64,000 bases of DNA. It comes from Undaria pinnatifida. Its lineage: Eukaryota > Sar > Phaeophyceae > Laminariales > Alariaceae. Positions within the stretch are counted from its first letter, which is position 1; the number at the start of each line of letters is the position of its first letter. The stretch spans positions 12,898,011-12,962,010 of the forward strand of contig JABAKD010000007.1 in the NCBI GenBank assembly GCA_012845835.1. The letters run 5' to 3'. Below, one piece after another: positions 1 through 64,000 of this stretch. Below the pieces are notes generated by a model. It worked only from the letters and a program-made list of their open reading frames with translations. It made no database searches and was not told the origin of the DNA. The translations under genes and the position numbers were made by a program.

Positions 1-500
1 AGCCCTCGCTCCTGGGGTGGTTTTGACGAATCCGCCTCTTGACGGATCGCGACCCACATCCGTCTGAGCGTTCAATTGTTCCACAAAAAAGAACCGACGT
101 GCTCTCTCGCGGTGTGGCCATGCATGGTCCCCCCGCCGGTCACGCAGCACGCTGTCTTGCTGGGCCGCGACAGCTGGATGTGCTTCAACACCTGTTCGTA
201 CCGCGCCCTGCCGCCTCGTCCGCTCGATACTCGAGTTTGGGCGAGCTGACGTTCTCCCACCACGCCGCAACAGGTGTAGCGGCTAATGCCGTCAACCCCG
301 CAGCTTCGAAGAGTGCTTTCCACCTTCGCTATGATGGCACTACAGGTGTCACCTTGTCGGACGATCCCCAATTGCTCGCGGTCAACTTGGTGCGCAGTAA
401 CGGCGCCCTTGCGCTCACAGGACACTACTTTGTCGGCATACTGCCGCAGTCGGGCATTTTTTCGGGGCAAAAACGTTTTGTGGCTTCAGGGCGAAGGCGC
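1..500 (+). mobile_element. Element 1: protease C-terminal region and linker to RT
   Basis: The translation around 140-200 resembles the retropepsin C-terminal stretch LLGRESW seen in the second Ty3/gypsy copy at about 31,530. The stretch at 300-470 matches the linker between protease and RT there. The aspartate active site would lie upstream of the window. Assignment is by similarity to the second copy and by position. Confidence 0.6.
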
Positions 501-839
501 TTCCCTTAAAAGGTGTCGCGGAACTCGATCCAGGCGACCTTGTCGGGGTCGCCGACGCCCCACTTCTGCGCGTCCCGCTGGGTGCCTTGCAACACCCCAC
601 CCACGCTGCGGGGCCCCACCCTGGCCAGACTTTGGACAATCAGGTCTCTGCGGTCGCGCGCTCGCCTGACACGGAGGGCATAGCTCCCGCCGCGACCGCC
701 GCCCTCGCCGGTGGTAATGGAACGTTTGAACCCAGCCGAGCGTTCTGCGTTTCTATGCGTATGGGCCCGACACCCACCGCACCTGCGGCAGATCGCGTTT
801 GGCATACACGGCCCTGGTTGGGACCCCCCGGCCATCGAG

Positions 840-1680
840 CAACTGGATGATATGATCTGCGACGTTCCTGACGTGTTCTCCACCTCGAAGACGGATTTTG
901 GGTCCTGCTCCCTGATGACCTTCGAAATCTCGGTCCCGGAGGGCAGCGCTCCGATCACGTCACGGCCCAATCGCATAAACCATAAACCCTATAGTGGACA
1001 AAGAAGTGGACGCGACCCTTAACCAGTACCTCGCGGCTGGGCTGATACAGCACCCGACTCCACCTTACGCGAGCCCGCTGGTGGTCATCAAGACGAAATC
1101 TGCCGGTGTGAGGATCACGGTGAACTGCAAGAAGCTTAACCAAATAAGCAAGCTCCGCCAACTGCCGATCTCCCGCGTGGACCAGGTCCCGGACTCCGCA
1201 GGCTCAGGTCGGCTGTTTTTCTTGTTTGAGTTGGTTTCCTCGTGCCACCCGATAACGGCACACAATGACACAGTTCCTCTTACAGCGTTCCGCACACCCA
1301 CAAGCCCATGTGAGTGGCTCGTTATGCCTCAGGGCCGCATCGCCTCGCCTGCATAGTTCGTCAAGGTCATTTATTAGGTCATCAAGGACTTGAAACAGGT
1401 GGAAGCTTACCTCGACGGTTCCATTCCGACCCGGTAGCGCATGTTCGGACTATTCGCTCCCTCTTCGAACGCCTTCGAAAGCACAGCCTTAAGCTTCCCC
1501 CCTCAAAGGCGCGATTGGGTGCCACCGATGCGAACTTTCTGGGCCACTCCATTTGTCCAGCAAACCTACGCCCAAACGCGGAAAAGGTGTCGGCATTGAC
1601 CAATAGGCCAATGCCCACAGACGTTAAGCAGGTGCGCGCACTCGTGGTTGGTGTCAACTATTACCGCAAGCCTTAGCCCG
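840..1680 (+). mobile_element. Element 1: reverse transcriptase region
   Basis: The N-terminal part carries DVFSTSKTDFGSCSL, the usual run-in to a Ty3 RT, which the second copy matches closely. Fingers and palm follow (VRITVNCKKLNQ, then LTAFRTP and WLVMPQG). The thumb region reads LGHSICPANLRPNAEKV, the gypsy LGHxI motif. This enzyme class copies element RNA into DNA inside virus-like particles. The copy is broken. Confidence 0.88.
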
Positions 1681-1689
1681 ACTTATCGA

Positions 1690-2230
1690 AGAAGGTTAGT
1701 CCAATTAACGCGCTCCTTCGGAGAGGATTAAGTTTGCCTTCTCGCCTGCCATGGAGATGTTGGTGCGATAAATCTTGGCGGAGCTCAAGACCCCGCCGGG
1801 GCTTGTTTTCCCAGATTGGGACGCCGTCGCCGAAAGCACACGCCCATTTCACGTGTATTGCGACGCCTGCGTCGACGGGTTCGCAGCCGCTCTCGAACAG
1901 GAGCAGGCGGGCGACTCCGTAAACCCCATCGCGTACATCAGCCGAGCTACGCTCGACTTGGAAAGGAATTGATCTCCTCTCGATTTGGAAGCTGGCAGCA
2001 TCGTCTGGGCTCTCAAACACCTCCGCGGCTACCTTTGGGGCTCCAAGTTCCCTATATTCTCATACCACAAGGCTCTGGAAAACATAGGCAAATTGGGGAA
2101 TCACAACGCCCGAGTCCAAAGATGGCTCGAGTTCCTCATCGCATTCGATTACACCCTCCAGTACCGAAAAGGAAGCGCGAACGGCAACGCCGACTTCCTG
2201 TCTCGCTTGCCGGATCCTGCCATTGAACAC
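1690..2230 (+). mobile_element. Element 1: RNase H region
   Basis: The segment FHVYCDACVDGFAAALEQ is the RNase H core that follows RT in Ty3/gypsy pol. It is followed by LEAGSIVWALKHLRGYL and by the terminal motif YRKGSANGNADFLSRLP, the classic GxxNxxADxLSR end of gypsy RNase H. The order and spacing match the second copy at 33,200-33,640. Confidence 0.88.
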
Positions 2231-3336
2231 GACCGCAATGGTTCGACGAGTCTCACCCCTGTTGAGGATGGCGGCATATACCTCACAAGGGCTTGCGGGT
2301 TGCACACTCCTTCCTTTAGAGGGCTAATGCCCCGCACCGAAAATGTTTCCTTGGGTGGGCTCCCTCTTACCCTTGCCGACATGTGCGATTTTTGCACACA
2401 CGGGTCACGTATGAGGCTTGACGACTTTCCTACTCCTTCCAGGATATTCGCCGCTCGTGTTTCTGCATCCGCCGCCACCGTCTATTTCTCTCCCGCCCGC
2501 GGGGGGACCTCGCGTTGAACCGACTACAATATCGTCTCGGTTTTGGCTGTACCCACCGCGGCCAGCGAGGACTCCGCAGAAGACCCGGCTGCCGCGACGT
2601 CATTCGCCCAACCTACGCCTTCCCGGAGCTCGGAGCAAGAGACTGACTCGGTTGAGCCCATGGGCCCGAATGCGTCCGTCTCTATCTCGCCTGGCTCTCC
2701 GGCGCCCCAGACGACGACGCCAATTTCAGATTGCATCTTCACGCGGACGCGCCGGCGTTGAGCAACAGCAGCTGGTAAGGCACCCCCTACTGTCGAATAT
2801 GGCTTTGGACCCGGCGGGGCCCCTCGGTCATCTTCCAGACGAGTTACCACTTCTTCGCGAGCCCGACGGCCGCGGCCGGCTCCGCCCTCCGCCGTGACCC
2901 CTACTCTTGCCGACCCGCCGGTCCGCACGGTGCCACTTCCGTCCGACCATGACCACGCATATACTATGGGAACGTTTCTACTACGGCGTGCACCTTCTCC
3001 TGGTGACACGCCGACTGCACCTACAAGGTCGGAAGACCTCGACGACTCTGCGGAATTACGGTTCGCTGACTCTGTCGCGCGTTATTCGCATGCCGAGTGG
3101 AAGCGATAGCAGCACGCTGAGCCGACGTGCCACGCCACGATACGTTACATCTCTATCGGCCGGCCGTTGGCCCTGCCGCCCGACCTTTTGGCGGGCTACC
3201 CCTCGCACAAGCGTTCCTCCCTCTCTGGCATCCAGGAGCTGGCGGGCAAGGGCCGAGCACATACGACCGATGACGACATCGTCTTACTCGTCCGTAACCG
3301 ACACGGCCGCTGACAAGGTCTGACAAACCCAACTCT
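2231..3336 (+). mobile_element. Element 1: low-complexity linker between RNase H and integrase
   Basis: This GC-rich stretch gives proline-, serine- and arginine-rich translations with no domain I recognise. It sits where Ty3/gypsy elements have the linker before the integrase zinc-binding domain. No separate gene is supported here. Confidence 0.6.
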
Positions 3337-4680
3337 GTGGATCGAGCTGCTTGCTTGCTAAACGACGAGCCTGTTTGCATCTACGTTCCCCTGCCCATGC
3401 GCCCTTGGACCATGCAAACTTGTCACTCCACGACCTCTTGTGACCTTGGCAACACGCGCACGTTGTGCATGCTGGAGCGGTTTAATTGGTGTATTGGCGT
3501 GAAGGTGTGCACCCAGTGGTGGCTTCGCTACTGCTTGAAGTACCAAGCACTGAAACCCCCGCGGCTGACTGTCCACTGGCCTATCATCGCAATGCCTCTA
3601 CCGAAAGGTCCAGGTGTCGTCGTCAGTGTTGACTACTTCGGCCCCCTGCCGGACACACCATGACGCAACACCTATATCCTGCTGTTCACCGATCGCCTCA
3701 GTCGTCTTGCCAACATGTTCCCCATCACCGCTGCTGAGGTCACCGCGGAGGTTACAACCAATATCCTCGTGAACCAATACATCTTCTTGTGGGGGTGCCC
3801 GCGCACCATGTACTCTCAGACAACGGCCTGGAACTCTGCTCCAAGCTTTCACAAGCTGTATACAAGCTGTTGGGTGTGCACAAGCTTGCTATAAGCTCCT
3901 ATCACCCCAACTGTAACTGGGGCGTTTAGCGGGTGAACCACACCATGTTCCAAATGCTGGCTATGGTCGTCAACGAGCAACAAGACGATTTGGACTTGAA
4001 TCTTCCCCGCGTCGAACTCGCTTGCAACAATTCCGTCAGCGCGGCGACGGGTCTGGCGCCCCACGAGGTTCACATGGCAAAACCCCCACGGCTCCCCCTG
4101 ACGGTTTTCGACTGCACTGGCTTCGTGGGACACCAGAGCCTGGCGCGTGATCACCTGGTCTATTGCGAATTGGCCACCGACCGGCAAAAGCACGCGAAAG
4201 ACTTTGTCCTCGCACAGTACGCCCTCACCGTTTCTCGTCTTTACTGCAGAAACTCCGCCCTCGCCGACGAGCTGCGTCCAGCACCTAACTTCGCTACGGG
4301 TGGTTGGGCATGGGTGTACAACTCTGCCTCCATCATCCGCCAGGGTGTGAAGGCGAACACGCACGCCAAGGTACTCAAAGCCAAACTCGTGCTTAACTGG
4401 ACGAGCCCGTACAAGATTCTGGCAGTCGATCTCTGCTCCGCCCCTGAGACCTCGGACGGTTCGCCGCTCGGGAACAACTTCCTGTATGTGGATCTCCCTT
4501 CCGACCTGCCCGGTTCCGACGCTCGTCGGCGTGTGGCCGTCGAGCGCTTCAAACCCTGCGCCAATCCCCACGACAGCGGGGACATGCCCAAATACCTACC
4601 GGCGGGACCGACGCGGTACGTGCTGAACAATTTTTCCAAGACGTCTCCGCCGTACCACGTCACCCAAGACGACGGTTCGA
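3337..4680 (+). mobile_element. Element 1: integrase (zinc-binding, catalytic core, C-terminal region)
   Basis: The 3,337-3,560 part has the histidine/cysteine spacing of an HHCC zinc-binding region (MQTCHSTTSC, then CLKYQ). The core begins with GVVVSVDYFGPLP, the DYFGP start of retroviral-type integrase cores. It continues to the segment NHTMFQMLAMVV and ATGLAPHEVHM, typical of the core end in gypsy integrases. From about 4,150 comes the basic C-terminal region, including VLNWTSPYKILAV and RRRVAVERFKPC. Integrases insert the cDNA into chromosomes. Broken copy. Confidence 0.88.
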
Positions 4681-4683
4681 CCC

Positions 4684-4850
4684 CCCTCCAACGGCTGGAG
4701 GTGGAGCAGATCACCGGCCATCAGTCGGTACGGAGGTGAGGTGGCGTCATCACGGTGCTATACAAGACGTATCCGGCGGGACTCTCCGAACCTTCCCCGG
4801 AGCGGGAAATGGACCTCCACCTCTCCCGCTCCCACACCTTGCGTTATTGG
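4684..4850 (+). mobile_element. Element 1: chromodomain-like segment
   Basis: Downstream of the integrase lies LQRLEVEQITGHQSV, followed by a stretch with VITVLYKTYPAGLSEPS and EREMDL. This is the pattern of chromoviral chromodomains: VEKIxxHR, then a V-Y-W-like strand and a final PSWEPE-type helix. Such domains steer integration towards particular chromatin. The call is by motif only. Confidence 0.65.
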
Positions 4851-5013
4851 GCAGCAACCCCGGACCAGCACCGCCAAACCACCCGTCTCTACCGCCGGAT
4901 GAGGATGGGGACGGCACAGTGCGAGCTCTCCGGCAACAACGGGGAACGGTTCCTAGCGCCGAGCTACGCTCGTGTTCCCCGCGCCGATTGGCTCCGTCGC
5001 TACCACGACACGG

Positions 5014-5250
5014 TACTTCCTAAGGGAGACCACGTTTGGTACAAGGGAGACGATGGGTTATGATGGCGTGGAAAAATCAACGCGAGCACTACCGAGGACA
5101 GCATATACCTGGTTCGCGTTCGGGACGACCCGGGAACGGTTAAACTTCATCTTCCCCCGGCGCGCTACACGACTTCGACGGGGCTGTACGAGGCTCTTGG
5201 TGCCTGCGCGTTCACATCGCCAGCGCGTTTCCTCCGGGGATCCAACGTAA
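5014..5250 (+). mobile_element. Element 1: Tudor/SH3-barrel-like C-terminal module
   Basis: The module opens with GDHVWYKGDDGLWW and GKI, an aromatic-rich beta start like that of Tudor/PWWP-type barrels. It ends with VRVRDDPGTVKLHLPPARYTT. The second copy has the same module (VWYK, DGLWW, then RFLDDPGPIKI and ARYTT). Conservation between two diverged families suggests it is a genuine part of the polyprotein. The function, perhaps reading chromatin, is inferred. Confidence 0.6.
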
Positions 5251-6143
5251 CGTAGATGAAGCTCGAGGCGTGACCGTGTCGAGTTCACTTTCAAGCCGCC
5301 ACCGCTTCTTGGTAGTTCTCCATTTTGTTTGGGTTATGAAGTTTGAGTCTTGGTATTTGGGTTGTTTGTGGTGTTCCGAGAGTCTTGGTCTAGTTTTGGG
5401 GTGGTTCTTTCCATTTTTGGTTTTAGTCTTGCCGAACTCCCCGCGCAATTTCGGGCCAGGGTTCGGGTAAAACGCCGCTATCTGAGGCGCAGGACTGTCG
5501 CTGTTTAGTCGTTGTTCGATTTCGCCCTGCCGACGCCCTCCTCAGCCCAAAGCCGAGGGGTGACCAGGATACCCTGTTAGCGCATAACGTTGTACAGGGC
5601 TATGTACGGGCCTTTATATTATGTGTGTTTTGTATTTGCTCTACCTTGTTTTTTCGGCTAAACGCCCCAGGGCTGTAATTACGGCTACCTTACATCCCGG
5701 GTATTTGTCGTTTCTTCGTCGAACCCCCCGCCATACCGATGGCCCGCGGGAGGTTTTTTGCATGACTTCTACCTGGTGTTAGCGCCTGTTCCCCTCCATA
5801 TCGACGAGGGCGTGTCTCGCCATAGTACCTTTTGTTTGGTTGGTTTGCCGCAAAGCCTTTTCTACCCCCCTGCCACACCGGTGCTATGCGGCAGGTTCTA
5901 AAGCCTTTTCTGCCCGCCCCCGCCACACCGGCGGTATGCGGCAGGTTTTTGATGGGTGACGTATGCCTTGTTTGTTTGGTCTTCGTCTCCTTCAAGGTCT
6001 TTCCTTCGCGTGTTCCTGGTTCCACAGCCAGACCGTTAGAGGTGTGGGTGTGAGTTTTGAAGTGCCACATCTTCGACTCATCGTCTAGTTCGTAGAATCG
6101 TAGGTTCCCCGAATCTCCGATATTTCTGCATATTATCGGCTCA
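5251..6143 (+). mobile_element. Element 1: 3' noncoding region
   Basis: About 0.9 kb of T-rich sequence lies between the end of the coding module and the polypurine tract. It holds no ORF of interest. It contains the tandem GCCACACCGG units described separately. Confidence 0.7.
5855..5955 (+). repeat. Tandem ~50-bp units with a GC-rich dyad, in the 3' region of element 1
   Basis: Two adjacent units share AAAGCCTTTTCT, then GCCACACCGG and TATGCGGCAGGTT. A more decayed third unit lies near 5,728-5,758. Within each unit GCCACACCGG and the GCGGCAGG arm have dyad character and could form short hairpins in RNA. Confidence 0.75.
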
Positions 6144-6157
6144 TCAGGGTGGCCTAG
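6144..6157 (+). promoter_or_regulatory. Polypurine-tract-like primer site before 3' LTR, element 1
   Basis: The sequence CAGGGTGGCCTAG directly precedes the TGTT that begins the LTR. The second Ty3/gypsy copy has CAGGGTGGGCTAG in exactly the same position before its 3' LTR. The match between two families marks the plus-strand primer site. Confidence 0.7.
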
Positions 6158-6680
6158 TGTTAAAATACGGCCTCGAAAGGCCTGCGAGAAAGGCCTGCAA
6201 TTATCCGAACTGAGATTGGTTAAATGGGTTTCGTATTATAAGGTTGGCGTTTTATTCTGGATAGTCAGGAAATAATGGGAGACACGTGCGTCGGATCTCA
6301 TAAGCCATGCAGGGCTCTGGCGGAAACGAATAAGGCTACGTCTCTGCGAAGGTTAAGAAAGTGAGTACTCTCCGAGGACCTGCTCAATTGGCAGACCTGC
6401 AGGGGACATTCTGTGTCCCCGCCCAATACTCTTACACTTACCTCTGTCCCGTGATCTTGCAACTTTGGTGGCTTCAGACAAAAACACGGAGCACGTCGAC
6501 CGTATCATTTATCGACCCGATGAACAATCCCATTCATATGTGGCTTGGGTATGCAACGGCATTTTTTCCCGAAAGACCCAGAAGATGTTGCAAGGATACA
6601 ACGGCATCGGGTAGGGTCTATGCTGAGGAGCCCGGCCCGTCAAAATCATTTCGCCCGGAATGTGTCACTTACCTGCCACA
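6158..6680 (+). repeat. 3' LTR of element 1 (right end approximate)
   Basis: The LTR begins TGTTAAAATACGG directly after the polypurine tract. No 5' LTR lies in the window, so the right end is a guess at a CA near 6,680, giving roughly 520 bp. The LTR sequence is not recognisably the same as that of the 23,297 element. Confidence 0.5.
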
Positions 6681-6726
6681 CCACGCGTCATCATCGACGC
6701 GTGCTATGATATGGCAAAACAGACAC

Positions 6727-7115
6727 TGCCAGCAACAAAGCAGATGACACCACCCACCAACCCGCGTCGGGGGCAGCAACCATAGACTGATTCTACGATA
6801 GACCCCCAAAAAACCAGCGAGTTTCTTTAACGAACGTTTCATCGCTACTCGACACGGGGACGGATCATACGAAAAATACAATCCCCACATAGTTTCTTGT
6901 AGGCAAAGGACTACCGAAGGATCGCGTCGGGGGGGCAAGGTGCACCTTGTTTCAGGAGATACGGCCGGGAGCTGGTTTCGAAACCGGCGATTTCGTGAAA
7001 AAAATGTTGGGGGTGCTAGGGTGCTACCGCAGAACGAGTCCATACTGGGTTCCGAATGCACCTGCTTTGGTAGGAGCGGGAGCATTGCCGCATGACCTAT
7101 CACCTGCTAACTGTT
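6727..7115 (+). repeat. Repeat E copy 1, interrupted by a MITE
   Basis: The two halves, 6,727-6,784 and 7,041-7,115, flank the MITE at 6,785-7,040. Together they match the uninterrupted copies at 7,198-7,330 and 23,149-23,290. Shared blocks are CAGATGAC, GTCGGGGGCAGCAA, ACTGGGT and GCATTGC. The family is unidentified; the 23,149 copy is open in one frame. Confidence 0.6.
6785..7040 (+). mobile_element. MITE-A copy 1 (TIR element, 4-bp TSD CATA)
   Basis: The element has terminal inverted repeats: GACTGATTCTACGATAG at the left, and AGAACGAGTC at the right (reverse complement GACTCGTTCT). It is flanked by CATA on both sides (6,781-6,784 and 7,041-7,044). Related uninterrupted sequence at 7,198-7,330 serves as the empty site. 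It belongs to a family with six copies in the window. The interior is about 256 bp with no transposase, so it is a non-autonomous DNA transposon. The 4-bp duplication argues against Mariner, hAT and Mutator; Sola or Chapaev-type elements are possible. Confidence 0.8.
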
Positions 7116-7197
7116 TCTGACCACATCGGTGCCCACGCCGCCATAATCGCATCCCTACCCGTTACAACAAGACGAACGTAAACAAACATAGTGTAAT

Positions 7198-7330
7198 GAA
7201 AAGCACAGCAACAGATCAGACGACACCACCAAGAGCCGGGGTCGGGACATCACCCCAACTGGGTCTCGAATACAACTAAATACGACAGTGCTAGCAGCAT
7301 TGCTGCCTGATCTGCCCCCTACTTGCTGAA
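7198..7330 (+). repeat. Repeat E copy 2 (uninterrupted)
   Basis: This degenerate copy of the sequence split by MITE-A copy 1 has matching blocks CAGACGACACCACC, GGTCGGGACA, ACTGGGTCTCGAATAC and GCATTGCTGCCTGATC. It acts as the empty-site reference for that insertion. Confidence 0.6.
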
Positions 7331-7340
7331 TCTAATGCAC

Positions 7341-7628
7341 GGGTGGACGGGACCCCCCCATTTCGTCGGCATCGTAGAACGACGGCAAACGGCATACCCT
7401 CTGAACCCCTTTCGAAACGCCAGGGGCGCAACGTCCCCAGCGTGTCGACCTACTGCAAACGGAAGCCTTTGGAAGCACCGTTCCAACCGCCAAAAAACGC
7501 CATAAGCTCACAGCACGTGGGGAACACCGCACAATATTGTGATATTTGACGTTCGAAAAGTGGTAAAAAGTTTGATCGTTTGCCCACGTTTTACTATGGC
7601 AACGAAACTCGGGGGGTCACGTCCACCC
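7341..7628 (+). mobile_element. Foldback/MITE-like element with long terminal inverted repeats
   Basis: The left end GGGTGGACGGGACCCCCC and right end GGGGGGTCACGTCCACCC are inverted copies. The similarity extends about 70 bp inwards (shared GGCAAACG and TTCGT blocks), with about 120 bp of spacer. The total is about 288 bp with no coding capacity. I could not define a target-site duplication. Confidence 0.65.
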
Positions 7629-8357
7629 TTGCGGCGGCGGGTGTCCAGACCGCGATCATCGCCTCCATACCCCCCACGGGCACCAAAAAAGGGACGAAAG
7701 GGAGAAGGGACAAGAAAAAGGGATAAGCTTAGAGCTGTCCGTCGGCAGGATTTCACGACGAAAGAGTATTCGGCGGGTTCCATCAGCCCAATGAATGCCT
7801 CTAGTCGGTATTGCGGCTGAGAAATCCAGCTGATGGACATCCGACTGGCCGGCTAGAGTCAGGCGGGCGAAGCGAGCTACTTCAGCCTGCCCTCTGCGGA
7901 GCGGCCCCCGCCTAAAACGCATGCATCCCGCATTTAATCAATCCGTGCGACAAGCATGGAAGACCGATAAGTCGGGCAGTCGGGACCTCCGGGGAACGAC
8001 TAACTAGTAGTCTCCGGACCCTCTAGAAACAATTGGTGAGCTAAGTCCTGCCGACTAACAGCTCTAGAACCCTGTTTTGGTGAAAACACCCATAACAGCG
8101 GTGGTGGTCATACCGCAGTATCAGAAGGCGCTGCCCCCCCGAAGGGGCCACAAATAGAACAGGCAATCCAAAGACGATACGGAATCAAGAACACGACGGG
8201 CAGGCGTCAGAAATTTCCGATCAATGACAACGAATTTGATTCAAGGTAGGCGCAGCAGTTTGAAATTAATTAGATGGGTTTCACCTGCTAGTCGGCTTGT
8301 GGTGCCTTGCTACCCCATCTGCAGTCTCCTGCCTGCTCTCTCCAGCCCCCCCTGCTT
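7629..8357. other. Intergenic, no gene seen
   Basis: This stretch holds a purine-rich segment near 7,690-7,730 and otherwise mixed sequence. Small open frames on both strands show no domain or repeat match, and I call none. Confidence 0.5.
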
Positions 8358-9020
8358 AATATATATTATAAAAATTAAAATACACTCCAGCTGTGAGATC
8401 GAATATTTTGTCGAAACTCATCTTTGCAAGCTGTGTGTGACACTCCGATCGCGCGTATTACGGGTTGTGCGTCCTCATTAAGAATATAGGTCGGCGACTT
8501 CCCTTGCAACTACAGTGTAGCTATCATGATTAACAGGGTGATTTTATTCAGTCTGTGCGCGGAAACTCTAAAACCCGTTTCTGAGGGGGACAAAATCTGA
8601 CAGCTGTGGAGGGAAATGTATCATTTTATCAAGTGAATCCTGTAAGTCGAATAACCGGTGAGGGGAGGGCGGAGTTTTTGAAGACGTGGGGGGCTGATTT
8701 TGATCAAAAGGGGGGCGGGAGGGGGGGAGGGGGGGGAGGGGACGGGTGGGGCAGGTCAATTTGTGCGTGGAAACTATAAATCCTTCTTGTGGGGGAGGGG
8801 GGGGGGAAATGTGCCGGGGGGGGCGGGGGGGGAGGGCTTTAGGTCGCATAGATGTAGCGGTTTGCTATACGCGTGGTGCTAGGTCTAGGCGATGGTGCGG
8901 GTAGTGGGGAAGGAGGGGGCGTTGGGGGCGGGGGTGGGTGGGGTTAGCAGCAGCGGCATGGACGGCTCTAAACCGATAACGAGGTGATATCCAGGGAGTA
9001 GAAGTGTTCACCACTCTAGC
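8358..9020 (+). mobile_element. G-rich element B, copy 1
   Basis: The copy starts with the family head TATTATAAAAATTAAAATAC followed by CTCCAGCTGTGAGATCGAA, about 320 bp shared with copies near 11,555, 45,899, 49,050 and 57,860. It is followed by G-tracts separated by conserved islands (TTTGCTATACGCGTGGTG at 8,862; CAGCGGCATGGACGG at about 8,952). There is no coding capacity; the family is described in the findings. Confidence 0.75.
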
Positions 9021-9120
9021 GGATTTCGATATTAGGTGGGGTGTTTAAGCAAGAGAAAGCGAGGAATAAAAAAAAAAGGGAGGGGGGGGGGGGGAAGGGT
9101 TTCCAAGAGGTTTAGGTGAA

Positions 9121-9640
9121 ATATAATATTAAAATAAACTCCAGATATGAGATCAAGGATTTGGTCGACACTGATCTTGGCAACATTGTTTGTGATAATC
9201 CGATCGCGCGTATTAATCATATATGTAGGGGCTTGCTATACGCGCGGTGCTGAGTCTAGGCGATCGTGCGGGGTGTGGGGAAGGAGGGGGCGTTGGATGG
9301 GGGGAGGGGGGATAAATGAAAGCTTCATCATGAATGGCTAGAAAGATAATGACGTGATATCAATTGCTTAGCAGTGTTCATTACTCTGGCCGATTTCGAT
9401 TGTACGTGGGGCGTCTGAGCGAACGGGGCGGGGAACAAAAGGGGCGGGGGGGGGGCGGAGGGCGGAGATGAGTTGGAGCTACGGCATGGATGGCTAGATG
9501 GATAATGAGATGATATCAGCTGGCTGGTGGTGTTTAATACTCTGGTAGATTTTGATTTCAGGTGGGGCGTTTGAACAAGAGGGATCGGGTGGGGGGGGGG
9601 GGGGGGGGGGGGGGGGGGCGAGCATTTCAATATGTGCGCG
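9121..9640 (+). mobile_element. G-rich element B, copy 2
   Basis: This copy has a shorter, more diverged head (AACTCCAGATATGAGATCAA, then GATCGCGCGTATTA). It is followed by the CTTGCTATACGCG island at 9,232, two GATAATGA(C/G) and GATATCA islands, and G-tracts ending in an uninterrupted run of about 28 G at 9,591-9,618. Confidence 0.7.
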
Positions 9641-10403
9641 GAAACGATAAACCCTTATATAATAGTTGGCCGTGGTTGGCGCCGACGCTGTAAAACTTTG
9701 TCAATATTGGGGCTGGCTTTGGTTGGCAACGACGCTGTAATACATGCCGATCACTGCGTGAGCTAGACAACCAGGGTACCGTTTTTTTGTTGTCGTTTTT
9801 TTGTTGGTCCCGATGGTGGCTATCGAGTTAGATAATCTTGTGCGGGGTGCAGAACCCTGATTCCGCACAAGGGAAATGATCGCATCGACTAGCGTGAACA
9901 TGGTAAGGCACCCACGAGGCAGTTACATAGTAATACCCATTGCTGTCTATGGAGTGGCCACACCAGAAAAAACGTGTAGCTCATTGTCGCTGTCATCCGT
10001 AAGCAAGAAAGTAGGCACAAGGTGCCGAAGTCCCTCTTGCGAGCGGTTCTTGAAAGGATGCAGTTCACCCGTCATGCAACTCGGCACGGCGGTTCGCGCT
10101 TGGTGCGAGCAAGGTCTGCCTTATTGGTGAGAATCCGACGTGCTCCGTCCCGGCATAGTAGGGATGCGAGGGTCTATGGTCATACGATTACGGCCATACA
10201 CAAACTGAGTACACCCACCCCCCCCGCCTCTTGGCCGTGCTTGGGTGCCACGCTTTCGGCCAGCACGGCACTCTGATTATATTTTGCCTCACCTGCGTAC
10301 CAGCTGGCCATGAACGGTATGGTTGCTTTGAAGACCTGCGGATAACACTTGCCCACCTTCTTCGCTGCATGAACCAGGACCCACATAGTGCTACTGTAGA
10401 GAC
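9641..10403. other. Intergenic; short direct repeat, no gene seen
   Basis: GTTGGC and CGACGCTGTAA recur in two adjacent segments at about 9,674-9,695 and 9,720-9,742. The rest is unremarkable. Open frames are short and overlap on opposite strands without domain signals. Confidence 0.5.
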
Positions 10404-10658
10404 TGATTCTACGATAACGCCCACCAGAACCAGTGATTTTCTTTCATTTTTCTTTAATGAACGTTTCATGGCTGCTCGACACAAGGAAGGATACTATTGA
10501 AAAAAAAGTACCCATGTTTTTTCTTGTGTGCAAAGGTCTATCGATCGATGGCGTCGGGGTGTCGAGAGACACCGAATTTCAGGAGATACGGCCGGTAGCT
10601 GGTTTTGAAACGGCCGATTTAGTTATAGAAAAGGTTGGGGGGGCTACCGTGGAACGAC
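10404..10658 (+). mobile_element. MITE-A copy 2
   Basis: Left end GACTGATTCTACGATA and right end GGGGCTACCGTGGAACGAC match copy 1. The interior retains AGGAGATACGGCCGGTAGCTG and an open frame with GVGVSRDTEFQEIRP and GFETADL. The interior includes AAAAAAAGT tracts but no transposase. Confidence 0.75.
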
Positions 10659-11554
10659 TATTGTCTACGCTGCACGGTTCCAGCGATTTCAACTCCAAAC
10701 TGCCCTAGGGAGGTTTTTGTGGAGCCGTCGTTCGGTAGATAGAAATCGATTAGGTCGTCAACCAGGGCTCTGCGCCAGTTGCTCAGCGGTGCACCTGGCA
10801 CTAAAAAGCTGAAATACATTTCTATACATTTTTATGTTTTGCTCGTCCCATCTATGAGAGTATCTTCGCGCTTTTTCTTCATATTTCTCCCTACCAGGGT
10901 CATTTACCAGTCTATTTTATCCCCCCTTCTCACCACTGTACACGTGATCATTTTTATGGCTAAGATATTTCAGCCCTTTCTTCTCTCGTCGGCTGTCATC
11001 GTCTTGCGCCTACCCACACCGCAAGGCGCCTTCAGCAGTTGATTCGTTTGATTAACTTATGGGCTGAAGTCAAAAAGAGGTACCAGTTATACCGTGACGC
11101 CTTGAGCCAAAATCAGGTAATCCTGGAACCAAACAAGAAACGCACGCAATGAGGGGTACTTTCAGCTTGTGACCGTGATAATTTATTTTTTATGACGTAC
11201 TGCGTATTTGCGCCTAAGCAGAAGCAGAATGATATCGTAGCGAATTTGTGCCCTCCAAAATCTTCATTGTTTTCATTTAACCTTTTCTGTATTATTATCT
11301 GTATGCTTTCGAGCGTTTTCGTGATCACGTTCACTACTACTACGGTTGTACCATGGATATACTTGCCACAACGGGAGAATACTCGCACGCACAAAACACA
11401 TGAATGTCACGGAGTATTTGAGATTGAACTGCTCCCTTTCTGTGCCATTTCAGCTAGCCGCAGTATTTCATGGCGGGAAGCGGGAGGAGACCTCGTACGA
11501 GTAGCCTCACGCCAGTAAAAATCAATATTGGGAAGAGACCCAGCACGACGTACA
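10659..11554. other. Intergenic, no gene seen
   Basis: This is AT-richer sequence with small open frames (for example 10,779-11,042 and 11,192-11,518) that lack domain or repeat matches. I see no convincing splice structure or start context, so no gene is called. Confidence 0.5.
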
Positions 11555-12189
11555 GACTATACTAAAGAAAAAGTACACTCCAGCTGTGGGATCGAAGATT
11601 TCGTCGAAACTCTTTTTTGCAAGCTGTGTGTGATACTCCGATCGCGTGTATTGCTGGATGTGTGTCCTTATTAAGGATATAGGTCGGCGGCTCTCCTGGG
11701 AACTACAGTGTAGCCTTTACCGGGGTCAACAGGGTGATGTTAGTCAGCCTGTGCGCGGAAACTATAAAAGCCTTTTTTGAGGGAGACAAAATATGACAGC
11801 TGTGGAAGAAAAGGCATCAGTTTGTCAAATGTATCCTGTAAGTCGTAAAACCGGTGACGGGAAGGCGGAGCTTTTAAGGGCGTGGGGGGCTGGGTTTGAA
11901 CAAGAGGGAGCGGGGGGGCGGGGGGCGGGCGGGGCAACTCCATCTGGGCGCGGAAACAGTAAATCCTTAATTGAACAATGCTGACGGTTGTGGAGGGAAT
12001 GCATCAGTTTATCACGTATATCCTGCAAGGCGTACGACCAGTGATAGGTGGGCGGAATGTTCGAAGGGATGGGGGGGGGTTAGGGCGCGGGAGGGGGGGG
12101 GATTTGCAACAGCTTTAGGTCGAAGAGATGTAGGAGCTTGCTATACACGTGGTGATAGATCTAGGCGACGGTGCGGGTGGTCGGGAAGC
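11555..12189 (+). mobile_element. G-rich element B, copy 3, head and first islands
   Basis: The head reads GTACACTCCAGCTGTGGGATC and CGAAACTC, then TTGCAAGCTGTGTGTGATAC and GATATAGGTCGG. Islands CGCGGAAACAGTAAATCC and GTAGGAGCTTGCTATACACG follow, then the long G-rich tract. Compared with other copies the G-rich part has expanded enormously. Confidence 0.75.
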
Positions 12190-14590
12190 AGGGGGCGTTG
12201 TTAGATGGGGGTGTTGTTGGGGAGGGGAGGTGGGGGGAGGGGAAGGTAGGAAGGGGGGGAGGTGGGTGTGGGGGGAGGTGGGGGGGAGGGGAGGTGGGGG
12301 GGAGGGGAGGTGGGGGGGGGGGGGGAGGTGGGTACATGGGGAGGTGGGGGGTGCGGGTGGTGGGAGGGGAGGAAGTTGGGGGGGGGGGAGGTCGGACGGG
12401 GGGGGTAGGCAGGAAGGGGGGGAGGAGGGGGGGCGGAGGAGGTGGCGGGGGGGGGGGTTGTAGAGGGGGAGATTGGGGGGGGGGATTGAGGGAGGGGAAG
12501 AGGTATGGAGGGTGGGAGGTTGAGGGGGGGGGAGGTAGAGGCGGGTGACAAAGGGGGGAGGAGGTGGGGGGGGGGGGGGGTGGGGGGGGGGGGAAGTGGG
12601 GAGCGGGGGAGGTGGCGGGGCGGGAAGGTGGGGGCAGGGGGGAGTTGTTGAGGAGGGGAGGTGGGGGGTGGGGGGGTGGATGGGGGGGAGGAGTGCGGGG
12701 TGGGAGGTGGGGGGGGCGTACGCGAGGGGAGGGGGGAAGTTGGGGCGGGGAGAGGTGGAGTGGGGCGGGAGGTGTGGAGTGGGGGAGGTGGCGGGGGGGG
12801 GGGGGAGTGGTGGGGCGGGAGGTGGGGGGGCGTGGGAGGTGTGGGGAGGGGGGGAGATGGGGGGGAGGAGACGTGGGGGGGGTGAAAGTAGGAAGGGGGG
12901 GAGGTGGGTGAGGGGGGAGGTTGGGGGGGGGGGGGAGGTGGTGGAGAGCGGAGGTGGGAACTGGGGGAGGTCGGGGGGGGGGGGGGGGAGGGGTGGGGGC
13001 GGGGGAGGGGTGGGGGGGGGGAGGGGGGGGGGGGGGGGGGAGGGGGGGGGGGGGGGGAGGGGGGGCGGGGGGGGAAGGGGGGGCGGGGGGGGGAGGGGGG
13101 GGGGGGGGAGGTCTGGGGTGTGAGAGGTGGGGGGGGGGGGATGCGGGGGGGGCAGGAAGTGGGGGCGGGGGGAAGTGGGGTTGGGGGGGAGGTGTGTAGG
13201 GAGGAGGTGGGGGGGGGGGGGAGTGGAGGGGCGGGAGGTTGGGGGAGTGGGAGGTGTGGGGAAGGGGGGAGGGGGGGGGGGAGGTGAGGTGGGGGCGGGG
13301 GGAAGTAGGAAGAGGGGGAGGTGGGTGGGGGGCGAGTTGGATGGGGAGGAGGTGGGTGGGGGGGGTGGTGGGTGGGGGTGGGAGGTTGGGGAGGGGGGAG
13401 GTTGGAAGACGGAGAGGTGGGAGGGTGGAGGTGGGGAGGGGGGGGGGGTATGGGGGGGCAGGTGGGGGGGGTGGAGGTGGGGGGGGGGAGGTGTGGAGGG
13501 GGGGAGGTAGGGGGTTGGGGGGGGAGGTGGGGGGTGAGGGAGGTGGGTGGGGGGGGAGGTGGGTGGGGGGGGGGGTGGGCGGGCGGGGAGGTGGGTGAGG
13601 GGGGAGGTGGGTGGAGGTCGGAGGTCGGGGGGGGGGGGAGGTGGGGTGGGGGAGGTGGGCGGGGGGGGAAGTGGAGGGGGGGGAGGTGGGGAGGGGGGTG
13701 TGGAGGGGGCGGAGGATGGGGGGGGGGGGGTGTGGAGGGGGGGAGGTGTGGGGGGGGGGGGAGGTAGAGGAGGGAGGGAAGTGGAGGGGCGGGAGATGGG
13801 GCGGTGTTTGGTATGGGAAGGGGCCGAGGTGTGTGAGGGTGAAGGTAGGAAGGGGGGGAGGTGGGTGGGGGGGGAGGTGGGGGGGGGGAAGAGGTGACAG
13901 GGGGGGGGCGGGGGAGCGGGAGGTGTCGAAGGGGGGAGATGTCGGGGTGGGGAGTTGGGTCGGGGTGAGGTGAGGGCGGGGAGAGGTGGCGGGAGAGGGA
14001 GGTGGGGAGGAGGGGAGGTGGGGGGGGGGGAGGTGGCGGGAGGGGTAGGTAGGTGGGGGGGGAGGTTGGTGGGGTGGAAGGTGAGAAGGGGCGGAGTTGG
14101 GGGGAAGGGGAGGTGCGGGGGGGGTAAGTCGGGCGGGAGGGAGGTGGGAACGGGGGGGGGGAGGTGGGGGGAGAGGCGATAGGGGGGGAGGGGGGGGAGG
14201 GGGGAGGGGGCAGGCGGGGAGGGGGCTAGGGGGTAGGGGAGGAGGTGGGAGGGGGAGGAGGTGACGGTGGCGGGGCGAGGGGGAAGGGGAGAGGGGAGGA
14301 GCAAGGAGGGGGGAGGGGGGGAGGAGGGGAGGGGGGAGGAGGGGAGGGAGGAAGGGGGGTGGGGGGAGGGGGGGAGGGGGGAGGTGGGAGAGGGGAGGGG
14401 GGGGGGGGGGCAGTGGGGGGGGTGGGAGGGGTGGAAGGGGGATATGGGGAGGGTGGGCGGGCGGAGGGAAGGAAGGTGGCAAGGGCGGATGGTTGAGGGG
14501 GGGAGGCGGGAGGGGTGGAAGGGGGAGGGGGGCAGGGGGGAGGGGGGGAGGTGGGGGTGGAGGGGAGGGAGGGGGGAGGAAGGAGGGGTG
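12190..14590 (+). repeat. 2.4-kb G-rich low-complexity tract (GGGGGAGGTGGG-type)
   Basis: The + strand is made almost only of G with scattered A and T and very little C. It is built from variants of GGGGGAGGTGGGGGG, with G-runs of more than 10. The pattern is irregular, not a clean tandem array. It is continuous with the third G-tract of element B copy 3. The strong strand asymmetry predicts many G-quadruplexes. The very long proline-rich open frames opposite it are artefacts of C-rich codons. Confidence 0.9.
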
Positions 14591-15676
14591 TCATGCCCAA
14601 GAGACCGAAGTCGGTGTGTGGCCATCGTCGTCTTGAAATTTGTGGTTCTTCCAATGGCCATCACGAGACAGCGTAAGACCACTCTGAATTCTTCGCCGTG
14701 TTGCGTTCTCTCCTCAGTGCCATTTATGATGTACTTGACTACCTCGGTGAGCCCAATGCCGTTACTAGTCAGTTCCTACGGTCTGCTAGTATGACATTTA
14801 TTTTCTTTTTCCTCTTCTTGCTTGCTCTTCTTGTCTTGTCTTTTCTTGGTTTTCTTGTCTTTTCTTTCCTTCCCTTTCCGTTTTGGTTTTTTCGCTTTCT
14901 TGTCTTTTCTGTCCTTTCCTTTCCGTTTTGGTTTATTCGCTTTCTTGTATTCATCTTCTATTATTTTCTTTGTTATTTTGTTTCTACTTGACTTGCGTCT
15001 GACCTGCGAATGCGTAGTTTTAGGTACTATTAATAGGTGCAATATATACGTGGTAGTCTTTCTTGGGTGGCAAGCGATATAGTCGGTTTTTCCAAGCGCG
15101 AGTAGTGAGACGTATGCACCAGTATGGACTGGCACATCGTAGGCTGACCCCTGATTTCACATTTATATGTTTCTGCTTGAGGCATGAGTTGCGTCAGCTG
15201 CTCCTCAGCTCCAGAGTGACTAGAGGCTGTCCTGTGACCACGGACTTGATTATGCGAGCTAATGTGAGAACAACAACAACAGGGTTCCTGGCGTGTGATA
15301 TTACTTGCCTTTAGTGTGTAGCTGATTTTGTCCCGAAAGTGAGCAAGTATACCGGGTTTTGGCAAAAGCCCTTAATTTTTGCCAATAAACTCAAAAATCA
15401 AAACCCCTCCCTCCGTAAGATTATAACTCCAGAACCAACCCGAAAGCAGTATCCGTGCTAAATCCTCATAGGGAGACGAGCTCTGTATAGCAAATAACGA
15501 ACCACAAATGAACATTGCAATACATCAAGGTGATCTGGCAACGCAGCATCAACCGAAATGACACGCGGGCAAAATCCAAACCTATAAGTCAGCACACCAG
15601 ACAATGTGCGGTTTAAGAAAACAATTGAAAAGATGAATGAAAACGAGAAAATAGTAAATGAGGAAAAATATAACAA
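14591..15676. other. Intergenic; pyrimidine-rich tandem segment, no gene seen
   Basis: The part at 14,790-14,990 is pyrimidine-rich on the + strand. It carries two ~54-bp units sharing CCTTTCCGTTTTGGTTT, CGCTTTCTTGTCTTTTC or close variants. The rest (15,000-15,676) has no repeat match or convincing coding frame. Confidence 0.6.
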
Positions 15677-15990
15677 GAGGAAGGTTGTTAGACAACCTGG
15701 TGTCTGGTGGGCAACGGGTAGACATATCATCCAGTGAAGATCGAAACGGGGTCTCACACACGACCAAACGGGATGTTTATGACAGGGTAATACTAGAAAA
15801 TATGATGATTGTAGAATGAAAGGAGGCAGCAAGGGACAGACGCACTTCAAAAAAGAAAGCAAGTAAGTAGAACAGCAGGAGCATCGGAAATCAAGAGTTG
15901 ATAGCTATCGGGCGAGGCCTGGTACGAGCAGGGGGGGGCAGTCGCCGACCAGGGAGCGGCGTAGAATCAACACGCATCGTTTTAGGGTTT
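15677..15990 (+). repeat. A1 split direct repeat of YR element
   Basis: This begins GGAAGGTTGTTAGACAACC and includes GGGCAACGGGTAGA, AGTTGATAGCTATCGGGCGA and CCTGGTACGAGCAGGGG. The same blocks recur in order at 22,131-22,445. The left edge is where similarity to A2 begins. Confidence 0.8.
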
Positions 15991-16539
15991 GGGGGTCTCC
16001 TTTGTTTTAGTTTCGCTGCTGTACCAGGCAAGGCAGGGTGGCTAGTCGCGAGAACCTTTACAGTACCAACCAACAACGGGACGAAGCGAAGCAAGAGGGC
16101 AACGAGGCACGAGGCACTCCGGGAGCGAGAGACGGAGAAGTTCAAGGACAAGGAGCGGCCGGCGGGGCAGTGGACGTGGAAACGTCGGCGACAGGGCTTG
16201 CGCACGGTAATGTGTCATACACTTCGTTGAGAGACAGTATCGTACGTACCATCAGAACATAGAGTGACTTTCTCGTTGGGCGTTTGTATGCGACCGGTAA
16301 AGGGAAGACAGACCATAGGCCATCTGTCACAGGGTCGTAGAGGTCGCGCGCAGCAGGGGTGGTGACGAGGGTTCGGCCCAACTAGGGGCAATGCGCGGGG
16401 GGGTTCCACATTCCATGCCGTTCCCTCAAATGACAGCAACACCTTTTCCGGCCCAATCAGCAGTCATGCCCCCCCATGGTTGTGAACGAGGATTTCACAT
16501 GAAAAAGAAGCGGGAAGGTCGTGGGGACACGACCAGTCC

Positions 16540-17300
16540 AATATGATGGCCGAGCAAGGGCAGGATTCTAAGGATCCGTCAGGCCCGCCGCAGTGGCAGG
16601 AGATGCAGGGGTGGAGGGAGGGGGGATGGGAGACAACACATTGGGGGGGCGAGGCCGCGTTCACACAGCAGCAGCAGATGCCAGGTTCGCCGCAGTGGCG
16701 GGAACAGAAGGGGGGAGGACAGAAGGAGAGGGGTAGCACGATGGGGGGGTGAGGCCGCGTATCCGCGGCAGCGGCAGCAGCCGGGGTGTGCCGCAACAGT
16801 AGCAGGGGCGGACGCACGAAGGTTGGAGGGAGTTAGGGGGAGTAAGTCCGTGATAAGCTGAAGAATCGGATCAGCAGCAGCAGCAGCAGAAGCAACCAGG
16901 CCTGCCGCAGCAGCAGTGGAGGCCGACGGACGAAGGTCGGGGGGGGGGTCGGAGGAGGAAGCATGTGGGAAGTAGGAGCGGCAAAGCAGCAGCAGCGGCT
17001 ACAGCAGTGGCAGGCACCGGAAGAGCAGAGGCGACCGGAAACAGTTCGAAGGTGGGGGGGACAGGACATATTACATGGTACCGGGCCGCAGTGGGGGGCA
17101 CAAGAAGCAGGAGGCCCACAGCGAGGCGGTTCCGAAGGACGCCGGGGAGCGCTAGGGATTGATTCCGGGCTGCCGTCGCATTGGGGGAAGGGCGGAGGAC
17201 AGAGAGAGGGCAGGGGTTGGGGGATGGGGGTGGAGGGGGAGGGAGGAGGAAGGGAGTGGGGCCAAAAAGGAAGGAAGTGAGGCGGAGGCGGGTATGGCAA
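16540..17300 (+). mobile_element. YR element: gag-like Q/W/G-rich region
   Basis: The translation is low-complexity with repeated PQW motifs and polyglutamine (for example PPQWQEMQGW, QQQQMPGSPQWREQ, KQQQRLQQWQ). CAG and GGGGGG stretches repeat in the DNA. Position upstream of RT suggests the gag-like part of the element; there is no zinc knuckle I can recognise. Confidence 0.5.
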
Positions 17301-17529
17301 GCATCCCGTTCTGGAGACACTGTGGCGGAAGTCTGGCCGCAACAAGGTGGCCTGAGCAAAGGGTCGAGTGAACGGATTGCCCCCGCCATTCGAAACGGTG
17401 CACGCCGAGAGGCTGACCACCAGCGGGTTCGTCCTGGGGGGGGAGGGAGCGCAGCAGGTGACATTGCTGTGCGGGAAGGGTGTCCGGAACTTCGCGTAGG
17501 AGAAACATTTCCGTGAGGGGGACGGGGAG

Positions 17530-17995
17530 ATGCACGTGTCATTGGACCACAGGGTGGAGGCGTTATTCCTCCTGCTGATAAATCTCGCACAGTTCATAGT
17601 GGCCTCCGGTCAGGCAGCACTGTGGCGGTCGGGCGTCTTGTCAGAGCGCTTCAGGGTAATCGCGAGAGGAATCCGGACGTTCCATTCACAGAATGCGCGA
17701 TTGGCAGCATCGAAGCAGTTACAACTGACGTTCGTGAAATGCTTCCATGAGGACCTACAGCGGTGGGCGGAAAAGGTGACTCGGCGAGGGCTCCTGCTGC
17801 AGCAGGAACCCGGGAGCCCTTTTTCTGGTCCGAGCAAGGTGGGCCCGATGCCGCTGATCCCGTTCACACGCACATACACGCTGGTCCAAGTGGCACCAAT
17901 CCAACTGGTGCACACGGGGGGGTTCGGCTCGTGGAAGGAGTGTGGGGAAAGGGGGGGGGTGGTAGCGGAACCACCGCGAAATTGTACAAAACGGG
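17530..17995 (+). mobile_element. YR element: region between gag-like part and RT
   Basis: The open stretch includes ALWRSGVLSERFRVIARGIR and FHSQNARLAASKQLQLTFVK. It sits just before the RT and appears to be part of the same polyprotein. I cannot name a domain. A purine-rich tract follows at 17,935-18,110. Confidence 0.45.
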
Positions 17996-18799
17996 AAGGG
18001 GGGCGGGGGGGGGAGAGGAAGACGAGGAGCGGAAAGGGGGAGAGGGGGGAAGAAGAGGTGGGGTGGGGGGTGGGGGGAAAGGGGGGGGGAGGGGGGCACC
18101 TCTGCTACGATGATGTCTAATGCGCGTGCCCCCACGAGCCACAAAAGGAGGAGCAGGTAAACCCACGAGAACAACCGCAAGTTGCCAAACGGCGCGTTCC
18201 TGTGGCGAGAGGGGGGGGAGTTGAGGAAAGGCAAGAGGGATGGAAAAGGAGGCGAGTCGGGTAATCGGAAGGGGTCAGAGAGAGAGAGAGGAGAGCGACG
18301 ACAGGCCGACAAGGAAATGAGGGCACGGGCTCCGCAGCACGGCGGGGCCTACCACACGAGCAACCGGCGGCAGTACTAGGGCATCAACATCGAGGGCCAC
18401 GGCAGGGAGCTCGGGCTGGGGACTGAGTAGCGAGGGGGGTCTGACTCCAGAGTCGGTGGTTTTGTCAGATAATGGTGCGATGACAGGTCAACGCAGAGAG
18501 GAGCAAGGACGTTGGCGGGTAGCACAGGGGTTGGTGAAGAAGGTGTGGGTGCGGGGTGTGGCAGCGGCACGCTTCATGGAGGTTTTAGTCAAACCCGCAG
18601 GAAAAGTGTTGAGAAAACTTGTCCGGGGCGGGGAGCATGGGGGGAAGGAGGGAAGGAAAGTTATAGGGCAAGAGGTGCGTTGGGTGGGTTGGTCGTTAAG
18701 AGCGCCGCATATGAAGCCGGAGAGCGTGGAAGCGTTTTTCGGGGACAAGCGCAGGTCTCCGAGAGTCGATCAGTGACAGCATATCGTACGCGTTGGGGT

Positions 18800-19960
18800 C
18801 CCAGCGGACGTGCTGCTGGGCGGGGACCTGACAAAAGAGTTTACATAAGAAAACCATTTGAGCGCCGAGATGTTTTATGAGGAAGTGTGGGAGAAAGCGA
18901 TAGAAGATGTGACATGTGATAGAACGATTGTTTATCCCAAGGAACAATCGGGGCAGGTACAGGGGCTTCGGGTATCACCAGTAGGGATCGTAGAAGAGCG
19001 CGAAAATATCAGAATTATTCACGACATGACTTTCGAACACAGGGACGGAAACAGGGGGGGGTCGGTGCATGCGACGACAGACTGGGAAGAGATCCCCGAG
19101 TGTGTTCTCACGGGCATGATGCGAGAGGATTTACGGGCAAAGTTCGACGAGCAGGCGCGAATTCTCGTTCAAAAAATGGGTGTCAAAAACGCGTTCAAGA
19201 AAGTTCCAGTAGACCCCGACGGCGCAGCGGCTTTCGGATACGTGCTTGGGTCAGTACCTCAATGCAGTTCGGGTGGCGGGGTAGTCCGGGTGGCGGGGTA
19301 GTCCGGAGTGGTGGGGAATAATATCGGCCGCGATACAGATGCGCAGCGTAATACAACCAGAGCGTCGGCGTCATTCTCGCACGCGGGAGACAGAGCGGCA
19401 GATCGCGTGGCGATAACACTGAGCACAGGGCGTAAGGTAGACAGTGGGCCGGCTGAATGTGTAGTACGACCAGCGGAGGGAGGGGGTGGCGGACGACCCA
19501 GCATTCATGGTGTTTATCATGGAGGATGCCATCTCGGTAGAGATACAGTGGGAAGGGGGGGGGGCGGGGGGTGTAAAGACTTGTCACGGTCGTTAGCTAT
19601 GGCAGAGGGGGGCAAGGGCAAGGAGACATTACCATCGCACAAAGAGGTTACCGGCTGGGAAACGCAGCAGGAAGTGTTAGGGTACGGTATCGGTACGGCG
19701 AGTATGGCTATCGCCTTGCCTGTACGAATGGTAGACGATTTTCGCGCGCGATTAGCAGAGTGTCCACCGAAACAAGAAACAGCAACGGTAAAAAAGGTAC
19801 TTATACTAGCAGTAAAGTTGCATCACGCATCGTTTGTAGTCCGGCCCGGATGGTACTTCGTCTGTCGGTTTCTGCAGCTATCTAAACTTCATCTTCATGA
19901 GGCGGAGCGGGTCGGGGGAGGAGGGGCGTGGGGTAGGTACAGGAAACAGGCTGAGTCGAG
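18800..19960 (+). mobile_element. YR element: reverse transcriptase
   Basis: Motifs fit a DIRS-order RT: PVGIVEERENIRIIHDMTF (fingers), MGVKNAFKKVPVDP (palm; compare MDVxxAFRxVxVxP in relatives) and FGYVLG. A region near 19,490-19,560 corresponds to the catalytic hairpin. Downstream, KKVLILAVKLHHASFVVRPG resembles the thumb and connection of these elements. Broken copy. Confidence 0.82.
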
Positions 19961-19984
19961 ACGAGGTTTACGGTTATCACGCAA

Positions 19985-20690
19985 ATTTATGGCTGGCGTA
20001 GGGTGGTGGAGATGGATTTTGGGGATAGGGGGGGGGTACGGGGGAGAGAAATAACAGCGCTGTTGTTCAGCTTCGTCAAGCAGCTTCCCAGTAAAACGTG
20101 GTTCTCGGACGCCTCGTTAACAGTGATAGGTAGACTGCGCATGGAGACAGGGTGTACTGGAGATTCAATTCACCGGAAGAAGTGCAGAGACAGACGATAA
20201 AGGGGGGTCAGGCTGTGAACGACTAGAGTTCGATGACCTTGACGGAGGTCATGGCTATAGTCCTGACGGCGGCCGTAATGGTATACATGAGGAAGGAGCG
20301 ACCAGGTAGAAAAGGGGAAGTAGTCCTAATGAGAACGAATAACCACACGGCCGTAGACTGGGTACAGAGATGCCGCAGGGGGGGTGGGGGGGGAGGGGCG
20401 AATAGGGGCGTTGATGAGAATGGTGGCGTTGGAAAAAAGAGGGGGGCGGTGATTTGCAAGAAAAAGCGTGTACGCGGGTTAGACAATCGACTGGCAGACC
20501 GACTGACGAGGTGGGATGCGAGGCAAGTTCCCCAGAGACTAAACGAAGAATGCCCCGAAATCGCCTGGCGGGTCCACAAGCTGGGGAACGGGGAGGGGCA
20601 GATGTGTTTGGATATATTCGGGGGGGTGCGCCTTTGGAAGACTTGCAGCTTCTTCTAGAAGGATTTGCGAGGCGAGTTTGGGGTTGTGGG
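19985..20690 (+). mobile_element. YR element: RNase H region
   Basis: TWFSDASLTVIG is an RNase H first-strand motif (WFSDAS, with the catalytic aspartate). MRTNNHTAVDWV near 20,330-20,365 corresponds to the DNxxAVxW-type strand of DIRS RNase H. VRGLDNRLADRLTRW at about 20,470-20,515 is the DNxxADxLTRW end. Confidence 0.8.
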
Positions 20691-20739
20691 TAAATTGGAG
20701 GTCATTCATCGGGAAAGGGTGCTGGTTACAGAAAGGGAT

Positions 20740-21540
20740 CGGTGAAATGGAGCTTGTGGAAGAGTTGGCAGAATTAATGGGTCACCGTTGCGTGGAGAAA
20801 GGGGGCAAGGAGACGACAATAGCGGGCAAGTTGGTGGCGATTAAGTTTTACCACGAGCAGTTTGAGGGGCTATCATTGCTATTAGGTAATTTATTGATCA
20901 AATCGGTGAAACCAGGAATCAAGAGGGCGCACGTAAAGAAGATTACTCAGCAGAGGGCGACAAAGCCATTGACGTGGCGTATACTGACGAGAATGCAGGA
21001 GAGCGTCCCATACTGGGGCACAGGTGTAAGGGTGGTATGGATAGGCTTGGCGTTGTCCTAGTTCTTTATGCTGCGGGCGTCGGAATTGTTTGCGGGGGAG
21101 AAGGGGGACTTTCACCTTTTTTTTGCGGAAGGGGGATGTAGCGTTTATCAGAGATAACGAGCAGTAACGTGAAAGCAGAAGGCGGGGGGCAGACAAAGTA
21201 GAGGTAGGTGGGGTTCAGGGGGTCAACACGGAACCAAGAGGTAAATGGGGTGGTTTTAGTGAGGACAGGGAAGGAGGGGGACGTAGGGGGCAAGTGAGAT
21301 GAGGAAAGGAGGGGGGCGAGGGCGAGACTGATTTCGGAAGATTGTGCGTTGCATTCGAGGAGGATACAGGGAGCCACAAGGCTCGCAGCGAAGCTAGTCC
21401 CGGAAGCGGTGATTAAGAAGGGAGTAAGGTGGTCAACGGATGCCGGTAGGGCAAACATGGAAGACTCCGTGTGGGTTTCGGGGGTGCTAGGGGAAAGGGC
21501 CGGGGAGAATACGAGACAGCCCAGGAAGACGACTAGATAG
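20740..21540 (+). mobile_element. YR element: tyrosine recombinase region
   Basis: The N-terminal half reads VEKGGKETTIAGKLVAIKFYHEQ and KRAHVKKITQQRATKPLTW, like the SAM-like core-binding part of YR recombinases in DIRS/Ngaro elements. The catalytic part shows HSRRIQGATRLAA (HxxR box) and VRWSTDAGRANMED towards the tyrosine region. The recombinase would integrate a circular DNA without a target-site duplication. Broken copy. Confidence 0.82.
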
Positions 21541-21548
21541 GGATTATA

Positions 21549-21578
21549 CAAGAAGAAGAAGAAGAAGAAGAAGAGGAA
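21549..21578 (+). repeat. (AAG)n microsatellite
   Basis: About nine AAG units follow directly after the recombinase end, then GGAAGG. A short simple repeat in the noncoding part of the YR element. Confidence 0.9.
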
Positions 21579-21721
21579 GGGAAATACAAAAAAAATACAA
21601 AAATATAAATACAAGCAATGAATGAATAGATAAATATTTTTATAAAATACCAACACCAACCATCATAGTGGAGAAAAACAATATTTATATTTATCAAAGG
21701 AATAGGACCCCTCCCTGTAAA

Positions 21722-21836
21722 AAAATTCTCACTCGCATAGTGTACTGCAAGCACCAACAACGCAGCTTGCAAAGATAAGTATTGACCCGAAATTCGTCGA
21801 ACTCACGGCTGACATCCTTAAACTATTTTTATACAA
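21722..21836 (-). repeat. Repeat C copy (related to G-rich element head)
   Basis: Read on the minus strand, blocks GTGAGTTCGACGAA, GGTCAATACT and ATCTTTGCAAGCTGCGTTG match 45,625-45,735 nearly end to end. They also resemble the element B head at its ATCTTTGCAAGCTG core. Its presence before B1 shows an insertion into the YR element or its ancestor. Confidence 0.65.
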
Positions 21837-21883
21837 TAGATAAAAAAAAACACCGCGACCTCGTGAAGGGAGGAGTTCCGTTG

Positions 21884-22130
21884 GCGGAGCGCGACCAGTG
21901 GGAGGTCGGCCGCGTTGGCGTGATATGTTTTCGGAAGGTAGTAACACGCGGAGGGAGGGGGGGGGGGGGGGGGAGGCGCGGTGCAGCCCCTTTTTCCCCC
22001 TCGTTGCTGTTTATTATGTAGGGGAAGCGTTTGCACGCAAGGGGAGGAAAGAGAGCAGAGCAGCCCCCCTTTTCCCTCTCCTTAAGCTGTTATATTATTG
22101 CAAAGCGTCTCTTGTGGAAGGGAGAACTAA
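21884..22130 (+). repeat. B1 split direct repeat of YR element
   Basis: Shared with B2 (22,860-23,094): CGGAGCGCGAC, TTTTCGGAAGG, AACACGCGG, GGTGCAGCC, GGGGAAGCGT and AGAGCAGAGCAGCCCCCC. It abuts A2 directly. Confidence 0.8.
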
Positions 22131-22445
22131 GGAGGAAGGTTGTTAGTAGACAATCTGGTGTTGGGTGGGCAACGGGTGGAAATATTATCCACTGAAGATC
22201 GGAAAGGGGTTTTACACAGGGCCAAATGGGGTGTTTATTACGGGGTAATACTAGAAGGCAAGCTGATTGCTGAATACAAAGAAGAAGGGAGGGACAGACC
22301 CACTTCAAACAAGAAAGCAAGTAGAGCATCAGGAGCCTGCGGAGATCAAGAGTTGATAGCTATCGGGCGACACCTGGTACGAGCAGGGGGAGGCAGGCGC
22401 ATCTAAAGGAGCGGCGCATCAGGCATCGTTTTCGGGTTTGGGGGC
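22131..22445 (+). repeat. A2 split direct repeat of YR element
   Basis: It begins GGAGGAAGGTTGTTAGTAG at the B1 junction and contains GTTGATAGCTATCGGGCGA and CCTGGTACGAGCAGGGG, in the same order as A1. Confidence 0.8.
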
Positions 22446-22859
22446 TTTGGGTTTTCCCCACCCACCCTCCCGCATTGATTCCATGGCGAATGGGCAAACG
22501 GAGGGGAAGAGGGCACACTACGTAAGCGGCCGGTGTCGTGGTGGTCGGATATCAGCGGGTCATCCTAACCGTCTGGCAATCGTGGTGGGTTCCCGAATAG
22601 AGCATGCCGTTAGATACGGTAAGTCACTCGAGAGCACGTTTACGTAGTGGTTGATTAGGAATGTGTTCCACATATGAGAGGCCGTTAGAAACGGAATCAC
22701 TGCAACTAATAATTGTTTGGCGATATGGCGGGTTCCCGATATACGCGGGCCGTTAGAAAACAGAACCATGCGATAGTTTAGCAGTTGTCAGGAGTTTCGA
22801 TATGGAGCGGCGTTTATTTTATTGCCCGCACAAAAAAGAGCGGGGGGGGGGGTCCATGT
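22446..22859 (+). other. Segment between A2 and B2, with degenerate internal repeats
   Basis: In the classical split-repeat layout A2 and B2 are adjacent; here about 410 bp separate them. The segment holds two or three degenerate units built on GGGTTCCCGA and GCCGTTAGA (22,588-22,645; 22,670-22,690; 22,728-22,760). It may be extra A2 sequence that A1 lacks, or an insertion. Confidence 0.5.
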
Positions 22860-23094
22860 GCGGAGCGCGACTGGTAGGGAGGTCGGTCGGAGTGGAGGTA
22901 TGCATTTTCGGAAGGCGTTAACACGCGGGGTGGGGGGGGAGGGGCGGTGCAGCCTCTTTATCCCTCTCCCTGCTGTTTTGTTACGTTGGGGAAGCGTTCA
23001 CGCGGAGGGGGGGAAGAGAGCAGAGCAGCCCCCCTGGTTCCCCTCCGTCAGCTGTTGTAATAATGCAAAGCATCTTTCGTGGACGAAGAACTAA
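22860..23094 (+). repeat. B2 split direct repeat; right end of YR element
   Basis: Matches B1 block by block and ends at GAAGAACTAA, the point where B1 meets A2. That fixes the element end at about 23,094. Confidence 0.8.
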
Positions 23095-23148
23095 ATTGGA
23101 GAATACATGGAAACAGGACGACACGACAAAAATGAAAAACAAAGCATC

Positions 23149-23290
23149 AGAGCCAGCAACTACCGCAGATGACGCCATCCAACCAACGTCGGGGGCAGCA
23201 AGAGGATATTGGGGTTTGAATGACCCTGCTGTAAAAGTGGAAACATTTTTTAAGGCTGTTGATACAGCAGTATTAGCAGTAATGCTTGAA
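23149..23290 (+). repeat. Repeat E copy 3, open in one frame
   Basis: It matches 6,727-7,115 and 7,198-7,330 (GTCGGGGGCAGCAA and adjoining blocks). Here one frame is open and reads DDAIQPTSGAARGYWGLNDP, then VETFFKAVDTAVLAVM. This could be a fragment of an unrecognised element's coding region; I do not know the protein. Confidence 0.45.
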
Positions 23291-23296
23291 GGTAAC

Positions 23297-23880
23297 TGTA
23301 ACAGAGTGTCAGTATAGTTGGCAATAATTTCGGTAAGATAGCCCGCAGAGTCATGGTCTATTGGCTACAAGAAGATTCTCTTGATCGGAATATTCTGAGT
23401 GGTGAAAACAACCCGTAGAATCTAGCTAGCTTATACCACAAGGGCGTTCTCGGTATTGGAACGTTCCTCCTCTGGACAAGATAGATAGGTTTAAGCGCCT
23501 TAAGCGCTCATAGGAATATAGATCATCTAGGAAAATGTTCCTCGTTACGTTCCATAGGTTGAAGTCCAGAAGAGAGCACAGCCGCAATGCTGGGGGGAAG
23601 CGAACTCTGTGAGCCTCACCCCACGTTCATGCTCTCACTCCTCCTTTCCCGTCTCCTCAAGCTTCTCATAGCTCAACGCCAGCAATCAGAAATCTACAAA
23701 GGAGGACCGGTGCTGTCTCCAAGTGAAGCTGATACCCCTGCGGCCCTTCCCTCACACCCTTCCAAAACCACGACTCTTCACAATAGATATTTCCTTGAAT
23801 CGACGACGTGTGAGCTCCAAGCTTGGAACGGCAGCCCCGCCTCATCTCGGTTTCTTGTTATCATATATTGTGAACCATCA
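23297..23880 (+). repeat. 5' LTR of element 2
   Basis: Starts TGTAACAGAG and ends near TGTGAACCATCA. It aligns with 36,604-37,180 over blocks such as AGCCCGCAGAG, CTATTGGCTACAAGAAGAT, CCCGTAGAATCTAG and ATAGATCATCTAGGA. The last ~100 bp align poorly, so the right end is approximate. Confidence 0.8.
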
Positions 23881-23886
23881 CGTAGA

Positions 23887-23900
23887 TGGCAGCGACAGGA
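23887..23900 (+). promoter_or_regulatory. Possible primer-binding site
   Basis: TGGCAGCGACAGG lies six bases after the proposed LTR end. TGG at the start fits pairing with a tRNA CCA end. I could not match it to a specific tRNA. Confidence 0.35.
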
Positions 23901-25568
23901 TAGATAGGGGTCATTTTTTTTTTCTTGTATTCTATTTTTTGTCCTTCTTTTGCCTCTCTTTTTATATCAAACCTCCGTGTGTCAACCACATACGAGCTGC
24001 GCCTGGCAGCACATAGATAGCTCATATACTATAGACTCGAGCACAAGCAGTTGAGTGCTGTAGGCAGTCGTCTCTTCTCTCTATCGTACTCCCCCCCCCT
24101 CGTATGTAGGTATAGCACCGGTATTGTGATGCAGACGACCTCCTTTTCCTTTGCTTCGCACCAACTGTGTACATCATCCGACACGGGATGTCTCCCGGGC
24201 GCTTTCATGCCGCCGTACTCCATCTGTAGTACGTGCGTCACTATACCATCCCCAAGACACTCCAGTATGTACACGAACGACCCAATCCCTGTGACCCAAC
24301 AAAGACCACGTACCAAAAGGAGAGCTCTCTATTGTGTTCTCCACTGGTTGAGGTATAGGTCCTCATTTGCAGGATATGGACGCAAGGTGCCAGGGAGGTA
24401 CCCCGGCTCCAGTTTTCGAACTACTTGTCATTTTTCTTTTCTGCGCGTATATTTAGCTGGTGGTGTTTGTTAAGCCAGCTTTTATACGGCCTGTGATTGG
24501 CATCGGGTACGACATTTTCGTCATTTCTTGTTTGCGCACATTGTGTGATACAGCGGCTCATAGACATTTTGCGTACCTCGTACGCAGCAGTAGTGGTACG
24601 AGCTCAAGTATGGGTTGACACGTACCTTACGGGCGTGGCACACCCTCATAAGCATGTAGCATACCTCCCCACCAGGTATGGTGTTGTACCGAGTTTGACT
24701 TCCAGGGTTGCAGGCCTGTATGCAAGGTTGCGTCTTGTCCTGATACTCCCAGTGTAGTACCCCGTTCCCACCGCCATCCCAAAGTCATGCTGGGTTGTCC
24801 TTCGTTTGTTTATTCTCTTGGGTTGATGCATTTCCCTTGCCTGTTTTAACCACTTCGCTTGCTTGTTTCATGCTCGGTTAACAAGTATGTATGAGCAACT
24901 CTGTTCTGCTTAAAAAATTCTTAGGGAATTACCACTGTTTTTTTGTGCAAATTCGTTTTGTTTTTTTTCGGCCATTTCGCTGCTCAAATTGATCGAAACG
25001 CGAGTGTCGTGCGTACACCCCACTAGTTATGAGGTGTACACCTGCCCTGCACTGTTATGGCCTAATTTCCGTTGTCCCGTGTGGGCTTCTTCCAGCTTTA
25101 TGACATACAGAGCTCTATGTTGCCAATTTCCACTATACTGCTGTTTAGCGTACACTTCGTACATTTTGGTCATGTATCGCCTCTACGTAATACAAACTTG
25201 ACAAAATGCTGCCGTAGTACGTGTATCTCGCCAGCCTTGTGTCATAAACAGGCTTTATGCTGCCTTAATTTGTCAGGATGCTAGTGTCATACATGTGAAT
25301 TCCGCGGGTTTTGTCTCATGCACGGCCTCTATGCTGCTCAGATCACGCGGAATGCTGCAGTAACCGTGCCTCTCACCAGTGCTATGCCATATGTGGGCTC
25401 TATCTTGCCCAAACATGTATGTCATGCTTCTGCCATAAATGCAATTTGCCAGCTTGTTTGTTGTGAACGAGCTCCGCGCTGCCCAATGCTGGCTTAGTTC
25501 TTTTCCACTGCGTTCGGCCAGCTTTTTACACCACAACAAAAATAGGCTCGACGCTACTATTTTTTTTC

Positions 25569-25690
25569 GACATTAAGTGTATCAAAGTTCCCTCGCATCT
25601 GCCCCGCCCCTATGTTGAGGTGGACAAGAAATGTACCAGGTATCAAAGTACCTTCGCATCTGCCCCATCCCTATGTTGAGGTGGAGTAGA
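25569..25690 (+). repeat. ~65-bp tandem duplication in the leader
   Basis: Two units share TATCAAAGT, CCTCGCATCTGCCCC or CTTCGCATCTGCCCC, and CCCTATGTTGAGGTGGA. The second unit is preceded by TACCAGGTA where the first has plain TA. Confidence 0.9.
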
Positions 25691-26508
25691 CGCTATTCAG
25701 ATTTTCCCAAATATTTGCCCCCCGACCGAGCTTACTTTCCTCGGTTTTAGGTAATACAGGATAGATGATGCCCAAATTTCCCTAAAACCTGTTCCTACTC
25801 CAACGCATTTTCCACCTCAGCTTTACGATAAAGCAGGGTCTATGCTGCTCAAATTTGTGACGTTGCTGCGCAAGCTTGAAAGTCAACAATTGTTTTTTCC
25901 CTTGGTTGTCCAGCATATCACCAACAGCAGCTGCATGCCGCTGAAACTCAGCACAAGTTCGATGCCGCCCGTGCAGAAAAATGTCCTACAAACAGATAAC
26001 TAAATGCTGGCCAAATTATACCTATACTCGCGGCAGACTAGCGTACCCGAGCTCCTTCCCTATGGTAGCTGATCGGCATGCTTTTCTTCGTTTTCACATG
26101 CCGGGGTCTAATTTTTACTGATGCTACCTTTACGATACCTTGCGTTACGCCACGATGTACGGGACTACGCGAACCCTCCCCCGAACGGCCGGCATGCTGC
26201 CCATTTTGGTCACGTAACGACGAACACCCCGCCTTTCGATCGCCCGGTATTTTGTGTGCCTACCAAATAGTGCCGGCTTGCTGCAATATTTTTTTCTTTT
26301 ACCCTTTGCTCTATTTAGGTACCTATCAATCGTACCCGCGAGATTGGCTTTGCACTGCCAACGTCCCACAATCGCCAAGCCCCGATACCATACTAGAACA
26401 ATTCTGCATTTCAGACGAAGCTCTGCCCAATTCAGTTTCATACGTATCGTTCAAGTGACGTGGGCGTAACCATTGTCTGCCAAAAACGAGACGTCTGATT
26501 TCCAGTCA

Positions 26509-26572
26509 GACACTCTCCAAACCTCATAAACATATACCCTCACTCTCCAAACCTCATAAACATATACCGTCG
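26509..26572 (+). repeat. ~30-bp tandem duplication in the leader
   Basis: CACTCTCCAAACCTCATAAA followed by CATATACC occurs twice head to tail with one or two differences. Confidence 0.95.
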
Positions 26573-26796
26573 GACGAGCACTTAAATCATGGCCCATCTC
26601 CCCCCCACCCCCCTACTGTACGCCCTTACCTCCATTTTGTAATGTGCAGTTTTATTTCCCTTTCGCTCTAGATCGGTTTGTTTGCGATTGCAGCTGCCGC
26701 CCCGAGATCATAGCCTGGCTCCAACCTTCCTCTACACTCCCACCCCTCCAATCTCTACTCCAGCGCAAGCGTTCCCCCAACCTTTCCTCAACATCA

Positions 26797-28610
26797 ACAT
26801 GGCTGAGAGATACGTTTCCGACATATGTTGGCCCACACCCCTGATTCCCCTAGCTTCTGCGAGGACGGTACACCCCCAGAACCGCCCGCGCAAACATGGA
26901 CGATATCCCGAACGTGGAGTCCATTCTGGGCAATTTGACGCTACACGCGGCCACTCCGGGCCTCCTTCCCCTCGGAGCAGGCATCTCCGGTGCCGGGCGG
27001 GAGCCCACTGTCAAACCAGAAACCATTTGGTAGGAATCTGCAAGCCCTATCTCGGACCCGGGGAAGACCCAGGGCCACCGCGCAGTCTTCCGCGAACGCC
27101 GCGCGGCCCTGAAAGCCCACCACGAACAGCTGGTTCTCCAGCTCCAGAAGAGCGCCGAGCTCTTGCGTAGGCTTCCCCCCTCCCCAACCCTTTACACCAA
27201 CCCATTCTTGCCGTCACATACGGCTACAGTTGCGACCGCGGCCACTCCGGCCCAACGGCAGCCGTTCGTCCCCCCCACGCAACCCTCAGTGCCTGTGACC
27301 TTGCGGGCACAGACGCTGCAGGTAGCGCCAACCCATGCGTCCGCCGTGACGCCTGGGGCGACTACTTTCCAGCTGCCGCCGCCGGCCCAGCCGGTTACCA
27401 CAACGTACCAAGTGCCACCGCCTGCCCAGCCCTTGCCCCCCCCTACCCCCTTGGCATCCACACGACCGACGGTTCTACCGCGCGAGGCTATTGATTGGGA
27501 TTTCTGCGGCGCCAGACTCCGCTGCATTAAGAGTACACGCGGAGCAGCTTTTTATGATGCCTCATTGCGGACACACCGCCTGTGGGGTTTGTTCGCCCCC
27601 GATAGCGACCCATCGGTCGCCTTCGTCCAGGCCCGTGCCTCCACCACAAGCGATTCCGAAAAGCTCATTAGGGCCACCAACACCGTGGTACTCGCCCTTT
27701 GTCACCCTCACAACAACGCCGGCCGCGGCTATGTGTGGAATCCGACAGAGTCCCGTCTCAACGCCACTGCACACCCCAGCCCCCTCCAAAACGATGGCCG
27801 CGCCCACGGCGGTGACGCTGGTCCATCCCACCGCAGACGCGCTCATGCTGGCGACGATCCCCTCCCGTCCACCAGGACAACGACAGCACGATCGGGTCGT
27901 ATAAACAGGCGACGAGCATCACGCCGTTACGCGCTAATACGACGTGGTGGGCATGCGGAAGTTCACACCACTCGTACGCCTACCGTTCCCGACCAACAGC
28001 GACGCCGCCGTCTACCTGGGCATATTCCCCGCCAGCGTCAAAGTGGCGATGAGGGAGATCCTCACGATCTGCAAAGATTCAGGCAAAGAGTCATTCGACA
28101 CACCCCCCCTGGGTGAAGGGATGGCACATCACCCTCCACAAACGTTTCCACAAGGTTTTCCGGTATTCGCAGGTGATGGCGTCGCCCCTAACCCGCCTCG
28201 TTGATGATTTTTCGCCCAAGTTGTCCGGGAACTCGGCATCGACGGAACCGGACCGTCGACGTTCAAAAAGCTGCTGCGGCTCCTAACAAACCACTTCGAC
28301 AACGGCGACCAGAGATGCACCTTCCAACAGCTGCACTTTTTTGACCTACCGAGCTCAACAGACTTCTCCACGTTCCTGCGAGCGTTCAAGGAGCGCGTCT
28401 CGCTCGCACAGGGCACATAAAACAGTTTCTAGCCCAGTGACGCTATGGTCGTTGAGATCGTACGCGGGATCACACGCAGTCAGTACCCATCGCTGATGCC
28501 AATTCTCTACCCTGGGCGCCTCATGACGGTCTCGCAGCCGTTCGCCACGGTTGCGGACATGTGGTCGGCTTTCGAGGAACTGGCAACGAACTAAACGCCG
28601 ACTATCAACA
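26797..28610 (+). mobile_element. Element 2: gag region
   Basis: The region begins near ATGGCTGAGAGATACG at about 26,800. An N-terminal part is followed by a basic, coil-like stretch near 27,090-27,175, and a proline/threonine-rich linker at 27,180-27,480. A capsid-like stretch carries FTPLVRLPFPTNSDAAVYLG, TICKDSGKESF and FDLPSSTDFSTFLRAFKERV, the last being a typical gag capsid ending. Broken copy. Confidence 0.7.
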
Positions 28611-28921
28611 GCCAAGGTTTCCATGTGACTTCTTCCGGCGGGCATGTCACGTACTCTTCCTCGCCACCATCCCCTGTACGAGACCCCAGCATGCCTGGTT
28701 CCGGCATTCACGTAATGGGATCCTCGTCTAACCCGTTGATCATGAACGTTGCCGAGGCCGACCGCGAGCCATTCTGCGAGGACGAGTCCGACTGGCCTCT
28801 CCGACACTACGAGGAGGTGTACATGGTGACGACAACGTTTAGTATATGGGACCCTCCGCTGCTCACCCCGCTCCTCACGAGCTCGGCCCGCGTTCAAGCC
28901 CTATGTGCTCACAGCGGACAC

Positions 28922-28963
28922 TGTCTTAGCTGTAACGGTACGGATCACAGCATGAAGACCTGC
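28922..28963 (+). mobile_element. Element 2: CCHC zinc knuckle
   Basis: The translation CLSCNGTDHSMKTC has the exact CX2CX4HX4C spacing of a retroviral nucleocapsid zinc knuckle. It marks the end of gag and binds element RNA in this family. Confidence 0.9.
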
Positions 28964-29018
28964 CGTCAGGACTTCAACATATCCGGCATTCTCAACCCTG
29001 CGCTTGGCCAGCTGAACA

Positions 29019-29320
29019 ATGGTGGCCACGCCTACCGTCAATGGCAACAACGGATGCGCTCTTACCGCCGGGGCCAGTACAAGCACAACGGTTACCGAAA
29101 CCCCCAACCGCCACGCCCACCGTAACGACAACCGTCGGGGCACCTACCACAACAACAACCAGGGCGCCAACAACAACAACCGCCACAACTACGACAACGT
29201 CAACCAACACCGGGGCAACAACGGACGCTCCAACAACGGACGCCACAACAACGGACGCCACAACAACGGACGTCACAACAGCGGCCGCTCCTACGACAAC
29301 GGCAACCGATAGGCGCAAGA
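29019..29320 (+). repeat. Asn/Thr-rich low-complexity stretch with 15-bp units
   Basis: The unit AACAACGGACGCCAC recurs about four times at 29,218-29,275, inside a longer AAC/ACA-rich stretch. Depending on frame it encodes NNGRH or TTDAT repeats. Nearly the whole stretch is open in more than one frame because of its composition. Confidence 0.85.
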
Positions 29321-30438
29321 GCAGCAGTTCCAACAACGACGCGCCACGGCCGCGACGCAGTCGACAACTATGACGGTACACGATCCGGCGACCAATACCC
29401 CCGCAGCCGCCCCTCCGCCGAACATGCGGATCGGCAACAACAACGCCACCAACCCTAACCAATGGCAACCGGGCACCGTTCGCACCAACTGACGAGCCGG
29501 TGGTGGAGTAACTGCAGCATCTCCGCCAACAGTACTTGCTGCGAACACCCGATCTCAAGACGCCCGAGTACACCACGTGCACCACGCCTCCCTGCCCTCT
29601 GCCCCTCTACGCCCCCCCCCCAGCCCCAGCCTAATCTCCAACCACTTGCTCAAGCACTGATCTTCTTGCTCCAGTGATTGCCTTGAGGTGTGGGTGGGAG
29701 GAGGCCAAGGCGTCGAGCTCTACTGGGATGCTCCACTCGCCGTCGTCCCGCGATGTGCAACGCTACCTGCCGACTATCGCCGAGACTCCAGACATTGCTT
29801 ACCTGGGCGAAGTCTCGACGATTGCGACTACCAGCGGTTCCGGTTCACGCGAACCTGCTGTTTTGCCCACCGGGCCACCGCCCCCTGAGCCCGCCTCGAC
29901 CCCAGATTGGCGGCTGCTCACCCGCTCGTCACAGGACGTGCGATTTTTCAGTGACAACGTTGGGCCCGCGAACAACGGGTCCCCACTCGATGCCACGGTG
30001 TTGACAGCACCACTGCCCCTGAGCTCGAATGACAGTCCCGTCCTCTACAGGCGGAAGACTCGCGATCACAATCAACCAGGACATGCTCTGAGTACTCTGC
30101 CCCGTCATCCTCGCCGGCTTACCGCATTGCGTAGACTCGGGCCACATGATCTGCATGCCCTAGCGAGTACAGCCCAGCTCTCCAAACGCCTGAGGACAGG
30201 ACCCCCAAGGGTATCCCCGCCCAGTGTACGCGCCACCGCGTGGACCCTCCCGGTACCTCGGCTTTGACGAACAATTTTCCCTCGCGAACTCAGGCGTTCA
30301 AGTCAGCGCCACCCGATCGGACCTGGCTCCACCCCCGACAACGCCATACGGCGATATCACCAACAATTGCCGACCCCCACCCCCGCCACCCCCATCAGAC
30401 GACTCGCCCTCGCAAGAACACGACACCGCGGACCCCCT

Positions 30439-30862
30439 GGATTTTTCCATTTCTTCCGGAACTCCTCGTCCGTCTTTTCACAGTGGTACCGGTGCGATAT
30501 CGAGGACGAGGGCGTCACGTACAACTGCGCCGAACAGATGGTGATGGCGCAGAAGGCTGCGCTCTTTGGTGACACGGCGACAGAGCTTCGCATCTGAACC
30601 ACCGCTGACCCTGCCAAATAATAATTTGTTTGACGCACCGTGTCCGGCTGCGACCAGAAGTGTTGGGAGGGACACCGCTACGACATCGTCCTCAACACCA
30701 ACTTCTTCAAGTTCAGCCAGAACCCGCACCTACAACGAGAGTTCGTGGCAACTGGCGAGAAGCACATCGCTGAGGCCAGACAGTACGACCTCTATGCATC
30801 GGCTACAGGGCCGGCCACCCGTTATCCTGCGAAAGGACGCGTTGGCGCGTTCGGAACCCGCT
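30439..30862 (+). mobile_element. Element 2: NADAR-like (YbiA/DUF1768) module
   Basis: The segment begins GFFHFFRN and FSQWYRCD, continues with GVTYNCAEQMVMAQKAALFG, and ends with CWEGHRYDIVLNTNFFKFSQ, LQREFVATGEKHIAEA and YDLYA. These are the ordered signatures of NADAR family N-glycosidases: FSNWYP, YxxAEQYMMxxKAxLFGD, W..R..I...GN..KFxQN, LL.TG...L.EASP.D. Family members cleave N-glycosidic bonds of ADP-ribose-type or riboflavin-pathway substrates. Some reverse guanine ADP-ribosylation in DNA. Here the module lies between gag and protease of a Ty3/gypsy element. What it does there is unknown. The copy is broken. Confidence 0.8.
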
Positions 30863-31199
30863 AGGCTGGGTACGTATGGACGTCCGCGAAGGCCTTTGCT
30901 CGAGCCTCCACGCCACAAGCTCCCCCCTTCTCTGCTCTCCTGAGCAAACACCCACTCTCACCGACTGCAACAGGGTCTTCCCTACCGCCGATGGCATCTA
31001 CAAGGCAAGCCCCTCCACCCCTCAGCAAACGCCGGGTATCCCGCTCGGACTTCTTCTGCCACACTCCACCCCGGACGTCTTGCCCAGCAGCCACTTCGCT
31101 CAAGCCTCCACCGTCGACGCCGCAGCCAACATATTCTCCGCTACCACCGCGCCGACGATACGAAAACATGGACCATGCCTTACAAGCGGCATTTAAACT

Positions 31200-31580
31200 G
31201 TCGACGACGCGTCGTTCACGACCGACGTACTAGTCCACAGCGGTCCTACCGCCACCAAATGCTGCAAACTCGTGGCGTTGCTCGATACAGGCTCCCCTCA
31301 GTCGTTTATCACCGCCGCCGTGGAACAACTGAAGGCCTCCCGGTCAGCAACGGATGAGTGCGAGCACCATAATTCACCTCGTTCATGGGGAGGTTTCGGA
31401 ACTTCGACTCCCCTCTCCACCTCCGTTTCCATCCGCTTAAGCATCCGGTTTAAGCACCACCAAATTCCCACCACCGCATTGACAGTATGGGCTTGCGTTG
31501 TTTCTGCAGGAACTATGCAGCACCCCATCCTCTTGGGGCGAGAGAGCTGGATGCGCTTCGAGCGACGCTCGTATACCACG
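31200..31580 (+). mobile_element. Element 2: aspartic protease (retropepsin-like)
   Basis: VALLDTGSPQSFIT carries the DTG active-site motif, with the D codon at 31,284. HPILLGRESWMRF, about 80 residues on, is the ILGRD-like C-terminal strand of retropepsins. The enzyme would process the polyprotein. Confidence 0.85.
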
Positions 31581-31957
31581 CTCCCACGACAGCCCCAGCT
31601 GCCACACTACCCCCCCCAACCGACCCGTGGTGAACTTTCTCTGCACCACCACGACCCCAACGGGACCTCAGCCTTCATTATCGACGACCGATACGCCCAC
31701 GACGTCTACCGCCTCCGGTTTGCCGGCACCAAAGTTATTTCGCTGTTTCCTCCTCACCGAAGCACGTCAAGGTCAACTTCGTGCGCCTGTCAGGCGCCCC
31801 GGTGTTTACCGCGAATTACATGGTCAACATGCTCTCCCGCGAGGACCTCCTCTCTGACACGGTAATTTTCGTCTCCGACGGACACTAGACTATCTCATGG
31901 TCGGGTTCAACCGATCTCGAACTGGGCGACCTCCTCAGAACCTCCCTCTCCCCGCTG

Positions 31958-33460
31958 GTGCAAGTACCACTAGCCACCCTTGGGCACCCTTCCTTGGACC
32001 CCCCTTCTCCTCCACCTACGCCATGCGTACATGCCCTACACGACAACATCCCTGTGGCCAGCGATAACCCCCCACGAGCCGATCCCCACGTCCCACTGAC
32101 AGCTCCGTGCCCACAACTCCTTGCACGCCTCGACGCCGATCAACTACCTAGCTTCCTCAACCTCTGGGGCTGTCTGCCGCCGCATCTGCGCGACGTTATC
32201 TTCGACCTCCACGGTTCCGGATGGTTCCCATCGGTGATCGACCGCCTAGGAGATGTCCTCTGCGAGTTTCCAGACGTATTTTCCACTTCCAAGACCGACT
32301 TCAGCTCGTGCTCATTGACGCCGTTCAAGATAACCGTACCTCCGCACAGCGAACCAGATACCTTCCGCCGGTACAGGATCAACCACAATACCAGAAAATC
32401 CCACACCGTCCTCGACCAGTACCTGGCCGCCACCTTGATCCAGCATTCGACCTCACTTTATTCCAGCCTTATGGTCGCCATCCCGAAGAAGGACGGCGGT
32501 ATCCGCATCACCATCAACTACAAGAAGCTGAACGCCATCAGCTCCCTCGGACAGCTTCCTATCCCCCGCGTCGACGAGGTCCTTGATTCTTTAGGAAAAG
32601 GGCGCATTTTCTCCCTCTTCGACATGGTCTCCTCGTGCCACCAAATCGCCATCGACAAGGATACCATCCCTTTGACGGCGTTCTGCACACCAGACCGGCT
32701 CTTCGAGTGGGTTGTGAAGCCGCAAGGCAGCAGCGCCTCCCCCGGTTGGTTCGTTAAGGTCATTAACGAGGTCATCAAAGGCTTGGAACACGTCGCCGCG
32801 GACCTCGACGACATCGTCGTCTTCGACCCCGACCCCAACGACCATGTCGTCAACATCCGAGCCCTTTTTGGTCACCTCCGTAAGCACCACCTCAAACTTT
32901 CTCCCTCCAAGGCCAAAATTGGCGCCACTACCGCCGACTTCCTGGGGCACACCATCTCCGCTGGCGGCTACAGCCCCAACTCCGACACGTTCGGCACCCT
33001 CACCAGAATCCCCATGCCCACAGACAAGAAACAGGAGCGATCATTTCCTCGGAGGCATCAACTACTACGGCAAGCTCCTACCAGACCGAGACGTCTTCGC
33101 CCCATCAACGCTCTACTCAAGCCTGGCGCCACTTTCGACTTCACTCCCGCCATGGAAGCCACTATCAGCGCGATCCTCCACGACTTTACCGGGCCACCGA
33201 TCCTCGTCTACCCCGACTGGGACGCCGTCGCCGACAACTTTCCCCCTTTCCGCCTCTACTGCGACGCTAGCCTCGACGGCATCGGAGCGATTATCGAGCA
33301 AGAACATCCCGACAGCTCCATCCGCCCCATACTCTGCATCAGCCGCGCCACCCTGGACCCCGAACGTTCATGGACACCCCTCAATCTCGAGGCCGGCAGC
33401 ATCGTCTGGGCGATCAAGCGACTACGCGGGCATCTGTGGTCCACCCGTTTCCTGATATAA
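31958..33460 (+). mobile_element. Element 2: reverse transcriptase and RNase H (500-codon open stretch)
   Basis: Approximate residues: 100-140, DVFSTSKTDFSSCSLTPFKI run-in; 170-190, VAIPKKDGGIRITINYKKLN fingers; 195-250, palm with FSLFDMVSSCHQIAI and LTAFCTP; 287-295, LDDIVVFD catalytic hairpin; 320-335, FLGHTISAGGYSPNSD thumb; 420-440, FRLYCDASLDGIGAIIEQ RNase H core; 475-500, LEAGSIVWAIKRLRGHLW. It is unusually long and open for this element. It synthesises cDNA in the family. Confidence 0.92.
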
Positions 33461-33640
33461 TCGGACTATAAGGCACTCGAGAACATCGTCAAGGTTGGCG
33501 AGCACAATGCTCTCGCCTGGCGTTTGCTCGAGTTCCATTCGGCTTACACCTACACGCTGGAGTACCGCAAAGGTACGACCAACGGCAACGCCGACTTCCT
33601 TTCACGCCTACCACAACCAGCCACTGACGCCGACCGCACC
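33461..33640 (+). mobile_element. Element 2: RNase H C-terminal end
   Basis: DYKALENIVKVGEHN and YTLEYRKGTTNGNADFLSRL form the end of gypsy RNase H, and correspond closely to 2,060-2,215 of element 1. Confidence 0.85.
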
Positions 33641-34194
33641 GGACGCAACCGCGTCACTGGCCCCGACACTGTTGGCATCTACCTCATCCGCCCTGCGGAT
33701 TCGCACCGAACGAGCCGCCTACGCCGGGTATCAGCTTGGGTAGGCTCGTGTCCCTCTTTTAGAGACCCATTCCTACCATCCGGCCTCTACCCTTCACCGC
33801 CGACGACTATGCCGTAGTGAACACCCGCGCTTCTCCTGGCTTGGCTTCCAGGCCACCCGTCGTCTCCCCGCTGTCCACAATTACCGCCACGGAACCACCG
33901 CCTTTGGGTCTGATCTCTTTTCGGACCCGCCATCGCGCCGCCGCCGCCGCGGAAACCCCCCGACCTACCGCAGGCTATGGGTTCGGACGCCGTCCGCAAC
34001 CAACCGTATCCAGAAGACCTACATCCACTCGTCGACCACCCACGCCCCCGGCCGGGGCCCAGCCAAGGCTTCCTCCGACGACAACGCTACCAGCCACGGC
34101 CACCACGCCGCTCGCGTCACCGGCACCAACCCTACCAAGGCCCGCTCCTCCTTCGACGTCTTCGCCGCCGTCCCCATCATCACCGACGCTTCTG

Positions 34195-34585
34195 TTCCCG
34201 GATCGTGTTGTCGACGTCAAGGACGACCCCCACCTCCTCGCCCGCGTTGAGCGCTACACCTACAGAAGCTGGACGCACGAACAACGCGCAGAGACCGTGC
34301 GCTACACCGCGGGAACCCCCGCGACCTTTGGCTTCGCAGTTTCAACACCTCCACCCTCCCCTCCGGGGCACACGTCTGGTACAAGGCATGTGACGGCCTC
34401 TGGTGGCTAGACGAAATCGCTTCCCGCGCGCCACCGGACGTCTCTTCGCGGACCCCCCCGGACCCTTCGCCGGATAGCTCCTACAATATCAGGTTCCTGG
34501 ACGACCCCGGCCCGATCAAGATCGGCGTCCAGTCAGCTCGCTACACTACCGCCCGGAACGCCGTCTCCGGATCGTGGTGCCTTTA
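34195..34585 (+). mobile_element. Element 2: Tudor-like C-terminal module
   Basis: The upstream part carries VDVKDDPHLLARVERYTYR. The barrel-like part has HVWYK, DGLWW, then YNIRFLDDPGPIKIG and ARYTT. It matches 5,014-5,250 of element 1 and is GC-rich like the rest of the coding part. Confidence 0.6.
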
Positions 34586-34589
34586 ACGC

Positions 34590-36590
34590 CATGGGCATGG
34601 GAGCCTATCCCGTGGGGTGCTACAGAACTCTGATGCTTCCCACCGGTGCCCCTACCGTTCCAACTCCCCCCCCTGGTAAGTGTCGGGTGTTTATTTGTTT
34701 TAGGTGATTTTACGGTAGTTTTGGCATGAATTCTTCACGGTCAGCCTTTAATCTACAGCATTTTCTAGGGTAGTACCTCGTGGTTAGTCCTTTCACCTAC
34801 AGTAGCTTCAGAAATGATTCTTCATAGTCAGCCTTCAACCTGCAGTAACTTTAGTGGTATCTTATCGTGGTCATCCTTCCGACCTGGAGTGGGTCTTCGT
34901 CATGTCTTCTCATGGTTAGCCTCCAACCGTCATCAGGTTTAAAAGTTTGGTTTTAACATAATGGCGTCAATCGTGAAACCTCCGCTTTCGGCTTTGTTTT
35001 CATGCCAGTGTCTGTCTCTTTTTCTCGCAACCGTTGATTTCGCCTGCCTCACTCCGTGACGGCTAACAACTCGTGGTGGTAGAGCGGTATTTATGATTTT
35101 CTGCATTATGCAGCATTTTTGAGAACGATCGTCTGACGACACCGTTTCTCCTTTGCCCCACTCTGTGATGGCTATCGAACCAGGACCGTCTCGTACCTAG
35201 GACGTATTTGGGTATTCCTCTCCATCTCTTTGTTCTGTTCTGTTTGCTTTCTCTGTACCACCTCGGCCTCCGCTAGCCTCGTTTCGTTCAGGCTTCCGAA
35301 CCGTGGTAACTTTTGTTTTTCATTTGTGTTTGTACTTCACGATTCCTCCCCCGACACCCGGTGATTTTTCGCCTGGGTGATCGACCTCTGTGTTGTATCC
35401 TGACCGTCGCCGGTGCTGCTTTGCCCTGACGACATCGCCGAGCTCTAGGATTGATCGTTTTTTCTCCATACTTTGCCAAGTAGGGTCCCAGTAGCCTTGC
35501 AGACTCGCGAGACGACCAAATTACCGGCAGTCCTTTTTTCATGCTTTGTTTTTGAATTGTCTTCGTGTTTGAGTCCCGGTAGCTTTTGCCTGCCCACAAG
35601 GCCGCCGGATTGTCTGTCATCATACTCCTGCCACGGTTGACCCCCTCGAACTGTGCTCAGGTTCCCGTGAACTTCCCAATCACGGCAGTAGTTACGCTCT
35701 CCCCGTTTATTTGTCTTCTCGTTTCTGTTTGTCTTTTTTTGGGTGTACATCTTTCGTTGCCATTCTACGGTGTATGACGCGTCATTCGGCCCCCTGCAGG
35801 CGTTATTTTGCCATGCTACCTCCGTCCCTCAGCGCTGCTGACATTTTTCTGTGTTGGACGCATTAGGTCGATCCACTCGCGTACCTTTTTTGCTACCCTG
35901 ATTTTCTGTTCGTATTGGTTGAGTTACCTTGCTACGTTTGCCGGTATTGTTCCCAGCGCAAACAGGCCTCCCAGGGCGCCACGTTGTTCGCTCGATTAAG
36001 TGGCGCTAGCAGCCCCTTAGCTTCAGCGAGCCTTACGGTAACCAGGCCGCGCTCGTTTTGTCTTACGTGCGACTTTCCATCTTCTTCGGGCCTTGGCCAC
36101 ACGGCTGCGCGTGATGCCTCCCGGACATATATATTTTCGAATTTGGGTGATGTTCCCTTTGCAAGCTTTCGAGTGACCCACCCTGTACGGCGAACGACTC
36201 CCCGTTCGCCCCACCCTGGGTCCCACATATATCGCTCCGGTAACGTGTTTATGACATTCCCTTTTGTCTTCGCTTCGCTTTTTGCATTTCTTAGCTACCT
36301 TCACTTAGTCTTCAGGTTCCCTTTTTCGTTTTCAGCTTCGGCTGTTCTACTTAGGTTGCCCCATTGTGGGTTTTCTGTCTTGATCCATCTTGTTGTGGCC
36401 TTTCTTTCCGCGATTTGCTCTCTTGAATGATCCTCTACGTGGCGTTTAGGCCTTGTTGCGAGGTGTGGGGGTGTCTATCGCCTCATGTCTTTGTTTCGAA
36501 TAGCCGGGTCTTCGACCCCCGTTCCCGGTCTTTTAGGATAAACTTTGTCGTCACCCTTCGACAGTCTTGATGTCTTCATATACGACTATT
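34590..36590 (+). mobile_element. Element 2: 3' noncoding region
   Basis: About 2 kb of T/C-rich sequence without a convincing gene. From 34,720 to 34,945, four degenerate ~60-bp units recur around CATGGTTAGCCTCCAACC-like and TTCTTCAC/ATGGTCAGCC-like motifs. Such long noncoding tails are unusual for small gypsy elements but known in giant ones. Confidence 0.65.
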
Positions 36591-36603
36591 CAGGGTGGGC
36601 TAG
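36591..36603 (+). promoter_or_regulatory. Polypurine-tract-like primer site, element 2
   Basis: CAGGGTGGGCTAG immediately precedes the LTR start TGTAATAGAG and matches the same site in element 1 at 6,145-6,157 except for one base. Confidence 0.75.
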
Positions 36604-37180
36604 TGTAATAGAGGTTCAGTGTAGCAGGCAATAGGTTCGGTAAGGTAGCCCGCAGAGGTGTGGCCTATTGGCTACAAGAAGATTATTTAAAACAGAGTAT
36701 TCTGAGTGGAGAAGATAACCCGTAGAATCTAGTTAGCTTATACCACAAGAGCGTTCTCGGTATTGGCACGTTCCTCCTCTGGGCAAGATAGATAAATTTA
36801 AGCGACTTAAAAGCGTCCATAGGAATATAGATCATCTAGGAGAACGTTCCTTGTACGTTTCATAGGTTAACGTCCAAAAGAGAGCACAGCAGCAATGCTG
36901 GGGGAACGCGAAGTCTGTGAGCCTCACCCCACCCCTATGCTCTCACTCCTCCTTTCTTGTCCTCTCGAGCTTCTCATAGCTCGAGGCCAATGATAGGAAA
37001 TCTGCAAAGAAGAACCGGTGCTGTCTCCAACCGAACCTGATACGCTGCGTCTGCGTCGCTTCGCTTACACCTTCCCGGCACCACGACTCTTCATATAACC
37101 ACTGCGGAGGCCACCGAGTTGACTGGTTGCTTGGGGCTTGGAGTACTTGGAACTTGGAACGGAATCATATTAGAATCTCT
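36604..37180 (+). repeat. 3' LTR of element 2
   Basis: Starts TGTAATAGAG and follows the 5' LTR through GTAGCCCGCAGAG, TATTGGCTACAAGAAGATT, TTATACCACAAGAGCGTTCT and ACCACGACTCTTCA. The right end is approximate. Confidence 0.8.
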
Positions 37181-37307
37181 GCTGATTGCTTTTCAAATCG
37201 AATAGATTTATAGCATTTCTACCTTGACATTAGTCATTTTTGTCGTCAACTTTGGAAGAGAAAGAGAAGCGTAAGTACGTGTTCTTGAGCATAACCGAAC
37301 GGCATAC

Positions 37308-37610
37308 TTGGAACAGAATTTACGGAACTGGTTGGTTGGGGGAGTGTTGCTTCGTGCATATCTGGGAGGGTTTTTCTTCATAAGCTTGAAGCCCACGAGA
37401 GAGTACGTGCACATGAGACGGCATATAGAACTCACATTGTGTGGAGAAGATGTGGACGCCGTAAGGTTTCCCGCGACAAGGGGCACGCGATACCTCCAAT
37501 ACGTGGTCAGGAGGCTCACGGGAGGTAATTTGGGATTCAACACAACGAGACTCTGGCGACAAGTTTTCTGGCAGTTGGTACCGATGTTCATGGAAGGGAT
37601 GTTCGAGTAG
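37308..37610 (+). CDS. Short ORF, 100 codons, unknown
   Basis: The frame encodes a basic, aromatic-rich protein (for example RYLQYVVRRLTGGNLGFNTT and RLWRQVFWQLVPMFMEGMF). It looks more protein-like than neighbouring frames, with little low complexity, and it starts with ATG. I recognise no domain. It lies just right of element 2, so it may be a fragment of another mobile element or a host exon. Confidence 0.25.
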   Translation: MEQNLRNWLVGGVLLRAYLGGFFFISLKPTREYVHMRRHIELTLCGEDVDAVRFPATRGTRYLQYVVRRLTGGNLGFNTTRLWRQVFWQLVPMFMEGMFE

Positions 37611-37919
37611 TGTTTTATCATAGTCCAATCAATGCTTGTCGAGCCACGAGAACGGCCGTGTCACAACTTTTAGATTTGTCCCGAACGCGCCACGTGGACA
37701 TGGCTACCCTGCCTTTGAGGCGAGGCTTGCCCCTTCCTGTGTACTTACGTGGTAAATCGGGCATGTGCCAGAAGCACTCGATTCCCACGAGGCACATACC
37801 CCTTCCTGTCCTAAAGTCGAGCTGCACCGTCCCGCCGAAAAAGCTAGTATGTATCTGTTCGGGTCGGTTGCGCAAAACCCAAAACTCAGAAGTACACATC
37901 GGACACCATGAGGTTTGAA

Positions 37920-38776
37920 CTGAACGAACGAATGCGAATATGATAGCCTCATTCCAACCGTTCCAAAGAGATCGAAATCAATTAAGAAAAACGCTCCATA
38001 CCAGCACCTACTAATAGTTGCCGGTTCTATTATCGTATATCCAATAGGTATTGTTTGTGCAGGTACATGTAATACGTGGAAGATCATTTAGTTATTTTAT
38101 CAAATCACCATTGTTTTAAGCCTTTACCCGGGAAGCACCCGGAAGATGGAAGAACATGTATTAAATTCCGGTTTCAGAGCTCTTTAATATTGACTGGCAG
38201 TCAGCGAAGTGCAGATAATAGTCTAGTCTAAGCATTTGATTCTGATTTCAGAGCTCTAGTGTAGATTATAGTTTAGTCTAATTAAGGAAGGCAGAACCCA
38301 GGAAGATGGTGGCCATGACTTCATTACATCCCATAGACATGCATAGACGATACATTTTCGACACCATATAGATAGATCACAGACACCCCAGCCTAAAGGC
38401 AAGCGCCGGCGGGACGCGGAGGGGGGGAGTAGACGCATCTATTCGAAGAAATGATCATGGTTTGGGGTTTGTTCAGACCGCCGATACACGTAAAACATCT
38501 ACGTATTTCCCGGGAAAGCGATTGCGATTGCCAAGAAAAATCTAAATGCGGCCGTTCTCAGGTGGGCTGACAATCTACTAGTATACAAAGTGCGTATACC
38601 CGTTCTTCATCAGCATGCAGCCACGGACGTCCGATTGACCACAGCAGCAGTTGTCCCGTTGTTTGGCAGTATACGTGGCGATAGGCCACGACCACGATGC
38701 CACCAGGGCCTTCCGGCTGCTTACAGTTATGTCCCGTGCTTTGAGGTTCGACGTTTTTCTTCCTGCACACGTAGAC
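37920..38776. other. Intergenic, no gene seen
   Basis: AT-rich sequence. A ~72-bp degenerate duplication lies at 38,170-38,285 (TTCAGAGCTCT and TAGTCTAGTCTAA or TAGTTTAGTCTAA in each unit). Nothing else is recognisable. Confidence 0.5.
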
Positions 38777-39065
38777 TATACCTTTTCAGCTTCTGGACAA
38801 GCCGCGGTCACAGGTGTCGTCCCTTCTTTCCCCCCGGTTCTTGCCTTCAATTTTTATCGCGCATAGGGTTCAGCAATCCCACTGCTCGTCGATTTTTCAT
38901 CGAGCTCTGAACTCACGCTCTCGCGCTTTCCGCAAATCAATTTGTGCACAAGAAAAAGTCCCCACGAATATACCTGGTATACGAGTATGCGCTCGGGGGG
39001 GGTTCGATCGACGTAGAAGAGTCTAATAACATAAAAACCACCGTGATAGGGTACCCAGCAGGTAC
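38777..39065 (-). mobile_element. SINE-D copy 1 (tRNA-derived)
   Basis: The body is shared with four other copies: CACAGGTGTCGTCCC, CCCCCCGGTTCTTGCCTTCA, CCCACTGCTCGTCG and TGTGCACAAGAAAAAGTC. On the minus strand a B-box-like GATCGAACCCC lies in the head. A TACCTGGTA sits at the head/body junction and is absent from other copies. Confidence 0.75.
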
Positions 39066-39514
39066 AGAAGCTGTCCTGTTCAAGCGTTGGTGCGTGTATG
39101 CCCTTTGGCCCTCTTTAGTGTGGGCCCCCAGTTTTTGGCGGTGAATATCGCTCGTCACGAGGTTTTTATTAATATTTATCCAAATTACGCGGGAGCGTTA
39201 TGTAGTAGTGCAGGGTCCCACTTTCGTGCTAGTGTTGTCGTTCGCAAAGGTGCCGCACTATTTACAGGAGAACTCGTGGTAATCAGGACCAAATGTAGTC
39301 ACTAAAAGCAGGGGGCTATACTCGTACGAATACCTGGTAGGTTTTTGTCTATATCGTCGGTCCTCATCACTATGGTCCTCCGTAAAATAGCCTCAGGTGT
39401 TCTTGTCTTGCCTCCACCATCTGCCATTGAAACTGAACCGTTGACTTTATTGTATCTGATAAAGGGGATGTTTATTACTAATGTTTTTGCTGCTTGCATA
39501 CGAGGTACTATATT

Positions 39515-39640
39515 ATTAAGGACACACAACCCGTAATACGCGCGATCGGAGTATCAAACACAGCTTGCAAAGATGAGTTTCGAAATGTTCGATCTCACAG
39601 CTGGAGTGTATTTTAATGTTTCTAATATTATACTAAAAAT
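39515..39640 (-). mobile_element. G-rich element B, isolated end
   Basis: The minus-strand head of family B only: CACACAACCCGTAATACGCG, GCTTGCAAAGATGAGTTTCG and TCGATCTCACAGCTGGAGTG. No G-rich part adjoins it, so this is a solo end or deletion remnant. Confidence 0.75.
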
Positions 39641-39689
39641 ATAGTTTAGAGCCAATGCGAGATCAACGCTGCGCTGATGTGAGACAGCT

Positions 39690-39903
39690 ACTTATATCAT
39701 AGACGTTGGCTGTGGTCGCGAGAAAACACTCGGAAATCTGTGGGGCAAGCCTGGCTCGTGGCTACAACAGTAGGTTGTGCAACAAGCCAAGTCGAACTCG
39801 GGTTCGAGCACAAGGATCGCAGCCAGTTGCGCGACCTTTTGTACAACGGCTACAACCTACAAACAAACAAACAAACAAACAAAAAAGCACACAACAAACA
39901 AAC
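39690..39903 (+). mobile_element. SINE-like repeat with tRNA-type B box and (CAAA)n tail
   Basis: GGGTTCGAGCA at 39,800-39,810 resembles a pol III B box, and the segment ends in CAAACAAACAAACAAACAAA at 39,868-39,891. I see no second copy, so the family assignment is tentative. Confidence 0.45.
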
Positions 39904-39959
39904 ACGTGACGTGCGAACAGAGCATATTATGAAAGATGCACATAATATATCTTATTTTC

Positions 39960-40050
39960 ACGCAGCTATTATTATACCAAAGATGTGAGTGTCGACCATA
40001 AAATTGTCGAACTCCCAGCCGACGTATGTATAATAATTTCAACCAAAAAA
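39960..40050 (-). repeat. Diverged repeat C/B-like fragment
   Basis: On the minus strand, CGGCTGGGAGTTCGACAATT and GGTCGACACTC resemble the repeat C core seen at 21,722 and 45,625. Confidence 0.4.
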
Positions 40051-40745
40051 ACTTTGTCTGATGTAGCAATCCCCATGGCGTTGCAACCTACTATCTATGG
40101 TCTTGGAAGGGGTGCTATGACACACCATACGGTCATTGGAGGGTCGTACGAAGGCGTTGCGGCCTCCGATCCTACCAAGCCGACCGTCCAAGCGCGAGGC
40201 ATGGGTTGGAGCTGATTGCCGTACTGTGCACCTACCGCTATTATTGGGGAAAACACTCTGAGAGTATCATACGGTCAGAGATTATCGAGAGAGTAAGACG
40301 TGCCGTTAGCAATACGACGCAAATTTACCGCCGTATCATGTGGTGAATGAATAAGACGCGCAACATAGTACACACCGCCCTCTAACTACTTCATATTTTT
40401 TTGTTTTTTTACTCGTGTACAGGAAGAGAATCAACAGACACCGAGCGAAGCGCGAGCACATGGACACATCCCGACGACGTGTGTTCCTTCCTAAAGCCGC
40501 GGCCGTATTGCTCGTCTTGTGTGTGCGATTGCTTCTAGTAGTAGTAGAAGAGTTGGAGAACAGCGGCCCTGAAATCTCCTGGGCGGGAGGTGTGAGATGT
40601 CACCCTACGTGTTATACCGGCTGCGCGCGTCACCCGCGGGTCGAGAGGGTCGGGTCCTTCCAACCACGATTTGCTCGTAAAAATTGGTGAATGTTTGGAA
40701 GGGAATAAAAGAACACGAATATGCCGGTCTCCCAGATGGTGTAGA

Positions 40746-41024
40746 CTATACTACTACAAGTAACACTCGATGGAAAATCGACGAGCAGTGGGATTGCTGA
40801 ACCCTATGTGCAACAAAAATTGAAGGCAATAACCGGGGGGAAGAAGAGACGACACCTGTGACCACGGCTTGTTCAGAAGCTGGAAAGTAGAAGAGCAAGT
40901 GTGAAAAACAAGCAAAACAAACAAACAAACAAACAAACAAACAAACAAACAAACAAACAAACAAACAAACAAACAAACAAACAAACAAACAAACAAACAA
41001 ACAAAACAAACAAACAAACACGTA
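40746..41024 (+). mobile_element. SINE-D copy 2, 5'-truncated, with 110-bp (AAAC)n tail
   Basis: The body runs from CACTCGATGGAAAATCGACG to GAAGCTGGAAAGTAGAAG, then AAAACAAGCAAAACAAAC and about 27 CAAA units at 40,912-41,022. It shows that the family tail is an AAAC repeat. The CLFV-repeat open frame opposite it is an artefact of the tail. Confidence 0.8.
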
Positions 41025-41714
41025 GTGCGTAGTGGTCATGCCAAGGGAGCACGCAAAAAGGAGAAAACGGAGCCACACTACACCTAGAAAAGTTTGAACG
41101 AAAAAAAAATCGAAGCGTTTTAATTTCTGCGCGAATAGAGAAAATGACGTCTTCTTTCCAACTTGTTTTACTCACGAGTAGTTTTAGCAACAACCCTTTT
41201 TTGCCCTTGTCCCAGAGTGGTAAACAATGCTGTGATGTGCATTTTTTTAGTCATTTTTGTTTTTTTTTGTTGTTTGTTTGGGCTCCCGTGGTTACCCTCG
41301 AATGCCACAATGCCACTAGAATTTGTTTGGGGGTTTAAATGTAACGTGCGTCGGACTGTTGAGGTAGTTTGCAGAAAAACATGCACCAAACGAGTCAAAA
41401 TATTGCTGAGGCTGCCAGCATTCGATGCGAGTCGACAAGCGAAGAAAGAGCCGACGAAGTCTTCTCGCGACACAAATGAAAGCACGTGCCGTCGTGGGGA
41501 GGGGGGAGAAGAGCCTGCTTAGCGACCCCGGATCTGAGTTACGTCCAGGGAGGGAGAGGGAGAAAGAACGAGCGAATATCATAGATGGGATGAGCACAAT
41601 ATGTACGTTCCAACTAAACACAGCGGCATCAATTTGTCACGGATATGTACTACTGCTGTTGTTCTACTACATACGTGCACATAATATTCGTATGATTCAG
41701 TAGTACCTGGTGCC

Positions 41715-42040
41715 CGGTATATATCAGCCGGTCGCCTCGTTGGCGTATCAGGGTATCTTCGAGCCTGGTATCGGTCAGTTTCGTGAGTTCGAGCCCCGCC
41801 GAATGCATACTCGTATTAAATGGATGGGACTTTTTTCTTGTTGTGCACAATTTGTTTTGCGGAAAGCGCGAGAGCGTGAGTTAGCAACACTCGATGAAAA
41901 GTCGACGAGCAGTGAGAATGCTGAACCCTCTGCGCGATAAAAATTGAAGGCAAGAACCGGGGGGGAAGAAGGGACGACACCTGAGTCCACGGTTTGTCCA
42001 GAAGTTTGAAAGTAAAAGTGTGAGAAAAAACCAAAAAAAA
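41715..42040 (+). mobile_element. SINE-D copy 3, most complete (tRNA head, body, A-rich tail)
   Basis: A box-like TTGGCGTATCAGGG is at 41,740-41,753 and B box-like GAGTTCGAGCCCC at 41,785-41,797. The body has TTGTGCACAATTTG, GCGCGAGAGCGTGAGTTAGC and GAACCGGGGGGGAAGAAGGG, and the tail is AAAAAACCAAAAAAAAAC. The spacing fits an internal pol III promoter from a tRNA, so the family is a tRNA-derived SINE moved by a LINE in trans. Confidence 0.8.
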
Positions 42041-45000
42041 ACATGCTGCCAATTTGGATGAAAATGTAGGGACCGTGTGTACTTCATGTGGATGCCCCAA
42101 TGACCCTTAGATGTCTATCCAAACCGGTACCGGCGTGCGATGACGGCAATCCTTTTATTCATCTTGTTCGTCGTCCACGGCGGGTTGGAAAAAAATCCCA
42201 CTCTTCCTTTGCTATGAATAGACCAGGCGCATCTCCTATCACATCTGTTCCACTCCCGAGAACTTGCCCAGGAGGTCTAGACTCCGGACGTCGCATCTCA
42301 CCACACCCCAACAGGAGTCAGACTACAGCAGTAGTGGACATAAAGAAAACGCGAGACTCGATACAGAGAGGTCACCACACACAGTGGTCTACTACTTGTG
42401 ATAGGTAAGCAAACCCCCGTTAAATGCGGTTGCCAAACGGCCAATGTGCGAAGCACCTGTTTCATTCCAAAGCGCTTCGGGCATGGCCTCGCTCCAACGC
42501 TGGGCATGGCCTCGCTCGAACACTTGCTTGCGGGGTTCAGAGGCATCCCACGCGAGGTAAAGGGTGCAACACAAAATAATTTCCTGAACTTCTATCATGA
42601 GCATAACTCTATATCTCGCCCGAAAGGTGACCTCGAAGACATTCTTTCGAGCAATCCTGCCAACAGCATTTATTTGCGCAAGTCCTCAAACCGTTATACT
42701 AAAGTCTAGTCTACTAGTGAAACTATCATAATGCTAGCCGATAGTAAACTACTTTCACACGTGAGGGGACCCAATGGCCAGGAGCGTCTTGGCCCAAAAC
42801 CTGTAACTCCTATCGTGGAATGAAACGAATCCATACACAATAACAAAAAAAAGTGGGAGCCCCTCCTCATGAATTGGGTTGAACTGTGTAAAATTGATTG
42901 TATCGTGAAGCCAACCTTCCGCAACCCCGAGGTTGGGCAGGGTAATACATGGTATCAAATACATAAACTATACCTGGTAGAACCAAGCGCACGTGTACCA
43001 GTAACGCTACCGCTCCCCGCTGAGCACGATTTGTCATATTAACGTTCTTCGCACCCATATCCCAGAAAGCGGGCCGTTCTTTCGTACGGGGTCACTTCTT
43101 ACTCGCGAGCTTATCGTGGTAACATGCATACGCATATAGTCTACGAGTGCGCATGCAGCGAAACATGCCTGTTGTTTGTGTGTTCTGTCATGCGGCTGCC
43201 GGTCGTGAAATGGATGTGATGAGGCCTCTACTGCTCCGAAGACGTTTTTGTACTTTCAGCAAACCGCATTGGATGGCGCACGCCCTGCTCCTACCCAGGG
43301 GAGTCACACAGGGGGTGGGTACGGCACAAAGTATGAACATGGTTCTAGGACACCATAGTACTGGTAGGAAGCTAGTAGGACTCGTGCCACCGCAGGGGCT
43401 GCATTTCTTCGGCCAGACGTTTCTGACCGGCTGAGGTCCTGAACCAACTCTAACTAAGTGCGGAAGTAAAACGTACCGGTTATAGTTAGACTATACAATA
43501 TATTGTACCTGGTATTTTGTTGTTTTAGGGCTCGCATTATTGATAGTATTACCAGTAGTATTACAAGCAGTAGTATTACCAGTAGCATTACAAGCGCATA
43601 GAGAAGAAATGTTGGCCTGGTTGCGCGATCGAATGCCTTCGATTTCGGGTGAGATGTTGAGCTCTTCCTGACGTTAGGACTCCGAACCTTCCATTGCACC
43701 CCTCTCCTCGTACTAATACTCCTTCAATTGTTTCTAGTGGAAGGGGCTCCTCCCCCCCCCCCCCCCCAGCCGAGGAAATGTGCAAGGCAACGTGGTTGTT
43801 CGTGTTTCCTTCACGGTTCTGGTTGTTGTCTACGACAGCAGTATTGTTACTCGATGGAGTTCGTACCTAGTCGATGGCCTTATGGAACTACTTTGCTGGC
43901 TGCCGCCCCCTTTGAGCCCCCTGCGTAGACCAAGGTTAGGGTTTGTGTACTGTACGGTCGTACCGTAGGGTAGGTCACCTTTCAGCGACTTAGAGTTTCT
44001 TGTACAAGAGTGGCGATCGATTTCCATGCCTCTAGGTTTCGCGACTAGCACCGCCGGGAAATTGAGTGTTGCTGTGCTGTGTCAATAAAAACACTCCGGC
44101 AGTGAAATTTAACACGAGTTTTTGTTCGTTTAACCGGAGTGTTTGTTTTTTAGTCGCCCCTGTAACTTTGGCAGCACAAGCTGGGGGGAGTATACCAAAA
44201 ATAACACCGATGACTACGAGTAGCGTCGGTCTGTAGCGAGCAATTTAACGGCGAATATAATGCAATTTATAAATCAAAGGTCGGGTGTAAACTTGCAGCG
44301 GTACAAGTCTTTCCTATGCTACTCCATACATGGTAGTCCGGAAACACCCCCTAAGATACCGACTGGTGCGGTGGGAGGTTTCGTGTGGCGCCCCATTTTG
44401 GAGTGGCTCGCGATTTCTCGCGCGAGTGACCCCCTTGCTCATCTGCGACCTTATTATCTCGTGCTGCATGGCTGGCTGACTTTAGCTTGTCACATATGAG
44501 ACCGCCATAAAAGGGGTAGCTGGGGTAGCACCGCTCCAAAAAGTGGCCTACGGAACTTCTGATAATGTGTTGAGATAGAGAGGCACTCGGGCGAGTGTCT
44601 CAAACCCAGTTTTCGAAAAGGGGGTATACCCCCCTTACTAAAGCCATGGCCATGCGCAGTATGTAGGAATTTCGACATTGATCACTCATAGCGTTTCACC
44701 TGAGATGCTCGTACATTGTTGTGTTTCGACAAGTTTTCCACCCGTAAAGTCCCACGATATTGTTATCATCAGTCGTAGGCGGGTTGCGTTTCCCTTGATT
44801 CAAAAAGTAATGTCGTGTATATCGTGCTGTTCGTTTTGGTATGATATGATACACGCAGAAAATCTCGGAGTAGGGAGTCTCTGAAAAGGAAAAAAAAACG
44901 GTTGGTGTGCTGCTACCCTTTCCCACGCTCATCATGTGCTGCAGCGCAGGGAATATCCTCGGCTCGGGATAACCCCCCGGTGTAAAATGCGCGCTAATCG

Positions 45001-45042
45001 CTGCTAGCATCGATCTTGTCGGTCGGTTGGCAGTACCGTACA
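42041..45042. other. Intergenic, small repeats only
   Basis: The segment holds a 22-bp tandem pair (GGGCATGGCCTCGCTC at 42,479 and 42,502), TTACCAGTAGTA-type triplet repeats at 43,545-43,595, a 15-C run at 43,752, and an 11-bp hairpin (AAACACTCCGG at 44,088 and CCGGAGTGTTT at 44,134). Open frames at 42,398-42,709 and 43,147-43,434 show no recognisable domain, and I do not call them as genes. Confidence 0.5.
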
Positions 45043-45425
45043 ATTCTGTATAGCACGCAAGATAGTTATGTAGTCTATTATAGTTTCATGCATATTAATA
45101 TCATATAACACGGCCGTTAAAACGGATTTCAGAGCCGGCCTTGTTCAATACTACAGTAGGCTGACAGGCAGGCACAACACATATGGTAACATCGGGATCA
45201 ATATGCTTGCCGTGACACAAAGTGCCGCGTGAATTATGTATAGCACGCAACATAGTTATGTATTATAGTCTTATGCACATGAATATCGTATAACGCGGCC
45301 GTTAGAACAGATTTCAGAGCCGGTCTTGTTCAATACCTGGTACTACAGTAGGCTGACAAGCAGGCACAACACAGATGGTGGCGTCCGGATCAATATGCTT
45401 GCCGTGACACAAAGTGCCACATGTC
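45043..45425 (+). repeat. ~190-bp tandem duplication
   Basis: Units 45,043-45,234 and 45,235-45,425 share TGTATAGCACGCAA, ACGCGGCCGTTA or ACACGGCCGTTA, TTTCAGAGCCGG, CTACAGTAGGCTGACA and TGCTTGCCGTGACACAAAGT. The second unit has an extra 7 bp that forms TACCTGGTA at 45,334. Confidence 0.9.
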
Positions 45426-45469
45426 GTGTGAGTAAAAGCCTTACATACATTTTTTTTCGCAAATTTCTA

Positions 45470-45622
45470 CCTTCTTTCGGCTCCCGGACAAACCTTGGTC
45501 GCAGGTGTCGTCCCTTCTTCCCCCCGGTTCTTCCATTCATTTTTTCATCAGCAATCCCACTGCTCGTCGAATTTTCATCCAGTGTTGCTAACTCACGCTC
45601 TCGCGTTTCCAGCAAGTCCATT
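45470..45622 (-). mobile_element. SINE-D copy 4 (body only)
   Basis: Plus-strand blocks GCAGGTGTCGTCCCTTCTTC, CCCACTGCTCGTCGAATTTT and CTCACGCTCTCGCG match the other copies; the tRNA head is missing. Confidence 0.7.
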
Positions 45623-45624
45623 TT

Positions 45625-45735
45625 ATAAAAATATTTCAAGGACGTCAGGCGTGAGTTCGACGAACTTCTGGTCAATACTCATCTTTGCAAGCCGCGTTGT
45701 TGGTACTTGTAATATACTATATGTGGGTGATTTTT
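45625..45735 (+). repeat. Repeat C copy
   Basis: Matches the minus strand of 21,722-21,836: AAGGACGTCAGGCGTGAGTT, CGACGAACTTCTGGTCAATA and CATCTTTGCAAGCCGCGTTG. Confidence 0.7.
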
Positions 45736-45898
45736 TTCATAATGGGAGGGGTCATAATGTTTTGTTAAAAAACAAACACATATAGTCTAGTCTATAGACT
45801 ATACGAGTGTATACATATTGTATATAAAATATTTGTGCACAAGAAAATATATTACCTGGCAGAGGCATAAGGCACTTACTTACTTACCCATAAAGTAT

Positions 45899-46415
45899 AA
45901 TTATAAAAATTAAAATACACTCTAGCTGTGAGATCGAATATTTTGTCGAAACTCATCTTTGCAAGCTGTGTGTGATACTCCGATCGCGCGTATTACGGGT
46001 TGTGTCTCCTCATTGAGGATATAGGTCGGCGACTTCCCTTGCAACTACAGCGTAGCTGTCAGGGGCAACAGGGTGATGCTAGGCAGTCTGTGCGCGGAAA
46101 CTATAAGACCCGTTTCTGAGGGGGACAAAATCTGACAGCTGTGGAAGGAAATGCATCAGTTTAGCAAGTGAATCCTGTAAGTCGAATGTCCGGTGAGGGG
46201 AGGGCGGAGGTTTGAAGGGCGTAGGGGCCTGATTTTGATCAAAAGGGGCGGGAGGGGGGGGAGGGGACGGGTGGGGCAGGTCAATTTGTGCGTGGAAACT
46301 ATAAATAATTCTTGTGGGGGAGGGGGGGAATGTGGCGGGGGGGGGAGGGCTTTAGGTCGCATAGATGTAGGGATTTGCTTTACGCGTGGTGTTAGGTCTA
46401 GGCGGTGGTGGTGGT
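45899..46415 (+). mobile_element. G-rich element B, copy 4
   Basis: It has a full head (AATTATAAAAATTAAAATAC to GTAAGTCGAATGTCCGGTGA), then G-tracts with TGCGTGGAAACTATAAATA and ATTTGCTTTACGCGTGGTG islands. It is followed head-to-tail by another head at 46,418. Confidence 0.8.
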
Positions 46416-46417
46416 AT

Positions 46418-46588
46418 TATTATAAAAATTAAAATACACTCCAGCTGTGAGATCGAAGATTTCGTCGAAACTCATCTTTGCAAGCTGTGTGTGATACTCC
46501 GATCGCGCGCATTACGAGTTGTGTGTCCTCATTAAGGATATAGGTCGGCGACTCCCCTTACAGCTACAGTGTAGCTATCAGGGTCAAT
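46418..46588 (+). mobile_element. G-rich element B, head fragment
   Basis: ATTATTATAAAAATTAAAAT followed by the head as far as TACAGTGTAGCTATCAGGGT; then unrelated sequence. It directly abuts copy 4. Confidence 0.8.
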
Positions 46589-47221
46589 GACCCTTTTCGA
46601 AGTTCAGACGTAAAAATTGACCGAACAAACCGACGATTACGGCATTGCCTACATACATTAAAAAAAAAATTCATTAGCTGCTGGGGTGCAGTAAGAGACG
46701 TGTTGATACACTGCAGACACAGGAATTTGTGAGGCAAATGCGGGGCATGACGAAGGCTAGGGTTGCCTCTCAAGCTTCTCCCAAACGTTTGTGTCGATGG
46801 CGCCCGTCGCCTTTTGGCCTGTCTGTGTGTCAACTTGTGTCAATGGGTGCCAAAAGGGCTGACGCACATGCACCTTCAAAAAAAAAGCCCTGCGCATTCT
46901 AGCCTACTGTGTTTAACCCCCTTAGAGCCCCTAAATCCCTCCCTGTACTAACCCCAAGTAATGTTGGCCCCATATACGGGTTTCAAGTTGTGAAGGGGTT
47001 AAGTAAGGCGCGTCGCTCGCCGTTTGCGCTCTCTCCGTCTAGCCTAGAGTATGAGGTCCAGATCTAGTCTTCTGCGAATGTGTGTTTGTTTTTCGTGCTG
47101 CCTGGTACACACGGTAGTGCGTGCATGGACGCAATATACACGAGGGCAACAACGCTATTGTTAATATGGGTACGACAGTCATTGTCGTATTGAAACATGG
47201 GGCTACTTTATATTTTATGTT
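46589..47221. other. Intergenic, no gene seen
   Basis: No recognisable repeat or coding signal. A TGCCTGGTA at 47,099 resembles the TACCWGGTA motif discussed in the findings. Confidence 0.5.
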
Positions 47222-47525
47222 TAGCACACTTCTACTTTCCAGCCTTCGGACAAGCCGTGGCAACAGGTGTCATCCCTTCTTCCCCCCGGTTCTTGCCTTC
47301 AATTTTTATTGCCCGTATGGTTCAACCATCCCACTGCTCGTCGGATTTTCATTGAGTCTTGCTAAATCATGCTCTCGCGGTTTCCGCAAGTCAATTTGTG
47401 CACAAGAAAAAGTCTCCACGAATTTATGCGACTATGCACTAGGGGGGATTCGAAGTCACAAAACTGACCCATACCCGGCTCGAGGATAACCTTATACGTC
47501 TCCGGGACGACGGGACTGTTAATGA
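47222..47525 (-). mobile_element. SINE-D copy 5
   Basis: Body blocks CACTGCTCGTCGGATTTTCA and TTTGTGCACAAGAAAAAGTC; on the minus strand the tRNA-like head has GACTTCGAATCCCC (B box). It lacks the TACCWGG insertion present at the head/body junction of copy 1. Confidence 0.75.
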
Positions 47526-47771
47526 CTACGAGTTATTGTCAGCAACGAACGAAGGACCACAACGTCTTGATTTCGAATCTACTCTTGCTAGATTGGATGA
47601 TCATGGCGTCAATCTCCGGGTCTCTACCCCCCCACGCATATCAATGATTTGCTTCCAAGTACATCATTGGTATGCGGTAGTTCCATTAGTTCCGTCAGGG
47701 CGCTTGTGGTCAAGAAACGTCGATCGGGTTCCATACCTTGGCACTAGCTAGTAAACATAGTGCAAAGAAAA

Positions 47772-47854
47772 GCGACAAGGCTGGAAATCGAAGCCAGGCA
47801 CGTCATGCTCTCGCTGCCCAAGCGGATGGTCTACCTTGCTATCATCTTGGTCGC
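47772..47854 (-). tRNA. tRNA-like sequence, probably a pseudogene or SINE head
   Basis: The minus strand gives an 83-nt sequence starting GCGACCA and ending TTGTCGC, which pair at six of seven positions. There is a CTGG/CCAG T-stem with a TTCGATT loop and a short ATG/CAT D-stem. The anticodon arm does not form a proper five-pair stem with a seven-base loop, so I cannot assign an anticodon. Confidence 0.3.
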
Positions 47855-48263
47855 CCCGCTTCTGATTCTGGGATGAGAAGGTTGTTGATCCATCTGCTAC
47901 TATTTTAATATGAACATCCGTTTTATTGTGAGAATAGAGCGAGTATAATCTGGCGAGGGCAGAGCCCCGGGTAATCACCGCTACCGAAAATCGATTTGAA
48001 ACCACAAATATATAAATTACTTTTTTTTAGTGGTGACGCCGTCTGTTGTGTGGTCGTACACTGCTTGTAATGTACCAGGCACGAAACAACGACTTTCGAC
48101 TATTGAAATGTGGACCTTGAAAGTATCGGGAGCACATTACATTGTAGTCTTGTACATAGCCTTCTACAGGTAGTTTTGTAGCCATGCAGTCAGTCTACCT
48201 GCTACCGACACAGAGATGGTCGGATAGGTTTGTTTCAGCCGAAGGCACAAGAGGTATGGAAGG

Positions 48264-48536
48264 ATGCTCCGACTTAGAAGCGTTTTGCCGACGCGAGGAA
48301 GATTGTCAAAAAAAGTGAGATTCGTTGGGGGTAGGTATATCCATGTATCTGAACGAATCCCCAATATGAAGGAATATGAAAGCGCGTCGTTCTATGGATG
48401 CTACACGACGTTGTGCTCATGGTCAAGATTCGGTCGGAACTTCAAAGTCTATGAGCCGTTAAGAGCTGGGGCAAAGTCGGTCCGCATGGTGTATTTTGCG
48501 ACAGAAAGCGTTATGGGTCGCGTCAGGAAACGGTAA
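48264..48536 (+). CDS. Short ORF, 90 codons, unknown
   Basis: The frame encodes a basic, aromatic protein (KKVRFVGGRYIHVSER, ASFYGCYTTLCSWSRF). There is no domain I recognise, no partner and no splice context. It could be a chance frame. Confidence 0.2.
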   Translation: MLRLRSVLPTRGRLSKKVRFVGGRYIHVSERIPNMKEYESASFYGCYTTLCSWSRFGRNFKVYEPLRAGAKSVRMVYFATESVMGRVRKR

Positions 48537-48948
48537 CGGCCGAGCTGAGTAGCTGCGGTACGATGTACCGCAAGGAGTTGGTGTCAAAAACCGATACGAG
48601 GCTGAGTTGATCAGTCAGCGGCACGGATCGGAGTCCAAAACCTAGTGTATTCTGCCGTACCGCACGGTGGCGCGGAATGGTGGCAGTATACCGCTTTCTG
48701 TCGTCTGCCCATGACTTTTGTTAGTCTATACGGAGCCACCCGACCACGTATGTAGTCTATGGGTTTAGTGGCTCTTACTGCTGTTATTAACATAGTGCTA
48801 TATACTGATAATTAAGTAAGCAATCGTACTCGTACGAGGTATCGTACGGTAGGCACGAACATCATCAGAAATCTTAACGCAGGCTACTACTACTATCACT
48901 AGCGCATGCATTGCCGTTGCATTAGTCGATATATACCGGACTAAATTA

Positions 48949-49022
48949 CAAAAATAAAAATTCACTCCAGCTGTGAAATCGAAGATTTGTCGAAACTCAT
49001 ATTTGCAAGCTGTGTGTAATAG
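48949..49022 (+). mobile_element. G-rich element B, short head fragment
   Basis: AAAAATAAAAATTCACTCCA, then GCTGTGAAATCGAAGA and TTTGCAAGCTGTGTGTAATA. It ends after about 75 bp, just upstream of another copy. Confidence 0.7.
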
Positions 49023-49036
49023 ACCGGACTATTACA

Positions 49037-49875
49037 TTATAATACCAGGTAAAAATTGAAAACACATTCCAGCTATTTACTATGAGATCGAAGATTTTGT
49101 CGAAACTCATCTTTGCAAGCTGTGTGTGATACTCCGATCGCGCGTATTACGAGTTGTGTGTCCTCATTAAGGACATAGGTCGGCGACTCCCCTTGCAACT
49201 ACAGTGTATCTATCAGGGTAAACAGGGTGATGTTAGTCAATCTGTGCGCGGAAACTATAAAACCCGCTTTTGAGGGGGGCAAAATCTGACAGCTGTGGAA
49301 GAAAAGGCATCCGTTTATCAAGTGAATCCTGTGAGTCGAATAACCGGTGAGGGGGGGGCGGAGATTTGAAGGACACGGGGGCGTGGGGGGCTGGGTTTGA
49401 TCAAGAGAGAGCGTGGGGGGGGGGGGGGGGGGGGAGGGGGGGGCAGCTCAATCTGTTCGTGGAAAGTAGAATTCCTTCAAGGGGATAAATCTGACGGTTT
49501 TGGAAAGAAGGCACCGGTTTATCATGTATATCCTGTAAGTCGTACAACCAGCGAGGAGAGGGCCGAGCGTTCGAATGGGTGGGGGGGGGGGGGGGGGGGG
49601 GGCGGGGGGGCGAGAGGAGGTTTTTAAACAGCTTTAGGTCGTATAAATGTAGGGGTTTGCTATACGCGTGGTGCTAGGTCTAAGCGATGGTGCGGGGGGT
49701 GGGGAAGGAGGGGGCGTTGTTGGGGGGGGGGGGGGGGGGGGGGGGATTAAAGCAGCGGTATGGATGGCTCAAGAAAGATAATGATGTGATATCAAGTGCG
49801 TGGAAGTATTTATCACTTTGGCAGATTTCGATGTTAGGTGGGGCGTTTGAGCAAGAGGGAGTGGGGTAAAAAAAG
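49037..49875 (+). mobile_element. G-rich element B, copy 5 (long)
   Basis: The head is preceded by TACCAGGTA. It is followed by G-tracts and the full set of islands: GGATAAATCTGACGGTTTTG, GTAGGGGTTTGCTATACGCG, GATAATGATGTGATATCAAG and GGTGGGGCGTTTGAGCAAGA. The best copy for a consensus. Confidence 0.8.
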
Positions 49876-49924
49876 GACTAGACTATATTACATGATATGT
49901 TATTATTAGAACAGACTATATTTG

Positions 49925-50200
49925 TGAAAAAGATGCGCTTGAGCCATGGGATCGACCAAAAAGAAAAAAAAATAATCAAAGCTCAGCTTTGCAAAGCTGC
50001 GCGTGTGATACTTCGATCGCGCGTGTTGCAGGGGGTGCATACCCTCGTGAAGGATGCAGGTCGGTGACTTTCCTGCTAATGCCAGGGTCAATAGGACTAA
50101 GACGTCAACCTTGTTCTGCGCACGGAAACCGTGTCACCCGCATTGAGGGGGGCGAAACAGGAGATGTGTAGAATGCAGTAGAATGCAGTATGCATGAAAC
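49925..50200 (+). mobile_element. G-rich element B, diverged copy
   Basis: CTTTGCAAAGCTGCGCGTGT, CGATCGCGCGTGTTG, GAAGGATGCAGGTCGGTGAC and CGCACGGAAACCGTG follow the head block order with many differences. This is an older subfamily. Confidence 0.55.
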
Positions 50201-51278
50201 CAACAAGTGTTATGGTGTGAGTTAACTTTTTAAGTGGGCTACTTGGGTCTACCGGGTTCGTACGCAAGTTCTTGCGAACTCCCTGTTAATGTGGCCGGCC
50301 AGCGGAGGTCCAGCCCAGGCCTGATGCCCGGATTGTTAATGATGATGGATCAAGCGGTGAACGTCGATCGTCTTGGATGGCGGGGAGGGCAGCCTGAGTT
50401 CATTAGACGGCTCTCAGGGCACGGAACGACGGCTTTGGTGTCGTATTGAACTGGAAGTGGTTGGAAGAGGACATGCGCATGATATGCGTTGTTTATCGTA
50501 TTCTGCGTTTACTCCCAGCTCAGAAAGGGTAGGCACGTAGTAAGCACCCAAACTGCGATCGCTTCTTCTTGTCTGTTTCATAGCCCTACCTTCGCTGTGA
50601 AGGCCCATAGTAATTTTGCAGTATGACTCTCGATTGAGGAGCTCTGTTACTCGTCTCAAAAAACAACTTCGAGAAATATTGTGAGTTTTAATCCGACAAA
50701 AGAGGCGTCCCATGGACTAGGTAGACCGCAGCGACTAGTCTAATATCTCAAAGCAAGAATGGACTTCCGACAACTGTAGGCTAAGAAAACTCCGTCCTTC
50801 AGGTAATGATGAGCAAAAAAAGGGGTACCCGGTGCCCCAAAAGAGGTACACAGTATCTGTACCTTTTTCGTAGCACGCGTATAAAGCACCGGTGGCTATA
50901 GCTTCGTGGCTTTTCGCGTCGAATGTGTCGGCCGTGCGCCTGCACCCGTGATCGATTATCGTTTATGGTAAGTCAATGAGCAAGCAACATGTATCCAAAA
51001 GTTGGGGTTGGGGCTAGTCCGCCATATAACCGTCGGCCAATGACAGAGCGCAAAACCCACCCCCCCCAAGATCCGGGCGGCCACATTATTAGGTCTTCCG
51101 TTGGAAAAACGTAATTCTAAAGTTTCTCTTTCTTTCGCTGATTTTTTTGTGGGTTAGGGTTAGGCTTGGAATGAATGGCGAAGGTTACCATGTGGCTCAC
51201 AAAAACCAATCAATTAGACTAAGTGTTTTTGTGTTTTGTGCGATTCCTTGCTACTGCTGCAGGGTAAAAAAAGCTGTC
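50201..51278. other. Intergenic upstream of LNR gene
   Basis: No repeat family recognised. GGGTTAGGGTTAGG near 51,151 is two telomere-like units, probably chance. CTACTGCTGCAG at about 51,251-51,262 could be a splice acceptor for an upstream untranslated exon of the LNR gene. Confidence 0.4.
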
Positions 51279-51444
51279 ATGAAGGTCGAACAATCGCCTC
51301 GCTGTCTCGGCTACTCGATGGTGGTATCGATGATGATCGTGCTCCTTTCGGGGGAGTTACTGGCCAGCAGCAACGAAGCCGGCTGCAACGAGGTCTGGCT
51401 CGCCGACGGCTGGTGCGACAACATAAACAACCACGAGGGTTGCG
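51279..51444 (+). CDS. Exon 1 of secreted LNR-domain protein: signal peptide and first LNR half
   Basis: ATG at 51,279 opens MKVEQSPRCLGYSMVV, then MMIVLLSGELLASSNEA, a credible signal peptide. The frame continues upstream to 51,147, but this Met places the hydrophobic core correctly. The exon then encodes CNEVWLADGWCDNINNHEGC, the first half of an LNR. The donor is TTGCG/GTGAGT with GT at 51,445. It ends in phase 1, inside the glycine that starts the second LNR half. Splitting LNRs at this glycine recurs at the exon 2/3 boundary. The LNR binds calcium and usually lies in secreted or surface proteins. Function is unknown. Confidence 0.65.
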
Positions 51445-51910
51445 GTGAGTCTCGTCCGCCCCCACTATGTGTATAGACGATAAAAAAAAAACATCACACG
51501 ACGGTGCGAGATCGAGGATTCCGTCGAGGCTCACGCCAGTGAGTAGTTTTTCGAGCTGGGACGAGGTAGCACATTTTGGCCGAAAAGTAGAGTTTAATGA
51601 CGGCACTCGTTCACCCATAAATGGTGGAAATGTCGCGATCTTGTTATGCAACATTAGATTATTTTCTTTGAACGACTTGGCCAACATGGAGTTGTCGTCA
51701 TCAGGTGTTGCACGAAGAGGTTAGTCAACGACCGTGCTGCGGTAGCTGAGGTATCACTTTGTGTCAAAAGCGTTCGGCTTTATCTGAAAGACGGGGCTCG
51801 GGACCCAACCCATCAAACATCATCGTCGGAAATTCGTCATTTTTCTGCACCCGGTACTATACTGTGTATGTATGTACGCATGGCGTGTCGCGAGGTTCTC
51901 CGGCATGAAG

Positions 51911-52035
51911 GGTACGAAGACTGCGATTGTGGCGAAGGGAGTTGTGTCGGTATCACCGGCATCGCCGCTTGCGGCTTCAACAACACCCTACGACTGCAGC
52001 GACCCTCTCCAAGGCTGACCATAATCTTGCCCTCC
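51911..52035 (+). pseudogene. Decayed duplicate of LNR exon 2
   Basis: The translation GYEDCDCGEGSCVGITGIAA and CGF parallels exon 2 (GYDHGDCCQESC, then CG). DNA similarity extends into the flanking intron (GCGAGGTTCTCCGGCATGAAG against GCGATGTTCTCTGCCATCCAG). The cysteine pattern is altered (CDCGEGSC instead of DCCQESC). The second half loses the exon 2 reading and has its own 27-bp duplication (AAGGCTGACC and GAGGCTGACC). It may be a dead or alternative exon; dead is more likely. Confidence 0.6.
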
Positions 52036-52184
52036 CCGAGGCTGACCCTGATCTTTACCCAAGCATTGTCGCACGGCCAACATGGCCAACGTGAAAACAT
52101 TTTAGCAAAAACATTACTACAAAACACCTTGTAAGGTGCAGGCGCAAGTTTTCATAATAACTTGCGATGTTCTCTGCCATCCAG

Positions 52185-52376
52185 GATATGACCACGGCGA
52201 TTGTTGCCAAGAGAGTTGCGTCGACACCGACATTGCCGTGTGCGGAGTCGAGGCACCCTACGACTGCATCGACCCCGACTACGCTGACCCCGAGGTCAGC
52301 TACTCGTTCTCGTTTGAACAGTACGGCCCAGTCGGCGACGGCAACTGTGACTCGGACTTCAACTTCAAGCAATACG
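52185..52376 (+). CDS. Exon 2 of LNR protein
   Basis: The acceptor CATCCAG precedes GATATGACCACGGCGATTG. Joined in phase 1 it completes the first LNR with GYDHGDCCQESC. The exon runs through VDTDIAVCGVEAPYDCIDP to YGPVGDGNCDSDFNFKQY, the first half of a second LNR. The donor is ATACG/GTAGGT with GT at 52,377. The 192-nt length keeps phase 1. The second LNR has Tyr in FKQY where the family has a cysteine (NNEEC) and lacks the first cysteine, so it is atypical or decaying. Confidence 0.65.
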
Positions 52377-52458
52377 GTAGGTTTCACGGCCCATCTGTCA
52401 CATATATCTATCTATTGATTGAAAACGATCTAGACCGTGTAGAGTAGAGCACCACCCG

Positions 52459-52541
52459 CATTTTCTGTTTGATCACTACGGTCAAGTCGGCGACAGCAAC
52501 TGTGACTCATACTTCACCTTCGAGGAATACTGTATTTTTCA
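52459..52541 (+). pseudogene. Partial duplicate of the end of exon 2
   Basis: GATCACTACGGTCAAGTCGG, then CGACAGCAACTGTGACTCAT copies 52,316-52,395 with scattered changes, reading YGQVGDSNCDSYFTFEEYC. The donor site is not preserved, so it cannot act as the original exon does. Confidence 0.65.
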
Positions 52542-53720
52542 CAGATCATCGGGCAGATAGATCAAGATCCCAAATCATCTATTACACTAAAACTATGGGT
52601 CTACAATACCACGATCTGGATGACCAAATGAAAACCAAGGTACGCTTCACATGCAGGACAGATCTATCGATGTAGATCACCTACAGATCATCCACAGAAG
52701 AGAAGACTAAGGCTAGGGTCTAATCATAGTATCATACTCCCCTTTTCGCCGCTGGTTTGTAGCTGTTACATCATATCATACTATCATACTCGCACGAGTT
52801 ACTCTGTTCCTCACTGACTAAATGCTTTAGGCGATCTGTTTCGTGCACAGCGTAGCTAACCGCTTCACTTTTGGGGATTCATATCGGAGAGTTAAAACAA
52901 CGCGATAGGCTAACACCGCAATGGAGTAGGGGGGTCACTCGCGGGAGTGACCCCGAGCGAGTGAACCCGAGCCACTGTAAAAAGTGGCCTCAAAACGTGA
53001 TACCCCCACCGCGGCTTTCGTCAGAAATTCGCCGCATAATGCTTCACGGATGACGACACCCATAAGGACACGTCATGATCTAGATCGTCTCACTGGCATA
53101 TTCCACCCAACAGTTCGACAGATCAAAATCTAGACCTTCTGGATAGAGGATGTATCGGTAGATTTTCACGCATGGTCAGATAAACCACGGCCTTCTTGTA
53201 GATCATCTCGTTTTAACCCAGTAAAACTCGGGCATCTGACGAGAACCAATCATCTTAGTTACAGATTCAACTTTATCGTGGACCGAAAAAAAAAGGTATG
53301 AAGTGCCCACCTTAGCCGGGGAAATGTTTGTAGACACAACTCTGTCGGACAAATTCGCAGGTCGATATTTCTTCACCGACCCTGCGTTCACTGCGCACCC
53401 TATGCCCACCCTCTGGAGTGTATTTGCTCGATCAAGTTTGTTACGTATAGTAAGATTATGAGCCCCCCCCAAGGTATATGAAAAAAACGGGGTTTTTAGC
53501 TCGTTCACAATCTATACACCCCTCCTAGAAGGTTCCGCCATCAGTAAATCAGGTTTCCCGATCGCCGCCGCTTCTGGCTAAAATGTCCTTTTTTTATTGG
53601 AAAAAATACGAGAATCAGGTTATCATATATTAAAACAACAATTTTTGTTTTTAGATTGCTTGCCTTTTGTTGACCGCTGCAATTTTTTTGCTCCCATTTA
53701 TGTTTTCTTTTTCATTCTAG
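52542..53720 (+). other. Remainder of intron 2 of LNR gene
   Basis: AT-rich, with several AGATCATC/GATCTA motifs and a palindrome GGGGTCACTC/GAGTGACCCC at 52,930-52,955. The end is a pyrimidine-rich acceptor, TTTCTTTTTCATTCTAG. Confidence 0.5.
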
Positions 53721-54109
53721 GTTTCGATGCTGGGGACTGCTGCCCCTGCACGTGCACCTCTACCAAGGGAAACGCTTGCGGTGCCGGTTCCGGATACGCT
53801 TGCCTTGATACTAACGCGCCATGCTTTAACGAATACGTCGAAGCGAGCACCGTCACCACAGTCACGGTAGTCGCCAACTCTTACGACATCAAGATCAGTG
53901 GAGAATTCGGTTGCATGGACGCGGGGTGCCTGCCTGGCCTCACTCGGGACGGGGATGTTACCGACGCGGAGTCGAGGTGGTCGTGTCGTCAGAGTGACGT
54001 TCCGGACGAGAAGCTTTGCGCCATCACATTCTCGTTTGAGGAAGCGCTGGATGTTCGCTGTGTGCAGGTGGCTTTCTGGAAGGCGGGAGAACGTTCGCGC
54101 ACTCTAGAG
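53721..54109 (+). CDS. Exon 3 of LNR protein
   Basis: It enters in phase 1 to give GFDAGDCCPCTC, the second LNR half, then ACGAGSGYACLDTNAPC. About 90 residues follow with GEFGCMDAGCLPGLTRDGDV, SRWSC and ITFSFEEALDVRCVQVAFWK. This has the strand pattern and the TRDG/SRWSC motifs of a beta-sandwich region, perhaps discoidin (F5/8 C)-like, that I associate with brown-algal LNR proteins. The donor CTAGAG/GTGAGC has GT at 54,110. Running total 747 nt, leaving phase 0. Reading through the donor would add 17 residues and stop at 54,160. Confidence 0.7.
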
Positions 54110-54178
54110 GTGAGCTACAGCGCCGCCCCGCCAGGCGCGGTACTGATGGTATACTGGTAGTGTCCCATGGTAGTTCGG

Positions 54179-54271
54179 CTAACAAGCGACGGTGAATACC
54201 TCGACGAGAAGAAGTCAACATCGTCGGAGGCGGTCATCACGTGGTGCGACCTGGACGAGAACGCAGCGTAG
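54179..54271 (+). pseudogene. Decayed duplicate of exon 4, first
   Basis: LTSDGEYLDEKKSTSSEAVI and TWCDLDENAA, then a stop, parallels exon 4 (LSSGGEYLGDVESTLSEATY). The bases before it are TTCGG, not the TTCAG acceptor seen at exon 4, so it should not be spliced in. Confidence 0.65.
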
Positions 54272-54703
54272 CAACCGACGCCTTCTGCATAGAGCGAGAA
54301 CTTCTGTGAGCGCAAACTAGTTCGTTAATTTCCCGGACCCCTGTAACCAAACCCCATACCGTTGGAATGTCAGGTACTTTTTTCACAATTTGTTTTCGTT
54401 TCGTACCTAGGACACGAGGTGCATTACATGAGATTGTGTCTTCGTCGGGTTGTGCTTTGAAGCTGTCTCAAAAGCAGTGTTTTGGATTGGGAATGTATAC
54501 AATGTACAAGTGTAGAGAGCGCCAAGGTGTTATGAGTCTCAGGAAACGATTGGTGCCCCTCGACCTGGACCGCTGCGTGCATTACCCTACTTCACGCCAA
54601 TACTGCAACAAACGTGAAGCTGCGCTACTACTTATTCTACAAGAGACAAAAACTGAAACTTGATTTGTTTTCCCCATTTTCCCTTTTGATTTTCATCATT
54701 CGG

Positions 54704-54805
54704 CTAACCAGCGACAGTGAACTCCTGGGAGATACTGAGTCACTGGTACTGCGGGAAGCCGTCTTCGTGTGGTGCGGCCTTCACGAGAACCGAGTAGAAA
54801 CCTAA
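54704..54805 (+). pseudogene. Decayed duplicate of exon 4, second
   Basis: LTSDSELLGDTESLVLREAV and GLHENRVET, then a stop. It is again preceded by TTCGG in place of TTCAG. With 54,179 and 54,922 it forms a triplicated exon, of which only the last copy has a usable acceptor and stays open. Confidence 0.65.
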
Positions 54806-54921
54806 TTGACCGCGTATATCCCCATTAATAGTGCAAACGTGAACCCGCTTTAGTCCTACAAAGGGCTATCTATGCTGAACACGATACTCTCCGATTTGCT
54901 ACCTTGATGTTGATCATTCAG

Positions 54922-55071
54922 CTATCCAGCGGCGGTGAGTACCTGGGCGATGTCGAGTCAACCCTGTCGGAAGCCACTTATACCCGTTTCGGCCTCCACG
55001 AGGACAAAGTGGAAACCTTGACTCTGACGACCATCGGCCTCGGGGCCTACCAATGGATCAGCCTACTTGAG
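54922..55071 (+). CDS. Exon 4 of LNR protein
   Basis: The acceptor CATTCAG ends at 54,921. The 150-nt exon is in phase 0 and reads LSSGGEYLGDVESTLSEATY, then GLHEDKVETLTLTTIGLGAY and QWISLLE. It likely forms the final strands of the beta-sandwich begun in exon 3. The donor TTGAG/GTGAGA has GT at 55,072. Confidence 0.65.
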
Positions 55072-55650
55072 GTGAGAGGAGGGATACTTGGCGTGTTACC
55101 ATAGGAAGGAAACGGGGGTTACCATAATGGTGGCACCTTTCGGATAAACCATTTTCTGAACGGTGGGGCTCCTTAAACCGAAATCGTCGCACCGTCATTA
55201 TTTTTCTTGCCGTATGTATTTCTTTTATACCTAGCCCATGAGTCCGCTCATGGAGTTGCAGTAGTCGCCTCGGTGGAAAGCAGTTAGTGGGCGAGGTTTT
55301 GAAATCCTCCCGTGGGGAGGCTCCAACCGATAACGGCGCACGTTTATCCCGTTGCATGCGTTAGGGAGCAGGGAGCAAGACCAGTCAAGTGAAATGAGTG
55401 GCTGCTCAGCCGGGAGTAGGTACATAAATATGTCAGAGTTCGTGCGTAGGTTTCGTTGTATTTGGTTTCCCTCGGCTTTCGTCGCTGCATTGTATCTTAT
55501 CCTCAAATATATACGTATGTATGGACCCCACAAGTCCACTCTCCAATTCGCCCCCTTGATGAGAGGTTACCGCTGAGTGACAGCTCAATTGTCATCATGC
55601 GCATCTAACCAAATATGCGTATTATTTTATGCTGGTGCCTGAAACCCAGC
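55072..55650 (+). other. Intron 4 of LNR gene, first part
   Basis: No repeat recognised up to the MITE at 55,651. Open frames here are short and overlapping. Intron 4 extends to 57,762 or 58,962, depending on which last exon is used. Confidence 0.5.
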
Positions 55651-55906
55651 GAGCCGTTCTACAGTACCCCCCCCCCCCAACCTTTCTTCAACGAAATCGC
55701 CGTGTTCAAAACCAGCCCCCTCCTTAAATATCTCCTGAAATGCAGTGCCCCTCGACACCCCCACGTCATCGATCGACATGTGCCTTCGAACACAAGAAAA
55801 AATATACCTAGTTTTAGATGCTTTGTTTTCAATTGTATCATTCCGTGTGTCGAGCAACCACAAAACGTGAATCGCTGGTTTTTTGGGGGCTATCGTAGAA
55901 TCAGTC
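55651..55906 (-). mobile_element. MITE-A copy 3 (4-bp TSD CAGC) in the LNR intron
   Basis: Termini GAGCCGTTCTAC (left) and GTAGAATCAGTC (right) are inverted repeats of family A. CAGC flanks both sides (55,647-55,650 and 55,907-55,910), confirming the 4-bp duplication seen at copy 1. The minus-strand frame again reads DDVGVSRGTAFQEI and GFEHGDFVEE. Confidence 0.8.
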
Positions 55907-55929
55907 CAGCCCAAATTCTGATCGGCACG

Positions 55930-56783
55930 CAGCATGTTACAAGTTCATCATTGTGGTGCCGCGTACCATATGCACACTACAGCATGTTACAAATGCATCA
56001 TTTTTTGTGCCTCATACTATATGTACACTACAGCATGTCAGGCCATTTCTTATACAGTCGGATTCCGCCAGTCGAAAACGGCCTTTTTCGACTGGATGCT
56101 TCTGGTCCTTCTTCTTATCTTCAGTCCTTTTATAGTTTTTGTGCTCTTCCTAAAGGCGGTTGATGTGAGGGAGTACTGCTGCACAGCAGGCGAAATCGGT
56201 GGCTTTCGGCTACGCCTAAAGCCACCAAAGCTACGTTCGTGGAGTCGCACTCAGCCGAGAGCCGCCAAAGCTGCAGCAGGCGCAGCCGTTGTTATCAGCA
56301 TGGGATCGAGACCGAGGGCTGCTGCCGTCGTGTGATACACGCTGCTGGCGAGCGGAACTAGGAATGCGCCACGCCGACTTGCGGCAAAAAGCAACAACAG
56401 CGATAGCCAAGCCAGCGTCAGAGCCTTGTATGATACTGCAGTGTGGTACCTGATATGGGTGTGTGGCCGTGTGGGTGTGGTGTGTGTTTGGTGGTGGGAT
56501 GAGCGATGCGATCGGTTCAAAAAACGTGTATAACTTTTTCGACTGAGTTTTTCGACTGGAGAATCCAGTCGAAAAAGTCGAGTTTTTCGACTAGATCCGC
56601 CAGTCGGAATTCTTGGTCGAAAAAAGTTGAATCAAAAAAGCCCTTTTTCGACTGTATGTAAGAAAGCTCGATTTGGGCTTGAGTCGATAAAGAAAGGCCG
56701 TTTTCGACTAGCAAATCCGACTGTATAAGAAATGGCCTTACAAATGCATCGCTTTTTGTCCCGCATACCATACATATGCACGC
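55930..56783 (+). repeat. ~51-bp minisatellite interrupted by a TIR element
   Basis: Units begin CAGCATGTTACAA and contain GCATCATT and ATATGCACACTA. Two intact units lie at 55,930-55,979 and 55,980-56,030. A third is split: 56,031-56,040 and 56,738-56,783 flank the TIR element. Confidence 0.7.
56041..56737 (+). mobile_element. TIR element (MITE, PIF/Harbinger-like) with TTTTTCGACT repeats
   Basis: The ends GGCCATTTCTTATACAGTC and GACTGTATAAGAAATGGCC are inverted repeats, with similarity extending about 40 bp inwards. The neighbouring minisatellite unit gives the empty site CATGTTACAA. The insertion left TCA on one side and TTA on the other, consistent with a 3-bp TTA-type target duplication. 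The interior has many TTTTTCGACT and AGTCGAAAAA copies near the right end (56,530-56,710). There is no transposase. Confidence 0.75.
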
Positions 56784-57762
56784 CACAAGTAAGTACCTGG
56801 TAGGTTGAAAACGCATGTTACGGTAATGATGCACATATTTTTTGTTTCCGAGGTTCCTTTTGATAACCACTTGAGGAGGACGATGCATTGACCCAAGAGG
56901 TGGTTTGGACGCGTGTTACGATATAGAAGTAGCACGTTTTGGCTAAGCTAAAAAAATCATCTCCGTGACAAGGATTCTGAAGCAAAAATATTCGGGATGA
57001 CGTTCTCATTATTCAGAAAAAATAGGAATGGCGTTGTATACCTGGGCCACGAATGTGTTTATCGGCAGTATTTGAAAAAAAGAGTTGGTGCACCTCTACC
57101 ATACTAATACTATTGGTAATATTACTATTAGTGCTATTTTAGTAGCAGCATGTGTCTTTGGAAAAAAGAGAAAAAAGCTTCACAATCAATATCCCAGACA
57201 CCAGGCAGCTAATCCCACGGTCGGGGTTGCAGTTGTTGGATTAACTAATAATATACCATTCCGGTTGAGCTCCTCAAGTAGGGAACTACGGGTTAGTCAT
57301 TGATCAAGTGATTTGACTAATACATTTTTTTTTAGAGATAGGGCATAGAAGCTTGGTCGGGTTGGGCGAACGAATGCTTTCGAAGTCATCTTTCGGTGTT
57401 GTTGTTGAGGTATCGAGCTCCTCGTGTTTGGAACCCCGGAACTTTTGCTGCACCCCTTCTTGCCGTGGGATGCCTCAGGTAGGTGCACGGCGAAAATAAA
57501 TCAAAAACGAACGATATTTCGACGATTTTGTGCTATTAGTCTAATCGTACAAGGAGCCTCGTCATTCGTAAAACCGCTTCAGCGAAAAAGTGCTACATGA
57601 ACCGCTATCATTGCACGGTTCTGAACTTGTTAACGATTTCACCCAAGAAAACTCTGGTGCAGTTCCAAAAAGAGTTAAACATTCAGAACATGTTTCTTTC
57701 CGGATATAAAGCCGTTGCACCCCTTGTCCCGTGAGAACTCTTGCCCTCGGTTTGTACAGCAG

Positions 57763-57822
57763 GTGCGGACTCTGGTGGAAATGGACGGCCGCCCTGGACC
57801 AATCAACACATTTAGCTTGTGA
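57763..57822 (+). pseudogene. Candidate last exon of LNR gene, copy 1 (57,763)
   Basis: The acceptor TTTGTACAGCAG precedes GTGCGGACTCTGGTGGAA, reading VRTLVEMDGRPGPINTFSL then stop, in phase 0 as exon 4 requires. It resembles 58,963-58,998 including flanking intron (CTTGTCCCGTGAGAACTCTT against CGTGTCCCGTGCAAACTCTT). It would be the nearest usable last exon. Confidence 0.4.
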
Positions 57823-57859
57823 AGGCGGATTTCCCTTGACCAATCAGTACCAACTCATA

Positions 57860-58683
57860 TAATAAAAATAAAAATACACTCCAGCTAGCTGCGAGATCGA
57901 ATATTTTGTCGAAACTCATATTTGTAAGCTGTGTGCGTGATACTCCGATCGCGCGTATTACGGGTTGTGTGTCCTCGTTAAGGATATAGGTCGGCGACTC
58001 CCCTTGCAACTACTGTAGTGTTGTAGCTATCAGGGTCAACAGGGTGATGTTAGGCAGTCTGTGCGCGGAAACTATTAAACCCGTTTCTGAGGGGGACAAA
58101 ATCTGACAGCTGTGGAAGGAAATGCATCAGTTTATCAAGTGAATCCTGTAAGTCGAATATGTATCTGGTGAGGGGAGGGCGGAGTGTTTAAGGACGTGCG
58201 GGCCTGATTTTGATCAAAAGGGGGGAGGGGGCGGGAGGGGACGGGTGGGGCAGGTCAATTTGTGCGTAGAAGCTATAAATATTTCTTGTGGGAGAGGGGC
58301 GGGGAATGTGGCGGGGGGGGGCCGGGGGCGGGGGGGGGGGGGCTTTAGGTCGCATAGATGTAGGGATTTGCTATACGCGTGGTGCTAGGTCTAGGCGATG
58401 GTGCGGGTGGTGGGGAAGGAGGGGGCGTTGGGGGCGGGAGTGGGTGGGAATTGCAGCAGCGGCATGGACAACTCATATATCACATATATATCACCCTGTT
58501 GACCCTGGTACAAGCTACACTGTATGTAGTTCCAAGGGGAGTCGCCGACCTATATCCTTAATAATGAGGACACACAACCCGTAATACGCGCGATCGGAGT
58601 ATCACACACAGCTTGCAAAGATGAGTTTCGACAAAATATTCGATCTCACAGCTGGGGTATATTATTAGTTTAATATTATATGT
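57860..58683 (+). mobile_element. G-rich element B, copy 6, complete with inverted ends
   Basis: The head at 57,860-58,050 recurs as an inverted copy at 58,490-58,683 (CACCCTGTTGACCCTGGTAC to CGATCTCACAGCTGG). The element therefore has ~190-bp terminal inverted repeats around the G-rich interior. This is the only copy in the window with both ends and shows the true element structure. It lies between candidate last exons of the LNR gene. Confidence 0.8.
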
Positions 58684-58765
58684 TGCGTCCCGCTCTCTCA
58701 CTACGTATCGTATCGTTTATGGTATTCCGTGTGAATCCTTGCCATCGCGACCTCTGTTATTTCAG

Positions 58766-58804
58766 GTGAGCATGCTGGATGAAGCGGAAGATTGCCCCCG
58801 ATGA
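58766..58804 (+). pseudogene. Candidate last exon of LNR gene, copy 2 (58,766)
   Basis: The acceptor TGTTATTTCAG precedes GTGAGCATGCTGGATGAAGC, reading VSMLDEAEDCPR then stop, in phase 0. It resembles copy 3 (VRILVEVEDYP). Confidence 0.4.
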
Positions 58805-58962
58805 AGATCACTCCGGGACAACCATCCACCGCATCATCGCACCTATTATACCGCCCTAGGACAATCTGTCCACCAAACCACCGCATGTACAACCCAGCAT
58901 AACACGTTCACCATTCTATCGTTGTCGTTGCCTCGTGTCCCGTGCAAACTCTTCGTCGGCAG

Positions 58963-58998
58963 GTGCGAATCCTGGTTGAAGTGGAAGATTACCCTTGA
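58963..58998 (+). CDS. Candidate last exon of LNR gene, copy 3 (preferred)
   Basis: The acceptor CTTCGTCGGCAG precedes GTGCGAATCCTGGTTGAAGT, reading VRILVEVEDYP then stop, in phase 0. With exons 1-4 the coding length is 933 nt (310 residues plus stop). I prefer it because its peptide continues the beta-strand pattern of exon 4 most naturally and because the other two copies look derived. Only RNA evidence can choose. Confidence 0.5.
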   Translation: MRILVEVEDYP

Positions 58999-60261
58999 CC
59001 AGCACAAACGCATTGATCATAACAGGACAAGAACCCGGTAGACAACTTCTATCCCTCCAGAGCTCGGGGAAGAACGCATCATCAGACGTTGGGTTAACTG
59101 CTCAGCTCAAGCCCGGGGCGAGACAGACATGAAACAATTTGAATTGGCGTTGTTGCGGAAGTGAGGACTCGGACGGAATCGATCGCACTCTTTACTTTGT
59201 CGTACAAGGTTACGTTAAGAGCTACCTAGTAGTAGAGGTTGTTGAGTTATATTGTATTTCCGAGCTCAAGTTAAGCCAGGTACCTGGTAGATACTTACTG
59301 GTGACTTTGTACCTTAAGGGATTTGTGAAGGTGTGTGTCCGGTGTAAAATAGATGAATCATGCTTCGATGACTAGGCTTTACGCGTGCAATGCGATGGGG
59401 TAGCACGTTTTAGATGAAGTACTACTGCTGTAACTGCTGTATGGCATGCCACGGTTGGGATTCACATTCGTTTTTGCGAGATTCCTCTCTCTCGTGAAAA
59501 GCTCTTGAACTCAACCCCAAGAACCGATTTCGAGAAAAACAACTGGGCATATCCTAAAGAACTAGGTCGGTGGGACACGTGAACCATGTTCGCAGAAAAC
59601 TAGCAGTGAGATAAGCGCGTGTTGTCTGGGTTGTTCGCGCGCAGGTGATTCGTTGGGGGGCACAAAACGTGGAGAATAACAACAGTGTTTTTTTCATGAA
59701 GGCATTAATTTAGTTGCTGCAGCAGTCAGTCTAGGGAAACGGTATTATTGCCTCTTGTCGTCTTATTGCCCTGTTGAACACTCGACGAGAGCTATATTCG
59801 CCAAACACTCTGTCGGTGAGAAGCCACTACTGGTGGTCAGGGTTGGGCACTCCATTACACGCAGTAGTTCTTCGCTACAAGATGTTGAAAATATGTTCCT
59901 TTTTTTTTCGAGTAGTACTGTAGTACTGTATCGATTTTTGTCTCGGCGGAGGGTTGAGTAAACACGCTTTTCCGTCGGGGGATTATGGCGTGGGAATTTA
60001 CGGTTGTACGGATGTTCTGAAGTCAACATCCATATTAGCACGTTTTCTCTCCTTCGTAGATGGTACACCCTGCGTAGTTTCGGTTCTCGACGCACCCATT
60101 TGATACCAAACTTGCAACAAATATCGCGAGTTGTATATCGCGTACACGCCGTATACGGCACACCCTACACGTGCAAATAATATTGCGGTTGCCGATGGAC
60201 CAATAGGCGAATTGGGCGACGAAGTTGCCACAAAAAAAGTGCAAGGTATATCTCGTGCAAC
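58999..60261. other. Intergenic, no gene seen
   Basis: Small open frames such as 59,139-59,375 show no domain. TACCTGGTA is at 59,281. Nothing else is recognised. Confidence 0.5.
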
Positions 60262-60481
60262 GACTGATTCTACGATAGCCCCCCTCTAAACCAGCTACTC
60301 GATACGTGGAAGGATGCCATGAAAAGTATATCTTCACATATTTTCTTGTTTGCGGAGGACTTTCAAACGATGACGTCCGGGTGGCAATGGGAACCGTGTT
60401 TCAGGAGATACGACCGGGAGTTGGTTTCAACACCGGCGATTTCGTTAAAGAAAAGTTAGGGGGTCTACCGTACAACGACTC
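60262..60481 (+). mobile_element. MITE-A copy 4 (shortened)
   Basis: Left GACTGATTCTACGATAGCCC, right GGGGGTCTACCGTACAACGA. About 35 bp shorter than the other copies. It keeps the frame VFQEIRPGVGFNTGDFVKEK. Confidence 0.8.
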
Positions 60482-60727
60482 ACACACGTGCTATTACGAG
60501 GTTCATACCCTACGCTCCCTCTTGTGACGGGGCTGCCGTTAACCCAAAGTCGTCAAAAGATTGTTCATTTTTAGCAATATTATGTTTTGGTTCATCGAGT
60601 CGCACTCTCCGACACCAGTTATGGGTGGATGGATGGAGTGTGAAGAGCTCCTCCAGTTGCCGGTTCTTTTCCAAGGCTTTTAGGGCCACCTGCACCATTT
60701 GCATTTTTGGTGGAAGGTCGTGAGAGC

Positions 60728-60925
60728 ATCTATGGGAGCGATGGAAGTTTCCACGGCATGGAAGCGTGGAAGCTTCCATGAAAGCTTCAGTCAGTGGAAG
60801 TAACTTCCATGGAAGCTCAGGTGGAAGTTACGAAAGCTTCCGTGGAAGCTTGCGTTTTTTTTTCTCCGTGGAAGCTTCCATATCTTCCATGAAAGCTTCC
60901 ACGGAAGCGTTTCACATGAGTTTCC
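60728..60925 (+). repeat. Array of GGAAGCTTCC/TTCCATGGAA palindromes
   Basis: About 200 bp is built from interleaved GGAAGCTTCC, GAAAGCTTC, TTCCATGGAAGC and TTCCGTGGAAGC units, nearly all self-complementary. No fixed period is visible. It could extrude several hairpins. Confidence 0.9.
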
Positions 60926-61179
60926 ACGCAAAATGCAAGTAGTGCAGGAGACCGCGAAACTGCCGGTTTACAGTGAGAGATACCATACGCTGCATCTCTA
61001 CAACCTCAGTTACTTATTTTGGCAATGTATCAGGTAAAAGTTGGAAATCCACACGAACCTCGCCACCAAAAAGTCGAGCATTGAAAACACCGCAGCATGC
61101 GTGCTAGAGGCCGGGTACACAGTTCCATATCTACAAATCATACTCGTGACATGTGTATACTAAAGAGAACAGTGCACGG

Positions 61180-61430
61180 AGTCGTTGTACGGTAGCCTCC
61201 CCAGAATTTCTTTAACGAATTCGCCGGCTTTTAAACTGTCTCCAGGCCGTATCTCCGGAAATGCCGTGCCCCATGCCACCCCGATTTCATCGTTTGATGG
61301 TCTTTACGAGGGAAAAAAATATCTGAAGATATTATTTTGCGTAGCATAACTTCCCGTGTCGAGCAGCTATCTAGGGTTCGCTAAAGAAAGACGCTGGTTT
61401 TTTTTTGGGGGGGGGTATCGTTGAATCAAT
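61180..61430 (-). mobile_element. MITE-A copy 5
   Basis: Left GAGTCGTTGTACGGTAGCC and right GGGTATCGTTGAATCAATC are inverted relative to the plus-strand copies; interior GGCCGTATCTCCGGAAATGC is shared. More diverged than copies 1-4. Confidence 0.75.
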
Positions 61431-62411
61431 CTACACCGCGGATCGATCCTAACGTTTTATCGTGTAGCTCGCGTCACTTCAAGGTCCCCCTGACGAGGGG
61501 CTCAAACTTGCCACCCTTACCGTGATATGGTTGGGTGAATTTTTACCAAAAAAACAGATAGATGCACAGACGTGGTTGTGTAGTCTCTTGCATCGAAAAA
61601 AATACTATCGACTCTGACGCTGCGAGTCTAGCGGCGACACGTGCATACATGTAATCAAAAAGAAAAAGAAGGCCAAAAAGAGGAGCCCCACGATGTAGCC
61701 TGAGCGTGAATCTTTCGATCGCCGAACGGCCACCCCCCCCCGCAGTGCCCCTTACTCTCCCCATACTGCCCCCTCCCACCCCGATAAACCCCTCGCTTCA
61801 GACCTCCCACCACCACCGACCCACTCACCCTCCTCCCCCTCTCTCGCCTTCGCCCGCCCTCCCCACCGCCCTTCCCACCGCCCCCCCCCACTATCACCCT
61901 CCCCTCCCTGACCCTCGCGCCAAACAAAAACAACATGTGTAAGGCCGGGGAGGAGCGGGAGGGTACTGGATAAATACGCCAAGAGGATACACGCCTCTAC
62001 GGTGTACTTCCTTTTCGTTAGGAAATCGACGAGTCTATGGACCCAGGCCCGGCGCATGGCCTGAAACGCCGTGATTCCATAGCAACTCCCCTACTCCGCA
62101 CAAGAAAAGAAAAAATCCCCACGAAACAAATGTTGAACCCCCGACAAAAAAATGCAAATATGTAAGAATCACCCAAGACACAATAAAAAAAGCATGTGAG
62201 GAAGCTTTCCCTCACAAAACAACCTCATAAAATATAATTGTGTATGATCCCGCGCACACTTCTTCCCACTGCAACACTTACATAGAAATGCCATACACGT
62301 AATGTACGAGGCTTGGTTGATTGCGGGAAGGGCTATGCCCGACCATCTACAAGACACACGGGGTATACGGTAAGTTGGCGTTTTTTGAGATCAAACAAGT
62401 TCTGCCATACA
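61431..62411. other. Intergenic with C-rich tract, no gene seen
   Basis: 61,728-61,935 is C-rich on the plus strand (runs of CCCCCC, CCCACC, CCTCCC). Proline-rich and glycine-rich frames over it are compositional artefacts. Confidence 0.6.
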
Positions 62412-62582
62412 TAGGAGACCGGTCTTTTCGGGCAAGTCAAGGGCGGTTTTGCCTTACTACCAAGCCATCAGTCGAGGGGTAAATCACTTTTATTAGGCGG
62501 GTCAAGGCCGTCTTCGGCCCCCACGTATACTGTATGTAGCGTAGAAGGGCGGTCGGTCAAGCAGTCAAACCGCGGTCTCCTA
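62412..62582 (+). mobile_element. TA-flanked MITE (Tc1/mariner-like)
   Basis: TA followed by GGAGACCGGTC at the left, and CGCGGTCTCC followed by TA at the right, gives short inverted termini with a TA duplication. The interior has three degenerate GGGCAAGTCAAGGGCGG-like units. About 171 bp, no coding. Confidence 0.6.
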
Positions 62583-63823
62583 GCATATTGAATTTTGAGG
62601 CCAGATCGAAGCCGTGATGGGCGCCGCGAGGTCAAAAGAAAATACAGTCAGTCGTGTCCTCCACCCAAAAGCGCTACGATAGAGGCAAGTACAACTTTTT
62701 ATTGCCAAGGCTCTTAACTCGACGACACTTACCTGCGTAACTTTGTTCAAAACCCAAGTTTGATAATTTCCTTGAGGCTGGTCTCGATCAGGCATCCCAT
62801 GGCCAAGGTAGACAACGAATGCAACACTCGGGACACTCGGAACACTGGGAACACTGGCCAATTTTCGTCGTTCGGTAGAAGTGGAACGGAAACGTCTTCG
62901 GAGCACCTCACACGAATAATGAGAAAGCGTAGTATTATTATCGAGGCACGATAAAAGAAGGGTTTTGTATGTACGGAAGAAGTTTGGGGTTTTTTGCACA
63001 TTGACCAATGCGACCAACGCGGGTGGTTACTTGTACTTGTCCTGGTATAGCAAAGGGAACCTTGGATCAGTCCCTCTGGTTGCTAACTCTAGCAAGCGAA
63101 GCACGCGAAGAAAAGAGAAGCATCGTCAACGAGACAGGTTCAAGGTGTGATAGACCGGCTGATTTTTTTTTTATTTCATTCACATGAGAAACTTTGAGCA
63201 TCTCACCCGAGCCGTGACTTGGAAAGCATTGAATTCACTCCGGTAATCCGATCAACACTTCTGTGCGCGCCAAGCCCTAAAACAAAATATTACCGTAAAG
63301 TAAAAATGTTAAAAGTTAGCTGACTGGCTGTGCAGTTCATCACTTACTTGAAGAGGTCAACATTATCAACATTGCCAACATCACCAACATTATTACCAGA
63401 AGCACCATACATATGGCCCAACTGGGTGCAACGACGCGTGGTACGAGATAGAGGTGTGCACCACGTTTTTTCTGAGGTTCGTCATTTTGGGAGCGTAAGA
63501 CCTTTTGTTAAGGAATTAGTGGGGTATTAGTCTGTTTGACCACTTACTTGAAACTGGTTTTTTAACCAATAGCTTACCCAAACTAAGTCTTATAATAACA
63601 CTTTCCTAATAATCCAAAAATCTGATTCGGAAAAAAAATGAAGCTGCTAGATAACACCACATCATACATGATGATCTGATGAAGAATCCCATGCCTTAGA
63701 CACACAACGAGAATGAATCATGATAAAAACGGCCTTTTTGCCGACGATTTTGAAATAAATAAGGATCTCTACCCGTGATTCAAAACATGCATACGTTTTC
63801 GCCAAAAAAAGTTATATACCTCT
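62583..63823. other. Intergenic, simple-repeat traces only
   Basis: ACACTCGGA/ACACTGGGA units at about 62,823-62,855 and CAACATTATC/CAACATTGCC/CAACATCACC at 63,358-63,395. No gene recognised. Confidence 0.5.
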
Positions 63824-64000
63824 GACTGATTCTACGATTGCCCTCCTCCCCCAAAACCAGTGATTTCCTTTAACGAACGTTTCATCATCAATCATCATCA
63901 ATCATCATCAATCATCATCATGGCTGCTCGACACAAGGAAGGATACAATTAAAAACAAAGTATATCCATATCTTTTCTTGTTGTGTGCAAAGGACTATAT
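63824..64000 (+). mobile_element. MITE-A copy 6, cut by the window edge, with an ATC microsatellite
   Basis: Left end GACTGATTCTACGATTGCCC. It continues as in copy 2 (TGGCTGCTCGACACAAGGAA), with an inserted (ATCATCA)n stretch at about 63,880-63,920. Confidence 0.8.

Follow-up and report, generated by a model that had tools for sequence, protein, structure and literature searches.

Structure of the element

The window, the whole stretch of 64,000 nucleotides of the Undaria pinnatifida genome that was analyzed, contains at 23297-37095 an old, broken copy of a Ty3/gypsy-type LTR retrotransposon on the forward strand, with a NADAR domain located between gag and protease. The 5' LTR (23297..23782, +), which has TG...CA ends, and the 3' LTR (36604..37095, +) were identified by blastn of one against the other (83.1% identity over 491 columns, 13.3 kb apart); both start with TGTAA, and together they give the element the paired LTRs of the Ty3/gypsy group. 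The tetranucleotide TAAC is found just before the 5' LTR and just after the 3' LTR, and is tentatively regarded as a 4-bp target-site duplication.

Within these borders, all on the + strand, a gag region broken across frames lies at 27599..29221 (tblastn with residues 17-571 of the relative P0254, E = 2e-46, 26.9% identity) and includes a zinc knuckle motif, CX2CX4HX4C, at 28922-28963. This search was run with both the low-complexity filter and the composition correction off, and the gag match stands far above the many weak matches (best 2e-8) that the same query gave in a G-rich array at 12-14.6 kb. The first two thirds of the NADAR domain, interrupted by four in-frame stops, occupy 30445..30792 (both halves by PF08719; tblastn with P0002 and P0011), and its last third follows in a different frame at 30798..30896 (tblastn with residues 188-224 of P0002, 62% identity over 30798-30908). 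The aspartic protease region at 31080..31745, with LLDTGS at 31278-31295, is 80.7% identical to residues 1-223 of P0071 and scored under the cut-off of the Ty3 peptidase model PF12384 (E = 0.038); from the end of the NADAR domain (DVREGL, 30896) to LLDTGS there are 127 codons. Reverse transcriptase (RT) and RNase H were annotated at 31889..33457 (RVT_1 8.5e-21, RT_RNaseH_2 3e-16, RT_RNaseH 1.4e-14), which gives the order protease-RT-RNase H. A C-terminal reader-like domain at 34251..34640 matches residues 641-750 of P0136 (tblastn, 41.5%, E = 1e-22); it is called chromo/Tudor-like by resemblance only, and the Pfam scan gave no match for it. No integrase was found in the element, as the integrase-containing queries P0093, P0101 and P0171 matched only a second gypsy copy (at 3.4-4.1 kb).

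This second, related copy (window 1-5300, +) comprises protease, RT, RNase H, integrase and a reader-like domain, is likewise broken across frames, and has 71-81% identity to P0068 in the parts matched by that protein, its 5' part lying beyond the window edge. The G-rich array is an imperfect tandem array of 2.4 kb (12219-14588). No tRNA genes or Rfam matches were detected within the window, and six of the ORFs outside both gypsy copies, which were scanned with Pfam, had no match at E ≤ 0.1 or E ≤ 1.

The NADAR domain of the window copy

A first-pass annotation had placed a NADAR module at 30439..30862, within a Ty3/gypsy element and flanked by gag and protease, on the basis of four signatures. 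FSQWY, YNCAEQMVMAQKAALFG, KFSQN and FVATGEKHIAEA do occur there, in this order and in one reading frame (30439-30861), and the zinc knuckle upstream and LLDTGS downstream agree with the placement. Scored alone, the first half (30439-30594; E = 1.1e-8, 35.9 bits) and the second half (30634-30861; E = 5.2e-10, 40.3 bits) each exceed the PF08719 gathering score of 35.1 bits, which bears out the NADAR identity; within the longer ORF 30268-30594 the first half reached 33.1 bits, slightly under that score. The proposed extent was right as to where NADAR sequence lies and too short at its 3' side: the final third (IGYRAG...RMDVREGL) is read in another frame at 30798-30896, from which follow a frameshift at about 30792-30798 and a domain that extends beyond 30862. 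Taken by itself, this last third (P0064) had no Pfam match. Moreover, the frame 30439-30861 contains four stops (codons 53, 61, 62, and 65 of the read), so that the window copy is unable to make the domain. With stops and a frameshift in NADAR, LTRs that are 83% identical and no integrase found, the copy is dead, which the first-pass annotation missed.

Residues are numbered here after PMC11543638, and their mapping onto the present alignment is our own. The dead copy retains the equivalents of the pocket residues E43, K50, R79, W89, R93, E125, and D130, including the glutamate at the E125 position that characterizes the YbiA subfamily, a position held by aspartate or histidine in the other subfamilies that PMC11543638 names. 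The W133 position was lost at the frame change, and the Y84 position reads C. In a phmmer search of P0001 against the PDB, the Phytophthora NADAR 8bau was the sole match at E ≤ 0.001 (6.4e-11), and a profile of 30 relatives (A2) retrieved 8bau at 7.1e-38 and YbiA (2b3w) at 1.7e-18.

Relatives and domain order

Searching with P0001 yielded 62 proteins, among which 11 (P0002-P0010, P0013, and P0028), with 57-87% identity, are close family members. The linkers that flank NADAR in the window are found in relatives as well, the upstream one in P0028 and the downstream one in P0006, P0262 also sharing a flanking linker and P0009 and P0013 having, by eye, linkers like those of the window. The RT search scored the 8000 candidates with most shared words, and 120 of its 207 matches were listed. 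Among these 120, all 18 rows with an organism name belong to Ectocarpus sp. CCAP 1310/34 (44-59% identity), the nearest relative is P0065 (80%, on a short contig), and six carry NADAR (P0086, P0095, P0099, P0136, P0158, and P0171). Judged by these matches, a host among the brown algae or other stramenopiles, different from that Ectocarpus, would be probable.

When P0136 served as the query with its NADAR region, 114 long NADAR proteins were obtained out of 307 candidates. By motif, a protease is located downstream of NADAR in 51 of them, an RT in 18, either in 61, and neither in 53, and no protease or RT motif was found upstream of NADAR in any of the 114. Between the end of NADAR (taken as the phmmer envelope) and the protease motif, the median distance in the 51 proteins is 123 aa (range 122-160). 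Those with neither motif include truncated element ORFs as well as fusions with PF10021, PF03747, and PF01661; PF03747 is an ADP-ribosylglycohydrolase, and we take PF10021 and PF01661 to be PARG-like and macro domains, respectively. Several proteins show parts of the arrangement within a single ORF: gag-zinc knuckle-NADAR in P0254, NADAR-protease-RT-RNase H in P0255 (the protease by motif, with a Pfam E-value of only 0.17), and NADAR-RT-RNase H-integrase (rve) in P0186, and the Ectocarpus proteins carry NADAR ahead of RT. Both in the family and in the wider lineage, a YbiA-type NADAR domain stands regularly in the polyprotein, after the zinc knuckle of gag and before the protease. By the checks that the first-pass annotation had set, the order recurs in other copies, Ectocarpus included, and the module is neither confined to one copy nor lacking a significant NADAR profile match.

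Three further observations were made among these proteins. The linker between NADAR and protease (e.g., in P0199 and P0198) contains, amid fast-changing sequence, a short recurring motif of about DT[IV]FE[VI]DPxT, possibly a protease site or docking motif. P0189, a Mercenaria mercenaria protein of 894 aa, has two NADAR domains and a long charged tail, and could be related to the oyster LINE ORF1 proteins described in PMC12477816. In P0292 (1164 aa), NADAR is followed by a YTDD stretch that looks RT-like by eye and that no Pfam model matches, perhaps a further class of retroelement with NADAR.

Conservation, constraint, and predicted fold

Pocket residues were counted in 93 element proteins, of which 73 were assigned by motifs of protease, RT or zinc knuckle in a looser form, 9 by linker and 11 as family members. 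Considering scorable rows, the numbers are 83/85 for E43, 89/91 for K50, 88/91 for R79, 90/92 for W89, 85/88 for E125, 84/88 for D130, and 81/86 for W133, so that seven pocket residues are kept in 94-98% of the rows (mean column conservation 0.77). R93 is not kept (33 R and 55 C among 92 scorable), and the Y84 position is F in 87 of 92 element rows; at the K75 position the alignment is ambiguous. Since the seven residues are about equally kept in 85 comparison rows, five of which are unlabelled elements by the tree, the element counts show only a likeness to ordinary NADARs.

Divergence was compared along the polyprotein as mean p-distance in 35 proteins, with values of 0.284 for NADAR, 0.290 for the protease, and 0.464 for the linker between them; the linker exceeds NADAR in 571 of 595 pairs, and so do the 100 residues upstream in 272 of 276 (0.353 vs. 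0.224). After thinning to 17 rows, the values were 0.341 (NADAR), 0.360 (protease), 0.536 (linker), and 0.360 (upstream, 28 pairs only). These pairs are non-independent, and a retrieval based on similarity to NADAR favors conserved NADARs. The distances indicate that the divergence of NADAR does not exceed that of the protease and that the two are apparently under a comparable constraint at the protein level.

An AlphaFold2 model of the relative P0002 (with A2) had a mean pLDDT of 80.5, every ten-residue block from 71 to 220 scoring at least 90. When searched against the PDB with Foldseek, only 8bau (E = 2.5e-9, TM 0.71 by target) and 2b3w (E = 2.4e-7) of the 22 listed matches had E ≤ 0.001, the next being at 2.0. 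The YbiA-like fold is thus predicted for P0002, a relative, and not for the window copy.

Origin of the element NADAR

That a NADAR gene or gene piece was inserted by chance into one copy would fit the decayed state of the window element, and is given next to no weight: the same order at a near-constant NADAR-protease distance in 51 other proteins contradicts it, and the linkers on either side are common to P0028, P0006, and P0262. How often the element lineage acquired NADAR was addressed with a tree of 112 rows (30 chosen element rows, the window included, and 82 others). The free tree contains two element clades that are not joined, that of the window with 6 rows (97/93) and that of Ectocarpus with 29 rows (100/94, five of them untagged), as would be expected from two uptakes, one by the group of the window and one by that of Ectocarpus. 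When the element NADARs were held as one clade (35 vs. 77 rows, with labels assigned after the tree was seen), however, the log-likelihood was 8.27 higher and the arrangement was not rejected (AU p 0.623), so a single capture is allowed. NADAR and protease distances also agree, with r = 0.97 over 36 rows, a value that none of 2000 permutations reached, and r = 0.47 over 7 thinned rows, reached by 30 of 5000 permutations, which argues against two uptakes as well, and we regard these as improbable. The data would thus permit one capture of NADAR by the element lineage.

For the donor search, the A1 alignment gave 99 confirmed loci in viral contigs and at least 550 in prokaryote genome contigs, the best 80 of each being kept, while P0001 gave three stretches in viral contigs, none of which was confirmed. 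Identity to P0002 reached 49% in prokaryote genomes (best 80 of at least 550) and 44% in viral contigs (best 80 of 99), and neither the protease nor the RT of the element had a tblastn match (E ≤ 1e-3) at any of the 160 kept loci. At 29-49% identity, these best 160 loci point to no viral or cellular donor. The nearest cellular NADAR relatives found, some of them bacterial, are up to 49% identical. Three Ectocarpus proteins that contain the domain, Esi0017_0056 among them, are described in PMC7922944 and are a possible host source or relative of the element NADAR.

Proposed role and alternatives

We propose, with a probability of roughly 0.45, that NADAR serves the element as an ADP-ribosyl-guanine hydrolase that travels with it and clears ADP-ribose from the element's RNA or cDNA; the catalysis, packaging, substrate, and benefit are inferred. 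In intact relatives, the protease would cut NADAR out or leave it attached to itself, and NADAR would then be carried in the particle alongside the RNA and the RT. There it may rid the RNA or cDNA of the element of ADP-ribose linked to guanine, or of an equivalent N-linked ADP-ribose, and the template would presumably be kept readable. This reading is favored because NADARs hold ADP-ribose by means of these pocket residues, E43, K50, and E125 being tied to catalysis (PMC11543638), and because guanosine-ADP-ribose is hydrolyzed in vitro by each of the four NADAR types from E. coli or phage that PMC11125620 assayed. In the same study, neither YbiA nor the phage NADARs rescued cells from DarT1, so activity in vitro does not give the biological role, and it would be active-site conservation alone that speaks for an anti-ADP-ribosylation function. 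The variable R93 position, the equal conservation of the pocket in the comparison rows and the dead state of the window copy also count against the hydrolase reading.

NADAR may instead owe its retention to binding of nucleic acid or ADP-ribose/NAD, with a part in RNA packaging or processing, and not to hydrolase activity; PMC12477816 suggests that it processes the RNA intermediate, and the place after the gag zinc knuckle would suit RNA handling. In 97-98% of the element rows that could be scored, however, E43, K50, and E125 are conserved, and although ADP-ribose binding by itself would keep most of them too, we find this explanation rather unlikely. An action on the small-molecule pool is less probable again. 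It would follow the N-glycosidase YbiA, linked to riboflavin biosynthesis (PMC7922944), and bring a metabolic benefit apart from nucleic-acid ADP-ribosylation, and it agrees with the YbiA-type glutamate and with YbiA being one of two structural matches; against this, a metabolic enzyme would be unexpected inside a gag-pol polyprotein, and YbiA itself cleaves guanosine-ADPr in vitro (PMC11125620).

For the hydrolase reading, the further step that stramenopile gypsy particles carry an active ADP-ribosyl-guanine hydrolase against ADP-ribosylation of the elements' RNA or cDNA by the host is doubtful; if true, it would imply an undiscovered eukaryotic defence against retroelements that acts by nucleic-acid ADP-ribosylation. 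An ADP-ribose enzyme that looks catalytic, is fixed in a retrotransposon polyprotein and shows protease-like constraint at the protein level offers a testable case for whether nucleic-acid ADP-ribosylation matters for eukaryotic retroelements.

Comparison with known systems

NADAR-bearing retroelements are already in print: of the four lineages of Gypsy elements in the brown alga Ectocarpus sp. 7, PMC12477816 describes one that bears NADAR (e.g., Gypsy-12_Ec32). The first-pass annotation, which knew of no characterized retroelement with such a module, was therefore mistaken on this point, and the window element, which belongs to the same kind, is not the first of it. A literature search over titles and abstract openings among the matches listed, mostly outside subscription journals, returned no other report of NADAR with a retroelement. 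The present analysis adds a NADAR branch separate from the Ectocarpus copies with a name and a continuous gag-NADAR ORF, along with the counts of domain order and pocket residues and the comparison of divergence.

The window element shares with the Ectocarpus NADAR lineage a C-terminal chromatin-reader-like domain (Gypsy-12_Ec32 being compared by description only), but it is broken and has no detected integrase, and in the free tree its NADAR groups with other relatives and not with the copies of Ectocarpus CCAP 1310/34. The Tx1 LINEs of Crassostrea gigas (PMC12477816) are also retroelements with a YbiA-family NADAR, yet they are non-LTR elements with NADAR in ORF1. The NADARs of Phytophthora nicotianae (8bau) and E. 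coli (YbiA, 2b3w) have the fold and ADP-ribose pocket residues of the element NADAR, but each is a short chain with this domain only (189 and 168 residues) rather than a retroelement polyprotein, with 26% and 23% identity, respectively, to P0002 when structurally aligned. In the DarT1-linked NADAR antitoxins (PMC11543638), E88 and K95 correspond to the E43 and K50 kept in the element, whereas their aspartate D171 occupies the position of the YbiA-type E125 in the element.
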